Below, piece by piece: positions 1 to 64,000 of a stretch of DNA of 64,000 nucleotides; position 1 is the first letter of the stretch, and the number at the start of each line of letters is the position of its first letter. The translations under genes were made by a program, and so were the position numbers. Below the pieces are notes generated by a model. The model saw only the letters and a list, made by a program, of their open reading frames with translations. It was not told the origin of the DNA and ran no database searches. Location: positions 1-64,000 of IMG/VR virus record IMGVR_UViG_3300009170_000006; one strand, written 5' to 3'. This DNA comes from a virus.

Positions 1-3000
1 CTACCATTTTCAACATAAGTATTAGTTATGTTAAATATTCCTGTAGGTATCTCAGTATCTCCTGTTACTGGTTTAATAAAAGGTTGCTCATAAATATTAT
101 TTTCAGCATCAGGCAAGTTAGAAATATCAACTTTTAAGTTATCCCCTCTATTTCTTAATTTTGCTTTACCTAAACTGTTTTCAGCTTCAAATAACTTTTT
201 TAAGCCACTAAAAATTGTATCAGGATCAGTTGTTTCAATCTTCTTAATAAACTTTTCAGCAGCTTTTTCCATTATACCTTGATACTTTTCATAAGGCATC
301 ATGCTAGCTAAAGAAAACTTACTTGAGTTCATACCTGATTGTAAGAAAGCATAAACAGGAAGATTGTTAAAAAACTCACTTATATAAAGATTAGCTTTAC
401 CATCACTGTATTTTTTACTAGTTAATTTAGGTTTATCTACATTAGCTAAATTTTTCCATTGATTAAAATACTCACTAATTAAACCTTCATCAAGATTCTC
501 ATAATTTTTTAATTGAAAGTTTAATACATCTCTATAAAGAGGCATGTTAGGTATACCTTGAGGCATAAACTGTTTTAGCATTGAATACTTAGTAAGATCA
601 CTCATTTCAGGATAGTTTGTAATAATATCCATTAATTCTGTAGCTATTGTATTGTCACCAGATCTAAATAACTGCCATATGTTATAAGTGTTAGTTAAAG
701 CTTTATTAGCTAACATGTCCTCATAAGTAAGGTTATTTAATCTATTAACATATTCTTCATTAGTTTCTTCATCTGTTTGTTTATACTCTTCAATATTAGA
801 ATCTTTTAATCTCTTTCTTCTGGTAAGAAACTCATTTGTATCAACAACATCTTCAAGACTATTTCTTTTTCTTAAATATTCTCTTTCTAAACCAAACTCA
901 ATAAAATCAGTTCTTAGTTTTTCATTAGGAATAATGTAAGTCTTATCATCATCTCCCATTTTTACTATACTTGGAAATGCTTTGCCATTGATAGGAGTTA
1001 AACCTCTACTCTTATAAGAATTTACATCTGTACTACTAGATAAATATAAAGCCTTATCAAAATCTTGATTAAGTTGTTCTAAGAACTCAGGATTAATAAC
1101 TTCATTATTATATTCAGTATCTCCAGACTTATAAGCTCTTAACTCATTAGCAAAGATATACTGAGAAATAAAGTTTTTAAACTTAGTTATATAAGTTTCA
1201 CTGTCATACCCTGTAGCTTTTTTTGCTGCAGATATAGCTTTTCTATCTTTAAAAGTTCTAATAAGAAAGTTGTTTAACTGAGCATCATCTCTTAACTTAA
1301 ATAATCTACTGAATAACCTTCTAGCAAATTCTTGTATAAAGTAAGGAGATATGATACTATCTGTAGATAGTTTTTGTATTGGTTCAGGATCTAAACTTGG
1401 TGTATTCATAAGACCAGCTACACCTTCAATTTTTGCTTGAGCTGAATATAAATCACCAGTAGGCTTAGTATCAGGATTCATTTCTTTTTTCATTGCATCA
1501 TAATCCTCAATAATTTTTTCTACATATAAGTATTCTAAGAAGCCAGCTACTTGATTTTTATCATTATAGTTTAACTTTGATTGTACTATTTTTTCAAGAG
1601 TTTCTTTAGTAAAACTTGTAGGAGTTTTAAAATAATCTAAAGCTGTCTTAATACCATAAAGATTACCTATATTCTTAGTAAGAATAAAAGATTCAGCATC
1701 TGGCAAATATTCTGAAATAGTATTTAACATTTTAGGAGCTACATCATATTGACTACCAAAATTAAATAATTTTGATAATTTAGCTTTAGCTTTAGCTTTA
1801 TCTTTAACATACTGTCTAGTCATTGGATTAGATACAAAGTATGCTATACTTTCAATAGGCACACCTGCTTCTAATAAGAATAAAAACTTGGGCACTACTT
1901 CTGGATTACCTTGTAAGTAAGCTATCCAAGCATCTTTACCAGCATCCACAAAACCATTCATCATCTGATTAATGATATCAGCAATAGAATTTTTACCTTC
2001 TTTATCCATAATATGAGATAAAGATATAGCACCATCAAGTTTATTATAAGGAAGATTTAAGGTTAAAGCAATTTCTGCAAGTTGTTTATTCCATTTAGTA
2101 CTTGTAACCCATTCATTTGTTTTTTTATTAAAGTATCTTGTAGTTATAGGTACACTAGCTACAACATTCATAGATTTGTTCATTTTACCCCCTGCCATAT
2201 TAAGCAAGTTATTGATGTAGTTATCTACAGCAGCAATACCTAATGAGTCTTTACTACTAAAGTTTTCTTGATGTTTTTTAATATTGTAAGTCTCAGTATA
2301 AATTTTTGTAGGACTAATTCCTTTTTTATACATAGTTTTACCAGTCATTAAAGATTTGGTAAAATCAGTTTCATTATCAGCTTCTTGTATATAACCTTTT
2401 ATCTTATCAGCATAAGGCTTAACTAAGTTAGTATCATTTGGAGACATTAATGAAGCAGCTAGTTCAGGTAACTCAAGAATATTAACCATATCTTCAATTA
2501 ATTTATTCTGAAGACCACCTCCTAAGTTATTTGCATTATCATTAAGATCAGCAAGTTCACCATAAACTTTACTAAGTTCAGATTTATTATTATATAGTAT
2601 CCTTAAAGCTCCATCAACAGCATCAAGATCTTCTAATGTAATTCCTTTTATAGAGTATTCATAAATAAAAGCAGCTTTAGGAAAGAATTCTTTTACAAGA
2701 TTCTCTACACCGGGCTCATTCATAATTTTTATAATCTCTTTACTTTTAAAACTTGTAAGTGAATTTAATAAATCAGCATCAATATTTAAGCCTCTAGCTC
2801 TTATACTAACAGCTTTTCTAAAGTCATTAAGTTTAAGATTAACATCTAACCATTGAGCTTGTTTTTTATCTTTAAGTATTTCAATAGCTTCTTTAGTAAT
2901 TTTTAAATCTTCAAACTTTTGTTCTAAATCTTTTCTTTCTGCTTCAATTCCTTCTTTATCATACTTAGTCATTAACTTACCACTTTTAGTAAGGAATGGC

Positions 3001-5048
3001 ATGTATGTAGTCATCTTATCAACATCAAAGTCAGTACCTGATTTAGCTACAATCTCAGCAGGAATAATAATAACTGGTCCAGCCTCTGGTCTTAAGAACT
3101 CAGCTACTTCACCAAACTCCATAGAGTTATGCCCTTGTACTGGAATCCTTACACCTGTAAGTCTTAATTTTTTATTATTTTCATCATTACTTCTCCAAGC
3201 TTCAACTCTAAGCATTTCATTTAATCTAATAAAACTAGCATCAAAGTCAAGTTCTGGTTCCTCATCTTTACCTTTTTCTTTATATATAGCAATAGGTTTT
3301 CCTGAATTCACATATTTACCATCTTCATTAAGAATAAAGTAATCAGTTTGAAATAAATTTTCATCCATCTTACCAAGAGCTCTTTTGAACATAAAGCCAA
3401 TAGTTTTATTTATACCATCAGCTATATAAGATCTTAAACCATTAGTTCCAAAATCATCATATTTTTTTATTTCTTCTTTAGTAGGGTTTCTAAATTTAGT
3501 ATTTTGCATGAAGGCTGATGATACCTCTACTAAAGGTTCACCTTTTAATTTGGTTTTAACTAATCTGTTATTAACCAAAGCCATAATCATTTTTTCAAAT
3601 CTAGCAGCTAAAGGACTATTACTTAGATCTAATTTAGTAGTATTTGATGATGAATCAAATGCTTCTCTTTCATGTACACTAAAGCCTTGTCTTTCTAGTT
3701 CTTTATCTAAAACTACAAGCATTGACTTAATTTTAGCATCATCTACATTTTCAGCATATAAATCATCTTCTGTCCAGCCTAGTTCTTCAAGTAATTCTTC
3801 TTTTTTAAACTTTACATAATCATCAATACTATTTTTAAATTCTTCAGTATAGTCATGAAATTTACTTTCAACTCTTTTGTACTTAACTTTAGCCCAAGCT
3901 GCCTTTGCTTCTTCAGGACTGTTAAAGTTATTAGCTTTAATATAATCTGTTGGTACACCATAAGCATACAATAAACTAGTTATTAACTTACGTAACTGAG
4001 TTGAGAATGTAGATTGTTGTTTAAAGTAAGTATTAACTGCTGTTTGGTTTTTTAAGTAAGCAATATAAATAGTATTTGGTGTAAAAGTAAAGTCAGTTTT
4101 AAGATTACTTGTATCTCCTTCAAATATAGAATCTCCAGTACTTTCAGGACTAGACTTTATATGTGATCTTTTAGAACCAGATGTGAATGTAATATAATCA
4201 ATGTTTTGAGAAATCATTGCTTTATGTAAATTATTAGCAGGAAAGTCTTTAATAACACTTGGTATTAATGGAAATAATGAATATTTATGAAAAGCTTGTA
4301 TAGGAAATCTACCAACTTCTGTAGCAAGAGGTCCATTGTATTGTAATTTATATACAGGGAACATGTTGTTTAATTCAGTAGCAGTAATTGTTTCTCCATT
4401 TATAACTCTAAAGTACAAAGCATCTTGTTCATCTGACCAGTTACCTTCAGCTTGTCTAAGTATTCTATAAGTATCAAAAGTAATTAAAGCTTGACCATCA
4501 GCATCTTGAATGTCAATAAAGGCTTTCATTTTACCACCTTTAAATACATTACTATATTTACCATTTTCATCAACCTCAGCATTACCTGGCTTACCTGTTC
4601 CAGGATCAACACCATATAAAGCTACATTAATTTCATTATCAGTTAATCCTTTATCAGTATAATCTCTTTTAAATAAATCTCTATACATAGTAAAGTAAAC
4701 TGAAGTAACTTCACTTTCTTGTATAATTGCTGAATTAAGAGTAGGACTATAAGTTCTTACTTCTTTTTCTGCAATAATCTTATCAGCTATAAGTTTTTGT
4801 TCATAAGGTCTTCCTACTTTAGCATCAATAAAGATCTTAGTTAATTTATCTACTGGAAATATAGTACCTCCAGATTGAGAACCAGGAGCTCTCTTACTCA
4901 TCTCATCTTTAGTATGATCAAATTGAAAGCCATCTCCTTGTAATAAAAAAGTAGTTTCAGTCTTATGTATAAAATTATTAAGCATGTAAGATCTTACAGC
5001 TGCTTTTTTAATATTCAACTCTACATCTAATGGAGTAGCTCCATAAAT
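1..5048 (-). CDS. virion RNA polymerase, catalytic region (partial, runs off left edge)
   Basis: The frame is open from the window edge to a TAA at 5058-5060 and encodes more than 1,670 residues. About residue 673 it reads AEIVAKSGTDFDVDK (DFDVD at 3018-3032). This matches the DFDxD metal-binding motif of the double-psi beta-barrel in crAss-like virion RNA polymerases (phi14:2 gp66) and YonO-type polymerases. The polymerase is known to travel in the virion and to transcribe early genes after ejection. The upstream gene lies in the same frame, separated only by the TAA. No ATG lies near the start: the A-rich leader points to an ATT codon at 5048, and the first in-frame ATG is at 4985 (SYMLNN). 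Identification of the polymerase is firm; the start is uncertain and the C-terminus is missing. Confidence 0.85.
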   Translation of the reverse strand, partial: MYGATPLDVELNIKKAAVRSYMLNNFIHKTETTFLLQGDGFQFDHTKDEMSKRAPGSQSGGTIFPVDKLTKIFIDAKVGRPYEQKLIADKIIAEKEVRTYSPTLNSAIIQESEVTSVYFTMYRDLFKRDYTDKGLTDNEINVALYGVDPGTGKPGNAEVDENGKYSNVFKGGKMKAFIDIQDADGQALITFDTYRILRQAEGNWSDEQDALYFRVINGETITATELNNMFPVYKLQYNGPLATEVGRFPIQAFHKYSLFPLIPSVIKDFPANNLHKAMISQNIDYITFTSGSKRSHIKSSPESTGDSIFEGDTSNLKTDFTFTPNTIYIAYLKNQTAVNTYFKQQSTFSTQLRKLITSLLYAYGVPTDYIKANNFNSPEEAKAAWAKVKYKRVESKFHDYTEEFKNSIDDYVKFKKEELLEELGWTEDDLYAENVDDAKIKSMLVVLDKELERQGFSVHEREAFDSSSNTTKLDLSNSPLAARFEKMIMALVNNRLVKTKLKGEPLVEVSSAFMQNTKFRNPTKEEIKKYDDFGTNGLRSYIADGINKTIGFMFKRALGKMDENLFQTDYFILNEDGKYVNSGKPIAIYKEKGKDEEPELDFDASFIRLNEMLRVEAWRSNDENNKKLRLTGVRIPVQGHNSMEFGEVAEFLRPEAGPVIIIPAEIVAKSGTDFDVDKMTTYMPFLTKSGKLMTKYDKEGIEAERKDLEQKFEDLKITKEAIEILKDKKQAQWLDVNLKLNDFRKAVSIRARGLNIDADLLNSLTSFKSKEIIKIMNEPGVENLVKEFFPKAAFIYEYSIKGITLEDLDAVDGALRILYNNKSELSKVYGELADLNDNANNLGGGLQNKLIEDMVNILELPELAASLMSPNDTNLVKPYADKIKGYIQEADNETDFTKSLMTGKTMYKKGISPTKIYTETYNIKKHQENFSSKDSLGIAAVDNYINNLLNMAGGKMNKSMNVVASVPITTRYFNKKTNEWVTSTKWNKQLAEIALTLNLPYNKLDGAISLSHIMDKEGKNSIADIINQMMNGFVDAGKDAWIAYLQGNPEVVPKFLFLLEAGVPIESIAYFVSNPMTRQYVKDKAKAKAKLSKLFNFGSQYDVAPKMLNTISEYLPDAESFILTKNIGNLYGIKTALDYFKTPTSFTKETLEKIVQSKLNYNDKNQVAGFLEYLYVEKIIEDYDAMKKEMNPDTKPTGDLYSAQAKIEGVAGLMNTPSLDPEPIQKLSTDSIISPYFIQEFARRLFSRLFKLRDDAQLNNFLIRTFKDRKAISAAKKATGYDSETYITKFKNFISQYIFANELRAYKSGDTEYNNEVINPEFLEQLNQDFDKALYLSSSTDVNSYKSRGLTPINGKAFPSIVKMGDDDKTYIIPNEKLRTDFIEFGLEREYLRKRNSLEDVVDTNEFLTRRKRLKDSNIEEYKQTDEETNEEYVNRLNNLTYEDMLANKALTNTYNIWQLFRSGDNTIATELMDIITNYPEMSDLTKYSMLKQFMPQGIPNMPLYRDVLNFQLKNYENLDEGLISEYFNQWKNLANVDKPKLTSKKYSDGKANLYISEFFNNLPVYAFLQSGMNSSKFSLASMMPYEKYQGIMEKAAEKFIKKIETTDPDTIFSGLKKLFEAENSLGKAKLRNRGDNLKVDISNLPDAENNIYEQPFIKPVTGDTEIPTGIFNITNTYVENG

Positions 5049-5057
5049 ATTATTTTT

Positions 5058-8000
5058 TTATTTTGCATTATTTGCTAAATCTTTTAAGATAAGATCTTTT
5101 AATATTGCAGGTAAAGGTTGATCAACTCCAAAAATTGGATCAAATAAATCTTTATTATAACTTTCTTCTAGCTTATCAAAAAACTTAACAATATTATTAT
5201 CTAGTTGTTTCTTTAATGCTGGATTATCATTTAATACTTTATATAAGTCACCTTGCTCATTTAATTTTTCAAATATTTCTTCAGACTTTAAAGCCTCTTT
5301 AAGACCTGGAGCACCATCAAGTATCTCATCAAAAATGTCAAACTCAGTACCTCTTTCAAATCCTTTAATATTGTTATAGTATTCAGGGTCAGCTTTAATC
5401 ATTGCAATTCTTCTGATCTCACCTTCTAACTTAGGATATAGCATATCTAATACTTTTTGCATTGGATTATACCCCATTATAGATTTACCAGCAGCATCTT
5501 TCATAAAAGCTACAGTATCTACATATAAACCTTTATTTATTTTTTCATCATAAGTATTAATAATATCAACTTTAATTCCAAAGTTAGAACTTTTATCACC
5601 AGCTTGAATTCCATCCATATAACCTCCACCAAGAGTAGAAATAAATACAGATAATGTTTTATCTAAAAAACCCATTTTAGCACTAGTAGTACCATCACTA
5701 ACAAAAGTTTCATCTATATAACTAACACCACTAAGATCACGGTAGTTAATATCATTATTCTTAATTTTTTCATTTTCTCCAACAGTAGAGAATAAAGACT
5801 TTATAATAATAGAACCTTTTGTTAAAGGATTACTTCTAGGATTAAGAAAGTTCATGTGAACAAGTTCAGGATTATTTGAATATAAATCTCCTTGTTTATT
5901 AGCTTTTTTAAGACCATTTATTTTTTGAGTATCACTACTGTTAAGACCAAATAAAGATTTTAACTTTTTAGCAGCATTAAATCTCATAGAGTTTGCATAT
6001 TCTGTAGAATAAGTAGCTTCTATTTCAGCTAACTTGTTTACAGCAAAAGCATTTTTAGGAAGTTTTGTACCATTGCTTAATGTTCTAGCTTTACCTAAGT
6101 AAGCAACAATATTATCAATTTTTTGTATATCATTTTCTTTTACTGCTTGACTATTACTCTCTTCAGTTTTACCAATAGCATCAGCAATAAAGTCTATATC
6201 ATTAGGTATAAGACTATCTCTAATTTCTGAAATATCAGATAAGTATAAACCAATACTATTTAAGAAAGGAATATAGTTTTCTCTTGAAACACTATAAGTA
6301 TTTTTATTTTCATTATTTACTCCTTTAATAAGATATCTACTAGCTACAGCTTCTAAGTCTATATAATTAACTTGATCTTTTTTATAAGTAAAGCTATCAA
6401 TTTCTTTTTGTTGAAAAGCTAAAGGCCAATCAGTATTTACAATTCCTAGATATTCTGCAGTTGTTTTACCAACTCTTATTTCAGTAGGTTTATCTTTATA
6501 TTCTTGAACAATAGCAACAACTTGATCAATTTTATGCAAGTTAGCAGATTGTACAAATTTCATCCATAAAGATCCTATATCACTGCCTTGTCTAAACATT
6601 TCACCTATTGAATCTTCTGGAGAAAGCATTTTGCCATCTTCTGTTTGTTGTACATATATTTTACCTAGTAATTGTTTGAACAAAGGAGATACAGTATCTC
6701 CAGCAAGTTTAAGTTTGTTAAATAAACCTAGTACAGAAGTTTCACCTGAAGCTTTATCCATTAAAACTCTCCAGAAAGGTAAAAACTCAATTGGTTCAGC
6801 AAACCCTAATTCATTTAATTCAGCTTTTCCATCTTTAGTTTGTTTAGTTAAACTTTTTATTACATATAATACTAACTTATTAGCTAATTTTTCTGAAGCA
6901 ACATCATTACTAGAAGCATCAAGACTTGTAGCTAACTCTTGTTGAGCAGTATCACTTGTTTCTTCATAGTCATCACTATCTTTTTCATCTGCTATAGGTT
7001 TGAATGTAGAGAATAAATCTTTAAATGTACTGTTATTTTTATGAAAAGACACAACTGAAACATCAGAAGTTTGACCAGCTAATGCTTTATTAATATTTCC
7101 AAAAACTTCATCATCAACAGCTTTAGTTAATAAAGTAATTTTATCATTGATAATAGTTAAGGCTTGTTCATCAGTAGGAGCAAGTTTAGATCTTTCAGCA
7201 GTTAACTCAATTATTCTATCATTAAGTTCTTTCTTTGCTCTATTATAAATATTAGTTAAAGCATTTCTACTTGAGAATACTTTTGTTACTGCACTAAACT
7301 TACCTTTTCCAACTTGTTCATTTACAAATTTAGATAATATACCATCAATAGTTCTAGTTAATAATAAACCTTCAGATATAGTTAAGTTTTTTTCAGCATT
7401 GCTTGTTATAATACCTCCACTATTTAATGAACCAAACTCAGCATTTTTTAGATTAGCTGCATATGGTAATAGGTCTTTAGAAGATTTAGCTGTATACAAT
7501 GCCTTAAACATGTCACCTAAGACACCTTCTGAACTTGTATTAGAATATACATCAGAATTCCCTACTAGAGCTTTTAAAGCTTTCCATATTCTATCAAATA
7601 TTCTACCTAATGCAGTCTTTGCTTTAGAGTTAGTTTTAAACTTGCCACCATTCATAGCATACTTTCTAAATTCTTCAGCTATAAATTCTTCTAGTACTAA
7701 TCTATCTTCTCTCTTATTTACATCAAGATCTTTAAAGTTTAAAGTAACCATTCTATAAGAAACACCACCACCGGGTTCTACAAATTTCTTAACAACATTA
7801 AAGCTGCCTGGAAGTTTTGATACAGGTTTGTATAACAACTCAGTTCTTTGATCTTTAGTTAAATACACCTGACTAAAAGCATGCCAACTCTCATGATAAA
7901 CTTGAGTAAAACTAGCTCCTTTAAATAAAGTAATAGTTGAATTACTAAAATTGGCCCATGCATCAGAGTTTACAACATTTCTTAATAAGGATAGATTGAA

Positions 8001-9923
8001 AAGAGGTTTTCCAGCACTATCCACTTCTTTAGCCAATGCTGATTCTTCTCTCCACCATTTTTCTGCTCTAGCATCTTGTTTAGGTGTAGCAGAGTTCTCC
8101 ATTAACTTAGAAGCTTTTAACTCATCAAATAAGTCTTCTTCTTCAGTATTAGTTACTGGTATGTTTTCAGCTACAGTATTAGCTCTAGTTTCAATTACTT
8201 GTTGTTTAACTTCAGCTTGAGTTAACTCAGCTTCAAATCTTAAATAACCATTTGATACCATTGGTAACCCTGTATTCTTATCTCTTACAACTCTAGGTGT
8301 AAACTTGTTGAATATAAATGGTTTATAAGCTAATTGATTATTAGCAACTATTCTGTAACCAACTGCTGTATCTTCAATGGTATATTTAGTATATTGTTGC
8401 TTTGTATAAAGCTTATCATTAAAATGAATATATACACTATTAGTAAAGAAGTCTTTAAGCATTTGCTTAGATAACTCTTTATTTTCTAAAGGTACAGCTA
8501 CATTATTAAGATTAATATAAAGTTTTTTATTATTATCAGTTTTTATACCAATAATATAAGGTAAAAGTTTTGCATCAGATTCAGTACTATCTCTATAAAG
8601 ATTAATAAATTGACTAACATATTGTTCTTTTTCTACATCAGTTAATCCAACATCTTCAGTAAGTACAGTTATAAGATGATCCATTAATTCAGGATCTTGA
8701 TTACCAAGAGTTGTTGAATTTTTTAATGTTATTAAATTTTCTGCAGTATAAAACTTAACTGCTGGTAAAGTTCTTGTAACACCTTTTAATACTTTTCTTA
8801 CAAAAACTACATTTGGATCAAAAGAATCTGCATCAAATTCTGATAAAGTAGCTCCTCCTTCTTTTTGTTCTTTCTCTGTTAAAGTATCTAAGTCTTGAGC
8901 TACTCCAACTGAGCCTCCAATTAAATTAACTATAACAGGACCATTACTTAATTTATTTTTAAGATTTGTAAGATCTTCAGCATCTTTTGCAATTTTTTTA
9001 TCAATTTCTTGTTCTTCCTCAGCTGTTAAATCTTTAATATTTTTAAGTATACTATTCTTAATTTTTTTATTATTTGCAACACTTACTGCTTTTAATACAA
9101 AGTAAATAGCTTTACCTTTATTAATATCAGTAATTTTATGATTTTCATCAAAGTACATTACTTCACCTTGATTATTTGTTAAAGCAAGTACAGGTACTCT
9201 GCTTTTTGCAAACTGTTCTCTATTAGCTCTTCTGGTTCCTAGGATGTCATATTCATACATAACTTTTCCTTTGAAACCTCTATGCTCATCATATTCAAGT
9301 TCTGTAAAATCTTGGTCAGCACTTGTTCTAGCTAATAAAATCTTAGCTAAACCATCTTGATAAAAAGCTTTATCTGCATCTCTAGCTGTTCTACTAGAAA
9401 TAAGTTTACCATTTACTTTTTCTTCTTCAGCTGTTTGTTGAGCTGTTACACTGTATCCATCAACAGATAAGATATTATCTATAGCAAGTTCTTCTGAACC
9501 TTCTACTTTAAAATAAATCTTATCTTGGTTTGTAGCTTGTTGAGCTATTACTTTTTCTACTTCTTCAATACTTGTATTTTCTATACCTAGTAAAGTAGCA
9601 ATAGCAGCCATTTTATCTTCAGCTTTCTTTAAAGTATTTATATCTTTAATTAACTGAGTTGAATCATAGCCTTTTTCTACAAGCTCATTTTCACTAAACT
9701 CAGGATTATTTCTTATTGTATCAAAGATAATTTGAGGCACATGATAGGCAATACCCAATGATTGTTGAACATCATTTTTTGCACCTGCTACTTTTTTCTG
9801 AATAGTAATAATTATATCTTTATAATTAAACTTTTCCTCATTTAAAAGTTGACCTTCAATTAAAAGGTTTACATAATTTTCAAGATTCTCTTTTAAATTA
9901 TTTTTACTTAAATCACATACCAT
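5058..9923 (-). CDS. giant virion protein upstream of the RNA polymerase, with HExxH motif
   Basis: This 1,621-aa protein starts at an ATG 1 base after the upstream stop (TAATATG), so it is probably translationally coupled. At residues ~677-681 it has HESWH inside YHESWHAFSQVYL, followed about 70 residues later by EEFIAEEF. This is the zinc-ligand pattern of gluzincin-type metalloproteases (HExxH plus a downstream Glu). The remainder is helical and Lys/Glu-rich without a domain I recognise. It ends in TAA and the polymerase frame continues in phase beyond it, so the two may be halves of what is one chain in relatives. Protease activity is inferred from the motif only. Probable role: virion cargo ejected with the polymerase. 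Confidence 0.75.
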   Translation of the reverse strand: MVCDLSKNNLKENLENYVNLLIEGQLLNEEKFNYKDIIITIQKKVAGAKNDVQQSLGIAYHVPQIIFDTIRNNPEFSENELVEKGYDSTQLIKDINTLKKAEDKMAAIATLLGIENTSIEEVEKVIAQQATNQDKIYFKVEGSEELAIDNILSVDGYSVTAQQTAEEEKVNGKLISSRTARDADKAFYQDGLAKILLARTSADQDFTELEYDEHRGFKGKVMYEYDILGTRRANREQFAKSRVPVLALTNNQGEVMYFDENHKITDINKGKAIYFVLKAVSVANNKKIKNSILKNIKDLTAEEEQEIDKKIAKDAEDLTNLKNKLSNGPVIVNLIGGSVGVAQDLDTLTEKEQKEGGATLSEFDADSFDPNVVFVRKVLKGVTRTLPAVKFYTAENLITLKNSTTLGNQDPELMDHLITVLTEDVGLTDVEKEQYVSQFINLYRDSTESDAKLLPYIIGIKTDNNKKLYINLNNVAVPLENKELSKQMLKDFFTNSVYIHFNDKLYTKQQYTKYTIEDTAVGYRIVANNQLAYKPFIFNKFTPRVVRDKNTGLPMVSNGYLRFEAELTQAEVKQQVIETRANTVAENIPVTNTEEEDLFDELKASKLMENSATPKQDARAEKWWREESALAKEVDSAGKPLFNLSLLRNVVNSDAWANFSNSTITLFKGASFTQVYHESWHAFSQVYLTKDQRTELLYKPVSKLPGSFNVVKKFVEPGGGVSYRMVTLNFKDLDVNKREDRLVLEEFIAEEFRKYAMNGGKFKTNSKAKTALGRIFDRIWKALKALVGNSDVYSNTSSEGVLGDMFKALYTAKSSKDLLPYAANLKNAEFGSLNSGGIITSNAEKNLTISEGLLLTRTIDGILSKFVNEQVGKGKFSAVTKVFSSRNALTNIYNRAKKELNDRIIELTAERSKLAPTDEQALTIINDKITLLTKAVDDEVFGNINKALAGQTSDVSVVSFHKNNSTFKDLFSTFKPIADEKDSDDYEETSDTAQQELATSLDASSNDVASEKLANKLVLYVIKSLTKQTKDGKAELNELGFAEPIEFLPFWRVLMDKASGETSVLGLFNKLKLAGDTVSPLFKQLLGKIYVQQTEDGKMLSPEDSIGEMFRQGSDIGSLWMKFVQSANLHKIDQVVAIVQEYKDKPTEIRVGKTTAEYLGIVNTDWPLAFQQKEIDSFTYKKDQVNYIDLEAVASRYLIKGVNNENKNTYSVSRENYIPFLNSIGLYLSDISEIRDSLIPNDIDFIADAIGKTEESNSQAVKENDIQKIDNIVAYLGKARTLSNGTKLPKNAFAVNKLAEIEATYSTEYANSMRFNAAKKLKSLFGLNSSDTQKINGLKKANKQGDLYSNNPELVHMNFLNPRSNPLTKGSIIIKSLFSTVGENEKIKNNDINYRDLSGVSYIDETFVSDGTTSAKMGFLDKTLSVFISTLGGGYMDGIQAGDKSSNFGIKVDIINTYDEKINKGLYVDTVAFMKDAAGKSIMGYNPMQKVLDMLYPKLEGEIRRIAMIKADPEYYNNIKGFERGTEFDIFDEILDGAPGLKEALKSEEIFEKLNEQGDLYKVLNDNPALKKQLDNNIVKFFDKLEESYNKDLFDPIFGVDQPLPAILKDLILKDLANNAK

Positions 9924-9924
9924 A

Positions 9925-12900
9925 TTAACAAAGGTTTTCTATAAAAGTTTCTTCTCCTGTTTTTAATCTTTTTTCATAATCTTCTTTATCTGCAGTTTTA
10001 GTCTTTTTAAACTCTTTAGGCTCTTCAGAAACAAGTTTCTCATTAGCCTTAATAGTTTCATTTTCCTCTACAGTTGATTCCTCAATACCTGGTTGTACAA
10101 TTCTAAGATCTCTAACTAAATTATCTTCATTTATTGTTACCTTTGCACCAAGGGCACTTTTCAAAGTTACTGAATTTGTTCCAACTTTCTCAATTTTATA
10201 CTGAATATTATTATAAATAACTTCAAATTTATTAGTTTGAGCAATCTTTAAACTTTTTAAATTTAAATTCTCATTTAACTGTTGACTATTTACTTTTGTT
10301 GGCCCTAATGTTGAAACAACTACTTCTGTTTCAGGAACTATAACTAGCTCAGCCTGAGCAACATCTCTAGCTGCAAGCTTAGCTTCTTTAATTCTTGATT
10401 GAATTCTAGCATTCTTTCTACTGATAGTAACAGGATATTCTTTTTGTTTACTAGCAACAACTTCTTTAGTATTAAGATTCATTGTAGTAGTAGTAAACTT
10501 ATTTCCTATATTGTTTTCTTTATAGTTATCAATTAGTTCACTTAAGTATCTTACTTGATCTTGATATCTTAATAAAGCACTTAATAGTTGAGCTTGTCTT
10601 TCTTCTTCTTTAGTTTTTACTGATTCAAGAAATTCAGCTGAGTTTATGTTATTTAATACTTCATTTTGAAGACTCTCAAGTTTATTTTTTATTGCAGGGT
10701 ATTGAAAATTTTCATACTCATTATCTGATATAAAAGTCTTAAGATTGTTTTCTTTATAAAATAAGTAACTAACATGTTCTTTAATATATCTTATTGAATC
10801 AGCAATAGCTCTTTTAACAGCTTCAAGTAGTTTACCTATAGTATCTATCTTAGAGTTTATCTTATTTCTTCTACCAATTAACTCGTCTCTTGTATAAGTA
10901 CTAATTGTAGGGTCACTAATTAATGAAGAGTAGTATTGAGCTTGTTTTTGTAAGTCTTGTTGTACAGCTTGAACATCAGATAATTCTTCTTGAAGTTCTT
11001 TTACTCTATCTGTAATATCATTTAATAACTGAAACTCTGCTCTATAAGAAGCTTTAAGTTCAGCTATTTTTTCCTGAGCTTTAACACCTTTTGCAGTTTT
11101 TTTAGAACTTTTAGATTTAGTAGCAGCAGTTAAAGTTTTAATCTGGTTATCTATATTCTTAAGATTGTTTTGAATACCTTCAGTACTTGTATTTAATATA
11201 CCATCTAAGTAAGAAAGAGTATCAGTTATCTCAATAGCATCCAAACTTAAAGCCTCAGCTTTTTTCTCTAGTAACTCTATTCTTTTTTCAATAAATTCTT
11301 TTCTAGTTTCTAAAGTAGAAGTACCAGGTAAACCAAATCTTAATGCTTTTTCTTCAGCAGCTGTAAGACTTTCTCTAGGTTGCATTAATAATCTTTTAGT
11401 CTCAGCTTCAATAGCTTGAGTCTTAGCCTCTTTTTCAGTTGTTGGTGTCTCTGCTTTTGTAGGCCCTAATGTAGATACTACTTGTTCAGTTTGTTTTCTT
11501 AAAGGAAGTAATTTAGCATCTTTAATTTGATCTAAAGGTGTTAACTTTACACCAGGTAATAAGTTTAATTCAGTAGTAGATGTCTCACCAGCTTGATAGT
11601 TTATTTCAATAGGCATTACACCTAAAGTAGTAGCTCTTAAGTTGTGAGTATTGTTTAATAAAATTCTATATAATGATAATTGCTTTTGATGTTTTAATTT
11701 ATTAGAATCTTTTCCTTTACCATAAGCATTTTCATATTTAGTTTTTCCTTTATTTTCACCACTATTATAAGTATCAGTAAACTGATTACCTCTCATAGTC
11801 TTCATATCATAAATACGGATATTACCTTGATCATCATAAGTAAGTAAATCTACAGTACCTGCAACACCTATCTTATCATCATACAATACAACATCATTAG
11901 CTAAAACCTTTTCACCTCTAGCATCCATTACAGCCTTAACTTTTTTCAAGTCTTCAACAAAAGATTCAATATCTTCTTGAGAAGCTACATCATAACTAGT
12001 CAAGTCTTTAAGTTCTCCATTAAAGAAATCTCTTACTAGACCATCCACTTTTGTACCAATAACTTGAGAAGATGCTACTATAAGTTTATTTTCTATATCT
12101 CTATCAGTATAACCTAAAGCAGCTAATCTTTTTTCATAGTCTTCAAAAGATTCATCTTTTTTCATAGGATCTTTAAACTCATCTTCTGAAATATAAGTAG
12201 TAACCCTTTTATAAGTTTTACCAGTCTTGCTGTTTACATATTGAGTACCATCTTCAGATAACTTAATAAATTCTTTATTAGAAACTATTTCTTGAATAGC
12301 CTCTTCTAATGTTTGTATTGGTGCATTTTTAAGCTCATCTTCTTTTTCTTTAGCAGCAATAGCTGTAAAGTTGCTGAATAATTTTAAAGCAATATCAAAT
12401 TGAGGACCTGCAGTTACTTTATTACCTTGAGCATCCATAAAGTATGTAGCTACTGGCATTTCTGTATCATTATCTAAAGCATTAGCATATGCTTCTATTA
12501 ATTCATTAGGGATATTTAAACCTGAGTCTTTAGTAACTAAATTTAATATACCATTGATACTAGTTAATCTATTAATTAACTTTTGATTTTCTTCAATAAT
12601 ACTTTCTTTATTATTAAGAATTTCACTATAAGCATCATTTAATCTAGTGTGTAATTTAAAAAAATTCTGAGGAGCCATCAATATATTAATACTTTCAGCA
12701 AGACCTTTCATATCATCTCTAAGACTCATATGATCTTTAACTACACTATAAGCTTTTTCTATATCATCATTAAATACAATATGATCATTCTTTTTAGCTA
12801 AGAATTTAACATGCTCCATAAAAGCTTTCTTAGCTATTTCATCTTTAGCTTCTTTTTCTTCAGGAGTTTTTGCTTCTTTAACAGCTTTAACAGCTTCATA

Positions 12901-15384
12901 GAAATTATTTATAGTTTCTAGCTGTTTAGTTTTTTCTGCTTTAAGCTTTTTTTGTTCAGGAACATTATCATCTAGAACAGAAAGCTCTTGTCTTAGTGCT
13001 AAGATTTCACCTTTTGTTGATGCAGGGCTAAGTAATGTCATTAAGTTTTGAGCATCAGCTTTAGCTAAGTCATTAGAAATATTTGAGAATATATTAGCTA
13101 CATCTGCTATTCTTTTACTGTGAGAAGTATAAGTAGCTTTAGCAAATGTTAAGTTATACTTGGCAGTTTCCCAAGCTTTGTAAGCAATTTCTGCAGCTTT
13201 TCTTTCAGAAGTTCCCAATATAAATTTATTAGGAGTAAATGGATTAGGATATTTTTCGGCAACATCTTCATAGTCTTTTTTAAGTTGGTTAGCTCTTGCA
13301 ACAATACCATCTATTTTACCTAGGGCACTGTCTACATCTTGTTCTTTAATACCATATTTACCAAATGCTTCAACAACTTCAGCTCTACTTAAGTTTTTAT
13401 ATTGAGCAACTTTGTTAATCATAATATCTAATTTACCAGTTTGAAGGGCTACTAGTATTTTATTATCTTTAATATTTTCTATAGCATCAATAGCTTCTTT
13501 CTTTTTACCATTTCTAGCAGCTGTATACATATCATCAGCTAATCTACCTGTTGTTATAGAATTATCTATATCAGGAGCTAATGTAATTAATGCTTTATCA
13601 TAAAAGTCATTTAAATATTGTACATTTTTAGCTTTAAATTCTTTGTTTAATTTTTCAGCAGCAGCATAATTTTCAGTACCCCAAGCTTTAACTAGCTTAC
13701 TTATAGCAACAGAAGGTGCAGCCATTACAGGTTGAGCAAACATACCCATAGCAAAACCACCAGCAAATGTTTCAGCTCCTTGTGCAGAAAACTGTTCACC
13801 AAGACCTTGCATAAAATGAGGCATATAACCTTCATAACCTGCTCTAATAGGATCTGTATATAATTGCATTGCATGTTTAGCAGCTCCACTAGATATAGCT
13901 TCTTGTAAGTTTTCTTGAATACCTTCAGCAAAATTTGCTTTAAGATAGTTCATACCAAACTGACCATAAAATTTAGGTTTTGTAAAAGATTGTAATGCAG
14001 CTTTACCTTTAGATAAAAATCCTTCACCTACAGCTGAGAATGTTTTACCATTAAACAAGTAGTCATCTACTAATTTAACAGCACCTTCTCTTCCCATAAC
14101 ACTTCTTAAAGGAGCAAGCATTGTAGCATACATTAATTTATTACTAGTAGTAATTGCAGGTAAGTTCCAAAAAGCAGTTCTATAAGCTTCTTCATTAGCA
14201 ATAGCTTCTATCTTTAGCATCTCTGCTCCATCAGGATCTTTACCATTATCAGCTCTGTATTTTGCAACAAGATCTTCTGTAATATTAATCTTAACCATTC
14301 CTCCTTCAAGCTTAGCTTCAGAAACAGCTCCTTTCATCATTAGCATATCATCAGCAAAAGCTCCAAAAGTTTTGGTCATCTTAGCATAGTTACTTGCATA
14401 GTCAGTAGCTCTTAATGCATCAACAGTTTGATCTAAAGGATTTAAAATATTAGCAGTTTCTCTTACAACACCTTTTGCTCCTTGACTCATCTTAGTCCAA
14501 AGACTTTTCATTTCAGGAACACTGTTTATAGCACGAAGATTTTCCATTCTTTTTGACCCAGCAAAAGCAGTTTTAGCTCCTTGAAAAACATTTTCAACAG
14601 CATTCAAACCTTTACCTACCATCATAGAAGCACCAGTTGCTCCCATTAGTCCACCAGTAGCAGCAGTTAATCCCATTAAAGCTAATTCTTCAGCTAAAAA
14701 ATCTGCACCAATACCAATAGTATATCCTGAGTTTAAAAAAGTATTTACAAAAAATCCACCAACACCACCTTTTGAAGATGAACCAATAGCCATTGCTCTT
14801 TCCATTTCTCTAGCTCCTTCTAAATCTGGAGCTAAAGGATCAGTAAATAAAGTACTCCAAGACTTGATCCCGGATCTAAAACCTGTACCTACTAAATTAT
14901 CCCATTGTGATGCAGCTCTTACAAACTCATCACCAAATGTCATCTTATCATTATATAAAGATTCATTATCTCTATAAGGAGAAAAGCCAATTTTATTATA
15001 TAAGTCACCAGAAGAATGGTATCTTTCAAAGTTAGCTCCATCAGTATCACCATTATAACTAAATGGTCTCATTGCTCCATAGATAGCACTTTCCTTTTTA
15101 GGCATAGCTGATAAAGCTTTATCCATGCTTGTAAAAAAGTCAACAGAACTATTTGGATTTTTTGATGCAGGATTAGATCCAGTTATAGGATTACCTGCTA
15201 TATTTTTATAAGCATCAATACTATTTGGTCTAGCTGGTAAATTTAAAGATTCTTCAATTTGTCTTATTCTATCAACAGCAGAATTATTTAAAGCTTGTAA
15301 AGCAGGAGCTCCATTAGTTAATTCACTTTCTTGAGGAGCAAGTTGTTCTTGTTCTTGTCCTTGACTAGCTAATTCTTCTGCCAT
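9925..15384 (-). CDS. giant virion cargo protein with embedded PD-(D/E)XK nuclease core
   Basis: This 1,819-aa protein sits between two other giant genes with 1-base gaps on both sides. Around residues 1,170-1,240 it carries GVAGTVDLL, then IYDMKT, then KHQKQLSLYR. This is the D...DxK...QxxxY series of RecB/Cas4-like PD-(D/E)XK nucleases. Hydrophobic Gly/Ala-rich stretches near residues 210-260 and 545-570 could contact membrane. The rest is long helical and coiled-coil sequence. Its place next to the polymerase gene suggests a cargo or ejection protein; the nuclease might process host or phage DNA on entry, which is inference. The nuclease motif is clear; its activity is untested. Confidence 0.75.
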   Translation of the reverse strand: MAEELASQGQEQEQLAPQESELTNGAPALQALNNSAVDRIRQIEESLNLPARPNSIDAYKNIAGNPITGSNPASKNPNSSVDFFTSMDKALSAMPKKESAIYGAMRPFSYNGDTDGANFERYHSSGDLYNKIGFSPYRDNESLYNDKMTFGDEFVRAASQWDNLVGTGFRSGIKSWSTLFTDPLAPDLEGAREMERAMAIGSSSKGGVGGFFVNTFLNSGYTIGIGADFLAEELALMGLTAATGGLMGATGASMMVGKGLNAVENVFQGAKTAFAGSKRMENLRAINSVPEMKSLWTKMSQGAKGVVRETANILNPLDQTVDALRATDYASNYAKMTKTFGAFADDMLMMKGAVSEAKLEGGMVKINITEDLVAKYRADNGKDPDGAEMLKIEAIANEEAYRTAFWNLPAITTSNKLMYATMLAPLRSVMGREGAVKLVDDYLFNGKTFSAVGEGFLSKGKAALQSFTKPKFYGQFGMNYLKANFAEGIQENLQEAISSGAAKHAMQLYTDPIRAGYEGYMPHFMQGLGEQFSAQGAETFAGGFAMGMFAQPVMAAPSVAISKLVKAWGTENYAAAEKLNKEFKAKNVQYLNDFYDKALITLAPDIDNSITTGRLADDMYTAARNGKKKEAIDAIENIKDNKILVALQTGKLDIMINKVAQYKNLSRAEVVEAFGKYGIKEQDVDSALGKIDGIVARANQLKKDYEDVAEKYPNPFTPNKFILGTSERKAAEIAYKAWETAKYNLTFAKATYTSHSKRIADVANIFSNISNDLAKADAQNLMTLLSPASTKGEILALRQELSVLDDNVPEQKKLKAEKTKQLETINNFYEAVKAVKEAKTPEEKEAKDEIAKKAFMEHVKFLAKKNDHIVFNDDIEKAYSVVKDHMSLRDDMKGLAESINILMAPQNFFKLHTRLNDAYSEILNNKESIIEENQKLINRLTSINGILNLVTKDSGLNIPNELIEAYANALDNDTEMPVATYFMDAQGNKVTAGPQFDIALKLFSNFTAIAAKEKEDELKNAPIQTLEEAIQEIVSNKEFIKLSEDGTQYVNSKTGKTYKRVTTYISEDEFKDPMKKDESFEDYEKRLAALGYTDRDIENKLIVASSQVIGTKVDGLVRDFFNGELKDLTSYDVASQEDIESFVEDLKKVKAVMDARGEKVLANDVVLYDDKIGVAGTVDLLTYDDQGNIRIYDMKTMRGNQFTDTYNSGENKGKTKYENAYGKGKDSNKLKHQKQLSLYRILLNNTHNLRATTLGVMPIEINYQAGETSTTELNLLPGVKLTPLDQIKDAKLLPLRKQTEQVVSTLGPTKAETPTTEKEAKTQAIEAETKRLLMQPRESLTAAEEKALRFGLPGTSTLETRKEFIEKRIELLEKKAEALSLDAIEITDTLSYLDGILNTSTEGIQNNLKNIDNQIKTLTAATKSKSSKKTAKGVKAQEKIAELKASYRAEFQLLNDITDRVKELQEELSDVQAVQQDLQKQAQYYSSLISDPTISTYTRDELIGRRNKINSKIDTIGKLLEAVKRAIADSIRYIKEHVSYLFYKENNLKTFISDNEYENFQYPAIKNKLESLQNEVLNNINSAEFLESVKTKEEERQAQLLSALLRYQDQVRYLSELIDNYKENNIGNKFTTTTMNLNTKEVVASKQKEYPVTISRKNARIQSRIKEAKLAARDVAQAELVIVPETEVVVSTLGPTKVNSQQLNENLNLKSLKIAQTNKFEVIYNNIQYKIEKVGTNSVTLKSALGAKVTINEDNLVRDLRIVQPGIEESTVEENETIKANEKLVSEEPKEFKKTKTADKEDYEKRLKTGEETFIENLC

Positions 15385-15385
15385 C

Positions 15386-18163
15386 TTATTTATTTTTACT
15401 TTGATTTATTAATCTTTGTCTTTCATCAACTAAATCATTAGTTCTTTGACCATTTGCTAATCCATTAATGTATATATTAACTGTTTCATCTACAGCTTTA
15501 ATATCATCAACAATATATGGATTACCTTTAAGATCTATAATTTTATCACCATCATGTGATATATAATAAGGTTGTATTATAGTTGATTTTGTATCAGGAT
15601 CATAATTAACTTCTATTCTACCAGAAGTCTCTGAAAAGTTATTTACTGTATAAGAACCTTTTTCTAAAAGTACTTTCTCTATAGGCTGAACTTTTAAAGC
15701 TTTAGTAATATCTGTTTTAATAGCAGTATTATCATAGAATAATGATATACCTCTTGTAAGAATATCAGGACTTACTAACCCTGGATTTTTTTCATTTTTA
15801 GTCATATAATCTTGAATATATGCTTGAGAAGGTCTTATTGTAAAACCACTTTGAGTTAAATCATCAGCAGCAGTTCCGTTAACAACAACACTATAAATAG
15901 GTCTTTTGGCATCTGTTTTATCAGCCTTATTCATGTCAATAAGAAGCTGTCTAAAAAATGCATCAGCTCCTGGATCACTATCTTTACTACTTGCATAATT
16001 TTCTGCATCAAGACCTCCTATTAAAGCTTTGTATTTACCTGGGTTAGCAAAAGCTTGACTTAATGTGTTAGATATCTGTTTATTTATATCAGGATTTTGT
16101 GAAGCATCTACTCTATTAAAAAGTAATGAATTACTACTCTTCATACCAGAACCTTCATTCTTAGTAATATCAATCATTTGGTCAAAGCCTATTTTAGGTT
16201 GTCTATTGTAATCATATAAAAACTGACTCTTAGCTTTTTGGAAAGCATTTTCAATATCACCTTTACTACCATTAGGTCTTGTTTTTAAAAATTCAGTTAT
16301 AAACTTTGCATTTGGTTTATCATCATGATCTAAAACACCATACTCATTCACTAAATATTTTGCTAATTTAAAATCAGGATCTACTGAATTAGCTACTTTT
16401 TCAGCAGTAGTTTTAATTCCTTTTTTAAAATTATTTAATTGAGCAACACCTGCAGCAGCATCTATATCTACTTGTGCTAATGCAACACTATTACTTTTTA
16501 ATACCTCTTTTCCCCAACTAGTGTTTGGATTATCTTTTATATAAGTTTGTGTTTTTTTTAAAGACTGTAAAGGTTGATCTTTAATAGCAGCTTTAACTTG
16601 TTCAGCTGTTTCCATAGTTTGCCATTTACCTTTACCATAAGTTTTATCTAAATAATCAATGGCTCCAGCACCTGTTGTAGGATCAGCAAGAGCAGCTTTT
16701 TTAGCAGCTTTAAAAGTTGTATATAAAAGATTCATAGAACCATCATTAGCTTTTTTAAATACATCAGAACTTTCAGCAGCTTGTAACATGTATACTCCTT
16801 CAGGATGATCTACTAAATTTAAAGGTACATTTGATCCAACAGCTCCTGGAAATAATTCTGTAGTTGAATTTGTTTGTTCATTAGCTGTTGTTTTATCAAG
16901 ATCTTTTTTATATTTTTCTAATTCTTTATCTATATTGCTTTGAATAACTTTTTCAAAAATATTTAAATCACTTTTATATTTTTCAAGATTTTTTTTAAGA
17001 GCTAAATCATAAGCAGCAGTTTCTTTAACTATTGTATGTTCTGCACCTTGCATAGACATTATCTTAGCCATTTTGCTTAAGTCTTCATGTTGAAATGCTG
17101 CAGAATTAGATTGATCAAACTTGTTGATTAAAGATCTCATATCACCAGAATCCATGTTTGTTTGAATACTAGTTAATCTAGATTGTAAGTTATCTCTAGT
17201 GACAGTAGCAGCTTCTCTTCTTTGTTTAATAACTTCTAATTCTTGTTTTTCTCTACTAGTTAAAGCTCCTTTTTTACGCTCAAGTTCAATCTGTCTACCT
17301 TTTAATTGGTTGTGGTTGTTATTTACAATAGTTAAATCTTTATTTAAAGCTTTAATACCATTGTTCATATTTTTTTCAATGAAAGCTCTTTCAGCTGCTT
17401 TCTCATCATTATTATATTGAGGCATTAAACCTCTTACTGAATCTTTTCTAAAAACATAAGCTTTAGTATCATAATTATTAGAAACTCTAGGGTCATTACT
17501 ATAAATTTGATCAAACATATTATATAAAGCATTCTCTACTAATACACCATTTTTGTCTCTTACAATATAATGACCAGATTCACTATCTTGAGTAACAGTC
17601 ATACCTTGATCTTTAAGATTTTTTGCAGCATCTTTTTGCCAGTTATAGTAAGCATCATAACTACCCATGTCAAAATTTAAAGCTTCATCATCAGAAGTAG
17701 CTTTGAACTCTTCCATTTTATATTGAAGCTTTCTCATTGATGTTTCATTATATGTACCACCACATTTATCTTGGTCATAACAATATTTAGAATTTTCACC
17801 TTTGTCTAGTTCATTCATATGGTTTTTAGTCTTGACCATGTCACTAACTAAATACTTATCATCATAGAATCCTTTAAATACATTTTGTGCTTGATCTACA
17901 TTTTGCTGTAATGACAAGTCTAATCCTGATATTCTTTTAATATCATTATCAATTACCTTAAAGAACTCATCTCTTCTTTTAATATTAGTCTCTTTACTTA
18001 ATGGTCCATTCAATAGGGAGCCATATAACTCACTTATTTGTTTCTTAGAAGCATCATACTTAGTTTGTCTTGTCTGTAAAACATTGCCCAAAAAGTTATA
18101 ATCTGGGCGGAATGGTTGTATCTGAGGTATGTAGTCTGTTACTCCTTGTAAGTAGGTTGCCAT
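15386..18163 (-). CDS. large helical virion protein, probable cargo
   Basis: A 925-aa protein rich in Lys, Asp, Asn and Gln, with long predicted helices (for example residues 270-350 and 380-430). It begins MATYLQGVTDYIPQIQPFRP. I recognise no enzymatic motif. It directly precedes the 1,819-aa giant gene with a 1-base gap (TAA then ATG) and follows a promoter-like box about 18 bases upstream of its ATG, so it may open the transcription unit that leads to the RNA polymerase. In crAss-like phages this slot holds virion-internal proteins. The role as cargo is inferred from position. Confidence 0.65.
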   Translation of the reverse strand: MATYLQGVTDYIPQIQPFRPDYNFLGNVLQTRQTKYDASKKQISELYGSLLNGPLSKETNIKRRDEFFKVIDNDIKRISGLDLSLQQNVDQAQNVFKGFYDDKYLVSDMVKTKNHMNELDKGENSKYCYDQDKCGGTYNETSMRKLQYKMEEFKATSDDEALNFDMGSYDAYYNWQKDAAKNLKDQGMTVTQDSESGHYIVRDKNGVLVENALYNMFDQIYSNDPRVSNNYDTKAYVFRKDSVRGLMPQYNNDEKAAERAFIEKNMNNGIKALNKDLTIVNNNHNQLKGRQIELERKKGALTSREKQELEVIKQRREAATVTRDNLQSRLTSIQTNMDSGDMRSLINKFDQSNSAAFQHEDLSKMAKIMSMQGAEHTIVKETAAYDLALKKNLEKYKSDLNIFEKVIQSNIDKELEKYKKDLDKTTANEQTNSTTELFPGAVGSNVPLNLVDHPEGVYMLQAAESSDVFKKANDGSMNLLYTTFKAAKKAALADPTTGAGAIDYLDKTYGKGKWQTMETAEQVKAAIKDQPLQSLKKTQTYIKDNPNTSWGKEVLKSNSVALAQVDIDAAAGVAQLNNFKKGIKTTAEKVANSVDPDFKLAKYLVNEYGVLDHDDKPNAKFITEFLKTRPNGSKGDIENAFQKAKSQFLYDYNRQPKIGFDQMIDITKNEGSGMKSSNSLLFNRVDASQNPDINKQISNTLSQAFANPGKYKALIGGLDAENYASSKDSDPGADAFFRQLLIDMNKADKTDAKRPIYSVVVNGTAADDLTQSGFTIRPSQAYIQDYMTKNEKNPGLVSPDILTRGISLFYDNTAIKTDITKALKVQPIEKVLLEKGSYTVNNFSETSGRIEVNYDPDTKSTIIQPYYISHDGDKIIDLKGNPYIVDDIKAVDETVNIYINGLANGQRTNDLVDERQRLINQSKNK

Positions 18164-18180
18164 AGTAAAATATTATGTTT

Positions 18181-18193
18181 TAAATATACAAAA
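18181..18193 (-). promoter_or_regulatory. Bacteroidetes-type promoter box
   Basis: The minus strand reads TTTTGTATATTTA in a 71-base gap, 18 bases upstream of the ATG at 18163. The same core TTTTGTATATTT appears upstream of genes starting at 24495, 35269 and 42907. TATATTTA is one base from the Bacteroidetes -7 consensus TAnnTTTG. It is probably the promoter for the giant-protein operon. Confidence 0.55.
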
Positions 18194-18234
18194 TTTATTT
18201 GAGGTTGTAATACACTTTTAAAGTTTATTTGCTT

Positions 18235-19533
18235 TTATCCAACACCTTGTGGATTATTATGATAACCTTCATAAGCTCCAGAATTTGAATCTGCAGCTGC
18301 TCCTTTACCTAACATAGTTTTAAATATTTCTTTTTGTATTTCTGGATTAGGAGAATATTGTTGTGCTTTTTGCCATAAAGCATCATATTGATCATATCTA
18401 GTTGCAGGATTTATTGGAGTATTATTTGGTTTAAAATAAGCAAAACCTCCACTAGAAGGATCAACAGCATACTGAGGATACAATGTATTTAAGTTAGCAG
18501 TATTAGCTCTATTAGTAATAGCATCAATATAAGATTGTCTTATTTGTTGTCTAGCTTGTGCTTTAGAATTATCAAATTGTTGATTAGCTACTGTATATTT
18601 ATCAAACAATTGAGTATCAAGATTAGCTTTATTTTGGGAAGCTTGATTTAAAATACCTGTTTGTTGTTCAGATAATTGATTAGCTAACCCAACATTTAAG
18701 TTATTATATCTTCCCATTACATCAGCAGCAGCTTTAGCCATTTGACCTTGAGCAACTGTATTAGCAGCAGCTTGTTGTTGAGGATTAGTAAATGCTGCAG
18801 AATTTTGCATAGCCATGTTAGCCATTTCAGTATTAGCAGCAAGTTCTCTAGTAGGATCATAGAAAGTAGCTTCTGGTAATCTTACTTGAGGAGTAGCTTG
18901 CCAAGGTAAATACTTTTTAAGTCTAGCTTTATCTCCTACAGCACCAGCTGTTTTAATAATATCTTGTAACCACCAAGGAGCATTTTGATCTTCACCATAA
19001 GCAACAGGAGTATTTTGTTCAAAAGGTTTTCTTTCAACAACAGGTTTTTCAGCAGCAGGAGGAATAACTTTATCTTCTTCTGGAACTGTAAGCTTTTCCA
19101 TTATCTTATCCCATCTTTCACCAAGAAAATTATCATCAGGTCTATCAGCATAAGGCATTCCTAAATCTGTATGTATCTGTAATACTCTATCTTTAAATTT
19201 ATCATTTTTAAGCAAGTATTCTTGAAACTCTTTATTTTGACCAGCTACTGTTCTGCTTTTAGGTTTAAATCCTGTTTCTGCAGCCCATTTTTCCCACTGA
19301 GCTTTATCATATTTTGAATGATGAAGTTTATTACTACCATAACCATAAGGTTCTATTAATAAAGGAACATCCCCTGTAGCAGCTGCAGCTTTAGCGAGTC
19401 TTGTTTCAGGTCCTGATTTAGGAGTTGTTGTAGATACTACAACAGCATTTGGATGTGTCTGTTTAAAAGCTGACACTTTATCTTCAGGTATCTTATAAGT
19501 TTTATCACCTACTTTAAATGTTATATCGGCCAT
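18235..19533 (-). CDS. virion-associated helical protein, probable cargo
   Basis: A 432-aa protein. The N-terminus (MADITFKVGDKTYKIPEDKV) looks like a small beta domain. The middle is Pro-rich, and residues ~225-345 form an Ala/Gln/Asn-rich helical stretch (ELAANTEMANMAMQN onward). The C-terminus is Asn/Gly-rich. It follows the 610-aa gene by 12 bases. A promoter-like box lies between it and the next gene, so it may end a transcription unit. I do not recognise a catalytic motif. Virion location is inferred from position in the cargo block. Confidence 0.65.
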   Translation of the reverse strand: MADITFKVGDKTYKIPEDKVSAFKQTHPNAVVVSTTTPKSGPETRLAKAAAATGDVPLLIEPYGYGSNKLHHSKYDKAQWEKWAAETGFKPKSRTVAGQNKEFQEYLLKNDKFKDRVLQIHTDLGMPYADRPDDNFLGERWDKIMEKLTVPEEDKVIPPAAEKPVVERKPFEQNTPVAYGEDQNAPWWLQDIIKTAGAVGDKARLKKYLPWQATPQVRLPEATFYDPTRELAANTEMANMAMQNSAAFTNPQQQAAANTVAQGQMAKAAADVMGRYNNLNVGLANQLSEQQTGILNQASQNKANLDTQLFDKYTVANQQFDNSKAQARQQIRQSYIDAITNRANTANLNTLYPQYAVDPSSGGFAYFKPNNTPINPATRYDQYDALWQKAQQYSPNPEIQKEIFKTMLGKGAAADSNSGAYEGYHNNPQGVG

Positions 19534-19545
19534 AGTTTTTTATTT

Positions 19546-21378
19546 TTATTTTTTTACTTCATATTGATCCCAATTTTCTTCTACAGGAGCTACTGTAGCT
19601 GTAGGGGCTATTGTTGCACTAGGTGCTGCAGCAGGTTTATCTTTAATAATTTTTATATTATCTTCTTTAGATGGGTTTCTTTTAATATATCTGTTTATAT
19701 TTTTATCAAGATAGAATAATTGACCAGGATACTTAGGATGTGCATATAAATCTTGATTAGCATCTTTATCAAAACCTACACTTTGCATTAAATCAGGACT
19801 ATCATCTTTTTGAGTTCTAGTTAATACTTGTTTTAAAACAGGAGCTTTTAGTGGAGCTACTGTTGGAGAATATTTTCTAGTAAAGTCTGCAGCATCTTCT
19901 AATTTTTCAGCTACTACAGGTGCATATTTTCTAATTTTTTCATTAGTCCATTTAGCAGCTTGTGTTACTTTTTCACCAACCATTTCAGGTAATATTTTTG
20001 ATGTTTCTTTTACAGATGTTTTACTTGCAGTTTTCAATGCTACAGGATCTATTTTAGAAATAAGTTTAGCTGGTTGTGTTTTTAATATGGGTTTTTTAAT
20101 AAGCAAATCTACAGCTTTATTAGCTGCTGTCTTATATGTTTTTTCAGCTATAGCAAAATTTCTTTCAGTAAGTTTTCTTCCTGAAGATTTTAAAAGTTCT
20201 TCAGCCATTTGTTTATTAAGTACTAATTTACTAGCTCCTTTTTTAAAACCTTCTGTTGCAACATGCCTAGCAGCATCTTGAGCAGCTTGTCTTGCAATCT
20301 CTGAAGCTATAGTTTTAACACCTATTCTTGAAGCTGATTTTACAACACCAGCTACTAAACCTGGACTTATTAAATCTGCAGCAAAAGTTAATGCAGGAGA
20401 TGCTTGTGGATAATTTCTTAAAATAGCTTCTGATGGCATTTCATATCTAGCTTTGTCACCAAACATTCCTGTACCTGCATACATTGCAGCTCTTTGTGGA
20501 AATTCTAATACACCTAAAGAAAAATCAGCAAGATCATTTAACACACCATTTTTTGTGTATTCCATATCAGCTTTATTAATTTGTAAAGGAGTATTATAAG
20601 AAGTTGCTGCAGTAAGTGATCCAGTTGGTGCAGGTTTATTAATTGCACCTATTTGAGCTTTCATTAAACCTCCACCATATCTAGATACACCCATATCTTC
20701 ATCAGATTGTTCTTCTTGACCTTGTGTATCTACTTGTAAAAGTTCTTCAGGATTCATACCAGAAGCCATTACATAAGGCATAGCTACTACAGGAATACCT
20801 TGAGGAAATCCTTTAGATGATTCTTGCACTAAAGCAAGTTTAGCTAACTTCATATTGTAGTTAGATATCATTAACTCTGCTGTGCTTCTATCAACATCTT
20901 CAGAATTAGGATCAGCTAATACTTGTCTAAATTTATTAATATCATACTTCTTAGCAATCTCAGCTGGAGTGTATCCAGACTTCTTTGGTACCATACCAAA
21001 TTGTGCAAGCATGATAGGATCTTTAATCTTCATCTTAGCTGTGTCACTAAAGATGAAAGAGTTATCAGGAAGGTTTAATGGAGTACCACCTTCACTATGT
21101 CTTTCACCACCAATTTTAAAATGAGCAGGAATACCATCAATGTTTACCATTGCAGTTTCACCTCTTTCAGCTTCTAAGTTTGCATCTTCTCTAGCTACAG
21201 GTTGTAAAGTATCTCTTACTTCTGTAGGTTGTTGAGATATTTTTCCAGCTTCTAAGTGGCCATTTTTTCTAAATTGGCTATTACCATTTGTACCTTTACC
21301 ATACAAACCAGCACTCATTTTCATTTCAAGTCCTGATAATGCTTTTGGTACTCTTTTAGTTATTCTAACTCTTGCCAT
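19546..21378 (-). CDS. conserved crAss-type virion protein with GG-KAQ motif
   Basis: A 610-aa protein. The N-terminal ~230 residues form a compact domain (EVRDTLQPVAREDANLEAER, then GERHSEGGTPLNLPDNSFIF, then YTPAEIAKKYDINKFRQ) that I recall as strongly conserved in Bacteroidetes phages, although its function is unknown. Next comes YGGGLMKAQIGA near residue 236, one of several Gly-Gly/KAQ motifs shared by neighbouring virion proteins. The C-terminal half is Ala/Lys-rich helices. It lies 9 bases after the 1,040-aa-scale gene upstream. Probable cargo or tail-internal protein. Confidence 0.65.
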   Translation of the reverse strand: MARVRITKRVPKALSGLEMKMSAGLYGKGTNGNSQFRKNGHLEAGKISQQPTEVRDTLQPVAREDANLEAERGETAMVNIDGIPAHFKIGGERHSEGGTPLNLPDNSFIFSDTAKMKIKDPIMLAQFGMVPKKSGYTPAEIAKKYDINKFRQVLADPNSEDVDRSTAELMISNYNMKLAKLALVQESSKGFPQGIPVVAMPYVMASGMNPEELLQVDTQGQEEQSDEDMGVSRYGGGLMKAQIGAINKPAPTGSLTAATSYNTPLQINKADMEYTKNGVLNDLADFSLGVLEFPQRAAMYAGTGMFGDKARYEMPSEAILRNYPQASPALTFAADLISPGLVAGVVKSASRIGVKTIASEIARQAAQDAARHVATEGFKKGASKLVLNKQMAEELLKSSGRKLTERNFAIAEKTYKTAANKAVDLLIKKPILKTQPAKLISKIDPVALKTASKTSVKETSKILPEMVGEKVTQAAKWTNEKIRKYAPVVAEKLEDAADFTRKYSPTVAPLKAPVLKQVLTRTQKDDSPDLMQSVGFDKDANQDLYAHPKYPGQLFYLDKNINRYIKRNPSKEDNIKIIKDKPAAAPSATIAPTATVAPVEENWDQYEVKK

Positions 21379-21387
21379 AATATTTAT

Positions 21388-24300
21388 TTAAATATATTCT
21401 ACATCATATCCTTGTGCTCTTAACTCAGCAATCTCATCTTCATTTAAATCTTCTTCATAAGATTCTTCTTCAGCTGCACCACCTGTTGCATAACCACCAT
21501 ATCTCATTGGTTGTTGTTGAGGTTCTTGACCACCTTGTAATTGTTGCATTACAGCTTGTATGATTTGTATTACTTGTTCTTGAGGTATACCCATTTCAAC
21601 TAATTGCTTAGCAACTTGTTCTGGTTGTGCACCTTGTTGTAACATAGTAGCAACACCTTGCATGATTTGTTCTTGTTGAGGTTGAGCTTGCATACCACCA
21701 TTTTGGAAAGATCCACCATAAGCACTATATCCCATATAACCAGGGAATTGTACTGGTACCATTGAGTTAGGTCTAAACATTCCAGAGTTAGGATCATAAT
21801 CACCTCTACTACCACCATATTGTGCATTAGCTGGAGTAGATACAAAAGCATTATCTGCTAATCTTAGTTCTCCTAATTTTTGTTCATTCTCAGCATTTTG
21901 ACCAGCCTCTAAAAAACCAGATGCAAGATTAGTTCCTGCAATCATAGCATTAGCCATTCCTTCCCCACTAAATCCTGGTCTTCCTTTTTGAGTAATAGTA
22001 GCTGTTTTATTTACACCATCCTTTTTCATCATGGTATTTTTTTGTTGTATACCTACTGACTCAGGTGTAGAAAAAGCTGGTTGAGGAGTTCCTTGATAAG
22101 AAATATTTGAAGGAGCTGCTCCTGGTGCATTACCTATTGGAGTAAAAGAACCTTGATTAGTCATAGGATTAGAACTTAATCCCATATTACCAGTAGCTGA
22201 ACTTAAGCCTATTGCATTACCAAAATTATCATAAGTACCATCAGCAGCATTTGTACTCATATGATCTTTACCATATTGAGCTTTTGATAATCCACCATAT
22301 TTTTTAGGTATTGTTTCACTATCCTTTAAAATTTGCTTAGGTATAAAACCTTGCATTGCATCTGTTGTTGGAGTATTATCAACTCTTGGTCCAACTAATG
22401 GAAGAGCAGCTTGTTCTTCAAATGAAGGTTGAGTAGTATTATTCTTTAAATCTACTTGAATAGGATCTTGTTTATTTTCAGTAAAAGGAGCTTGATCTTT
22501 ATAACCAAAAGTCATTTTAGTTTTACTCCAAGGACCAAAGTGTCTATGACTAAATTCTTTAAGATTAGTTGAAGGATTATCTGCAAGTTGTTGCATCATT
22601 CCTACATCTTTTTTAGAAATTTTATTATAAGGACTATAGTTCATAGGAATATAATTCATTCCTCTTGTTCCTTGAGAACCAAAGTATTTATTATACTGAG
22701 CTTGATTTTCTTTAGCCTTTCTTTGTTCATCCATCCACTCCCATTCTTCTGCTGACATGTTTCTTTGACCAGTTTGAATTCCATCAGCAGCATAAGAAAC
22801 AGAAGTTTTAGTATATGGATTAGCAGTAGCTCCTAAATAATTCATAGACTGTCCAAAATTACTAAAGTCATTTTTTAAATTAGATTGTGTATCATCTATT
22901 CTTTGTTGATACATGCTCTGCATTGCTTGATTCTGTTTATTAAACTGAGGTTCTTGATTATAACCACCAGCATAACCACCCATTTGTTTAATAACATCAG
23001 AAACAACATCTTGTTCTTCATTCATTAAAGCATTCATAGTATTAGCTTGAATACCTTTTTTAAAAGCATTAGTAATACCTTGACCATAATTATCAGAATT
23101 ACCACCTTGAGTTACAGTATCTCCACCGTAAGCTTTCTTCATCTTCTTTGAAGCAGCCTTAATAAGGTTCAACAAATTATATTTTCCTCCATCTTCAAAA
23201 GTAGGATAAGACATGTTATTGCTAGGATCAATTACTCCTCCTTCTTCTTTAAAAGGATATGTAGCATTATGGGCATAATCAGAATATAGGTCATAACCTT
23301 TTTGAATTATGTTACCTTTATTAAAAGCTTCAGCCTCTTTTCTTGATTTTTTAGTATCAAGTGCATTTCCTACAATTACTTTATCTCCTTTAAATATGGT
23401 TTTAAGATTAGGATTTCCTGGAAAAACATGACTAGAATCAGGCCCTATTACTTTAGTTTCAGGATTCATATACTGATTTATATCACTATTTGGATCAAAT
23501 GTATCAAATGCAGAAGAACCTATATCTACCCTTGATCCAACAGTTATAGGTTTTTTACCAAATCTATTTGCTAATCTTATTTGTTCTTCAGCTGCAAATT
23601 TTTCATCAGGAGTTAAATCTTTTCCTCTTGTATTAAAAAATTTATTAATATTTGGACCTTCAGGAGAATAAGGAGTTTTAGGATTAATAAATTCACCAGC
23701 TGTTTGGTATTGTTTTATACCACCATTTTTCATAGGTACATTGAATGATCCATAGTTAGTAGGAGAAGCTGTGTTACCACCCATATCCATATACCCACCG
23801 TATTCTTTATAACTAGTATTCTTAAAATAAGGATTAGCTTTATTTTCAAATTTATTTAAATTTTGTGGTTCATTTTTTTGCATATAAGGAATACTTGCTC
23901 CACTAAGGTTTTCCTTTTTATATATTAAGTTTTTATTATATTCTTTATTTGGGTTAAAAATAGTATTAAAAGGAACATCTTCAAAACCTTCATTTACTGT
24001 AGGATATACTTTATTTAAAGAATCTATTTTACTAACAATATCATATTTAGGATTTCTATAAAGACTATCAATTTGTGCTTTATAAGCAGTATTAGCATTC
24101 TCATCATCTTGACCTCTTGTTGAATAATGATCTATTCTACCAAAAGCTTGATCTGCAGCAGCAACTTGTTGAGGAGTAAGTGTTACTTGACTTCCTTGTT
24201 TATCACCTTGATATTTTTGTAAACCTCCACCATATGCATAAGGTCTAGTAGGTCCACCATAATAAGGTGTTCCACCTTCAGCAGCATAATAAGGATTACC

Positions 24301-24495
24301 CATAGGTACATTTACTGAGTCATTGTAATGAGATCCATAACTAAAAAACTCATTAGCAGTAGGTTGACCATTATGAGGTGCACCACTTAAGCCACCAAGT
24401 TTCATTTGTTGAGCATTAGCCCAATCTTCTTGTGTAGGGTACATGTCATAGAACTCTTGTTCAGACATACCATTTAACATTTCTTCTTTAGTCAT
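21388..24495 (-). CDS. Gly/Gln/Asn-rich virion protein with repeated Gly-Gly motifs
   Basis: A 1,035-aa protein of low-complexity, disorder-prone composition (Asn, Gln, Gly, Tyr, Met). It holds at least ten aromatic/Met-GG motifs: MKLGGLSG, YAYGGGLQKYQG, EYGGYMDMGG, NGGIKQYQTAG, KQMGGYAGG, KYGGLSKAQYG, QYGGSRGD, AYGGSFQNGG, RYGGYATGG. The C-terminus is acidic (YEEDLNEDEIAELRAQGYDV). I chose the ATG at 24495. A possible TTG start five codons upstream lies inside the promoter box, so it is unlikely. Probable cargo protein of the crAss tail/virion interior; function unknown. Confidence 0.65.
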   Translation of the reverse strand: MTKEEMLNGMSEQEFYDMYPTQEDWANAQQMKLGGLSGAPHNGQPTANEFFSYGSHYNDSVNVPMGNPYYAAEGGTPYYGGPTRPYAYGGGLQKYQGDKQGSQVTLTPQQVAAADQAFGRIDHYSTRGQDDENANTAYKAQIDSLYRNPKYDIVSKIDSLNKVYPTVNEGFEDVPFNTIFNPNKEYNKNLIYKKENLSGASIPYMQKNEPQNLNKFENKANPYFKNTSYKEYGGYMDMGGNTASPTNYGSFNVPMKNGGIKQYQTAGEFINPKTPYSPEGPNINKFFNTRGKDLTPDEKFAAEEQIRLANRFGKKPITVGSRVDIGSSAFDTFDPNSDINQYMNPETKVIGPDSSHVFPGNPNLKTIFKGDKVIVGNALDTKKSRKEAEAFNKGNIIQKGYDLYSDYAHNATYPFKEEGGVIDPSNNMSYPTFEDGGKYNLLNLIKAASKKMKKAYGGDTVTQGGNSDNYGQGITNAFKKGIQANTMNALMNEEQDVVSDVIKQMGGYAGGYNQEPQFNKQNQAMQSMYQQRIDDTQSNLKNDFSNFGQSMNYLGATANPYTKTSVSYAADGIQTGQRNMSAEEWEWMDEQRKAKENQAQYNKYFGSQGTRGMNYIPMNYSPYNKISKKDVGMMQQLADNPSTNLKEFSHRHFGPWSKTKMTFGYKDQAPFTENKQDPIQVDLKNNTTQPSFEEQAALPLVGPRVDNTPTTDAMQGFIPKQILKDSETIPKKYGGLSKAQYGKDHMSTNAADGTYDNFGNAIGLSSATGNMGLSSNPMTNQGSFTPIGNAPGAAPSNISYQGTPQPAFSTPESVGIQQKNTMMKKDGVNKTATITQKGRPGFSGEGMANAMIAGTNLASGFLEAGQNAENEQKLGELRLADNAFVSTPANAQYGGSRGDYDPNSGMFRPNSMVPVQFPGYMGYSAYGGSFQNGGMQAQPQQEQIMQGVATMLQQGAQPEQVAKQLVEMGIPQEQVIQIIQAVMQQLQGGQEPQQQPMRYGGYATGGAAEEESYEEDLNEDEIAELRAQGYDVEYI

Positions 24496-24499
24496 AATA

Positions 24500-24513
24500 C
24501 AAATATACAAAAA
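24500..24513 (-). promoter_or_regulatory. promoter box almost touching the start codon
   Basis: The minus strand reads TTTTTGTATATTTG, an exact TAnnTTTG -7 box. Only TATT separates it from the ATG at 24495, so a transcript from here would have almost no leader. It lies between the homing endonuclease gene and the next virion gene. Confidence 0.55.
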
Positions 24514-24518
24514 TTAAA

Positions 24519-25133
24519 TCAAATTATTATGTTTTTCCAAGATTTATTAGCTTTGATACTCTTATAAATATGCTTAGAAATGTTATATGTTTTTATAATA
24601 ATATCTTTAGGTATATTATTATAAATATCAATTTTTATTAATCTAGCTATTTTATTAGTAATAGTAGATTGAGGATGATTTTCCCCTGTATTTTTATCTT
24701 TAACCATTTTAGCAAATACAGGATCAGACCATTTATGTGTTATATATTTACTTCTATTTAAAGATTGAATTAATCTTTGATTAGGGTCTTTAAATCTTTT
24801 TTTATGAGATTTTGACATTTTATTTTTAGTTTTTTCAGAACACTTCCTACCCAAAACACCAATTGCTGTAGTTAAAATATTATAATCATATTTTTGAGTA
24901 TCTAAAAACCATTGTTCAAGTTTAAATTTATATTCTATAGGGCAAGTTGCTAATATAGTAAATACAAAAAATTTTTCACCATTTTTATTATAAGCTCTTT
25001 GTAAATGTATATTAGCATGTTTATTAGTTCTAAGTTTATAAAGATGTGTCATTTTTCTTTGATTAAAAGAATTAGTACTTCCAATATAACATTTGTTATT
25101 TATTATATTTGTTATTTTATAAATTACTGCCAT
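24519..25133 (-). CDS. GIY-YIG homing endonuclease
   Basis: This 204-aa protein starts AVIYKITNIINNKCYIGST, a GIY-YIG nuclease fold (IY at 4-5, YIG at 16-18). R26, H30 and E73 (KLEQWFL) are placed as catalytic residues. Residues ~98-116 (CSEKTKNKMSKSHKKRF) resemble a NUMOD3 DNA-binding module. The C-terminus (IARLIKIDIYNNIPKDIIIK onward) looks like a helix-turn-helix of the kind seen in homing enzymes. It is a free-standing gene between two virion genes, 2 bases after the previous stop, with no sign that it interrupts a coding sequence. Homing enzymes of this kind cut alleles lacking them and spread by repair. Composition is even more AT/Lys-rich than neighbours. Confidence 0.88.
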   Translation of the reverse strand: MAVIYKITNIINNKCYIGSTNSFNQRKMTHLYKLRTNKHANIHLQRAYNKNGEKFFVFTILATCPIEYKFKLEQWFLDTQKYDYNILTTAIGVLGRKCSEKTKNKMSKSHKKRFKDPNQRLIQSLNRSKYITHKWSDPVFAKMVKDKNTGENHPQSTITNKIARLIKIDIYNNIPKDIIIKTYNISKHIYKSIKANKSWKNIII

Positions 25134-25135
25134 AT

Positions 25136-27778
25136 TTAATCTAATAAATTATCAAGCCATCCGCCATCTTTATACTTTAATCCTGGCTTAAATCTTCTCT
25201 TACCAGCAGGTCCAAATAAAGTTTCATTTCTTAGCATTATATCATTAACACTAGATTGAATATTTTTAGATGTATACTTCTTTAATCCTTTCTGACCACC
25301 TCTTTTAAATTCATTATCTAACCAACCTCCAAGTTTTTCTTGTTGTAAAGCTGCTGCTCCTAAACCTATTGGTACAACTGCTGGTATTTTATTTAGTAAA
25401 GTTGATAAAGTTTTATGTGCTTCAGGAGTATTCTGCATAAAAGACATAACTCTATCTTTATTTCCTGTTTTGTCAATAAAAGCTTTTAAATGTTCAGGAG
25501 TTACAGTTTCTTGAATATCATTTATAACTCCTTCATTTTTTAAATTTCTTTTTAACTCTCTTAGATGAGCTAAAGGTTCTCTTCCTGATTCACTATTAAA
25601 AAAATATTCAGCACTTCTTAAGTCATGTTTATTACCTTTAAACATATTTGCAAGTTCTTCTGGGGATTTTTGTAAAGCTTGTTCTTTAAAAAAAGTAGAT
25701 ACTTTATTTGTAGTATGAGGTAATAATTTATCTACAGCTTCCATATCAATATCTGTTGGTGCATTATAAGGATTTTTTAAACTAGGATATACCTTACCTT
25801 TTTTCTTTAAATAATATTGTATAGCATGTCCTAACTCATGATCAATAACTGTTTCAGGTACTGCAAATGGAGCTTTTGTAGATCTATATAATTTTAATTC
25901 TTCTGGATTTATATTTATAGCTCCTTGCCCTACTGGATAAAAAGAATTACCAAGTTCATTTGATCCTGCTTTTTTTATATCATTTAAATATTTTAAAAAG
26001 TCATCTGTATCATCAATACCTAAATTTTTTAATCTAGTAAGGCCTTCTGGAGTAGTCATTTCTTTTACAGCATTTTTATACTGAGCAGGAAGTTTTTTTA
26101 ACTCTGAATAATTATTTATTTTATATTTTAAATTTTTAGGTATTTGTTTTAACTCAGATACTATACCTTTTCCTAAAGCTTTAGTTTCTTCAAAAAAACC
26201 ATTAGGAGATCCTGGTAATTCTACAGGAACTTCTGGATAACCTTTTAACCAATGAGGGTCACTATTATACATTTTTACATCTGCTCCTGGTACATTAGTT
26301 ACAGTAGCTCCAGTTTTAGGATCTATAACTCTATGAGCATAATGTCTTCCTTTAATAGGAAAACCTGTTACTGGATTTAATTCTCCTCTTTTAAAAGTAG
26401 GAAGATCAGTTTTAAATATAACACCTCCTTCATCAGGAAGATAATTTAAATCAGCATATCCTTTTTGAAAAGAAGGAAAAGCAGTAGGTCTACTCATTGC
26501 TCTTTCTTGCAAGGTGGCTCCTTTTGGAACATCAGGTGTTTGACTTCTTAAAATACCTGTTTTTTTAAAATCTTCAGCAGCATCTAAACCTGCTACTCTA
26601 TAAGAGCTGTTTGGATTTTTTAATTTTTCTGCCCAAGGGTTTATTTTATAAGTATTTTTAACAGCAGGTGTTACAGCAGGTAATGCTGTTAAAGCATCAA
26701 AAGCTGCAGCTGAATAATCACCTTTAGCAACATCTGGTCCTACATTAGCTAATCCTTTTATAGCACCAATAGCCATACCTTCCGGTGTAAAATATTGTGC
26801 AGTATTAAACATAGGATGCTCTAAAGTTTTTTTCATACTATCTTTTACATAGTCTTGATAATGTTCTTTAGTAGCTTGTTTTCTAGAAGCAGTTTCAGCT
26901 TTTGCATTTGCTTCTTTAGCATCAAGATAAGCAGTTCTTTCTTGAGCAGTCATTTCTCCCCAAGGTTTTTGACCTCCTACTTGCATAGTATCTAACCAAC
27001 CTCCTGTTGCCATATGAGTATCAGTCTTAGTATGTATTCCACCAAAAGGATACATATCAGAAGATCCTCCATAAGCAAAATCTCCATGTTCACCTAAATC
27101 TGCTTGTGGAAATATATTTCTTCCTCCATACTTAGGAACTTCTCCATGTCTTAAATCCCAAGTAAAACCTGAATTATCTTTAGCTCCTAATAAAGCTTGT
27201 ACAGCATCTGTACCTCTACCAGTTTTAGAAGCAACATTAGCAGCTCTTGATAAAGATTTATTTCTAGGTAAAGTATTTCTTAATATTTTATCTATTCCTG
27301 AATATTTTATAAGATGTATTCCTGGTTCTGTTACTTTAGATATTTTTCCTAAAAGAGGAATAGCACCAAAAGCTTCTAATGCTGTTTCTTTACTAAGTCC
27401 TGTATTTTTATAAGCTCTATATACATCATCCCAAGATGATATACCTGTAGGATCTATAATTTCTCCAACATTTTCTAACCATGAATCATTGTCTTCTACT
27501 TGTCTACCTTTTTGAGCCATAGGATACTCTGTAACATACTCTCCTGGAAAAGTATAGTCCATACCTGGATACATCATTTGAGAGTAACCTGTGTCATCTA
27601 TACCTTGTACTGGATAGTTTACACCTTGCATAGTAATCTGGTTACTAGGAATCTTAGTTACCTGACCCGGATATTTCCATTGGCCAAGATTACTATATAC
27701 CACATCATGTTTATAAGGATTAGTTTTTCCTTTAGGTTTTATGATGTACTCATTTCTAGGTATCTTGTTTTGCTTCAT
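25136..27778 (-). CDS. virion cargo protein with HELGH metalloprotease motif
   Basis: An 880-aa protein. The N-terminus has a Pro/Tyr-rich domain (GQWKYPGQVTKIPSNQITMQ, then DTGYSQMMYPGMDYTFPG) that I recall from other Bacteroidetes-phage large proteins. Residues ~644-655 read VIDHELGHAIQYYL, a canonical HExxH zinc protease signature in a helical setting. GGWLD occurs three times (ATGGWLD near residue 260; KLGGWLD and DGGWLD near the C-terminus). The start overlaps the stop of the muzzle-like gene as TAATG. Probable cargo; the motif suggests that it cuts virion or host-envelope proteins, unproven. Confidence 0.7.
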   Translation of the reverse strand: MKQNKIPRNEYIIKPKGKTNPYKHDVVYSNLGQWKYPGQVTKIPSNQITMQGVNYPVQGIDDTGYSQMMYPGMDYTFPGEYVTEYPMAQKGRQVEDNDSWLENVGEIIDPTGISSWDDVYRAYKNTGLSKETALEAFGAIPLLGKISKVTEPGIHLIKYSGIDKILRNTLPRNKSLSRAANVASKTGRGTDAVQALLGAKDNSGFTWDLRHGEVPKYGGRNIFPQADLGEHGDFAYGGSSDMYPFGGIHTKTDTHMATGGWLDTMQVGGQKPWGEMTAQERTAYLDAKEANAKAETASRKQATKEHYQDYVKDSMKKTLEHPMFNTAQYFTPEGMAIGAIKGLANVGPDVAKGDYSAAAFDALTALPAVTPAVKNTYKINPWAEKLKNPNSSYRVAGLDAAEDFKKTGILRSQTPDVPKGATLQERAMSRPTAFPSFQKGYADLNYLPDEGGVIFKTDLPTFKRGELNPVTGFPIKGRHYAHRVIDPKTGATVTNVPGADVKMYNSDPHWLKGYPEVPVELPGSPNGFFEETKALGKGIVSELKQIPKNLKYKINNYSELKKLPAQYKNAVKEMTTPEGLTRLKNLGIDDTDDFLKYLNDIKKAGSNELGNSFYPVGQGAININPEELKLYRSTKAPFAVPETVIDHELGHAIQYYLKKKGKVYPSLKNPYNAPTDIDMEAVDKLLPHTTNKVSTFFKEQALQKSPEELANMFKGNKHDLRSAEYFFNSESGREPLAHLRELKRNLKNEGVINDIQETVTPEHLKAFIDKTGNKDRVMSFMQNTPEAHKTLSTLLNKIPAVVPIGLGAAALQQEKLGGWLDNEFKRGGQKGLKKYTSKNIQSSVNDIMLRNETLFGPAGKRRFKPGLKYKDGGWLDNLLD

Positions 27779-30700
27779 TATCTTGGGGATAAAAGGTTTT
27801 TAGTTTCTGCTAACATTACCAACATTTTTCTATTTCCTGATACTAACTTTCTTAATAACACAGTAACTTTATAATGTCTGAATTTCTTTCTTTGAAAAGG
27901 ATCTTTATTATAGTTTAAGTTAAAAGAATTAAGTACTCTAATATAACCATTACTTGCAGTATCCCAAATAGGTCTTTCTGCAAATCCTGGAATCAAAGCA
28001 TTAAAGTATTCTCCTCTATCTTCTGTAATATCCCAGAACTGATTAAATCTATATTTGTTTTCTTCTTTAGAGAATAGAACATTTATATTAGTAGGGTTAA
28101 TAATAGGATAAGTTAATATAGCAGTAGGATTTTCTTTAGGATTAAGTATTAGTTTTAATAAACCTGAAGTTTGTTCAGTGTTATAAATTGTAGCTTCATC
28201 AAAGTTATAATCTAATACATGAAATCTATCATAACCATTAGGAGAATACTTATAACACTCTAAGTAATATTGGATACTTCTTAGAGAAGTTATTTCCTGA
28301 CCAGTAGTAACTTGAAACTCAACTTCAAAAGGTTTATCTTCTCCATAGTAATTACAGTATAGATCAAATCTTTCATTATGGATCCAGATACTTTTACCAT
28401 CTAAAGGACTAACAGTCATAAAGGTGTTCTTACCTGGAAGACAGAAGTTAGGGTGCCAGTCATGATAACTTAACCAACCTTGAGTTTTAGGGTCAAAGCT
28501 TATAGTCCATGATGCCTCATCAAAATATAATGGCCAGTAAGCATCATTAGGGTTTCCTAATTGAATATTTAACATACCATCTACTAAGAATTTATTACCA
28601 CCTATATAAACAGGTTTTGATGCAAGATCTTTCTTTAAAGAATAATCTTTTTTACTAAAGTATAATAAACCATTTTCATTATCATATACTGATTGACAAG
28701 AAACACCAATAACAGGATTATCTAATAATTGAAAATCTGGATAATCATCAATTAACTTATAAGGTAAGTATTGATTAAACCACCATTTTAAATTTATATT
28801 AGATACTTCTTTAATACCTTGACCTGCAACAGTAAATATTTTACCTTGATTTTGACTTATCCAATATATACCTGCAGGAGTATTAATAACACTCATTCTA
28901 TTTTGACAAGATCCATACTCATGAGAAGAATCTACATTAATAAGAGCTTGCAAAGGTTGTGAAAATAATCCACCATCACCAATAGTAAGTTTAGTTCCTA
29001 AGCCTGTTTCTAATTGATCAGTACCTTGGAATTGAACCGGGCTTGCTGCATCAAAGAATATAATAGCACCACTTTTATTTATAGGTTTAATACAAGTAAC
29101 TACATTATCAAAATCATAATAGTTATTTGCTAAGAATACTTTCCAAGCATCTTTTAAACCTTCATACTGAGCTGGTAAAGAATAGATAACTCTAGTAGGT
29201 ATATATACAAAACAAGTTTCTGCTATATAAGGATTATAAGTACTAGCTTGCATACTAGCCCAAGAAGTATAATTTTTAAATAATTTAGTTACACTTAATG
29301 ATATATCATATTTGTAATAGTTACCTGCTTTAATTATAGCAGTATTAAATAAAGTTTTAGTATCACTACCTGCATAAGGATCATAAAATTTTTGTGAATC
29401 TAAATTTCCTTGATCTCTATAAGCTACATTAATTTCACTCTCTACAAAAAAGTTTCTTACACCAGAATTAAATAAATAAAACCAACCTCTTTTATCAAAT
29501 CTAAAATTATCAGGATTAAATACACCTAATGAACCTTGATTAACCACCTCGCCATCTAAAGCATAATAACTACTAGGTAATGTTAAACTAGCTAAACTAC
29601 CAATTGAACCAGAATAAACTGAAGCAAATAAACTTGTACTAAATTCACTTGTTTGAAATTCATTAAAGTTAGCCCAATAATGAGGATAAGGAAGCATTAC
29701 ATGTTGAGAATAATCTAACTGTGCACCATCAGGTTGGCCTTCTAACCACTCATAAAAAAAGAAAAATGTATTTTTTTCAGTATACTTGTTTATATAAACA
29801 TCTCCACCAAATAATGTTTCTGTAGAAGAATATAATGTAGCATTAGCACCATTAGAATCAAGAAAGTTACCATCATTATCAATATATACTCTAGTATAAC
29901 ATGGTGAAGTAGGTAACTGAACAATATTATTTAATTGACTATACTGATTTTTTATTCTAACTTTTAATGCTCCATATAAAGATGAACAAGTTCTAACATA
30001 TTCTTTGTTAAGTAAATTATCAATTGTTTTTTTATCAGCAGGTAATCCAGTTTGAGCTTCTGCTCCTGTAAATCTTGAGTCATCTGTTATAAGGGGAAAA
30101 CCAAAACTTGAAATAGATTCAAAATGTACTGTTCTACTTCTGAATAAATTGTTTATTTTATAGGTACTGTTTAAATCTAAAATTTCAGGATTTAAATATT
30201 GTTGACTAACAAGTGAACTTCTAAATAAAGAACCTCTTGCATTAATATTATTATAGTAACCATATGAATGATATCTTACAGCAAAATCTCTATATCTAAT
30301 TAATGCTTTCATTAATCTTAATATACTATCTGTACCATCACTGAAGTAATTTAAAAATAAAGGAATATTACCAAGAGCACCAAAACCAGGACCAAGATTA
30401 TCTAAATAACCATTTTCTTGATTAAGTCTAATTGGTTTAATAATTGAATAAGGTGATGCACTATATGAAGCATTAATAGCAATTTGAGCTGTACTATAAA
30501 CATCATTTGTACTTGTTCCAAGCAAAGTAGTAGGAAGTCTTGCAATATCTGCAATTGATCTTATGGTTTTAGGAATTAATGCTAAAGCATCTGCTATGGG
30601 TATAGCTGCCATATCAAGAGCACTAGGTATAGTACCAGCACCTGTACCTAACAAAGTTCCTGATAGGCCTCCTGTAGTTGGATCAACATATGGAGTTTGT

Positions 30701-32970
30701 CTTTTACCATTAGCTGCTAATACAGCAATTCCAATACCACCAATACCGGCTATAACAAATGATAAGTTACTTACTAATTTTTCTTTAGGATGTTTTTCAG
30801 ATAAATCAAATTTACCTATAGTGTTTCCTGAAATATTAGTATATACTCTAAATTCTTTAGCAGCTAAAAAAGGATTAGAGAAGTTTGTATCAGGTGAATG
30901 AAAAGTATAATGTTTATCATTAAATGCTGACTCCCCAATAAATCCACCAGGCATAGGATTAAAACCTGTAATATTACCACTTACAGCATCTGTTTTTGTT
31001 TCTCCCATACTTAAATAATCATCAGCTCTTAAATCATTGTAAGGATAGTTAGGCATTAAACCATTTTTACTAGATCCTGGTATATTATACTCTCTCATGT
31101 TATTAATGATACCTTTAGCAATAACTGTTTTATTACCATTTCTTGTACTTCTTAATATTCTATAACCAATAATACCTGGAATCAACTGACCATCATTTGT
31201 TCTTGGAGCTCTAATATTTTCAAAAGTAACTCCCATTACTCTTATAGTAGTTCCACTACCTGAATTAAATAATGTAGCACTTCCTGAAGGATCACCTGAA
31301 ACAATATCTTCAGGAAATTTATGATGTCTTATAAGTTTACCACAAAGATCATAGTCATCATTAGGGGTACCTACATAGGGAGGAGGTAAAACAGGACCAA
31401 TACAAGGAGCAATAGGATTTAATGTTGACCAACAATAAAAACTAGCATCCCAAATCTCAGGATGTTTGTCTGGATAGTATTCAGTAGATTGCCAATAACC
31501 CATTATACCTTCAGCAATAACAACACCACCATCAGATAATACAGTTCCCGGAGCACCTGTCCATCTTGCAGTATTATAAGTTTCAAATACCATTGTATCA
31601 CCAACTAAAGCATTGTTAGTACTACCAGGAGGGGGAATATAATTCCAATCAGCTATTTCAGATATTGTAATAGATGGAATACTATAAGGAATAGTATAAA
31701 GTAAAGGAGGTCTTCCAGGTATATGATATGAAGCAGATGTATCACCTGTATCATAAATCCATTCAATAAAGAAAGCATAAACCTCATCTCTCATGTAACC
31801 AGTTTTGTTACCTCCTTTATGATAGTAGTCTGAAGGATATTCTACTGATTGCCATTTAGTTACAATTTGATTTGCTAATGGTTGATAGTTAAAGTTCTCT
31901 TTAGATGTAGGCCCAACTCTTATTAAGTAATCTCCCACACTATACATAGCATCAGTCTTATTAACTATTGGAGTCATGATAGGTAACTGTTCAACAGGAA
32001 TAGTTGGCCATGTATCAAAAATTGTATCAAAACTTAATCTTCTTTGTCTTGTGCTATATAAGCCTGCTTGTCTTACAACAGTTTGTTGATTAACAGTAGT
32101 AACAGTAGCAACTATGATTTGATCAAAAGTTTGATCTATACTATCAATAAAAACATCTAAAGAACAAGAACTATTATTAGGATCAAATAATCCTTGAGTA
32201 TTAGATACATACCAATCACTCATCTTTTGACCATTTACAGAGTAGGCCATAGCAACCATGTATGATCCATTTAATAAGTTACCACCACTGTATCCTTTTT
32301 CTACTCTTGGACATATAGGTAATATATATTGAGCAAGTCTTAATTTATCACAATCTAATACAGGAGTGTTTGTACAAATTATACAACCACCAGGATCAGT
32401 ACCATTACTATCTACACAAGTTTGTACCCAAGGAATAGTACTTGTATATTGACCATTTACTTCAGAATCAAAAAGATTTGGATTAAAGTAATCTAGACTA
32501 GTAGGATCAGTATCAATATAATCAACATTGATTTCCATAACCCTAGAAGGATTGATACTATCATCCCAATATATATTATAAGTACAAGTACTTAAAGATC
32601 TTGATACACCAATTACTAAATTTTCTAATTGAAAACTAAGACAAGGATCACTTACTAAAGGATCATATCTACAAGTTCCTTCTTTAAATAAACCTATTTC
32701 ACAATTACCATATCCATCAGTAGAAAATATTACCCACTTATCAGTAATAATATGTATAGTTCCAATAACAATATTTGTTATATCTACACATTTTAAATTA
32801 GCTGGTTCATTACCTAGTTTACCTAAGTCACCAGTAACAGAATTATTAATTGCATTTCTAGCCTGGGTCCATTCATTTGAGGGCAAATGAAAGTCATTGA
32901 CATCTTCATTTAAAGCTTTGTCAAAAGTCCTTGGTTGTGAATTAGGTGTAGTATCTTGTTCTTGTGCCAT
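27778..32970 (-). CDS. large tail protein, crAss muzzle/stabilisation type
   Basis: A 1,730-aa beta-rich protein with many aromatic and Asn residues. It begins with RTFDKALNEDVNDFHLPSNE and continues with repeated strands typical of a large tail-end assembly. A hydrophobic stretch near residue 735 (LSFVIAGIGGIGIAVLAA) could be a buried or membrane-touching helix. It follows three ring-type or HU-like structural genes and precedes the cargo genes, the place of the muzzle protein (gp44) that gates the tail in the phage crAss001. Both ends use TAATG overlaps with neighbours. Assignment rests on size, position and remembered N-terminal similarity to crAss stabilisation proteins. Confidence 0.65.
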   Translation of the reverse strand: MAQEQDTTPNSQPRTFDKALNEDVNDFHLPSNEWTQARNAINNSVTGDLGKLGNEPANLKCVDITNIVIGTIHIITDKWVIFSTDGYGNCEIGLFKEGTCRYDPLVSDPCLSFQLENLVIGVSRSLSTCTYNIYWDDSINPSRVMEINVDYIDTDPTSLDYFNPNLFDSEVNGQYTSTIPWVQTCVDSNGTDPGGCIICTNTPVLDCDKLRLAQYILPICPRVEKGYSGGNLLNGSYMVAMAYSVNGQKMSDWYVSNTQGLFDPNNSSCSLDVFIDSIDQTFDQIIVATVTTVNQQTVVRQAGLYSTRQRRLSFDTIFDTWPTIPVEQLPIMTPIVNKTDAMYSVGDYLIRVGPTSKENFNYQPLANQIVTKWQSVEYPSDYYHKGGNKTGYMRDEVYAFFIEWIYDTGDTSASYHIPGRPPLLYTIPYSIPSITISEIADWNYIPPPGSTNNALVGDTMVFETYNTARWTGAPGTVLSDGGVVIAEGIMGYWQSTEYYPDKHPEIWDASFYCWSTLNPIAPCIGPVLPPPYVGTPNDDYDLCGKLIRHHKFPEDIVSGDPSGSATLFNSGSGTTIRVMGVTFENIRAPRTNDGQLIPGIIGYRILRSTRNGNKTVIAKGIINNMREYNIPGSSKNGLMPNYPYNDLRADDYLSMGETKTDAVSGNITGFNPMPGGFIGESAFNDKHYTFHSPDTNFSNPFLAAKEFRVYTNISGNTIGKFDLSEKHPKEKLVSNLSFVIAGIGGIGIAVLAANGKRQTPYVDPTTGGLSGTLLGTGAGTIPSALDMAAIPIADALALIPKTIRSIADIARLPTTLLGTSTNDVYSTAQIAINASYSASPYSIIKPIRLNQENGYLDNLGPGFGALGNIPLFLNYFSDGTDSILRLMKALIRYRDFAVRYHSYGYYNNINARGSLFRSSLVSQQYLNPEILDLNSTYKINNLFRSRTVHFESISSFGFPLITDDSRFTGAEAQTGLPADKKTIDNLLNKEYVRTCSSLYGALKVRIKNQYSQLNNIVQLPTSPCYTRVYIDNDGNFLDSNGANATLYSSTETLFGGDVYINKYTEKNTFFFFYEWLEGQPDGAQLDYSQHVMLPYPHYWANFNEFQTSEFSTSLFASVYSGSIGSLASLTLPSSYYALDGEVVNQGSLGVFNPDNFRFDKRGWFYLFNSGVRNFFVESEINVAYRDQGNLDSQKFYDPYAGSDTKTLFNTAIIKAGNYYKYDISLSVTKLFKNYTSWASMQASTYNPYIAETCFVYIPTRVIYSLPAQYEGLKDAWKVFLANNYYDFDNVVTCIKPINKSGAIIFFDAASPVQFQGTDQLETGLGTKLTIGDGGLFSQPLQALINVDSSHEYGSCQNRMSVINTPAGIYWISQNQGKIFTVAGQGIKEVSNINLKWWFNQYLPYKLIDDYPDFQLLDNPVIGVSCQSVYDNENGLLYFSKKDYSLKKDLASKPVYIGGNKFLVDGMLNIQLGNPNDAYWPLYFDEASWTISFDPKTQGWLSYHDWHPNFCLPGKNTFMTVSPLDGKSIWIHNERFDLYCNYYGEDKPFEVEFQVTTGQEITSLRSIQYYLECYKYSPNGYDRFHVLDYNFDEATIYNTEQTSGLLKLILNPKENPTAILTYPIINPTNINVLFSKEENKYRFNQFWDITEDRGEYFNALIPGFAERPIWDTASNGYIRVLNSFNLNYNKDPFQRKKFRHYKVTVLLRKLVSGNRKMLVMLAETKNLLSPR

Positions 32971-33989
32971 TAGAATCTGTTCATTTGATTATTAACATTA
33001 ATATTATAACCTTGATTCCAAGGGTAAGATTTAAATGGTTCATAGTATTTAGCATACATTGCTTTTCTATTAGCTTCCCATACTTGTTTCATCTCTGCAA
33101 AGTTAGGAGTATTTACAATACTTTTAGCATAATTTCTTGCAACTTTTAATCTTTGTTCAACTAAATTTAATTTAGCTGTAACAGGTTCATCATTCATTAA
33201 TAAGTTTTCAAGAATTCTTTGCTTAACTGCATACTCATAATACTCATTAATTTCTGGATGATCTGGTACTAACAAGTTACCATCTTCATCTTCTAATTGT
33301 CCTTGATAAGTAATATATACTTTACCATTTTCAAAATTAGTAAATAAGAAACCATCTCTGATCCAAGCTTCTTCTGCAGATCTAGCATATAAATTAGGAC
33401 AATCACAATCAATACTTTGAGCATTGTTAATCATTCTTAATGGCCATAATCTTTTATAAGTTCTTTCTTGAGATTTAACTACTTGAACAAGTTCATAAGT
33501 ATCACCTTTACAATTTATTTGTATTTTAGGTTTAACACAGTATTGAGTCTCAGGAGGATTAACACATGCAGCAGGACTTGATGCACAATTACATCCACCA
33601 CAAGCAGTTCCACAAGTTTGACAATTAACTGATCCATCAGTACAAGGACTAATTATATCAGGTGTTTGTCTATATGTTGGAGTAAGTCTAACTTCCTCAA
33701 TATGAGTACCTTGACTAACTGGTTCATGTATAGTAACTTCATCACAAATTAATGCATAGTTTAATACAAAAAAATCATCTGGTAATTTTACTCTATTCTT
33801 TTTAACATCAAGCATGACTTCTTTAGTCATCATGATTCTTAAACCTAAATCATAAGTAACTCTCTTAGCAACCTTGATAAGTTGTTGAGGTTCAATCATG
33901 TTCTGTAAAGACAAGTTTTGAAAATCAACTTGAACATCATCAAGTAGTTGATCAAAGGTTCTATATTTTATAGTATAATTATATGACAT
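32970..33989 (-). CDS. tail ring protein, P22 gp4-like family candidate
   Basis: A 339-aa protein. The helical N-terminus (TFDQLLDDVQVDFQNLSLQN) is followed by TYDLGLRIMMTKEVMLDVKK and VKLPDDFF. This pattern of helices followed by a beta element with an L-P turn resembles P22 gp4-like connector rings. The middle has a Cys cluster (CTDGSVNCQTCGTACGGCNC, residues ~116-135) that may bind metal. It lies 5 bases after the 223-aa ring candidate and overlaps the muzzle gene start by 1 base. The role in the tail ring stack is inferred. Confidence 0.55.
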   Translation of the reverse strand: MSYNYTIKYRTFDQLLDDVQVDFQNLSLQNMIEPQQLIKVAKRVTYDLGLRIMMTKEVMLDVKKNRVKLPDDFFVLNYALICDEVTIHEPVSQGTHIEEVRLTPTYRQTPDIISPCTDGSVNCQTCGTACGGCNCASSPAACVNPPETQYCVKPKIQINCKGDTYELVQVVKSQERTYKRLWPLRMINNAQSIDCDCPNLYARSAEEAWIRDGFLFTNFENGKVYITYQGQLEDEDGNLLVPDHPEINEYYEYAVKQRILENLLMNDEPVTAKLNLVEQRLKVARNYAKSIVNTPNFAEMKQVWEANRKAMYAKYYEPFKSYPWNQGYNINVNNQMNRF

Positions 33990-33994
33990 GACTT

Positions 33995-34666
33995 TTAGGT
34001 TCTAAGTGGGTTTTGATTATCATCATTATTTTCAATAGGTACTTGCATTAACATTCCTAAATCTTTCATTACAAATTGTTCTATTTCAGCAAACAAGTAT
34101 TCTGGTATATGAGTATCACTATCTTGTCTTGGCATACAAACATCACCATCACATAAATACATCTGAATACTCTCAGCCCATAATCCTTCAATAGAAACAG
34201 CTTCCCAAACTATATTAGGAAAATATAAGTAACCACCTAAATACCAATAGTATGAATTTTTATTGTATTTGTAAGATGGTAAGTTAGCCATATTTGTATA
34301 TGTACTTGGGTAAGTTTTGTAACACTGAATAGATCCATCAATAGAACTGATAGTTCTAAACAAAGGACCATAAGCTCCTTCTAATACTGTTGGCAATTTA
34401 TCTTTAGTTCTCATGATAGTACAGTTAGTCTTGATACCACCACAACAAGCTTCAATCTTATCTATCTCAATAAGTTCAACACAAGGAAGTTTTTCAAATA
34501 AACTTTGAAACCTCATAATCTTGTTTTCATTATCTTGTCTTCTAATTAAAGACTTTGCATACTTTAATACTAAAGAATATAGAAACCTGTCTGTAAGAAA
34601 GGCATCTTCTTTGACACCCTTTACAATGTTTCTTAATCTTGATACTGTATCCCCAATTGTAGTCAT
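33995..34666 (-). CDS. tail ring/connector protein candidate
   Basis: A 223-aa protein with a helical N-terminus (TVSRLRNIVKGVKEDAFLTD), then LPCVELIEIDKIEACCGG, a Tyr-rich beta middle and an acidic helical C-terminus (IPEYLFAEIEQFVMKDLGML). The architecture parallels the 234-aa gene at 44888-45592 and the 339-aa gene beside it, and it is the second of three ring-type proteins in the window. It lies 6 bases after the HU-like gene. No catalytic motif is seen. Confidence 0.55.
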   Translation of the reverse strand: MTTIGDTVSRLRNIVKGVKEDAFLTDRFLYSLVLKYAKSLIRRQDNENKIMRFQSLFEKLPCVELIEIDKIEACCGGIKTNCTIMRTKDKLPTVLEGAYGPLFRTISSIDGSIQCYKTYPSTYTNMANLPSYKYNKNSYYWYLGGYLYFPNIVWEAVSIEGLWAESIQMYLCDGDVCMPRQDSDTHIPEYLFAEIEQFVMKDLGMLMQVPIENNDDNQNPLRT

Positions 34667-34672
34667 GTTGTA

Positions 34673-35269
34673 TTAATTTAAATCAAATTCATTATATAAA
34701 GAATCAACAACATAATTTTCAGCTATGTTTTTGAACCAATCATTTTTAAGAGCATTTCTTAAATACTTAGTTATATGCTTACCATTCTCAACTTGAATAA
34801 AGATCTTCCACTTTTCAGGATAAACTTTTGCTACTCCTCTTTTAAATTCTCTTACTCCAGTGAAAGACCACAGATCTCTATGTTTAAACTTATATTTTGC
34901 AGCATAATTAGTATAGAAGATTTTAGCTAGGAAATTATCTGATTCAAAGTTTCTATGTCTTAATCTAGTATCATTTTTTATAGAACCACCAAAATCAGTA
35001 TTATACTTCTTTGGACTAAAACAAGTACCTATAAATAAAAAACCTAAACTTTCAGGTAACTCAACACCATCTCTATTATTTATAGCATGATTCCATAATT
35101 TAGAATGAAAAGAATTAAGAATTTTTCTTACATCAGCTATGTCCAAGTTTTTATATTGAGGATGCTTTTCTACAAACTCAGCTACAAACTTTTTATTTAG
35201 CACTGTATGAACCTTTTCTCTACATCTTGGTGCATTAAGATCAGGCTTCTTGAATTCTTTCATAATCAT
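34673..35269 (-). CDS. HU/IHF-like structural-block protein
   Basis: A 198-aa protein. Residues ~40-90 (DIADVRKILNSFHSKLWNHA, then GVELPESLGFLFIGT) match the HU/IHF pattern of helices followed by a strand with L-P...LGxxxIGT. The C-terminal half is basic and aromatic. crAss-like phages are known to carry IHF-family genes in their structural block. Two ATGs are possible (35269 and 35263). The upstream AGGTGAT is one of the few Shine-Dalgarno-like sites here. It is the first gene after the strong terminator and promoter. DNA binding is inferred from the fold. Confidence 0.6.
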   Translation of the reverse strand: MIMKEFKKPDLNAPRCREKVHTVLNKKFVAEFVEKHPQYKNLDIADVRKILNSFHSKLWNHAINNRDGVELPESLGFLFIGTCFSPKKYNTDFGGSIKNDTRLRHRNFESDNFLAKIFYTNYAAKYKFKHRDLWSFTGVREFKRGVAKVYPEKWKIFIQVENGKHITKYLRNALKNDWFKNIAENYVVDSLYNEFDLN

Positions 35270-35277
35270 ATCACCTA

Positions 35278-35291
35278 TAAATATACAAAAT
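35278..35291 (-). promoter_or_regulatory. promoter box after the fibre-operon terminator
   Basis: The minus strand reads ATTTTGTATATTTA, sharing the core TTTTGTATATTT with three other gaps. It lies about 57 bases downstream of an intrinsic terminator and 9 bases upstream of the first ATG of the HU-like gene. It probably restarts transcription for the ring, muzzle and cargo genes. Confidence 0.55.
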
Positions 35292-35347
35292 ATTTTTCAA
35301 ATTTTAAAGATAAACTTTTATTATCTGTTATGCAACTCCTATATAGT

Positions 35348-35377
35348 AAAAACCCCCAGTATATATTTAACTGGGGG
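35348..35377 (-). terminator. intrinsic terminator of the fibre operon
   Basis: On the minus strand an 8-bp stem CCCCCAGT / ACTGGGGG (35377-35370 with 35360-35353) encloses a 9-base AT loop and is followed at once by TTTTT (35352-35348). It lies about 52 bases after the stop of the last fibre gene. It is the clearest rho-independent terminator in the window. Confidence 0.9.
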
Positions 35378-35389
35378 CTCACTTGTTAG

Positions 35390-35416
35390 ATCACGTTTAA
35401 ACCAACAAACCGTGAT
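35390..35416 (-). promoter_or_regulatory. hairpin just upstream of the terminator
   Basis: On the minus strand ATCACG pairs with CGTGAT, extended by TTT/AAA past a bulged G, around a loop of about 8 bases. It sits 12 bases before the terminator stem, making a tandem pair of hairpins after the fibre operon. It may protect the mRNA 3' end; its role is inferred. Confidence 0.45.
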
Positions 35417-35428
35417 ATTACAATATTT

Positions 35429-36124
35429 TTAGCAAGAACCTATATCAGTAATAGTAAGAGTAAGATTATTGACAGCATAAGTTAATGAATCTTTTACCAT
35501 ACATATATCTAAAGGAAGACTTGCAAATGTTATAGGTAAAACAGTAAATTCTCTTGTTGTACAGTTTATATAATATAATGTACCTACAGGCATTGCACCT
35601 GTAACCACACCTGTAATTCTATAAGTATTACAAGTATAACAACAAAGATTTGTAGGTGTAACATCATAGTCAGTTACAATACCTGCTGGCATATTAGATA
35701 TACCACATAAGTTAATAACTTGGCCGGCTACTAATTGTGTAGCTGGTCTTACTGTTCCATTACAGTTTAAACCTAAATCAGCAGAAGATAGATCAAGAAC
35801 TAAGTCTGTTGTATTACTTAATCTATAACCAGTACAAGTTGGTGTTGGTGTATAAATTACTTCAAAAGGAACTCTATCAACAAGACTACCTTCTTCATTA
35901 CAACTAGCTTGAATGTATCCTTCAAAAATTACAGGATCACAACTTTCTGGATCAACCATTACTGAAACAATTGTTGAACACATGTTTCCTCCACCTACAC
36001 ATGTAACTATATTAGTACAAGCATAAGTACCTGGAGTTATTAAGTTTTGAACTCTCCAACACACTCTGTGTTGACCTGCATAATTTGCTATAAATTCTAC
36101 ATTTATTGTTGCTGGTGTTAACAT
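35429..36124 (-). CDS. Cys-rich fibre-cassette protein
   Basis: A 231-aa beta-rich protein with about 17 Cys and many Thr/Val residues (for example HRVCWRVQNLITPGTYACTN and NLCCYTCNTYRITG). It has no signal peptide and no catalytic motif. It is the last gene of the fibre cassette, 11 bases after the FN3-bearing protein and before the terminator. Composition matches the adhesin-like proteins upstream. Probable fibre or fibre-tip component. Confidence 0.55.
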   Translation of the reverse strand: MLTPATINVEFIANYAGQHRVCWRVQNLITPGTYACTNIVTCVGGGNMCSTIVSVMVDPESCDPVIFEGYIQASCNEEGSLVDRVPFEVIYTPTPTCTGYRLSNTTDLVLDLSSADLGLNCNGTVRPATQLVAGQVINLCGISNMPAGIVTDYDVTPTNLCCYTCNTYRITGVVTGAMPVGTLYYINCTTREFTVLPITFASLPLDICMVKDSLTYAVNNLTLTITDIGSC

Positions 36125-36135
36125 ATTTTTTTATT

Positions 36136-37350
36136 TTAAGTTAGTGAACAAGGTACATAGCATAAACATCCACTTTGTGCAGCTGTTAAGAAAGTAATAT
36201 AAGTATCTACACTAGATATAATAGTAGCTTCTGGGCGGCATTGAACTACAAAACCTGTATTCAAGAATGCTATTAATATTAAAGATTTATCAGCTTCAGT
36301 TAAAGTTGCTGGTAAATTAGTTAAGAAGTTGGAAACTATACACATATCAGTTAAGCCAGTAAAAGTAGATTCTTCTACAACACCAGCTGTATTTAATATA
36401 GTAGTTATTTGAGTAGGGAACTGATCTTTAACTTGTTGCATACACTCATTAAAGTTAGTACCACAACAATTAGTTATAGGTGGTACAGCAGCAAAAGCAG
36501 CTGCTAATGTAAGAACTAAAGGCTCAGGACTTGTACTCATAGCAATAATACTAGCATCAACTTCTATACAACAAGGAGGTGTACAAGTTAAACTATATAC
36601 TGAAGTATAATATAAAGCATAAGTTGAAGCAGATGCTAAAACATATCTATTTGTTGTTGTACAATCAGGACAACAGAAATTACAATTAGTTAAAAACTCA
36701 CCATTATTTAAAGCAGTTTCAATTATAGTTATAACACCAGCTGCTGTAGGAGGACTAAGTTCTTCAATATTAATGTTTACTTTATCAAAAAAGTTTGTTA
36801 AAGGATTAACACAAATATCTGCTTTTGTTGTAAAAGAAAAAGTAGGACAAACATTAGTTGTAGCTCCTGCTGCATTCTTTGAAACAATCTTCCAGTAGTA
36901 AGTAGTATTTGGTAATAAAGGATAAAGAGGAGTATAAGTAGTTAAGATTTGACCTAATGAAACTAAAGGTAATGTTACACTACTAGTTCCAAAATACACA
37001 TCATAAGATGTTGCACCGGCTACCATGTTCCAAGTTAAAGTTTGATCATAAGCAATATTTGTAGCAGCATTTGCTGGTACAGCTAAGCTTGGACATTCAA
37101 GACATAAAAAAGGAGTAAGTTGTAAAGCTAAGCTTTCAATAACTTCTTCTACAGTCAGACCACTTTCAATATTCATACATGCAATCTCAGCTCCAGTATA
37201 ATATACACATTTGCTATCAAATGTTTCATTACATGGACTTGGGTCAGGGCATGATGGTAAATCAGCAGGACAATAATTTGGGGTTGTTAGACCTTGTGGA
37301 ATACATCCGCAATCTCCATCACAACTATTTGTACAACTTGTGCAGCTCAT
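36136..37350 (-). CDS. tail fibre protein with FN3-like domain
   Basis: A 404-aa protein. Residues ~47-78 (CVYYTGAEIACMNIESGLTV) match the N-terminal cap of the 501-aa neighbour, so the two probably attach to the same site. Residues ~88-175 are a fibronectin type III-like domain (WNMVAGATSYDVYFGTSS, then TTYYWKIVSKNAAG). The C-terminal part is Cys/Thr-rich beta. I chose ATG 37350 because it follows the upstream stop by 11 bases with the usual A-rich leader (AAAAAATAAAAAT). An ATG at 37392 would overlap the upstream gene by 31 bases. Likely receptor or glycan contact. Confidence 0.6.
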   Translation of the reverse strand: MSCTSCTNSCDGDCGCIPQGLTTPNYCPADLPSCPDPSPCNETFDSKCVYYTGAEIACMNIESGLTVEEVIESLALQLTPFLCLECPSLAVPANAATNIAYDQTLTWNMVAGATSYDVYFGTSSVTLPLVSLGQILTTYTPLYPLLPNTTYYWKIVSKNAAGATTNVCPTFSFTTKADICVNPLTNFFDKVNINIEELSPPTAAGVITIIETALNNGEFLTNCNFCCPDCTTTNRYVLASASTYALYYTSVYSLTCTPPCCIEVDASIIAMSTSPEPLVLTLAAAFAAVPPITNCCGTNFNECMQQVKDQFPTQITTILNTAGVVEESTFTGLTDMCIVSNFLTNLPATLTEADKSLILIAFLNTGFVVQCRPEATIISSVDTYITFLTAAQSGCLCYVPCSLT

Positions 37351-37361
37351 ATTTTTATTTT

Positions 37362-38867
37362 TTAAAGGGTTGTTTCTACTGTAAATGCACATGTAGTTAT
37401 TACATTTGCTATATCTATTGTAACTCTAAGTTTGTATGTTGTTGCTGTAGTCAATCCTACAAATGAACCAGTATAATTATTTACACCAGTTGATATAAAT
37501 GATTGACTTGAAAGAATTCCTAAACCTAAACTATCCCATAACTCAACTGTATAAGTTTGAGTATTTGCATCACTTGTAAAGGCAAAGCCAATAGTAGTTA
37601 CTGCTGGTGTATAAGTTACTACAGGACAAGATCCTTGATTTACAATAGTATAAGATAATACAGATTGACATTGAGAACTACTTGCTGTATTAGTAAAATT
37701 AGGTTGAGCAAGAATAGATAAATTTGTTAATCCATTTAATAAAGTATTACCTAAAGTAACAGTAAAACCACCTTGTGTATTAAGAATACTAAGTATATCA
37801 ATGTTAGTTGTTGTTGATGCATTATTAGCATCTGTAATCGTAAATGGAGTTCCTGCATTATAAGTATTTACAAAGCCCATTGGTATAGTTCCATTAACAT
37901 ATATAGTTACTGAGTTTGCATTTGAATCATAAGTTCCAAACATAGTTAAACCTATACTTGAACATACACTAGGAATATAATTATTTACAATGTTTTGTAC
38001 TGCTAATCTCATATCAGAAAGGGTAACCCATATATTACTAATAGTGTCAGATTCATTTTGAACTGTACTAACAAATCCAGGTAAAGCACTCATTACTGTT
38101 AAAGGATTAGCTAATGAAGGTGAATTTGCTAAACCTGCAGGTTGTTGACCTACACTAGTAAATATTTGATTAGGTGTTCCTGTAGCAGTTCTTAACTGAC
38201 AAAATTGTTGTTCTAAAGAAGCTAATACTAAAGTGATAGTTGTACTAACTTGAGGTAATACACATACTGGAGTTATAGTTGGTATTACAAATACTGGAGC
38301 TGGAGCAAGTTCTAATGCTGTAATTCTAGCATTGTATTGTATCAATGTACCTTGAATAGCTGTGATAGTTGTTACTAAACTGTTTACTTTATTACCAATA
38401 GCTATTACATAATCAGTAAGAGGCATCATAGTAACTAAGTCACCAAATTGATTAGTATAATAAAATACTGGTGCAATAGGAACTATAGTGTCCCCTGGTA
38501 GAGAATAAGATTGTAATGAAGCAGTTTTAGCTGAAGTACCCATAACAACGGGTGTAGTTCCACAAGGGTAACAATCATCCTTACAACCAGAACAATCTTG
38601 TATAAAACAAATCTTGTTTATTACTAATTGCATTAAAGCTTTAAAGTCTGCAGGATTACAAGGACCTGAACCAAAACAACCAAGATCATAATTATCTAAG
38701 TTGAATGTATCCATTACAATACAAAGTTCAGTAGCCATTTTATAAACTACATCTGTAATTGAGTCTCCTTTACAAAGAGAAATACATGCAATGTCTGGAC
38801 CTTGCCATACAACACAATTTGATGATGTATTAGTACATCCTGATTTATCTAGATTTAAAGGTTTCAT
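37362..38867 (-). CDS. tail fibre protein with C-terminal FN3-like domain
   Basis: A 501-aa protein. Residues ~17-50 (CVVWQGPDIACISLCKGDSI) are the shared cap also found in the next gene. The middle has a Cys cluster (CSGCKDDCYPCG) and a likely coiled segment (VNSLVTTITAIQGTLIQYNA). The C-terminal ~95 residues (TIGFAFTSDANTQTYTVELW, then ATTYKLRVTIDIANV) resemble an FN3 or Ig fold. It lies 50 bases after the 1,066-aa adhesin. Probable trimeric fibre; receptor unknown. Confidence 0.6.
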   Translation of the reverse strand: MKPLNLDKSGCTNTSSNCVVWQGPDIACISLCKGDSITDVVYKMATELCIVMDTFNLDNYDLGCFGSGPCNPADFKALMQLVINKICFIQDCSGCKDDCYPCGTTPVVMGTSAKTASLQSYSLPGDTIVPIAPVFYYTNQFGDLVTMMPLTDYVIAIGNKVNSLVTTITAIQGTLIQYNARITALELAPAPVFVIPTITPVCVLPQVSTTITLVLASLEQQFCQLRTATGTPNQIFTSVGQQPAGLANSPSLANPLTVMSALPGFVSTVQNESDTISNIWVTLSDMRLAVQNIVNNYIPSVCSSIGLTMFGTYDSNANSVTIYVNGTIPMGFVNTYNAGTPFTITDANNASTTTNIDILSILNTQGGFTVTLGNTLLNGLTNLSILAQPNFTNTASSSQCQSVLSYTIVNQGSCPVVTYTPAVTTIGFAFTSDANTQTYTVELWDSLGLGILSSQSFISTGVNNYTGSFVGLTTATTYKLRVTIDIANVITTCAFTVETTL

Positions 38868-38917
38868 ATTCTTATTTTATAGTTAATATACATAAATTAT
38901 TTCTTATTTGCAATCTT

Positions 38918-41900
38918 TTAAGGTAAACATTCACAAGAGCTATTAAAAGTGTACTGAATTGGTAAAGGAGAAACACTAGTAGCCCAAGGTGTACCAATTG
39001 CACACACAGTTATACTATTTGTAACAGTTAAATAAATTATATCTCCATTACAGTTTTTATAAGCAAAGTCACAACTTTCTCCAGAAGCTCCTACTAATTC
39101 AATATATACACATCTACAAGCAATATTACTTATACACGGTACATCATCACAATTCCCTTCAAGAGCAACATCTATATTTATAGTACTTACAATAGGAATT
39201 GTTCTAGAGCAAAGAAGATACCAAGTTTTACCACGAATTGGACTAATTGTAACTGCATTTCCATAACAGTCAGTTGATGTTGCACTTGTTCCAAATGATT
39301 GAGCATTGTTATATAATGAATAACAATAACAAGGTATAGGTAATGGTGGTGGTGGAAATGGAGGATCACAAGTTTCATCACCACAAGTTCCAGTAGCAGA
39401 AATTACTAAAGGCTCTACATCATAATTAACAGGAGGAAATAAAGCACAGAATTGTACAGCATCTGTTATTGTACTTGTTTGTAATTTACAACAACAATCT
39501 ATATAAACAATAGTAATAGGAGACTCTGGTGCAGCTACTGAATAACAGTTGCAGTCAACAGGAGTTAATTCAACAATTACTTCTCCACTAACAAATACAG
39601 GAGCTCCACAAAGTGTGTCTATATAAGATGAAGTAATGATTGGTGGATAACAAGTTGCACCTAATATAAATGTAGCACTAACCAAACAAGGTTTTTTACA
39701 AGTACATACTGTAGATTTACATAATTCTGGGTCTGTTAATAGTTCAAAGTCTAAACCTTGTTTTTTAATATCCCACTGATCAAGATCATTATCACAACAT
39801 ACTGTAACTCCATATCTTTTTATAATCATTTGATTATAAACTTGTAATGCAAAAGTACAGTTTACTCTTTCAATATACTCAGTAGTAAGACATGAGTTAG
39901 TACTAAAGTATCCGGGTTTAATTCTTCTTGAATGTAAAACAAAAGGATCTGGAGTTGGTGGTACAGGTAAACAATCTAAACAAGTTTCAAATTCTGTAAT
40001 GGCTCCATTAAGACAAATACTATTATTACAAGTAATAGACAAAGTAACCAACCAACATGTGTCTCCACAGCCTTCAATCTTAATTACTAAATCAAGATAA
40101 GCACTTAAATCATCACATACAATAAATGGATCAACTACATCTTGACAGTCAGTTAATAAATAACATACTGGAGGTGGTGGTAAACAAGTAAGACAAGTTG
40201 CTGTAATAGGACCCAGTGTTACAAGTTCAATAGCACCATCACATGATGTAGCTTCTGATATTGTAAAACATACACAGTCTAGTAATTCAGGTATTATGAT
40301 TACACCACATGGAAAAACATCCATACATGGTCCACAGTTATCATAAACATAACCACCAACTAAGTCAAGAAGACCCATTGATGTACCAACAGTTGTAAAT
40401 TTTGTAACTGTCCAACAATTATTACCTAATATAGGTAAAGTAATTATTTGGTCTATGTAAGCTTCTAATGTATTTGATACAATAAGAATATCTAAAGGAT
40501 CACAACAATTTATAAGATTGTATTGAGATATGCCAGGATCTTCAATTATTATATCAATTGGTACTCCTGTATTAATGCCTGTAGGGGTAGGATCAGGTAA
40601 GTCACTAGGGCAAACCTTTATTACTTGACCTAATGATAAACTTAGATCATTACTTACTACAAAAGATATTCCACTGTCTGTACACTCATCTGTTAATAAA
40701 TAACAAGGAGACACAGAAGCTGCACAAGATGTACAATCAGCAAAAGACTCAATCAATGTTACAACTAAAGCTCCTTCACAACTAAGAGCTATATCTGTTA
40801 CTAATAAACAACCTGGTATTTCATTAAGGCTAACAGTTAACCCAACATAAGTTGACAAATCAGCACTAACAATATAATTTGCTCCTGTAACACAATCAGT
40901 TAAATTATAACAACAAGGTGAACCCGGAACTTGTGTAATTTGTGTACAAACAATACCATCACATGTAGACAATAAATAACCTGGAGGACATGTATAACCA
41001 CTTGTTTCACCTACATCAAAGAAAGATACAGGATTAGGTGGTAATAAATTCTTAGTACTAAATACAATATAAGGTGCTAAATCAAATTGAGTGTTAACAG
41101 CTAGTATTTCAGTAGGTGTAGCATTATATATTTCTGCTCCGAATCCTGCAAAAAGATTATCATTATAACCTTCAAGAGTTATTATGTTTGTTCCAGCATT
41201 TAAAGTAAGTGGTATAATATGCCATACAGTAAAAGCAAAAGAACTATAAACATCAAAGTTAACAGTTAATACACCATTAACACTAAATCTCATTCTGTTA
41301 TCAGCAGCAAGTCCTATACAATAAGTTTTTGTTTCAGGTACTACTACACAAACACTAAAACCTATCCATTCTTCAATAGGTAACCAACCACCAGCTGTTG
41401 TCCATACAGCAACATCAATTAATCTTTGTTGCCATAAAGGATAATAACTAGGAAATGGAAACTGATTTGTAGCAGTAAGTATTGTTCCTGCACCATTATT
41501 ATCATAAAGAGCAGAACCTACTTGAGCAATAGGAAGAGTTTTTGCTGTTATATCTTCATATATATTAGCACCATAAGTTCCGGCTGATACTGAAACTTCT
41601 CCTGGCCCAACTTGATATATAGTAGGAGTAGCTGTAGCTGCAACAGTTAATATTTGTTGACAAGTTACACCATCAGGTAATAATACATATCCTTCGGGAC
41701 AACCACAACCTGGTGTACAATCACATAAAGTTATATTACTAACAATAATTGAATCAGTACATAATATTGCATCAAAAGTACCTACTACAGTAAAACATTC
41801 TCCAGGATATTCTTCTACTGCAATATTGGATCCTATATAACTTGATAAATCAGTTATTACAGAAATTGGTCCTATTGTACCATCACAATTAGTTATACTA

Positions 41901-42118
41901 AAACAAGGATAAAGACATTGAGAACAAGTATTAAAAGTACTAACTACAGTAACAGCAACTGGAGAAATAGGAGTTAATGTTTCTTCATGAGTATAACAAG
42001 TTCCAACTTGCCCAGTAAGTGATAAAACAGGAACAGCCACATATCCACTTAAATCAGTATTTGTGTATATTACATCTGTACCTGGAAAACACTCTGTTAA
42101 TTTATAGTAAGTGGGCAT
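38918..42118 (-). CDS. large Cys-rich repeat adhesin with PA14/lectin-like domain
   Basis: A 1,066-aa protein. About seven diverged units of 45-65 residues share the pattern CYxLTDC...DLSxYxG...PGxCWxV...CxxC (units near the N-terminus and again from about residue 420 to 750). Between them, residues ~170-335 form a beta-sandwich-like domain (GLAADNRMRFSVNG, then WHIIPLTLNAGTNIITLEGY) resembling PA14 or carbohydrate-binding modules. The C-terminus is Cys-rich. Many CxxC pairs could bind metal or form disulfides. It heads the fibre cassette after a small zinc protein. Likely receptor-binding fibre or tail-collar protein. Confidence 0.65.
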   Translation of the reverse strand: MPTYYKLTECFPGTDVIYTNTDLSGYVAVPVLSLTGQVGTCYTHEETLTPISPVAVTVVSTFNTCSQCLYPCFSITNCDGTIGPISVITDLSSYIGSNIAVEEYPGECFTVVGTFDAILCTDSIIVSNITLCDCTPGCGCPEGYVLLPDGVTCQQILTVAATATPTIYQVGPGEVSVSAGTYGANIYEDITAKTLPIAQVGSALYDNNGAGTILTATNQFPFPSYYPLWQQRLIDVAVWTTAGGWLPIEEWIGFSVCVVVPETKTYCIGLAADNRMRFSVNGVLTVNFDVYSSFAFTVWHIIPLTLNAGTNIITLEGYNDNLFAGFGAEIYNATPTEILAVNTQFDLAPYIVFSTKNLLPPNPVSFFDVGETSGYTCPPGYLLSTCDGIVCTQITQVPGSPCCYNLTDCVTGANYIVSADLSTYVGLTVSLNEIPGCLLVTDIALSCEGALVVTLIESFADCTSCAASVSPCYLLTDECTDSGISFVVSNDLSLSLGQVIKVCPSDLPDPTPTGINTGVPIDIIIEDPGISQYNLINCCDPLDILIVSNTLEAYIDQIITLPILGNNCWTVTKFTTVGTSMGLLDLVGGYVYDNCGPCMDVFPCGVIIIPELLDCVCFTISEATSCDGAIELVTLGPITATCLTCLPPPPVCYLLTDCQDVVDPFIVCDDLSAYLDLVIKIEGCGDTCWLVTLSITCNNSICLNGAITEFETCLDCLPVPPTPDPFVLHSRRIKPGYFSTNSCLTTEYIERVNCTFALQVYNQMIIKRYGVTVCCDNDLDQWDIKKQGLDFELLTDPELCKSTVCTCKKPCLVSATFILGATCYPPIITSSYIDTLCGAPVFVSGEVIVELTPVDCNCYSVAAPESPITIVYIDCCCKLQTSTITDAVQFCALFPPVNYDVEPLVISATGTCGDETCDPPFPPPPLPIPCYCYSLYNNAQSFGTSATSTDCYGNAVTISPIRGKTWYLLCSRTIPIVSTINIDVALEGNCDDVPCISNIACRCVYIELVGASGESCDFAYKNCNGDIIYLTVTNSITVCAIGTPWATSVSPLPIQYTFNSSCECLP

Positions 42119-42136
42119 CTCTATATGTTTTAGTAG

Positions 42137-42325
42137 TTACTTTGGTTTCTGATATATTATATTTTTATTTGGTACTGCATTAGGTACAGTAGTCCCTGCT
42201 AACTTAGCAGATTTTAATTTAATTTCATAGGCAGCTAAACAGATGCTGCATGCATTTTTACCATCAGTAGCTACTCTTTTTTGACAGCCACATGATAATT
42301 TACTTCCACAATTTAAACAGTTCAT
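42137..42325 (-). CDS. small zinc-ribbon protein
   Basis: A 62-aa protein with MNCLNCGSKLSCGCQ and later CSICLAAYEIKLKSA. Six Cys in CxxC, CxC and CxxC spacing suggest one zinc site. The C-terminus is basic. The start codon is preceded by AAACCAAC, a leader motif seen at four other starts here. It lies between two fibre-cassette genes. Could help assemble the Cys-rich fibres; function unknown. Confidence 0.6.
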   Translation of the reverse strand: MNCLNCGSKLSCGCQKRVATDGKNACSICLAAYEIKLKSAKLAGTTVPNAVPNKNIIYQKPK

Positions 42326-42343
42326 AGTTGGTTTATTTTTAGT

Positions 42344-42907
42344 TTAACAGGTTTTACAGGAAGAACTACAAGACATCTTATCTAATAATTTGACAGCATA
42401 TCTATATAATTCCATTCCTCTATTTGGATCTCTACAATCTTCTACATAAGCTTTAGCAGCTAATAAGTATTGTTGTATTAATCTGATTTGATTTAATTTA
42501 TCTTTAATATTTGCTGGAGGATCACAGGCTCCTAGCTGTAAGTCACAGTAAACTGCTTTAATTTTAGTATTAGCACATGTAATACGCAAGTGATTATATT
42601 CAACATATACAAGATCTTTTGGCTCAACACTATATTTTATAATATATATTCCATCAGGAACATCATAAAATACTGTACCACAATCAGTTGTTTGTAACTC
42701 TAAATCACAAGCAGTAATATTTAAGCTAAACCCAGGAGTTACCGAAGGTGTAGAAAAGTTCACAGGATGCATAAATCCTGGAGCTGTAATTTGTAATAGA
42801 GGACATGTAACAGGAATACCAGTAGAATAGACACTTGTGTCTACTACTCTTAGTATACATTTGTTCATTGTATCAGGTATTTCTAAACTTAGAATATGTT
42901 TTGACAT
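42344..42907 (-). CDS. first protein of the fibre operon, tail adaptor candidate
   Basis: A 187-aa protein. The N-terminal ~120 residues are beta-rich (DGIYIIKYSVEPKDLVYVEY). Residues ~130-175 are helical (IKDKLNQIRLIQQYLLAAKA), ending in a Cys tail (CSSSCKTC). It is directly preceded by a terminator and an exact TAnnTTTG promoter box, so it opens the fibre transcription unit. A small beta domain plus a helical stalk would suit a fibre hub or adaptor; this is inference. No enzyme motif is seen. Confidence 0.55.
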   Translation of the reverse strand: MSKHILSLEIPDTMNKCILRVVDTSVYSTGIPVTCPLLQITAPGFMHPVNFSTPSVTPGFSLNITACDLELQTTDCGTVFYDVPDGIYIIKYSVEPKDLVYVEYNHLRITCANTKIKAVYCDLQLGACDPPANIKDKLNQIRLIQQYLLAAKAYVEDCRDPNRGMELYRYAVKLLDKMSCSSSCKTC

Positions 42908-42921
42908 AATTTTTTATATTA

Positions 42922-42934
42922 CAAATATACAAAA
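42922..42934 (-). promoter_or_regulatory. promoter of the fibre operon
   Basis: The minus strand reads TTTTGTATATTTG, with an exact Bacteroidetes -7 box (TATATTTG, 42929-42922) 14 bases before the ATG at 42907. It starts inside the T-run of the preceding terminator, so termination and restart are directly adjacent. Confidence 0.65.
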
Positions 42935-42962
42935 AAAAAGGGAAGAAGTTAATCTCCTTCCC
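42931..42962 (-). terminator. intrinsic terminator after the abundant tail gene
   Basis: On the minus strand GGGAAG (42962-42957) pairs with CTTCCC (42945-42940) around an 11-base loop and is followed by nine T (42939-42931). It lies 26 bases after the stop of the 451-aa gene. Confidence 0.85.
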
Positions 42963-42987
42963 TCTTTTATTAAAAGTTAATTATTTA

Positions 42988-44343
42988 TTATAGACCTGCA
43001 TCAGGAATTACCACACATGGTACACAAGATTCAGTTTCTAATTCAACACAGTCAACACAAGAATCTAACCAGTAACCTAAGAATTGGTCTAACAATGCAT
43101 TGTCAGTTGAAGGTACTACTATCTCTAATAAGTAACGGTCATTGTCAAATACACCAGTTGGGTTATTAAATCTTGGTACACTATGTAATAAGAAGTATCT
43201 TACATATAATGCATTTCTGTCAACAGAGTTCAAGATATCAAAACCTTGAGTGATCTCTCTAATACGTATATCAGAGTGGAAGAAGTTTTGTAAGTAAGAT
43301 TCAGCTTTAATTAAATCTCTTACTACTTGCTCACCAAAGCCCATTCCTTGTAATCCTAAACAATCTGTGTAAACACAAATTCCTTCAAATACACATGGAT
43401 CTCCTGTGTAATCAACCATTGAAGCATAAACCTTAATTGGTTCTTTTTCAAAGAAGTCAGTTACTTGGAAAGAACAGTTACCAAACTTAGTCTCTACAAA
43501 AGCACCATATAAACGTAAACCTGCACATAAGCCCGGTACATGTCCTGGAGATACATAAGAATCCCACCATTGAGTAGATAAAACTGGAGTTAAAGTACCA
43601 TCTAATGTAACAGTAGTTCCTGGAGCATACCAAGCAACACCTGCTTCATCAAATACTACTGGAGCAACAAATCCTTTTAAGTAGTTGTTGATTACTAAAG
43701 CTTTAGCCCATTCAATCATTACTAAAGTTGAATCAACTGCAGTTGGAACTACACCTGAACAACATCCTGTATAAGCAGATAATGTTTGGTAAGCATTGTG
43801 ATTAAGTACACGTAATACTGGAGAACCTTTAACATCAATTCTTAAGTAGTAAGTTTCACCACATAAAAATTCAAAACAACAAGTTGCATCAGTAGTACCA
43901 CCTTGAAAATTGTTAGGGTCTAAACCACCAGCAGAAGTTTGAGGAGTGTTACCTACTGAAACTACAGTTTGTGTAGGAATACAAGTAGTTACTTTGTATG
44001 CACGTTGTACATACTTAGGATTGATTACTTTAGACTTGTTAGTCTCTTTGTAACCACCATGAAAAGGACCAATTTTATCATTAGCTAATAAAGAAGAACT
44101 AGCTAAGATTAATGGACAACATCCATAAGTAGTTAAACTTGGGTTGATTGATTGATAATTTTTATCAAAAAATCCAAAGTAACCTGGAGATAATGTTGAT
44201 AATGTAGCAGTAGTTGTACCTGCTGTACTGATAAATCCACCTGTTGAGTATGGATTAGTCACTGATTCTGGCCCAATTGCCATGTTTCTAGTTGCACCTG
44301 TTCCTAAGAACATCTTGGTAAATGCGTGATTAAAATAAGCCAT
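42988..44343 (-). CDS. abundant tail protein, tube/hub candidate
   Basis: A 451-aa protein with a beta-rich middle and paired Cys (CCFEFLCGETYYLRIDVKG, then DSCVDCVELETESCVPC at the C-terminus). Its Arg codons include many CGT, unlike the AGA-dominated genes around it but like the major capsid gene, which points to very high expression. A 71-base leader shares ATAAACTAAAACA with the capsid gene leader. It is followed by a terminator. Position after the first ring protein suggests a tail hub or tube subunit; that is inference. Confidence 0.5.
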   Translation of the reverse strand: MAYFNHAFTKMFLGTGATRNMAIGPESVTNPYSTGGFISTAGTTTATLSTLSPGYFGFFDKNYQSINPSLTTYGCCPLILASSSLLANDKIGPFHGGYKETNKSKVINPKYVQRAYKVTTCIPTQTVVSVGNTPQTSAGGLDPNNFQGGTTDATCCFEFLCGETYYLRIDVKGSPVLRVLNHNAYQTLSAYTGCCSGVVPTAVDSTLVMIEWAKALVINNYLKGFVAPVVFDEAGVAWYAPGTTVTLDGTLTPVLSTQWWDSYVSPGHVPGLCAGLRLYGAFVETKFGNCSFQVTDFFEKEPIKVYASMVDYTGDPCVFEGICVYTDCLGLQGMGFGEQVVRDLIKAESYLQNFFHSDIRIREITQGFDILNSVDRNALYVRYFLLHSVPRFNNPTGVFDNDRYLLEIVVPSTDNALLDQFLGYWLDSCVDCVELETESCVPCVVIPDAGL

Positions 44344-44414
44344 TTTGTTTTTTGTTTTAGTTTATGAATAAAAAGTTAATACTAATATATGTAATTATTT
44401 TTGATTATACAAAT

Positions 44415-44870
44415 TTATTTTAAGAAAAGTAATTTATACTTACCTGAATTTATTGTAGACTTAATAGTATCTAAGTCATTAACAATTTCAGAATAAGGCA
44501 TTTTAGCTTGTAAGCCATCTACCATCTTAGTTATATCTCTTAAATATTCAATAGCTTCTGCTACACTGTTTAATGTTTTAGGTGCTACTTCAGTATAACT
44601 AAGTAACTTTTCTGAAGCTCCTTGAAAACTTTCAGCTAAATCATCAGCATGATCAGGTAATGCATCATACAATTCATTCAAAGCTTTATGAGCAGCATAA
44701 GATCCTGTACTAGTTATCTTTAAATGTAATTTATGAATAGATGTTGAAGCATTCAGTAATTCAGATACACAAGCTGATACCATAGAATCTAATGATCCAG
44801 TAGAAGGTGCACTGTAGCTTTTTGTAGCTGACCCACTATCTCTTTTTAAAAATCTTGATTTCTCTTCCAT
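44415..44870 (-). CDS. ferritin/Dps-like helical protein
   Basis: A 151-aa, all-helical protein. Residues ~44-81 read SIHKLHLKITSTGSYAAHKA followed by LNELYDALPDHADDLAESF. The spacing of H46, H49, H61, E66, D73, D77 and E80 recalls metal-binding helices of Dps/ferritin-like proteins and the small DUF5856-type family that I remember from Bacteroides phages. It lies between a ring protein and the abundant tail protein. It could bind metal or DNA or be a structural four-helix bundle; metal binding is not shown. Confidence 0.5.
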   Translation of the reverse strand: MEEKSRFLKRDSGSATKSYSAPSTGSLDSMVSACVSELLNASTSIHKLHLKITSTGSYAAHKALNELYDALPDHADDLAESFQGASEKLLSYTEVAPKTLNSVAEAIEYLRDITKMVDGLQAKMPYSEIVNDLDTIKSTINSGKYKLLFLK

Positions 44871-44887
44871 TATTTCTTTTTTATATT

Positions 44888-45592
44888 TTAATTATTGTTT
44901 TCTACTGCTTGAGTCATTCTTTGATACTGGTTCATAGATTCAATATCTCCAGCTAATATCTTAACTGCTTCATCTACAAATAGTTCTACTAAATCATCTT
45001 TAAATTCAGATGGTACATCAACAGTAGAAGTTATTCCTGTATAAGGATTAGCTACTCCTGCAATTTGAATATAAGTTGGTTGTCTATAATAATGCAATCT
45101 TGATTCAGTTATGTCAAATAAGTTATTAGTATATAACTGAACTTGATTATTAGAAACAGTTGCAAAAGTTTCACCCCACTCATAGCTTGGTTGCTTATTC
45201 TTATCTCTAAGAAGTTCATCCACATTGGCAACTTCACCTAGATATACAACCATAATTTTTGGAGTAGGACAACAGTTTTGAGCAGCTTTAACAGAGACTC
45301 TTTTCCACTGTAAGTAATTGGCAGGAAAGTTAGTACTCTCATAATAAGTTTGCTTGTTATTAAGAGTTAACAATGTTGAACCCAATAATATTTGCAAATC
45401 ATCTATTCTTCTAGTAGACTGTTCATCACCTTCTTTACTCATATTAGTACCATGAAGATTTCTCCGGCACCAATCTACTTGACCCTTATTAAAAGCTTCA
45501 ATAATCTGCCAAGCTTCTATGTTATCATAATCGTTTGAGGCCAACTTGTTCAACCTCTGTTTCACTTTGATTAATATAGTTGAATTTAACAT
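44888..45592 (-). CDS. head-tail ring protein, P22 gp4-like
   Basis: A 234-aa protein. The N-terminal helices (TILIKVKQRLNKLASNDYDN, then AWQIIEAFNKGQVDWCRRNL) are followed by QTYYESTNFPANYLQWKRVS, a beta element with a P turn, and a helical C-terminus (VPSEFKDDLVELFVDEAVKI). This fits the P22 gp4-like connector family, which forms the first ring under the portal in crAss001. It lies 6 bases after a Lys-rich small gene. Confidence 0.6.
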   Translation of the reverse strand: MLNSTILIKVKQRLNKLASNDYDNIEAWQIIEAFNKGQVDWCRRNLHGTNMSKEGDEQSTRRIDDLQILLGSTLLTLNNKQTYYESTNFPANYLQWKRVSVKAAQNCCPTPKIMVVYLGEVANVDELLRDKNKQPSYEWGETFATVSNNQVQLYTNNLFDITESRLHYYRQPTYIQIAGVANPYTGITSTVDVPSEFKDDLVELFVDEAVKILAGDIESMNQYQRMTQAVENNN

Positions 45593-45598
45593 TTACTA

Positions 45599-45847
45599 TT
45601 ATTTTTTCTTAGTTTTTACTGCACCACCTGTTTTCTTAACATCTTTTTTAACTCCAGCAAATTCTTTCTTTCCAATAAGTGGAATTTTTCTTTTACTCAT
45701 ATAAGAAACATCTGATGTATCAGTTAAACCAGCTTTAGCTGCACCAGCTTGATCAGGTTTCCATTTAGCTTCTTTTCCTGCTTTTATTTTTTCAGCAGCA
45801 GTTATTATAACACCTACTTGAGCTTTTTTTAATATTTTCTTTGCCAT
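45599..45847 (-). CDS. small Lys-rich protein of the basic island
   Basis: An 82-aa, strongly basic protein (MAKKILKKAQVGVIITAAEK start, KKTGGAVKTKKK end). KAQVG echoes the KAQIG/KAQYG motif of the larger cargo proteins. It is the last member of a run of eight small basic genes and lies 6 bases before the ring protein gene. Possibly packaged with DNA or capsid; function unknown. Confidence 0.65.
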   Translation of the reverse strand: MAKKILKKAQVGVIITAAEKIKAGKEAKWKPDQAGAAKAGLTDTSDVSYMSKRKIPLIGKKEFAGVKKDVKKTGGAVKTKKK

Positions 45848-45848
45848 G

Positions 45849-46019
45849 TTATTTTTTCTTTTTAGCCTTAGCTTTTGGGTTAAAAAATTCTTGCATTACT
45901 TCAACTCTAGGTTGTTTCTTTTTTTTATTATTGTCCTCTACATTTTTATTGTAGATACCAATCATCTTCTTATCAGTAGATAAGACAGATTTACCTTTTA
46001 CACTTGATGTCTTTTTCAT
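45849..46019 (-). CDS. 56-aa Lys-rich microprotein
   Basis: The ORF begins MKKTSSVKGKSVLSTDKKMI and ends FFNPKAKAKKKK. The ATG at 46019 follows an A-rich leader (AAAATAAAAACT), and the TAA lies 1 base before the next ATG. It fills an otherwise empty gap and shares its basic composition and Lys-rich tail with its neighbours. Function unknown. Confidence 0.65.
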   Translation of the reverse strand: MKKTSSVKGKSVLSTDKKMIGIYNKNVEDNNKKKKQPRVEVMQEFFNPKAKAKKKK

Positions 46020-46066
46020 AGTTTTTATTTTATATTAATTTCTCCTCCTAGTACAAGTTTTAACTA

Positions 46067-46312
46067 CTAACATTTCCATTTTTTTCTTGCTAATCTTAAT
46101 CTACTGTTTGGATCTTTTGCAGCTTTAGGAAACTTAGCCATTTGCCCTGCAGATCTAGCACAAAAAGATTTTTTTCTAGAACCTCCTTCAGGCTGTGGAG
46201 CTTTAAGGTTTGATCCTGGATTAGCTTTATTATAAGAAGCTCTGCCTTTAGCATTTAAACCTCCACTAGGAGACTTACCTTCTTTTCTTGTCCAAGCTGG
46301 AGTCTTTGCCAT
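46067..46312 (-). CDS. small basic protein with KSFCAR motif
   Basis: An 81-aa protein: SPSGGLNAKGRASYNKANPG, then GGSRKKSFCARSAGQMAK, ending RLRLARKKWKC. I recall this arrangement (SGGLxxKGRxxYN...KSFCAR) from a small conserved phage family (DUF6321-like). Its ATG overlaps the previous stop as TAATG. Highly basic, so nucleic-acid or capsid binding is plausible. Function unknown. Confidence 0.65.
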   Translation of the reverse strand: MAKTPAWTRKEGKSPSGGLNAKGRASYNKANPGSNLKAPQPEGGSRKKSFCARSAGQMAKFPKAAKDPNSRLRLARKKWKC

Positions 46313-46461
46313 TATTTCTTAGTTTTAGCTTTAATATTTTTTTCTTGTTTAAGCATTTCTTTAGAAGGAGCTTTACCAGAACCTTTGTTGGCTCGGATAT
46401 TGTCCCATAAACCTCTTTGAGAGGTGCTACCATCTTTTCTTTTAATCATCTGTTTAGCCAT
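46312..46461 (-). CDS. 49-aa basic microprotein with RGLWDNIRANKG motif
   Basis: The ORF reads MAKQMIKRKDGSTSQRGLWD then NIRANKGSGKAPSKEMLKQE and ends KAKTKK. SQRGLWDNIRANKGSGK is a motif that I recall from small proteins in many Bacteroidetes phages. It overlaps the next gene by 1 base (TAATG) and starts 1 base after the previous stop. A conserved phage protein too short for common gene-length cutoffs. Confidence 0.75.
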   Translation of the reverse strand: MAKQMIKRKDGSTSQRGLWDNIRANKGSGKAPSKEMLKQEKNIKAKTKK

Positions 46462-46462
46462 A

Positions 46463-46612
46463 CTATTTCTTTTTAGCCATTTTTTTGAAAGTCATAGCCA
46501 AAGCTTTTCTCTTTGGAGTACAAGTGGCTTTAGTCATTGGAGTACAATAACCTTTATGAGCAGGATTAACTGCTTTTTGAATCCACTTTTTGTCTTTCTT
46601 TTCAGCAGCCAT
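46463..46612 (-). CDS. 49-aa basic microprotein with KKWIQKA and paired CTP motifs
   Basis: The ORF starts MAAEKKDKKWIQKAVNPAHK and contains CTPMTKATCTPKRKALA, ending MAKKK with TAG. KKWIQKA also resembles a phage small-protein family that I remember. Two Cys in identical C-T-P contexts could bind metal. It lies 2 bases after the 136-aa gene and 1 base before the next ATG. Confidence 0.75.
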   Translation of the reverse strand: MAAEKKDKKWIQKAVNPAHKGYCTPMTKATCTPKRKALAMTFKKMAKKK

Positions 46613-46614
46613 TA

Positions 46615-47025
46615 CTATTTCTTTTTAGTTGAACCACCCATTTTTTTCTTAGCACCTGCAATTTTATCTGCAAATGTTACTTTATTATAAGGAGGTGCTA
46701 ATTTAGCAAACTTAGAAATTGCTCCACCTTTTTTAGCAACAATAGGTCTAGTTACAGTTGGAATAACAGCCTTTTTTGAAACAGCATCTGGAGCATAAGT
46801 TCCACTTGGACCAGAAGTTCCTTTAACAGCTTTTGATGGACCAGCATAACCTGATTTACGAGTATACACAGCCTCACCTGTAGGATTTGTAATACTAGTT
46901 TTTCTGTAGTTAGGATTTTGTGCTACATCCATATTTATTTGCTTAGCTTTTATAGTGTTAGCTGGAGTTGAATCACTACCTCCATAATTTTTTTTAACTA
47001 ATTTTTTTACTACTTTCTTTGCCAT
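46615..47025 (-). CDS. basic Lys/Ala/Pro-rich protein
   Basis: A 136-aa protein that starts MAKKVVKKLVKKNYGGSDST and ends AKKKMGGSTKKK. The middle is low-complexity and disorder-prone (Thr, Ser, Pro, Gly). It is the largest member of the basic island. The GGS-Lys tails and the YGG motif link it to neighbours and to the larger cargo proteins. Could coat DNA or be a capsid-internal protein. No known domain. Confidence 0.6.
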   Translation of the reverse strand: MAKKVVKKLVKKNYGGSDSTPANTIKAKQINMDVAQNPNYRKTSITNPTGEAVYTRKSGYAGPSKAVKGTSGPSGTYAPDAVSKKAVIPTVTRPIVAKKGGAISKFAKLAPPYNKVTFADKIAGAKKKMGGSTKKK

Positions 47026-47043
47026 GTTTTTATTTTTTATAGA

Positions 47044-47238
47044 TTAACACTTAGACTTTTTAGAACCACCCATTTTCATCTTCATAGGTACAGCTCTTTT
47101 TGGAGAAGTACTTTTAGGACCTTCAAATTTAACACTTGCTTTTTTTGCAACTGTTGCAGGTTTGTTAGGTTTTTTATTACCAGTAGCTACAGTAGCTGCA
47201 GTAGCTTTAGGATTTGCAGATTTCATTGTTCCAGCCAT
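47044..47238 (-). CDS. small Ala/Lys-rich protein
   Basis: A 64-aa, basic, histone-tail-like protein (MAGTMKSANPKATAATVATG start, KMKMGGSKKSKC end). The first residues MAG-x-MK-x-AN also begin the next microprotein, which suggests duplication or a shared signal. It lies 6 bases after the 56-aa gene upstream. Function unknown. Confidence 0.6.
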   Translation of the reverse strand: MAGTMKSANPKATAATVATGNKKPNKPATVAKKASVKFEGPKSTSPKRAVPMKMKMGGSKKSKC

Positions 47239-47244
47239 GTTTTC

Positions 47245-47415
47245 TTATTTTTTTAATTTACCATTAGGTACATCACATGCAGCAATGTTCATGCCTCCAG
47301 TGTACTTTGTAGGGTTAGTTACTACTATAGGGTATGCATTCATACCTCCTTTGTATCTTGTAGGAGTTGTTACTACTACAGGAAAAGTGTTTGCGGTTTT
47401 CATTTGTCCAGCCAT
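47245..47415 (-). CDS. 56-aa microprotein with tandem GGMN repeats
   Basis: The ORF starts MAGQMKTANTFPVVVTTPTR and carries two copies of a unit of about 15-17 residues: PVVVTTPTRYKGGMNAY and PIVVTNPTKYTGGMN. Its N-terminus resembles that of the 64-aa protein. It is the first gene of the basic island and fills an otherwise empty gap. Repeated beta-turn-like units suggest a small structural or decorating peptide. Confidence 0.65.
   Translation of the reverse strand: MAGQMKTANTFPVVVTTPTRYKGGMNAYPIVVTNPTKYTGGMNIAACDVPNGKLKK
47287..47382 (-). repeat. in-frame tandem repeat inside the 56-aa gene
   Basis: Unit 1 (47382-47332, 17 codons) and unit 2 (47331-47287, 15 codons) share the pattern P-x-VVT-x-x-PT-x-Y-x-GGMN. 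The DNA copies are diverged, so selection seems to keep the peptide rather than the bases. Confidence 0.7.
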
Positions 47416-47446
47416 GATATTTATTTTTTAGTTTTAATTATTAATA

Positions 47447-48463
47447 TTATGCATTCCAATATCTCTCAACTGTTTTAGTTAACTGTAATAGAATACTGTC
47501 ATTTAAAGGATTCTTTAAAAACTCTATACAGTCAGCTGCATTTCTTCCCATTAGTGCACTTGTCTCAGTATGGTAAATAAAACCATCAGACTTAGCAATA
47601 ATGAATTTGTAATAAGTTGAATCTTTAACCAAAGCTTTAATTTTTAATGTTTCCATATCTAAATTACAAGCATCAATAAACTGTTGTGCAGCTCTCTTGA
47701 TATTTGATTCAACACCTTCTCCTCTGATATACTTATCCATGTTATCATAAACAACATCATTAGGAGTAGATTTCTTATATTGAACACTATTAGCATCTAC
47801 AGCTTTTGCTACATAGAATAACTTGTTTTGATTCTTATCAAATAACTTAGTAAGTTCAGAGACAGCTTTGTTTCTTAATTTACTAACTTCAGTTTTAGTA
47901 GAAACTGTATCAACAAATTTATCTAAATAAAACTTAGGAGCTACTGATCTACTTCTTGCATCATCAAAACTTTTTGAGATTAAAGAGAAACCACCATTTT
48001 CAATTGCATAAATCTTAATAAGATCTAATGCATCTTTAGTAGGATCTAAGTATAATGGTTCATTACCACATCTGATAGTTAGCTTACTCCAAAAATCATC
48101 ATTGTTAGGTTGTAACAAAACAACTTTATTCCAAAAATCAGGATCTTCAGGATTAACCATATTTGCAGCTAACTCTCTTTCAAGTTCTGATACAACTTTT
48201 CTGATTTCTTTAACTTTTGCTTCTCTCTCTTCTGGATCTTTAATTAGTTTTACTTCAGGAGCAAATTCATTTAATCCTGTTAAGTATCTCTTAATTCCAT
48301 TTCTTTCTATACATGCTAATTGTTCTTCATGAAATACCCCATCAAACAAAGCCATGCCATATTTTTCAAGGCCTAGATTAGATTTGTTAGGGTCAAAGAA
48401 CGGTTTAACAGATATACTGCCAGTTTTTGCTGTTTCAGCTAATGATACAATTGAATAACTCAT
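47447..48463 (-). CDS. capsid-block protein, auxiliary capsid candidate
   Basis: A 338-aa protein of mixed helices and strands, with an extended acidic helix at ~78-100 (EEREAKVKEIRKVVSELERE). No catalytic motif is recognised. Two tandem AAACCAAC motifs precede its ATG. It lies two genes after the major capsid gene, the zone that holds auxiliary head proteins in crAss001; role inferred from position only. Confidence 0.5.
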   Translation of the reverse strand: MSYSIVSLAETAKTGSISVKPFFDPNKSNLGLEKYGMALFDGVFHEEQLACIERNGIKRYLTGLNEFAPEVKLIKDPEEREAKVKEIRKVVSELERELAANMVNPEDPDFWNKVVLLQPNNDDFWSKLTIRCGNEPLYLDPTKDALDLIKIYAIENGGFSLISKSFDDARSRSVAPKFYLDKFVDTVSTKTEVSKLRNKAVSELTKLFDKNQNKLFYVAKAVDANSVQYKKSTPNDVVYDNMDKYIRGEGVESNIKRAAQQFIDACNLDMETLKIKALVKDSTYYKFIIAKSDGFIYHTETSALMGRNAADCIEFLKNPLNDSILLQLTKTVERYWNA

Positions 48464-48502
48464 GTGTTGGTTTTTTTTGTTGGTTTATATTTATGTAAAT
48501 GT

Positions 48503-48516
48503 ACTATTTAAATAGT
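48503..48516. promoter_or_regulatory. 14-bp perfect palindrome upstream of the 338-aa gene
   Basis: ACTATTTAAATAGT lies in the 83-base gap about 40 bases before the ATG at 48463. It could be a protein-binding operator or part of a promoter. In such AT-rich DNA chance occurrence is possible. Confidence 0.3.
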
Positions 48517-48546
48517 TATATTACTATTTGTAAGATAATTATTTAT

Positions 48547-49167
48547 TTAGTATGGAAGATTAATATCAACTTTGTAAAATCTTATTTCTATAAAATTATC
48601 ATTAAGTAAATCAGAAAGTACAACAGGTGTTGCTGAAAGATCAGCTGTTTTAAGATCATAAACATAATCACTTACTTTTCTATATCCTGCTTGATACCAA
48701 GGTTGATTTAAACCTGCTGGAACAAATACAGCATTACCTGGAGTAACAAAGCTAAATAAAGTAGGATCAAAAGTAATTCTATAATGACCCGCTGCTATTA
48801 TTTCAACAGATGATATAACATCAGAAATAATACCTGCTGGATCATCCGCAATGGTTCTATAACAACCAATACAAGCTGCTTCATTACAATTATTCCAACA
48901 ACCAGTTCCATCAGGTTCCTTTCCACAATAATGATTACAACTAGCACCTCCACCTGCAATAGAATATTCAAGTTGAGGATTCTCACCTGAAGAATACTTA
49001 AATTTAGCTAAAAGACCTACATATTGAACAGAATTATCTAAACCTCCAGATATTCTATTAACTTCATCTATTACTTGATTAACTTGTGCTATTTTTACTA
49101 AACCATTATCTCCAATTTGTTTTCTAAAGTTAAAGATTGTTTTTGTAAGAGCTGTAAATTTTTCCAT
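48547..49167 (-). CDS. capsid fibre or decoration protein candidate
   Basis: A 206-aa protein. The N-terminal helix (ALTKTIFNFRKQIGDNGLVK) is followed by a Cys-rich loop (CNHYCGKEPDGTGCWNNCNE, then ACIGCY) and a beta-rich C-terminus ending IEIRFYKVDINLPY, like small trimeric head fibres. It is the first gene after the major capsid gene and its structured leader. The eight or so Cys could bind a metal. Assignment by architecture and position only. Confidence 0.45.
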   Translation of the reverse strand: MEKFTALTKTIFNFRKQIGDNGLVKIAQVNQVIDEVNRISGGLDNSVQYVGLLAKFKYSSGENPQLEYSIAGGGASCNHYCGKEPDGTGCWNNCNEAACIGCYRTIADDPAGIISDVISSVEIIAAGHYRITFDPTLFSFVTPGNAVFVPAGLNQPWYQAGYRKVSDYVYDLKTADLSATPVVLSDLLNDNFIEIRFYKVDINLPY

Positions 49168-49205
49168 GATCTTTTTTTTTATTTTTAGTTTATAATTTAG
49201 TTAGT

Positions 49206-49253
49206 CCCATATATGAGTTGCGAGCTCAACAAAAGTCTTACACTTAATATGGG
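49206..49253 (-). ncRNA. three-way-junction RNA element after the capsid gene
   Basis: On the minus strand CCCATAT (49253-49247) pairs with ATATGGG (49212-49206) as a 7-bp closing stem. Two inner hairpins follow: AAGT/ACTT at 49245-49242 and 49236-49233, and GTTG/CAAC at 49230-49227 and 49220-49217. The 48-base fold resembles a mini cloverleaf but lacks tRNA length, T-loop and anticodon features. It lies in the transcript between the capsid and fibre genes. A role in mRNA processing or stability is inferred. Confidence 0.4.
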
Positions 49254-49258
49254 AGGAA

Positions 49259-49297
49259 GTACATGTGGCCAGGATGTTTATAACCCTGGCCTTGTAC
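49259..49297 (-). promoter_or_regulatory. strong hairpin just after the capsid stop codon
   Basis: GGCCAGG pairs with CCTGGCC (49267-49273 with 49285-49291), extended by GTACA/TGTAC after a small internal loop; the loop has 11 bases. It starts 8 bases after the capsid stop. No T-run follows on the minus strand, so it is probably an mRNA-stabilising or attenuating hairpin and not a full terminator. Confidence 0.6.
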
Positions 49298-49305
49298 AAG
49301 TTTGA

Positions 49306-50931
49306 CTAGAATGATCCTCCAGTGATTGGGTTTCTCATTACAATCTTTAACACCTTAGTTGGATCTTTAACCCAAATAGCTGGCATTGTTTGTGTCATCA
49401 TTACACGGTATCCATTGAAGTTACCATTTGATTGGAACCCTTGAGTTCTTCCCATGTAATCCATAGTACCATTTTGGTAGAACCATTTTAATTGGTTATC
49501 CCAAGATAATTTTAACATAAAGATGTTATCATTTCCTGTATCAGTGATATCAAATATAACAAATGAGTAAGAACTTAATGGGTTACCATCAATAATTGGG
49601 TTCTCAATATCATTAGTATGTAAGTTATCAAATGCTGGATTTAATACAAACTTCACATTTGCTAAGAATGGAATCACATAAGATGTGAAAGCAAATCCAA
49701 AGTTTAAGTCCATTCCTTGACCAGAGATAGCACCAATACCATTGTTGCTTGCAGCTTGGATTACTAAACCAGAGTTAACAGCTTCACGCTTGATAGCCTC
49801 ATTTACTAATCTCATACCACCCATACCTGTTTGAACAATTAATTGTCTCTTAGGATCTGGACCTTGGAATTCAACACGACCTGCATAGAAGTTATATAAT
49901 TCACTTCTGAACAATTCTAAGCTGAAACTAGATTTGTTATATACTCTCTTGTAAGAGTTATCTAACTGTTTCCATAAACCTACAGATAATCTCATATCAT
50001 CTGGACCATCTTGCTTAATTCTACCACCATGACCCCACATTAAGTAAGTTTCAATGTCAGTAGCAATTTTAGTTAAGTGAGCAGATTCCATGCTAGTTAA
50101 GAAAGTTCTTGTTAAAGTACCATTTCCTACTGCACGCTTCATGTAGTCTTTACCCATTTTAGATGCAACATCTTCAATTTTAGAAATAGAAGGATCTACA
50201 TTCTTATCAAAGTTTCTCCAGATCTCAGTTACAGGAACTGTACCATCTGCATTCATTCCACCTTTTAACATTAAGTCAGCTCTTGAAGAGATTGAATAAT
50301 GTACATGAGCTTCAGCACCACCTACAAAGTTATAGAATTCACGGAACCCTGATCTAGTTTGAATATCAGAGAATCTTTCTCCATACTCACCTCTAGCAGA
50401 ACCTTTTCTAAATAACTTAGTTTGAGGAACTAAATACTTGTTCTCTAAAAACTTGTAGTTATCATTGTTTACTAATTGTACAGTGTAGATAAAACCATCA
50501 CCCATTGGTAAGATATCATCAGCTGTAATGTACATCTCAACACCATTGTATTTGTCATAAGTGATGATATCACCATGTCCAAATTCTCTTTTGTTGATTT
50601 TGATTTTGAAGGTTGTACCATCAATACCTTTAGTAGCATTTCCTGACTCAATATCTTCCATGATATATGGTAAATCTTGAGATACTGGAGTTTGCCATTT
50701 GTACTCACCACGTGCATTATCTACATTGATGATGTTCTTACCACCAAAAGATGATAATTGGTAAAGAGGCATCTCTACTTTTTGAGACATAGCCCAAATG
50801 TCCACTGGACCTAAATCCATTGGTTCTGCATCTTTTAACATGTTTACTAAGTGGTAAGAATCCACATGAGAACTAGCTTGGTAGTTTGTATCACGTAGGA
50901 ATATACCATTGTTTAATACTGGAGTTGACAT
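49306..50931 (-). CDS. major capsid protein
   Basis: A 541-aa protein. Position after the scaffold gene, length, and N-terminal and C-terminal sequence (FLRDTNYQASSHVDSYHLVN, then WVKDPTKVLKIVMRNPITGG) fit the crAss-like HK97-fold major capsid protein. Codon use includes CGT and CGC for Arg, unlike most genes here, as expected for the most abundant protein. The leader is a long A-rich tract with ATAAACTAAAAACA just upstream of the ATG. Downstream is a strong hairpin and a folded RNA element. I see no signal for a separate maturation protease gene beside it. Confidence 0.85.
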   Translation of the reverse strand: MSTPVLNNGIFLRDTNYQASSHVDSYHLVNMLKDAEPMDLGPVDIWAMSQKVEMPLYQLSSFGGKNIINVDNARGEYKWQTPVSQDLPYIMEDIESGNATKGIDGTTFKIKINKREFGHGDIITYDKYNGVEMYITADDILPMGDGFIYTVQLVNNDNYKFLENKYLVPQTKLFRKGSARGEYGERFSDIQTRSGFREFYNFVGGAEAHVHYSISSRADLMLKGGMNADGTVPVTEIWRNFDKNVDPSISKIEDVASKMGKDYMKRAVGNGTLTRTFLTSMESAHLTKIATDIETYLMWGHGGRIKQDGPDDMRLSVGLWKQLDNSYKRVYNKSSFSLELFRSELYNFYAGRVEFQGPDPKRQLIVQTGMGGMRLVNEAIKREAVNSGLVIQAASNNGIGAISGQGMDLNFGFAFTSYVIPFLANVKFVLNPAFDNLHTNDIENPIIDGNPLSSYSFVIFDITDTGNDNIFMLKLSWDNQLKWFYQNGTMDYMGRTQGFQSNGNFNGYRVMMTQTMPAIWVKDPTKVLKIVMRNPITGGSF

Positions 50932-50981
50932 TTTTTTTGTTTTTTTGTTTTTAGTTTATACTTATTAATTTATTTGTTTGT

Positions 50982-52256
50982 TTATCTTTTAAAGAAGCTG
51001 CCACCTGTAGGTCTTGCAACTCCTGTTGTTTTTCTTTTTTCTTGAGAATCATGATCTTCACTTCCTACACCTGAAGTAATTTTATTACTTTGTTCAGTTT
51101 TAAGTTGTCTTACTGTTTTTTCTACAGCTTCTTTTTTCCCACCTTCTTTTACTTTACTTCTGTATCCTTCAGGATCAGATAATAACCAAAGAGCTTCACT
51201 AATCAATTCATGATTTGGTTCTGCATATTGGTACTTTTCTAGTAGATGGCCTAATAAATTTGTAGCTCTACCAGACATTGATGGATAATTAGCTTGAGTT
51301 AAACCAGCAAATAAAGTATTCTGAGTTTTCTTATCAAGTTTTAATCCATTTAATTCACCTGGTGAAAGAGCTTTATAAATATTATCTGTATACTTCTGAG
51401 CCTGAGCTTGTTGCTGTTTTCTCATTTGCTCTTGTTGCTGTATTTGTCTAGCAACAATTTGCTCCTGCATAGCATCTAACTTAGGTTTAAATTGATTAGC
51501 TTTAGCTTCTAATTTAGCTCCATCTTTATACTCTTCAATTTCAGCTTCAATTTCATCAGCATCACCAAATTGTGTAGCATGTAAATAGCTTCTAACAATT
51601 TGTTCTTGGCTAGTTTCATCTTTAGTATCTAACTCTCTAATTTCTTCTACTGCTGCTAAAGATCTAAATAAACTTTTTAGATCAGTACCACCATTAGCTA
51701 CATAGTGAGCAGCTACTTGAAGTTCATTAGGTAAAGATTCAAAGAACTCAGCAGATACATCTTCTTTAGTTTTTGTAGCTTTTTCATTTGTATTAGCTTC
51801 AAATAACTCTTCAAAATCTTTAAGACTATATTTAGTTACATCTTCTTCACCATCAAAAGGAGTTAATAAACCTTTCTCAATTAACTTGTTAGTTAATTCT
51901 ACTAGGCCATTATGTCTACCACCTTTTTTAGTAGTTTCTGTAGACTCTTCAGAATTGTCATCAAGAATACTTTCAAAGTCTTCTTTGCTGATTTTTTCTT
52001 TAGGCTTACTAGTCTCTTCTGAAGTAGAAGCATCTCCTTCATCTTCAGCTTTTGAGCTGGTGTCAGATGTATTTTCATCATCATCATCATTATTGTCAAG
52101 GAACGATAAGTCTACATTCTCCTTCCTAGAAAAGAGGCTAGGCTTTTGTTCAGTTTTAGTTTGTGGTACAGTGATGTTTTCAGCACCAGGTGTACCTAAC
52201 AGTTCATCAAGATTGATATCAACTTCATTAACTGTTGTGTTATCTTTGTTTGTCAT
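50982..52256 (-). CDS. scaffolding protein
   Basis: A 424-aa, very acidic protein with long disordered N-terminal segments (FLDNNDDDDENTSDTSSKAE). A helical, Gln-rich core lies at ~255-295 (QEQIVARQIQQQEQMRKQQQ) and a short basic C-terminus ends GGSFFKR. The location between portal and capsid, acidity and coiled coil are standard for a phage scaffold. The ATG is preceded by AAACCAAC. It presumably guides capsid assembly and then leaves or is degraded. Confidence 0.75.
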   Translation of the reverse strand: MTNKDNTTVNEVDINLDELLGTPGAENITVPQTKTEQKPSLFSRKENVDLSFLDNNDDDDENTSDTSSKAEDEGDASTSEETSKPKEKISKEDFESILDDNSEESTETTKKGGRHNGLVELTNKLIEKGLLTPFDGEEDVTKYSLKDFEELFEANTNEKATKTKEDVSAEFFESLPNELQVAAHYVANGGTDLKSLFRSLAAVEEIRELDTKDETSQEQIVRSYLHATQFGDADEIEAEIEEYKDGAKLEAKANQFKPKLDAMQEQIVARQIQQQEQMRKQQQAQAQKYTDNIYKALSPGELNGLKLDKKTQNTLFAGLTQANYPSMSGRATNLLGHLLEKYQYAEPNHELISEALWLLSDPEGYRSKVKEGGKKEAVEKTVRQLKTEQSNKITSGVGSEDHDSQEKRKTTGVARPTGGSFFKR

Positions 52257-52327
52257 ATTGGGTTGGTTTAATATTATAATATAAGCAAATTTACAGAAAT
52301 AAACTTTAAAAATTAAGATTTTTCTAC

Positions 52328-52352
52328 ACTGCCTATTAAAATAAATGGCAGT
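52328..52352 (-). promoter_or_regulatory. hairpin between portal and scaffold genes
   Basis: ACTGCC (minus 52352-52347) pairs with GGCAGT (52333-52328) around a 13-base AT loop. It lies 13 bases after the portal stop. No clear T-run follows, so it may attenuate transcription or set mRNA ends rather than terminate fully. Confidence 0.4.
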
Positions 52353-52365
52353 ATATGGCTATCCC

Positions 52366-55134
52366 CTATTTTTTCTTTTTATCACTTTTGCTTTTCACAT
52401 CAAATTTATTTTTATTTTCTCTAGCTATATCCATATCCATTTGCTTCATTCTCATATCTGCTTGCATTTTTTCTCTTTCAATTTGAGCTTTCTCTCTATC
52501 ATTAGTCATTCTATTTGACTCTTTAGAGCTTTGTAAGTTCATAGTATCTTGAAATTGTTCAGACTTTTGAATTTGGGCAAGAGAATCCATATAATCAGAT
52601 TGCTTGTTTTCATTAATATCCTGCATAGCACCAAAGCCTGCAGACTTAATCTCAGCAACAAGGATATCTTTTCTTCTATCTTTCTCAGCCTCTTGCATTT
52701 TAGAATCAAGATCAAGTTGTTTTTCTTGAAGTCTAGTTTGCATTTCTTGCTGTTGCATTTCTTGTTCATGCTGCATTTGCTCTTGTCTTTGTTCTGTAGA
52801 CTTTCTTTCAATAGATTTTAAAGCATTTGTAAGCTCTCCTAAAGATTCAGTTTGCATAATATTACCAAGATCATAGATAGAAGCACCAGCTGTGTTATTA
52901 GATACAGCTAAGTTTTTCATTTGTTCTAGTATAGCTCTTTGATTAGCTTTAGTTGTACAGTAAATGTTTATGTCTCTAAGTAACAAGTCAGTACCATTCA
53001 TCTCAAAATTAACCTTCTCATCTGTAGAACTCATGTATTGAAGTCTTAATGATGGTTTCTTTGAATGATAGTATTGAGCTAAGTCAGTTCTCATTTGGTG
53101 TACTCTTGGCATTAGGTAATCTGAATGCTGCATAAAGTATACTTCTGTTTGAGCATAAGAACCAGCCATAGCTTGTTCTACTCCTTTAGCTGTATCAGTT
53201 TGACCTATTTGTTGTCCAAGTCTCTGAGGAGTGATCCCTATCACTTCAAAGCACTGTTGTTTAAAATAGTTAGCCATTTGAATCCTAGATAACATTCTTT
53301 GAGTTTGCTCTAAGTTCATTACTTGAAAATGTTGGAAGTTTAAAGCATTCTCTGTATTGTTAATACTTGTATCAAGTGGTAACATTTGAAAGTTCTTCAT
53401 TGCAACATAAGCTTTGGCCAAGTTATTCTTACCCCAGTCTTCACCTAATGAATGTTGAGGTAATGCATTTTGATCTAACATAATTACAGTACCTAATTCA
53501 TCTACTAGGATATCTGCAATTTGATTATTAACAATGTTGTACCCTATTTGAAAAGGCTTCATTAAATCTACCATAGAAGTAGATCTTGTATTTCTATCAT
53601 TAAATACAGCTCCTTCTACAGGAAGTTTACAACCATAAAGAGTATTATCTCCTTTAAATTGGAACTTTAATGGCCCAATAGTATTTCTATCAACACCTAA
53701 GTACATAGGATTAATACCACCTGGGTTGTTCATACCCCAAAAAGATGGATGATTAGGTCCAATTTTTACACCACCCCAAACTTGATTAATCCATACCCAA
53801 TCAATATGCTCACCAAAGATTAAGTTATCTTTAGTTTTATTCTTGATTAATGTAGTATCATAAATAGGTTTATCAGTGATCTTATATTCTTCTCCAATGA
53901 TGTCAGTTATTACTTCACCTTCTTCATTAATTTTAGTTAAGTGTCCAACTTTTCTTTGAGATTTCCAATATGCTGTAGTTGCTCTTAATAAAAAAGCTGC
54001 ACCCATAGGAGCATAATCTTCATTCTCTGACATGATCCAGTTAACAATATCTCCACCATTGTAGATAAAGTTATCATACATAGATACAAATTGTCTGTAG
54101 GCTAAGCCCGGCATGTTAGTATTAAACTCATGAGACTTAGTAGCATCATAGTAAGATCCATCATTTTGGTAACCTTGTAATGGATAACCTGCAGATCTTA
54201 CAGGATAAATTGCTTCTATTGACTCTAACTGTTCTTGAGTCATCAAGTAACCATACTTATCAATAACATCAGCAATAGTTAACATTTCAATTTTACCTAC
54301 CCAGTTTCCTTGAGATATATATCTTGCATCAGGTGACTTATGATAGAATGTAGTTACAGGATTCCATAACTCTACGTCATAATCATCTTCATTCATCTTC
54401 ATGTGCCAGAACTCACGGTCAGTAATAAGCATATCTCTAAACCCTCTTTCCTCAAGTTCATCCATTCTAAATCTATCTTCATCAATCTTAAACTGATGAG
54501 TAGCCCATTGTTCACATAAGCTTTTATAACTTTTATCAAAAAAGTTTTGTATTTCTGGTAAAGATTTAAGAGCTTCTGGAGAAGTTTGTTGTTGCATTTG
54601 TTGTTGAACTTCAGGATCTTCCGGATCCATACCTTGATCTATCATCTTAGCCATAAGCTTTTGTTCAGCTTTTTGCATTAAGACTTGTTCAATTTGTGAT
54701 CTTTTTTCTTCAAGCATCTCATTATGAGAGTACTCATCTACACCACGGAAGGTAATCTTAGTATTTCTTTTAGCAAACTCAGCAACTAGTACATTAACCA
54801 CATTTGGGATAATAGGATAGAACTTAAGCTCTAAAGCACTAGCATCTTCTTGAGCTAAAGAGTCAACTATGTCTCTCATCTCATTGTCAGCTTCTACAAG
54901 ATAATCAGTTTTATCAATAGTACCTTTAGCTAGTTTGTAGTTTTTCATTAACCTTCTAGCATTTCTTCTGATCTGTTTAAGGCCATTCCACTCTAACCAG
55001 TCAAGATTCCAGGCTGTCCACTCAGGATTTTTATCTTTCTTTGATAAAAACTGCAGAGGCTGTGTAATAGAACCCATTCTATTATACTCGGCTTTCTTGC
55101 CTGACTTCATCTGCATTGCATTAAGAACTTGCAT
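52366..55134 (-). CDS. portal protein
   Basis: A 922-aa protein directly after terminase (6 bases) and before the scaffold. The N-terminus is basic and helical, the middle is the mixed wing/stem/crown type seen in crAss portals (EDRFRMDELEERGFRDMLIT, then NPVTTFYHKSPDARYISQGN), and the ~130-residue C-terminus is a Gln/Glu/Lys-rich coiled coil ending in TAG. It forms the head vertex ring for DNA entry and exit. The length is typical of the group. Confidence 0.8.
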   Translation of the reverse strand: MQVLNAMQMKSGKKAEYNRMGSITQPLQFLSKKDKNPEWTAWNLDWLEWNGLKQIRRNARRLMKNYKLAKGTIDKTDYLVEADNEMRDIVDSLAQEDASALELKFYPIIPNVVNVLVAEFAKRNTKITFRGVDEYSHNEMLEEKRSQIEQVLMQKAEQKLMAKMIDQGMDPEDPEVQQQMQQQTSPEALKSLPEIQNFFDKSYKSLCEQWATHQFKIDEDRFRMDELEERGFRDMLITDREFWHMKMNEDDYDVELWNPVTTFYHKSPDARYISQGNWVGKIEMLTIADVIDKYGYLMTQEQLESIEAIYPVRSAGYPLQGYQNDGSYYDATKSHEFNTNMPGLAYRQFVSMYDNFIYNGGDIVNWIMSENEDYAPMGAAFLLRATTAYWKSQRKVGHLTKINEEGEVITDIIGEEYKITDKPIYDTTLIKNKTKDNLIFGEHIDWVWINQVWGGVKIGPNHPSFWGMNNPGGINPMYLGVDRNTIGPLKFQFKGDNTLYGCKLPVEGAVFNDRNTRSTSMVDLMKPFQIGYNIVNNQIADILVDELGTVIMLDQNALPQHSLGEDWGKNNLAKAYVAMKNFQMLPLDTSINNTENALNFQHFQVMNLEQTQRMLSRIQMANYFKQQCFEVIGITPQRLGQQIGQTDTAKGVEQAMAGSYAQTEVYFMQHSDYLMPRVHQMRTDLAQYYHSKKPSLRLQYMSSTDEKVNFEMNGTDLLLRDINIYCTTKANQRAILEQMKNLAVSNNTAGASIYDLGNIMQTESLGELTNALKSIERKSTEQRQEQMQHEQEMQQQEMQTRLQEKQLDLDSKMQEAEKDRRKDILVAEIKSAGFGAMQDINENKQSDYMDSLAQIQKSEQFQDTMNLQSSKESNRMTNDREKAQIEREKMQADMRMKQMDMDIARENKNKFDVKSKSDKKKK

Positions 55135-55140
55135 ATTTTT

Positions 55141-57342
55141 TTATTTTAAATTTTTAAATGGTGTTCTTGGTGGTCTTCTATCACTTCCTCCAGAATTCTT
55201 TCCCATATGTCTGAAAGGGCTGTTAGTAAATTTATACAAATTTTTTGAATTATCCAAGCTTTTTTTACCTGTATCTTCAAATCTTTTCATTACTCCTCTG
55301 TTTGCTTCTTGCACTTTTGCAAAAGCAATTAATGCTCCTAGTGCAATTAACCTATCCACATTGAGTCCATCTCTATAATGTTGCATTTCTACCATAGCCA
55401 TTATATCAGGAATTCTCTCAATGCCATATATAGTTTTATATATCTTTCCATCTTCTCCAACTTCGGTATCTAGTTCTTCTCTACAGAAATCTACAAGATA
55501 AGGAAGCATGTGAGCTCTAAATATACTACCTGTATTTCTCCAACCATATTCTTGATATGTAGAATTAACATACTCAATATCTTTTCTAAAGGTCATCTGG
55601 TCTTTAGGAACCAGATACTTCTGTTTTTTCTTTTTAACCATATGAGTGATAAATCCAGGAACATTGCTTTCAACTAATGTCCAAGCATTATACCACTCAA
55701 TGATATGTTCTAACCTTTCATGTGTCTTATTAACATCATCAAACCTTCCACACCAAGAAGCTACAATCTTATCTTGTTCTACATGAGTAGTTACTTCATG
55801 AGCATCTTTTCTAGTTACTTCAACTGGAATCTTATATACATAAATTGAACACAAAGAGTCTGAACTAGTAGTCTTACCTTGAGCCACCGGGTCAATAGAA
55901 GCATAATAAGTTCCCCATTTAGCATCTTTAATAGGCCTCTCATAAACTACAATCACACCTGTTTTATCTTCAGTATTCTTAGTAATAGGAAATTCAGTAA
56001 TAGGAATCTTTCTACTTTTTTCTGCAACAAAACTACCATCAGCATTCTTGTTAAGATCTATAAACTCTGTTACATAATCTTTTTCTTCAATTCTCCTCTT
56101 TTGAGCAGCAACCAGATGACTAGGAAATATGGATACAGTTCTTGTAGCAAAAGCCTCTTCAATATTTCTAGGATGCTGAGACAACTCTAATTGATATTCT
56201 TCCGGAGCTAAATCTTTTTTCTTTCTATCAAAGTATTCATCTAGCATTTTTAAAGCTTCCTCTACTTGAGAATTACCAAACTCATCCACACATGGTGGCA
56301 TTGACCATTGCTCAGGAATAAATAAGCCAGATCTACCAAAGGTATCTTTAGCATCAAGCAAGTTAGACTCTACATAAAATATATCATTAGCTTCTGGATG
56401 TAAGATCATCTTTCTTAATGGATCACATTGATCAAGATCACCCACTGAACCTGCTGCAATAAATGTACCTGTTGTAATCATACCAGATTTTAAAGCTGGC
56501 TTCATATATCCAAAAGTCTCATTCATCTTAGGAGCAATTCCAGCCTCTTCATGAAAGAAGTAAGTACACGGCCCACCTACACCTGCAGTTGCATCTTTCT
56601 CAAAAGATGTTCCTTTAAGCACACCTTTCAAACCTTTATTAGTTTTTCTATTTTGGCCAGGTACTGAAGTCTCAATTTGCTGTTGCCAATCAAGAACTTT
56701 TCCTGGATTCATAGGTCTATACCAAGCAGTATTATCATCCAAGAAGTTTCTGTATTCATTTAAGAATCTCCAAGTATCATTTACATATGTCTTAAGACTA
56801 GCTCCTATTTTTAAAATAGGTGTTTCTTCAAACCATATAGCATTAATAAGTTTAGCTGCATGAAAGTATGAAGAAGCAATCTGTCTTTTCTTTAGGATAG
56901 CCACATGCTTATAAAATAATTCTGCTAAGACTTCATACAAAGCCATATGATACTGAGCATCTCTAATATCAGGAAAAGAAAACTTTCGTATTTCTTTATT
57001 GTTAATTGGTAGGAAGTTGAGCCACATATAGTACTCTCTAGTGAGGTACCAAGTTTTTCCTTTATTCTTGTAGATAACTCCTTTTCTACATCTGGTTTTT
57101 TGTTCATCCCAATAAGTAATATAATCTTTACTCTTTACAGGAGCAGCTACATAAAATTTAAAATCATTATATTTATTAGCTTCTTCTCTAAAGACAATAG
57201 AAGTTTCATCAAACTCATATTTACCCGGTTCTTTAAATACAGACAATACAAAGTCTCTAAACTCAGTTCTAGTTGAAAAACTTGTAGTAGTCCATGTACC
57301 ATTATCCCAGGTAGGTATATCAGTATAGAAGAACTTATCCAT
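55141..57342 (-). CDS. terminase large subunit
   Basis: A 733-aa protein. A Walker A-like segment is at residues ~150-164 (LKKRQIASSYFHAAK, degenerate), and Walker B plus catalytic Glu is YFFHEE at ~261-266. The RNase H-like nuclease has ASIDPVAQGK (D484) and VESN (E558); a last Asp lies in the C-terminal motif GLNVDRLIALG. It packages DNA through the portal using ATP and cuts the concatemer. It overlaps the small upstream gene by 8 bases. Confidence 0.9.
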   Translation of the reverse strand: MDKFFYTDIPTWDNGTWTTTSFSTRTEFRDFVLSVFKEPGKYEFDETSIVFREEANKYNDFKFYVAAPVKSKDYITYWDEQKTRCRKGVIYKNKGKTWYLTREYYMWLNFLPINNKEIRKFSFPDIRDAQYHMALYEVLAELFYKHVAILKKRQIASSYFHAAKLINAIWFEETPILKIGASLKTYVNDTWRFLNEYRNFLDDNTAWYRPMNPGKVLDWQQQIETSVPGQNRKTNKGLKGVLKGTSFEKDATAGVGGPCTYFFHEEAGIAPKMNETFGYMKPALKSGMITTGTFIAAGSVGDLDQCDPLRKMILHPEANDIFYVESNLLDAKDTFGRSGLFIPEQWSMPPCVDEFGNSQVEEALKMLDEYFDRKKKDLAPEEYQLELSQHPRNIEEAFATRTVSIFPSHLVAAQKRRIEEKDYVTEFIDLNKNADGSFVAEKSRKIPITEFPITKNTEDKTGVIVVYERPIKDAKWGTYYASIDPVAQGKTTSSDSLCSIYVYKIPVEVTRKDAHEVTTHVEQDKIVASWCGRFDDVNKTHERLEHIIEWYNAWTLVESNVPGFITHMVKKKKQKYLVPKDQMTFRKDIEYVNSTYQEYGWRNTGSIFRAHMLPYLVDFCREELDTEVGEDGKIYKTIYGIERIPDIMAMVEMQHYRDGLNVDRLIALGALIAFAKVQEANRGVMKRFEDTGKKSLDNSKNLYKFTNSPFRHMGKNSGGSDRRPPRTPFKNLK

Positions 57343-57535
57343 TAATTAATTTTTTAATTTTCTTGGCATCTCCACCAGTTTTATGGATTATGTCAATCAA
57401 TGTATTATAGTTTTTTGAACTTAATACATTTTCTAATTCTCCATTAAAGTACTGGCTACTCTCATCTCTTCTGAAAGCATTCCAAACTTTAGTATAAGGG
57501 TTATAATGAAATAACCAGTCATATAAGTTTTCCAT
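57335..57535 (-). CDS. small protein upstream of terminase
   Basis: A 66-aa protein (MENLYDWLFHYNPYTKVWNA start, aromatic-rich; basic C-terminus KKIKKLING). I chose ATG 57535 because it follows the previous stop with an A-rich leader. An ATG at 57556 would overlap it and add 7 residues. The short overlap with terminase suggests coupling. It might be an accessory to packaging; no family recognised. Confidence 0.55.
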   Translation of the reverse strand: MENLYDWLFHYNPYTKVWNAFRRDESSQYFNGELENVLSSKNYNTLIDIIHKTGGDAKKIKKLING

Positions 57536-57545
57536 AGTATTTTCT

Positions 57546-58058
57546 TTATTGATCATAAGCTAAAGAGCCTCCACCTCTTGTTCTAGTTTGTTGTTCATCT
57601 TGTAAATCTTTATATACTCCTTTGTAAGATTGTCTTACAGAGTCAAAATCTTTTGCTATTCTTAGTAAAGCTGTAGCAGATCCATCTCTACCAAAAGTAG
57701 GTTTAGTCTCAGCCATTACCTGGGCCATGTTATCTAATGCTATCTTAATACCTACATAAGCTCTTGAAGTAGGAGACTCATGTAATTCTTTACATCTTTT
57801 TAATGCTTCCATAATTAAGTCATCTTCACAAAAGAAATTAGCATTTACATCTTTAAGTATTGTTTCTTCTTTCTCTTCTTCAGGCATATTAAAATAAGGA
57901 TTAAGATCCTCATTAGGACATGTCATATAAAATAAATAAGCATATATGGCCATATGATCTTCAGGGTATTCATCCATTACATCCTTAAGAAACTTTATTG
58001 TGTAACAATGTTCAGTAGGTATAATCACTCCATTACTTAAATCAAACAGTTTTATCAT
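57546..58058 (-). CDS. small helical protein, possible terminase partner
   Basis: A 170-aa helical protein (FLKDVMDEYPEDHMAIYAYL, then AYVGIKIALDNMAQVMAETK). The tail is Gly/Arg-rich (QQTRTRGGGSLAYDQ). Its position two genes before the large terminase makes it a candidate for a small terminase or other packaging factor, but I see no clear DNA-binding helix-turn-helix. The start overlaps the 58-aa gene by 17 bases. Confidence 0.5.
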   Translation of the reverse strand: MIKLFDLSNGVIIPTEHCYTIKFLKDVMDEYPEDHMAIYAYLFYMTCPNEDLNPYFNMPEEEKEETILKDVNANFFCEDDLIMEALKRCKELHESPTSRAYVGIKIALDNMAQVMAETKPTFGRDGSATALLRIAKDFDSVRQSYKGVYKDLQDEQQTRTRGGGSLAYDQ

Positions 58059-58218
58059 TTTTTATTTTATTTAGTTTAGTACAGAACAAGTCTTCTTTTA
58101 TAGTATCTACAAATTCAAATTTAGCATAAGTTATACACTTACCATCTTTGTCTTTTTCTATACAAATTTTTAGTTCATCTTTCCAAAAATTCAAGTGTTG
58201 AAACTCATCATTGCTCAT
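58042..58218 (-). CDS. 58-aa acidic/basic microprotein
   Basis: The ORF starts MSNDEFQHLNFWKDELKICI and ends NKIKNDKTV with TGA. It overlaps the upstream gene by 11 bases and the downstream gene by 17 bases, filling a gap otherwise lacking a gene. The chained overlaps are the main support. Function unknown. Confidence 0.6.
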   Translation of the reverse strand: MSNDEFQHLNFWKDELKICIEKDKDGKCITYAKFEFVDTIKEDLFCTKLNKIKNDKTV

Positions 58219-58495
58219 TAGTAATCTTTTTTATTTTTTTAGGTTTAGGTAATACTTTGCTTTTGTAAATATAATCAAATTCACCATAAGTTACATCTAA
58301 ACATAAGCTTAAACCTGACTCTAGGATAATTACTGTATAAGGTTCTTTTTCTCCATCAGTATCTAAAGATTCTCTATAATAACTAATATCAAAAATATTA
58401 AATGAGCATCTTGCAAATTGTAAATGCTCTATACCAAGATCTTCTTTCATCTTGCTATTCTCCATTACTAAATTAAATTCTACTATCTCTTTCAT
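58208..58495 (-). CDS. small protein of unknown function
   Basis: A 95-aa protein (MKEIVEFNLVMENSKMKEDL start; basic tail KPKKIKKITNEQ). I chose ATG 58495, one base after the upstream TAA with an A-rich leader. An ATG at 58513 would add 6 residues and overlap the nuclease gene. Mixed alpha/beta, with no known motif. Confidence 0.55.
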   Translation of the reverse strand: MKEIVEFNLVMENSKMKEDLGIEHLQFARCSFNIFDISYYRESLDTDGEKEPYTVIILESGLSLCLDVTYGEFDYIYKSKVLPKPKKIKKITNEQ

Positions 58496-58496
58496 A

Positions 58497-59315
58497 TTAT
58501 TTTTTATTATCATTTAACCAATTGATCATTGCAATAACTTCAGACTTCATATAAGGTGTTTCATATGGTACAACAGTTTTAACTATTGGATTACCTTCAG
58601 AATTTTTTAAAGGAATTGGGTTACCAAATTTATCTTCACCCTCTTTCTCAAAAATTACATGATGTAACATAAGTTTACCTGCTTTATATCTTGGGTTATG
58701 CTTTAACATAATATACATATAAATACTTAATTGTAAGGCATAATGATTATAGTTACAATCATCAAGATGAGCTAGAGGTCCAGACATCTTAACTGATTTA
58801 CCTTCCCAGTTTACAAAGCTTGCTACCTTTATTTCTTTGTTAGTTTTGTAGTCAATGATATCTATAACATCCTTAACAACTTCTACTCTATCTGATTGGC
58901 CACATACTCCTGCAGATTTTAAAAATACAAAATGCTCTGGATAGATTCCTTCAGTAAGTCTTTGTACAGGAGCTTTCTTAATTTTACCCTCCCATATTGG
59001 TTTGATAATAGGGATATTTATCCCCTGTCTTTGTATAGTATCAATACTCATAAGATCAGATTCTCTTTGATCATGATACCAAGATCCAGCTGTTATAGCT
59101 CTATCAGTTTCACTTAACCAATGACCCTTTATTTCTTCAGGATCTAAACCATACCACTTAGATTTCTTATTCTTAGAAGACTTAATTGCTTGAGCAGCAG
59201 CATCAAACTTTTGTTTGAACATTGCCACAAAACTAGTTACACTAGTCCATTCTATTCTATCATCAGGATCAAGACTTTGATACTTATGATTTTCTGCTTG
59301 AAATATTACTGACAT
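58497..59315 (-). CDS. PD-(D/E)XK family nuclease
   Basis: A 272-aa protein with the RecB/Cas4-like series: H81 with E84 (GSWYHDQRE), D142 (CGQSDRVEV), D155-x-K157 (IIDYKTNKE) and Q195 (HYALQLSIYMYI). This fits PD-(D/E)XK exonucleases that act on DNA ends. crAss-like phages carry such a nuclease near terminase, where it may trim or repair packaging DNA or degrade host DNA. It starts 7 bases after a 36-aa membrane peptide gene. Confidence 0.8.
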   Translation of the reverse strand: MSVIFQAENHKYQSLDPDDRIEWTSVTSFVAMFKQKFDAAAQAIKSSKNKKSKWYGLDPEEIKGHWLSETDRAITAGSWYHDQRESDLMSIDTIQRQGINIPIIKPIWEGKIKKAPVQRLTEGIYPEHFVFLKSAGVCGQSDRVEVVKDVIDIIDYKTNKEIKVASFVNWEGKSVKMSGPLAHLDDCNYNHYALQLSIYMYIMLKHNPRYKAGKLMLHHVIFEKEGEDKFGNPIPLKNSEGNPIVKTVVPYETPYMKSEVIAMINWLNDNKK

Positions 59316-59322
59316 GTTAAGT

Positions 59323-59433
59323 TTATTTAAAAAATTTTGATATTAATTGTGCTATATAAACAGGTATGCAAAGTATAGTAGTTATGATTGGTTTAAATAA
59401 TAAAGCCACAACTATTAAGATAACTAAACTCAT
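59323..59433 (-). CDS. 36-aa membrane microprotein
   Basis: The ORF begins MSLVILIVVALLFKPIITTI and ends LISKFFK. It has two short hydrophobic stretches around a Pro, or one long TM helix. The ATG overlaps the previous stop as ATGA and the TAA lies 7 bases before the nuclease start, so the spacing is gene-like. It could be a small membrane effector or a second holin-type peptide; function unknown. Confidence 0.5.
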   Translation of the reverse strand: MSLVILIVVALLFKPIITTILCIPVYIAQLISKFFK

Positions 59434-59708
59434 AATGTTTCAATTTTCCATCTAGGACCATCAGGATGTGCACACTCTGATTCAAGTGATCTTAGTTTCA
59501 TAGATAAACTACAGCCACATGCTGAACAACAAGGCTGTGTTCCTACTAGCATACATGAAGTTCCTACAGTATCCATAAGAGGACAACCATCACAGATCTT
59601 CTTCCTCTTGTTGTATATTACTTCTATTGGATCTTTCTTGAAGATCTTGTTCTTGAACCCCTCCCATATTAGGGCTTTGTTCTTCCATATTGTTTTCAAG
59701 TTTATCAT
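59430..59708 (-). CDS. small Cys-rich zinc protein
   Basis: A 92-aa protein. Residues ~38-66 have CDGCPLMDTVGTSCM then PCCSACGCSL, seven or more Cys in CxxC pairs suited to zinc ribbons, with a further Cys near the C-terminus (ECAHPDG). The N-terminus is Lys-rich helical and overlaps the HU-like gene by 119 bases in another frame. It ends by ATGA overlap with the next microgene. Possible DNA- or RNA-binding accessory. Confidence 0.65.
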   Translation of the reverse strand: MINLKTIWKNKALIWEGFKNKIFKKDPIEVIYNKRKKICDGCPLMDTVGTSCMLVGTQPCCSACGCSLSMKLRSLESECAHPDGPRWKIETL

Positions 59709-60063
59709 TTTTTCTCTTTTCTTTTTTGTTGGTTAATCTATTATCTTCTACTGCTTTAAGTTCTTTAATAGTTTTTATTTTTTCTACTTTATCTTTAATG
59801 TCTTGTGCCATTTTATACTTAGAGAAATTACCTTCAATTCTTCCTAGTATTTGTTCATAGTGCTCTACTGCTTCATCTAACTTCCAATGCTTTACTTTAA
59901 AAGTTCCCAAACTGGGAATATTTATACTTGGATATGTTAAATCACTGATCTCTTTTCTTACACGTGTCCAATAAAAGTCTAATATTGAACATATCAATTC
60001 TTCTGAATAACCTGTATCTTCAGCAGTTGCTTTTCTAAAATCCTTAGCTTTCTTGGGTATCAA
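59590..60063 (-). CDS. HU/IHF-like DNA-binding protein
   Basis: A 157-aa protein. Residues ~11-65 follow HU/IHF: helices (SEELICSILDFYWTRVRKEI) then NIPSLGTFKVKHWK, the conserved strand of the DNA-binding arm. The C-terminal half is a long charged tail (KKEKRKNDKLENN, then EEEDL). crAss-like phages carry two IHF-family genes in this region. It overlaps the upstream gene by 20 bases and the downstream gene by 119 bases. Likely role: bending or compacting DNA in packaging or transcription. Confidence 0.75.
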   Translation of the reverse strand: MIPKKAKDFRKATAEDTGYSEELICSILDFYWTRVRKEISDLTYPSINIPSLGTFKVKHWKLDEAVEHYEQILGRIEGNFSKYKMAQDIKDKVEKIKTIKELKAVEDNRLTNKKEKRKNDKLENNMEEQSPNMGGVQEQDLQERSNRSNIQQEEEDL

Positions 60064-60457
60064 TGCAGTAAAGTTTATAATCTAATAATATGTTACCTTC
60101 AGTTTGAATCTTAAGATCTTTGTTTAGCTCAATTGTTTTATTATGACCTAATCCATCTTTACTAATAATATTATAGTTAGCCAACTTAGCCAGTGAATTT
60201 CTTACTGTCTGAGGTGTTTTAAATATTGTCTTAGTATGAGATAGAGTTGATTCTTTATCCTTGTTTTCAGGAGCACAACAAGCATTACAAAAATCTGATA
60301 ACTCTGCTTTTACATTGAGACCAAGAAGAGTAAGACAGTTAAGCTCAGAATCACTTATTGTTATTTTGTTTATATAACAATAGGTAATTATCTGAAACTT
60401 AATAATCTCATCTAAGGCCATAGAGACCTTCTTGTCTACTTTATTAACTTTTGCCAT
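60044..60457 (-). CDS. winged-helix-like protein
   Basis: A 137-aa protein. Residues ~80-105 (IFKTPQTVRNSLAKLANYNI then ISKDG) look like a recognition helix followed by a wing. The N-terminus is helical with a CNACC cluster. The ATG is preceded by AAACCAAC. It heads the run toward the HU-like and terminase genes. A transcription or packaging regulator role is plausible, not shown. Confidence 0.55.
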   Translation of the reverse strand: MAKVNKVDKKVSMALDEIIKFQIITYCYINKITISDSELNCLTLLGLNVKAELSDFCNACCAPENKDKESTLSHTKTIFKTPQTVRNSLAKLANYNIISKDGLGHNKTIELNKDLKIQTEGNILLDYKLYCIDTQES

Positions 60458-60480
60458 GTTGGTTTAATTGACTAATTTAA

Positions 60481-60774
60481 TTAAGCTTTCTTTAATTTTC
60501 TTTCTTTAGGTTCTTCAGTAGGAGGTGCAGGTGTTTCTGAAGGTTCTTCTTCCTCTTCTTCTTGTTGAGGTGCAGCCATCTGAGCTTGTCTCATGATCAT
60601 GGTCATTCTCTTAACTCTTTGTTCTTCAATATCAGCTAACATAGTTTCATATGCTAACTGAGCTTTGAGTACATAGACTTGTTTCTCATAGTATTTTACT
60701 AGATTAGTTCTTCTTTGCTCCAGTTGTTCTGGGGTAAGATTCTCTACTGTCTCTTGGTTGGTTTCTTCTGACAT
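60481..60774 (-). CDS. small coiled-coil protein
   Basis: A 97-aa protein: residues ~15-65 are a coiled coil (RRTNLVKYYEKQVYVLKAQL), then an acidic Pro-rich tail (QQEEEEEEPSETPAPPTEEP) and a basic end (KERKLKKA). It is preceded by a promoter box and by an AAACCAAT leader. Likely a structural or assembly partner; no family recognised. Confidence 0.6.
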   Translation of the reverse strand: MSEETNQETVENLTPEQLEQRRTNLVKYYEKQVYVLKAQLAYETMLADIEEQRVKRMTMIMRQAQMAAPQQEEEEEEPSETPAPPTEEPKERKLKKA

Positions 60775-60799
60775 TGGTTTAAATTTTAAAAGTTATATG

Positions 60800-60807
60800 C
60801 AAATATA
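60800..60807 (-). promoter_or_regulatory. promoter -7 box for the packaging gene run
   Basis: The minus strand has TATATTTG within GTATATTTGCATA, an exact TAnnTTTG match, 25 bases before the ATG at 60774. It lies in the only sizable gap between the lysis genes and the packaging run. Confidence 0.6.
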
Positions 60808-60811
60808 CTTT

Positions 60812-60826
60812 AAAGTTTTAAACTTT
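60812..60826. promoter_or_regulatory. inverted repeat beside the promoter, operator candidate
   Basis: AAAGTTT-T-AAACTTT is a perfect 7+1+7 inverted repeat, 4 bases upstream of the -7 box, in the place where a bound protein would block polymerase. Chance occurrence in AT-rich DNA cannot be excluded. Confidence 0.35.
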
Positions 60827-60841
60827 CAAAATTTATTTTAC

Positions 60842-61240
60842 TTAATTTTCATCTTCATCATCAGATTCTTCTTCAGGTTCTGGATCATCAGGTAAAACTT
60901 CTGGTAAGAAAAGCTCCTCTAAAGGACTCCTTGCAAAGCTTTCAGCCCAAGCACTGTATACAGTTTTGTATTCTGTATTAAATAATTCTACAAACTTATC
61001 TATAGAATAAGATCCATATAAGTGATCTCCATCACTTAAAAATATTTTAATACATCTAACCGGGTTATCTCCATCAAACAATACATACTCTCTAAAAGAA
61101 GTAACCTTTACTGCATTAAGATCTATATAATAATCAAACCTATACCAGCTACCATCTATAGGCTCAGTTCTTTCTACTCCATCCATGAAATATTGTCTTT
61201 CATGTTTATCAAAGATTCTTATTTTAAACAGGAAGGTCAT
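60842..61240 (-). CDS. small protein with acidic tail
   Basis: A 132-aa protein. The N-terminal ~100 residues are mixed alpha/beta (FDYYIDLNAVKVTSFREYVL), and the tail is strongly acidic (DDPEPEEESDDEDEN). Its ATG overlaps the metallophosphoesterase stop as ATGA. No family recognised. The acidic tail might mimic nucleic acid; this is speculative. Confidence 0.6.
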   Translation of the reverse strand: MTFLFKIRIFDKHERQYFMDGVERTEPIDGSWYRFDYYIDLNAVKVTSFREYVLFDGDNPVRCIKIFLSDGDHLYGSYSIDKFVELFNTEYKTVYSAWAESFARSPLEELFLPEVLPDDPEPEEESDDEDEN

Positions 61241-62262
61241 AATATATGATTATTATGTATTCTATAATTATTTACAATAGCTACTCCATTGTTCATTTTA
61301 ATATGTGCAAAACCTACATTCCATATAGTATGTGCAAAAGGCATATACTGAGGATTAAGATCACACAAGCATCCTACAGAATAAACCTTAGTAAGGTTGT
61401 TGTTTAAGTCAGTTTCAATATTTTCATGAGTTTTATGCTTATCTCCTGCAATAGCATTTGCTCTTGCTCTCATCCATAAAGCTCTGGCCGGGTTAATTCC
61501 ACCTGCACCTCTAAACTCATTACCATGAATAACATTTAAATCTCCAAATTTAGATAAGGTTTCATTCTCAATCCAAATAATTTTATGCTCAGCAAGCTTT
61601 AATATAACAGGTAATTCAAACTCAGGACAGCCCATAATTTCTGGAGCTTTTCTCATAAGTAATCTTAACCATCTTCTTTCATGGTTTCCTTCTTTATAAT
61701 AAATAGTTGCTTTAGGAAAGATCTCTCTTAACTGTGTAAAAAACTCTTGAGCTACTTGGAACTCTTCTGTTATCATAGCATTGTTAGGAAGCTTCTCATG
61801 AGAGCTGGCACCATACATATCCAGTATATCACCATTTAACCATACACAGTCTACATCATTATCAACACCATATTTAATAGCCAGGTTTAAAGCCATATCA
61901 TCTTGGTAAGGTAAGTGTATATCACTAAGAAATAAAATGTTTTTTATACTTGTGGGTAAGGTGAATATTTTAAGTTTGGTAGAATTGTTCTTAAGTTTAA
62001 TCTCTGAATTTCTTGTATCATAATTCAAAGGTTTTGCAAATTCAGTAACTTTAAGATTATTTTTACCTCCACTATGATGTCTATATCTTCTTATAAGTCC
62101 TCTAGCTGATTCAAAGTTTAAAAAATGTTCTTTGTTTTCATTATACATTTTTTTAGCTAATGTATAATCTTTTACTTCAGGATGTTTTTTTAAATACTTT
62201 TCTGCTATTTTTTGAATTGAACTTTTTTTTACTTCTGGCTCTACTGGTTTTTTAACGGGCAT
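61237..62262 (-). CDS. metallophosphoesterase (calcineurin-like)
   Basis: A 341-aa protein. It has all core motifs in order: SDIH (113-116), NGDILD (143-148), GNHE (192-195), IHGNE (245-249) and GDKHKTH (273-279). The N-terminal ~60 residues are helical and basic (SSIQKIAEKYLKKHPEVKDY), perhaps DNA-binding. It could act on a nucleotide, phosphoprotein or nucleic acid; the substrate cannot be told from sequence. It follows the spanin-like gene by 15 bases. Confidence 0.85.
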   Translation of the reverse strand: MPVKKPVEPEVKKSSIQKIAEKYLKKHPEVKDYTLAKKMYNENKEHFLNFESARGLIRRYRHHSGGKNNLKVTEFAKPLNYDTRNSEIKLKNNSTKLKIFTLPTSIKNILFLSDIHLPYQDDMALNLAIKYGVDNDVDCVWLNGDILDMYGASSHEKLPNNAMITEEFQVAQEFFTQLREIFPKATIYYKEGNHERRWLRLLMRKAPEIMGCPEFELPVILKLAEHKIIWIENETLSKFGDLNVIHGNEFRGAGGINPARALWMRARANAIAGDKHKTHENIETDLNNNLTKVYSVGCLCDLNPQYMPFAHTIWNVGFAHIKMNNGVAIVNNYRIHNNHIL

Positions 62263-62277
62263 AATGTGAGTTTTAAA

Positions 62278-62814
62278 TTATAGTTTAAAATAAGATTTAA
62301 AGAACTTAATAAGTAATATTAATAATAATATAGTAGCTGTAATCCAAAACCACCAGAAGGTAAAGCCATCAAACTTATTTCTGTGTTCTAACTCACATAT
62401 CTTTTTAACTGTATTTTCTGTATGACTGTATTTGTCAAGAGTAATTCTATGTTCTAACCATTGTACTCTAGCTTTTAAACTATCTGTTTCACACTCAACT
62501 ACTAATACATTTCCTACTGATTTAACTGTACTCTTTAATCCGCCTTTAGTTGTTGTCTTACTAAAAGGCTTAAGATTACCAAGTGAATCACAAAGTAGCT
62601 TACAAGGGTTTTCTAAATAGATAGGAGTGTTTACTACTGTAGGAATATATATTAAAGAATCTTTATAGACTACTGAGTCTTTCTTTATAACAACAATACT
62701 ATCTTTTCTTTCACAGTATTTAGATAAAAAATTATCTTTTTGTCTTTTAGTAGCTACACATTGTGTAAAAATTATTACTATTAATACTATAAAAATTTTA
62801 CTTAGCTTTTTCAT
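62278..62814 (-). CDS. u-spanin-like lipoprotein with C-terminal TM helix
   Basis: A 178-aa protein. The N-terminus MKKLSKIFIVLIVIIFTQC is a lipoprotein signal with Cys19 in a Bacteroidetes-like lipobox. The middle is a periplasm-spanning segment, and residues ~155-172 (WWFWITATILLLILLIKFF) are a TM helix. Outer-membrane lipid plus inner-membrane anchor in one protein is the layout of unimolecular spanins (phage T1 gp11), which fuse the two membranes at lysis. It overlaps the holin gene by 17 bases. Function inferred from topology and context. Confidence 0.7.
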   Translation of the reverse strand: MKKLSKIFIVLIVIIFTQCVATKRQKDNFLSKYCERKDSIVVIKKDSVVYKDSLIYIPTVVNTPIYLENPCKLLCDSLGNLKPFSKTTTKGGLKSTVKSVGNVLVVECETDSLKARVQWLEHRITLDKYSHTENTVKKICELEHRNKFDGFTFWWFWITATILLLILLIKFFKSYFKL

Positions 62815-63028
62815 CTGTAAAAAAATTAGTTAAAAACTTACCTATTATACCTACTAATAAGGCAGTTCCAATCATAACTTTTAATTCATGATCTGTGTAT
62901 ATTTGTTTTAATTGATCAAAAGCTATCAAGCCTCCTGCACCAAATAGGCCGGCTACAGCCAATAAAGAATCTCCAACTTTTCTCCAGGTCCAGGGAGTTG
63001 GCTTTTTATAATTTTTCATTAAGTTCAT
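62798..63028 (-). CDS. holin candidate, two TM segments
   Basis: A 76-aa protein. TM1 is at ~23-38 (LLAVAGLFGAGGLIAF) and TM2 at ~50-68 (MIGTALLVGIIGKFLTNFF), with charged ends, the form of a class II holin that opens the inner membrane for the endolysin. It lies 1 base after the amidase stop (TAATATG) and overlaps the spanin-like gene. Two in-frame ATGs (63028 and 63019) are present. Confidence 0.75.
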   Translation of the reverse strand: MNLMKNYKKPTPWTWRKVGDSLLAVAGLFGAGGLIAFDQLKQIYTDHELKVMIGTALLVGIIGKFLTNFFTDEKAK

Positions 63029-63029
63029 A

Positions 63030-63719
63030 TTATAAGGATTTAATTAATTCTAATAACTGAGGATGAGGATACATATCAGATTTATCTTTTCTTACATTAG
63101 TATGAGTCCATAAACCAGACATACCTTTAACAGCTGCTTGATTAAATTCAAAACAATCTTCATTACCAAGAATTAATTGTAATCCTTGTTTAAGATCAAT
63201 TTTAGGATGTCTTTTGGCTATATCAAGTAATAAAAGTTTTAAGCTTTCTAATTGTTTAGGTGTATATGCATGCCAATACATATAACCTTTAAAAGGTTTA
63301 GTTAATTTAATAACCATCTTAGCAGGTACTATACTCTTTACATAATTATAATAGTTACCATCTTTGCCTAAAACAATAGGTCCATAATTACATACTTCAA
63401 TAGCAATAGATTTTTTATTTAGAATAGAATTATTAGAAGCTGTAGTACCTAAGTGATGAGCCCAGAATTTATCATCAAAAGCTCTTACTATAACACCATC
63501 CCATGCAGTATCTTTAGGATCTCTAGTAGATAATCCACCTATTACATAAGCAGTAGCTACTTTTAAACTTAAGCCGCTTTTAGTTTTATCATGCTCCCAA
63601 CAAGCTACAGTCCAATCTGGCCTATGGCTTCCGGCAGTATGGTGAATAAATACAGTATCTTTTTCATAGACTTCACTGTAGTATTCATCAGATTCAAGTA
63701 AACAATTTTTAATTTCCAT
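63030..63719 (-). CDS. N-acetylmuramoyl-L-alanine amidase (endolysin)
   Basis: A 229-aa amidase_2-type enzyme. Zinc ligands are within FIHHTAGS (H26/H27) and GLWTHTNVRKDKSD (H206), with further active-site residues E108 (SIAIEVCNYGP) and KDKSD near 211-215. YWHAYTPKQ (148-156) lies between. It cuts the amide bond between sugar and peptide in peptidoglycan to burst the cell. There is no signal peptide, so it needs the holin next to it. It heads the lysis cassette. Confidence 0.9.
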   Translation of the reverse strand: MEIKNCLLESDEYYSEVYEKDTVFIHHTAGSHRPDWTVACWEHDKTKSGLSLKVATAYVIGGLSTRDPKDTAWDGVIVRAFDDKFWAHHLGTTASNNSILNKKSIAIEVCNYGPIVLGKDGNYYNYVKSIVPAKMVIKLTKPFKGYMYWHAYTPKQLESLKLLLLDIAKRHPKIDLKQGLQLILGNEDCFEFNQAAVKGMSGLWTHTNVRKDKSDMYPHPQLLELIKSL

Positions 63720-63762
63720 AATATTAATCAGACTACATTAATTAATAAATAAACAAACTTGT

Positions 63763-64000
63763 TTACTTTGTTCTTAAAAAGATCTTGTCAATCTTTTCTT
63801 CAATTCTTATTTGTGAATTTTTTACATCAATCACTTGATCTTGAACAGCTTTCATTTGCTCTTGTGTAGCTCCTTGAAATACAGCTGAGTTATTTACTGC
63901 ATCAGTTAAATCTTTAATATTAGTTTTAACATCATTTATTTGTTCAGTATGTTCTGTAAGAGTAAGGGTGGTTTTAAAATAAAAACCATACCCTACAGAT
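63763..64000 (-). CDS. C-terminal end of a coiled-coil protein (partial)
   Basis: An open frame enters from the right edge and ends at TAA 63763-63765. It encodes ~78 residues: an aromatic stretch (SVGYGFYFKTTLTLTEHTEQ) then a coiled coil (INDVKTNIKDLTDAVNNSAV, then NSQIRIEEKIDKIFLRTK). The start lies outside the window. It sits 43 bases upstream of the amidase. It may be membrane-linked or part of the lysis unit; family unknown. Confidence 0.6.
   Translation of the reverse strand, partial: SVGYGFYFKTTLTLTEHTEQINDVKTNIKDLTDAVNNSAVFQGATQEQMKAVQDQVIDVKNSQIRIEEKIDKIFLRTK

Follow-up and report, generated by a model that had tools for sequence, protein, structure and literature searches.

The 64,000-nucleotide stretch of viral DNA analyzed here (the window; positions 1 to 64,000 of IMG/VR record IMGVR_UViG_3300009170_000006) carries at its left end a polymerase gene whose frame is interrupted by a single TAA, and the question is whether this codon divides two proteins, is read through, or breaks what is otherwise one chain. 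A first-pass annotation had reported a 1,621-amino-acid open reading frame (ORF) that ends in TAA at positions 5060-5058, with the same frame remaining open, active site included, to the left edge; all of this was confirmed. On the minus strand the junction reads ...AAT GCA AAA TAA AAA AAT AAT ATT TAT GGA GCT.... The upstream ORF (5058..9923, minus strand) starts with ATG, and 3' of the TAA the same frame continues for 1,685 codons without a stop, up to window base 1. The virus record (67,720 bases) also ends at this base, so that the C terminus of the polymerase is missing; by comparison with a relative, the missing part amounts to approximately 360 residues. The catalytic motif, DFDVD, occupies residues 676 to 680 past the TAA, and the catalytic core (past position 5057) is uninterrupted, the lone TAA cutting the chain just ahead of it. 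A scan of start-like codons past the stop found ATT at 5048, TTG at 5018, ATT at 5012, and ATG at 4985 in frame, in agreement with the earlier statement that the last of these is the first in-frame ATG. The features of the gene are collected in Table 1.

Table 1. Features of the interrupted polymerase gene, in window coordinates
Feature	Position	Strand	Basis
First 1,621 codons of the gene for the virion-type RNA polymerase (N-terminal part), with the HESWH zincin-like motif	5061..9923	minus	ORF with ATG start; 84% identity to the N-terminal 1,620 residues of L001
In-frame TAA; GAA in L001 and (by alignment) L004	5058..5060	minus	Sequence and comparison
C-terminal continuation of 1,685 codons, ending with the record; polymerase catalytic core	1..5057	minus	Open frame; match to 6vr4
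DFDVD catalytic motif (DxDxD)	3018..3032	minus	Within the stretch aligned to the phi14:2 RNA polymerase
ATT once proposed as a start; judged to be Ile coding sequence	5046..5048	minus	Leader score 4.75 versus 5.66 in the unbroken relative; 36/36 genes start with ATG
Out-of-frame ATG just past the TAA, with a good leader; 5 codons only (MELLH*)	5027..5044	minus	ORF and leader score
First in-frame ATG past the TAA; poor leader; within a conserved helix	4983..4985	minus	Score -10.5; model helix H171-202
HESWH zincin-like motif in the N-terminal part; HEAWH/HESWH in relatives	7881..7895	minus	Motif conservation

As judged from profile comparisons and a predicted structure, the product of this gene is a virion-type RNA polymerase of crAss-like phage. 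The polymerase itself had no match in PHROGs or Pfam; however, a profile of nine relatives matched the virion-packaged RNA polymerase of the crAss-like phage phi14:2, whose structure is solved (PDB entry 6vr4; 6vr4_A), with an E value of 6e-21. A profile of 48 relatives did so with an E value of 1.4e-34 (hmmsearch), and its single aligned stretch, 6vr4 residues 689-1265, extends over the break region. The homology includes the catalytic DxDxD motif. Structure prediction with AlphaFold2 was applied to residues 1460-2440 of the nearest relative, L001 (IMGVR_UViG_3300042883_000874), and not to the broken window copy. The model used here came from a run with 48 sequences (pLDDT, 81.9; pTM, 0.77); a run with 9 sequences gave a pTM of 0.35. 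The model aligned with 6vr4_A over 650 residues (model residues 3..865) at 4.2 Å with a Z score of 18.9, and Foldseek returned the same structure with an E value of 3.2e-21; the break corresponds to model residue 162. In this model of the relative, both barrel domains lie in one polypeptide with the phi14:2 fold. The window polymerase and that of phi14:2 belong to the same family, with a common fold and DxDxD core, and the phi14:2 enzyme is a single chain across the homologous site. They differ in that the PDB entry for phi14:2 comprises 2,194 residues, whereas members of the window's polymerase family have 3,500 to 4,500 amino acids and include additional parts as well as a zincin-like HExxH motif, and in that the window copy has the in-frame TAA. 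The next structural matches were the two-barrel RNAi polymerases QDE-1 and RDR2 (Z scores of 12 to 13), aligned mostly from approximately model residue 193. They likewise hold a two-barrel catalytic core in one chain, but they are eukaryotic cellular enzymes, and the likeness is confined to the core downstream of the break.

The genome around the gene has a portal, capsid, and transcription block of the crAss type. The portal gene (52366-55134) matches annotated crAss-like portals, and a major head protein and other structural PHROGs were found; on the strength of these matches we regard the genome as crAss-like. The best annotated portal match is that of the cyanobacterial Leptolyngbya phage Lbo-JY46, at 32% identity, which is closer than the portals of gut crAss-like phages; the polymerase of Lbo-JY46 was not found with the polymerase profile. 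The 101.9-kb contig of L001 is colinear with positions 1 to 57.3 kb of the window. Beyond the terminase-like gene (55141-57342), window positions 57546-63719 hold genes without a protein match in this otherwise colinear contig.

In L001 the polymerase is a single ORF of 3,673 amino acids, to which the window sequence is 84% identical in the N half and 87% identical in the C half. Because the 1,685 codons past the TAA have this 87% identity to a protein that in L001 runs through the site as one chain, their open frame reflects more than chance. At the site itself, L001 has AAA GAA AAA AAT AAT ATT TAT GG and the window has AAA TAA AAA AAT AAT ATT TAT GG, with no insertion or deletion; relative to L001, the stop is thus one G-to-T change (GAA to TAA) at codon 1622. 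Two further relatives (L004 and L005; 68 to 70% identical) have a single ORF of 3,856 amino acids, and their aligned codon is also GAA, although adjacent gaps make this column less certain. A broader search by profile yielded 80 loci; frames were measured in every one of them, and the 55 relatives with sequence on both sides of the site were taken into an alignment. The first-pass annotation had asked whether relatives fuse the two ORFs: all 55 cross the site in one open frame, and none has a gene border there. In five reference crAss-like phages (cr108, cr110, cr111, DAC17, and ProJPt-Bp1) the polymerase also lies in one stop-free frame, with a profile match that stops short of the site in some of them. 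The sole other relative of the wider set with an interruption in this region, L090 (IMGVR_UViG_3300021963_000049), changes frame elsewhere (L090:9548-9556), at a GTGA overlap homologous to L001 residues ~2052-2099; this change may stem from an indel or an error, or may mark a true division of the gene with GTG as the second start codon. In another relative, L016 (IMGVR_UViG_3300042898_001439; L016:3666-12805), the polymerase is divided near its N terminus into parts of ~600 and 2,440 amino acids in different frames.

A true split polymerase, with its active-site half started separately at ATT 5048, TTG 5018, or ATG 4985, is on this evidence very unlikely. The first-pass annotation had proposed the ATT as a possible start, in the place where an ATG would normally follow the A-rich leader, and that leader is as A-rich as those of the real starts of this genome: on a position-weight matrix built from the 20-base leaders of 36 surveyed genes it scored 4.75, which is at the 39th percentile of real starts and above 99% of internal ATGs. 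A-rich leaders, with A at -3 and around -12, favor initiation in Bacteroidetes (PMC6847099), so that a weak restart past the TAA may occur; in addition, the cut precedes the conserved core. However, every one of the 36 genes starts with ATG, and the homologous ATT in unbroken L001 has the higher leader score (5.66), which argues that the A-rich stretch encodes Lys and Asn residues and is not an evolved leader. A non-ATG start at the ATT was rejected because its leader-likeness is common to the unbroken gene. The leaders of TTG 5018 (-8.7) and ATG 4985 (-10.5) score below those of all 36 real starts, and any restart would face competition from the out-of-frame ATG at 5044, which has a good leader (5.23) and would divert ribosomes into its five-codon ORF. 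No conserved border with a usable second start was found among the 55 relatives. For the same reason, an ordinary gene border between two polymerase subunits, the outcome to be expected if relatives had separate genes with this boundary, is extremely unlikely: the division of transcription genes does vary among crAss-like phages (PMC7886860), and L016 and L090 divide the polymerase region elsewhere, but at this site the 55 continuous relatives refute a border, and it lacks a plausible start codon. Readthrough, in which decoding of the TAA at some frequency would yield full-length polymerase together with the 1,621-amino-acid N-terminal product, is unlikely as well, although frame and sequence are kept past the TAA. 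The crAss-like phages offer precedents within the same group: reassigned TAG and TGA codons, suppressor tRNAs, introns, and inteins have been reported, along with stops inside the polymerase ORFs of some members and one phage whose TAA suppressor tRNA is not accompanied by reassignment of TAA (PMC7886860). These published cases, however, are reassignments of TAG or TGA, introns, inteins, or many disruptions per gene, whereas the window's polymerase gene has one TAA only and its genome follows the standard code and lacks tRNAs, and none of the reported signatures (reassignment, suppressor tRNA, intron, or intein) was found in this record. No tRNA gene was detected in the window or in the last 3.7 kb of the 67.7-kb record, which is itself incomplete; a suppressor tRNA may be supplied by the host. 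The contig of one relative carries a single tRNA-Arg (tct) gene, at L026:12178-12251. There was no match to Rfam families, and the RNA fold 3' of the TAA is unremarkable (z = -1.34), on which ground a stimulatory fold was rejected; an intron or insertion was rejected because the L001 alignment shows no insertion and the Rfam search was empty. TAA terminates 29 of the 36 genes, the polymerase gene contains no further in-frame TAA, and in-frame TAAs did not recur in other genes, 20 of which match L001 end to end without internal stops; a reassigned TAA code was rejected on the absence of other in-frame TAAs and the use of TAA as the main terminator. Moreover, none of the relatives has a TAA at the site. 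The split and readthrough readings of the first-pass annotation thus gained no positive support. That the TAA is both real and functional, setting the ratio of two products (a zincin-bearing N-terminal protein of 1,621 amino acids and either the readthrough enzyme or a separately started catalytic half), we consider decidedly unlikely.

The age of the stop was approached through comparison with L001. The dN/dS ratio between the window and L001 is 0.33 before the TAA and 0.26 after it. Lineage-specific amino acid changes, polarized with L004 as the outgroup, number 75 in the window and 79 in L001 before the TAA and 55 and 56, respectively, after it. By these measures, both halves of the polymerase are under similar purifying selection, and a long-standing pseudogene was rejected, there being no excess of change in the C half of the window copy. 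Since there is no sign of relaxed selection on the active-site half along the window lineage, we infer that the stop is recent, is not real, or is functionally bypassed.

Taken together, these data make it highly probable that the locus is one single-chain gene for a crAss-like virion-type polymerase (~3,670 amino acids) with a sporadic TAA at codon 1622 that is recent or not real. Within this explanation, a consensus or assembly error, in which the phage has a sense codon and nothing is broken, stands close to an even chance. The stop occurs in one record only and is absent from L001 and all other relatives; the record ends 5 kb away, still within the polymerase gene; L090 is broken at a different place, as would be expected of sporadic errors or mutations; and G-to-T changes are a common oxidative sequencing artifact. 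On the other side, the other genes of the record that were compared are intact: 20 of them (11,198 amino acids) align with L001 over >90% of both sides, so that the assembly is not generally poor, and a generally poor assembly was rejected as the cause. A real nonsense mutation, fixed or segregating, that leaves part of the population with a truncated and probably inactive polymerase is quite plausible, somewhat short of an even chance. One substitution suffices (of the 29,754 single substitutions possible in the corresponding stretch of L001, 1,655 create a stop), and the selection evidence makes the break recent, but strong selection against losing a virion polymerase would be expected. Of the three readings in the first-pass annotation, the recently broken single chain is accordingly favored; as to the cause, a consensus error, which that annotation had not considered, is about equally likely. 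Searches for further copies returned no near DNA match in the phage collection, no additional copy, whether with GAA or with TAA, in the viral collection apart from L001, and no second copy of the strain in the species genomes.

Under the single-chain explanation, a single substitution would have turned codon 1622 from GAA to TAA in this record, within the loop that joins two helices immediately ahead of the catalytic core. With a real stop, genomes that carry it would be expected to yield a 1,621-amino-acid fragment lacking the active site, and would rely on leaky readthrough, a weak restart, or coexisting phages of the population whose gene is intact; with a base-call or consensus error, the phage would make an ordinary single-chain polymerase. 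We infer these consequences, like the recency of the stop, from the present comparisons. Two points count against the explanation. A virion polymerase should be essential and a real nonsense allele costly, yet the TAA is the assembled consensus. In addition, the break falls in a variable loop upstream of the two-barrel core, where a cut would be less harmful than at most places. In the L001 model, helix 146-154 is followed by a short helix and a loop, and these by the long helix 171-202; residue 162 lies in the intervening part, in which model confidence falls to 72 to 76. The alignment columns around it are variable and gap rich, with a smoothed conservation at the 29th percentile of the protein. 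Because the catalytic core lies wholly downstream, in the C-terminal frame, the model suggests that a cut here would do less damage than most; such tolerance does not in itself show that a cut is used.

As matters stand, an automatic gene caller would report two proteins where there is one polymerase gene, and a lone in-frame stop in a phage genome from metagenomic data should be checked against reads or relatives before it is given a biological reading. Were the stop functional, it would represent a natural splitting of a single-chain two-barrel RNA polymerase and would be informative about the interconversion of one- and two-subunit enzymes.

The zincin-like motif lies inside the polymerase polypeptide, and HEAWH or HESWH is present in most relatives. 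In cr110_1, an adjoining separate gene is annotated as an RNA polymerase-associated protein fused to a zincin protease.
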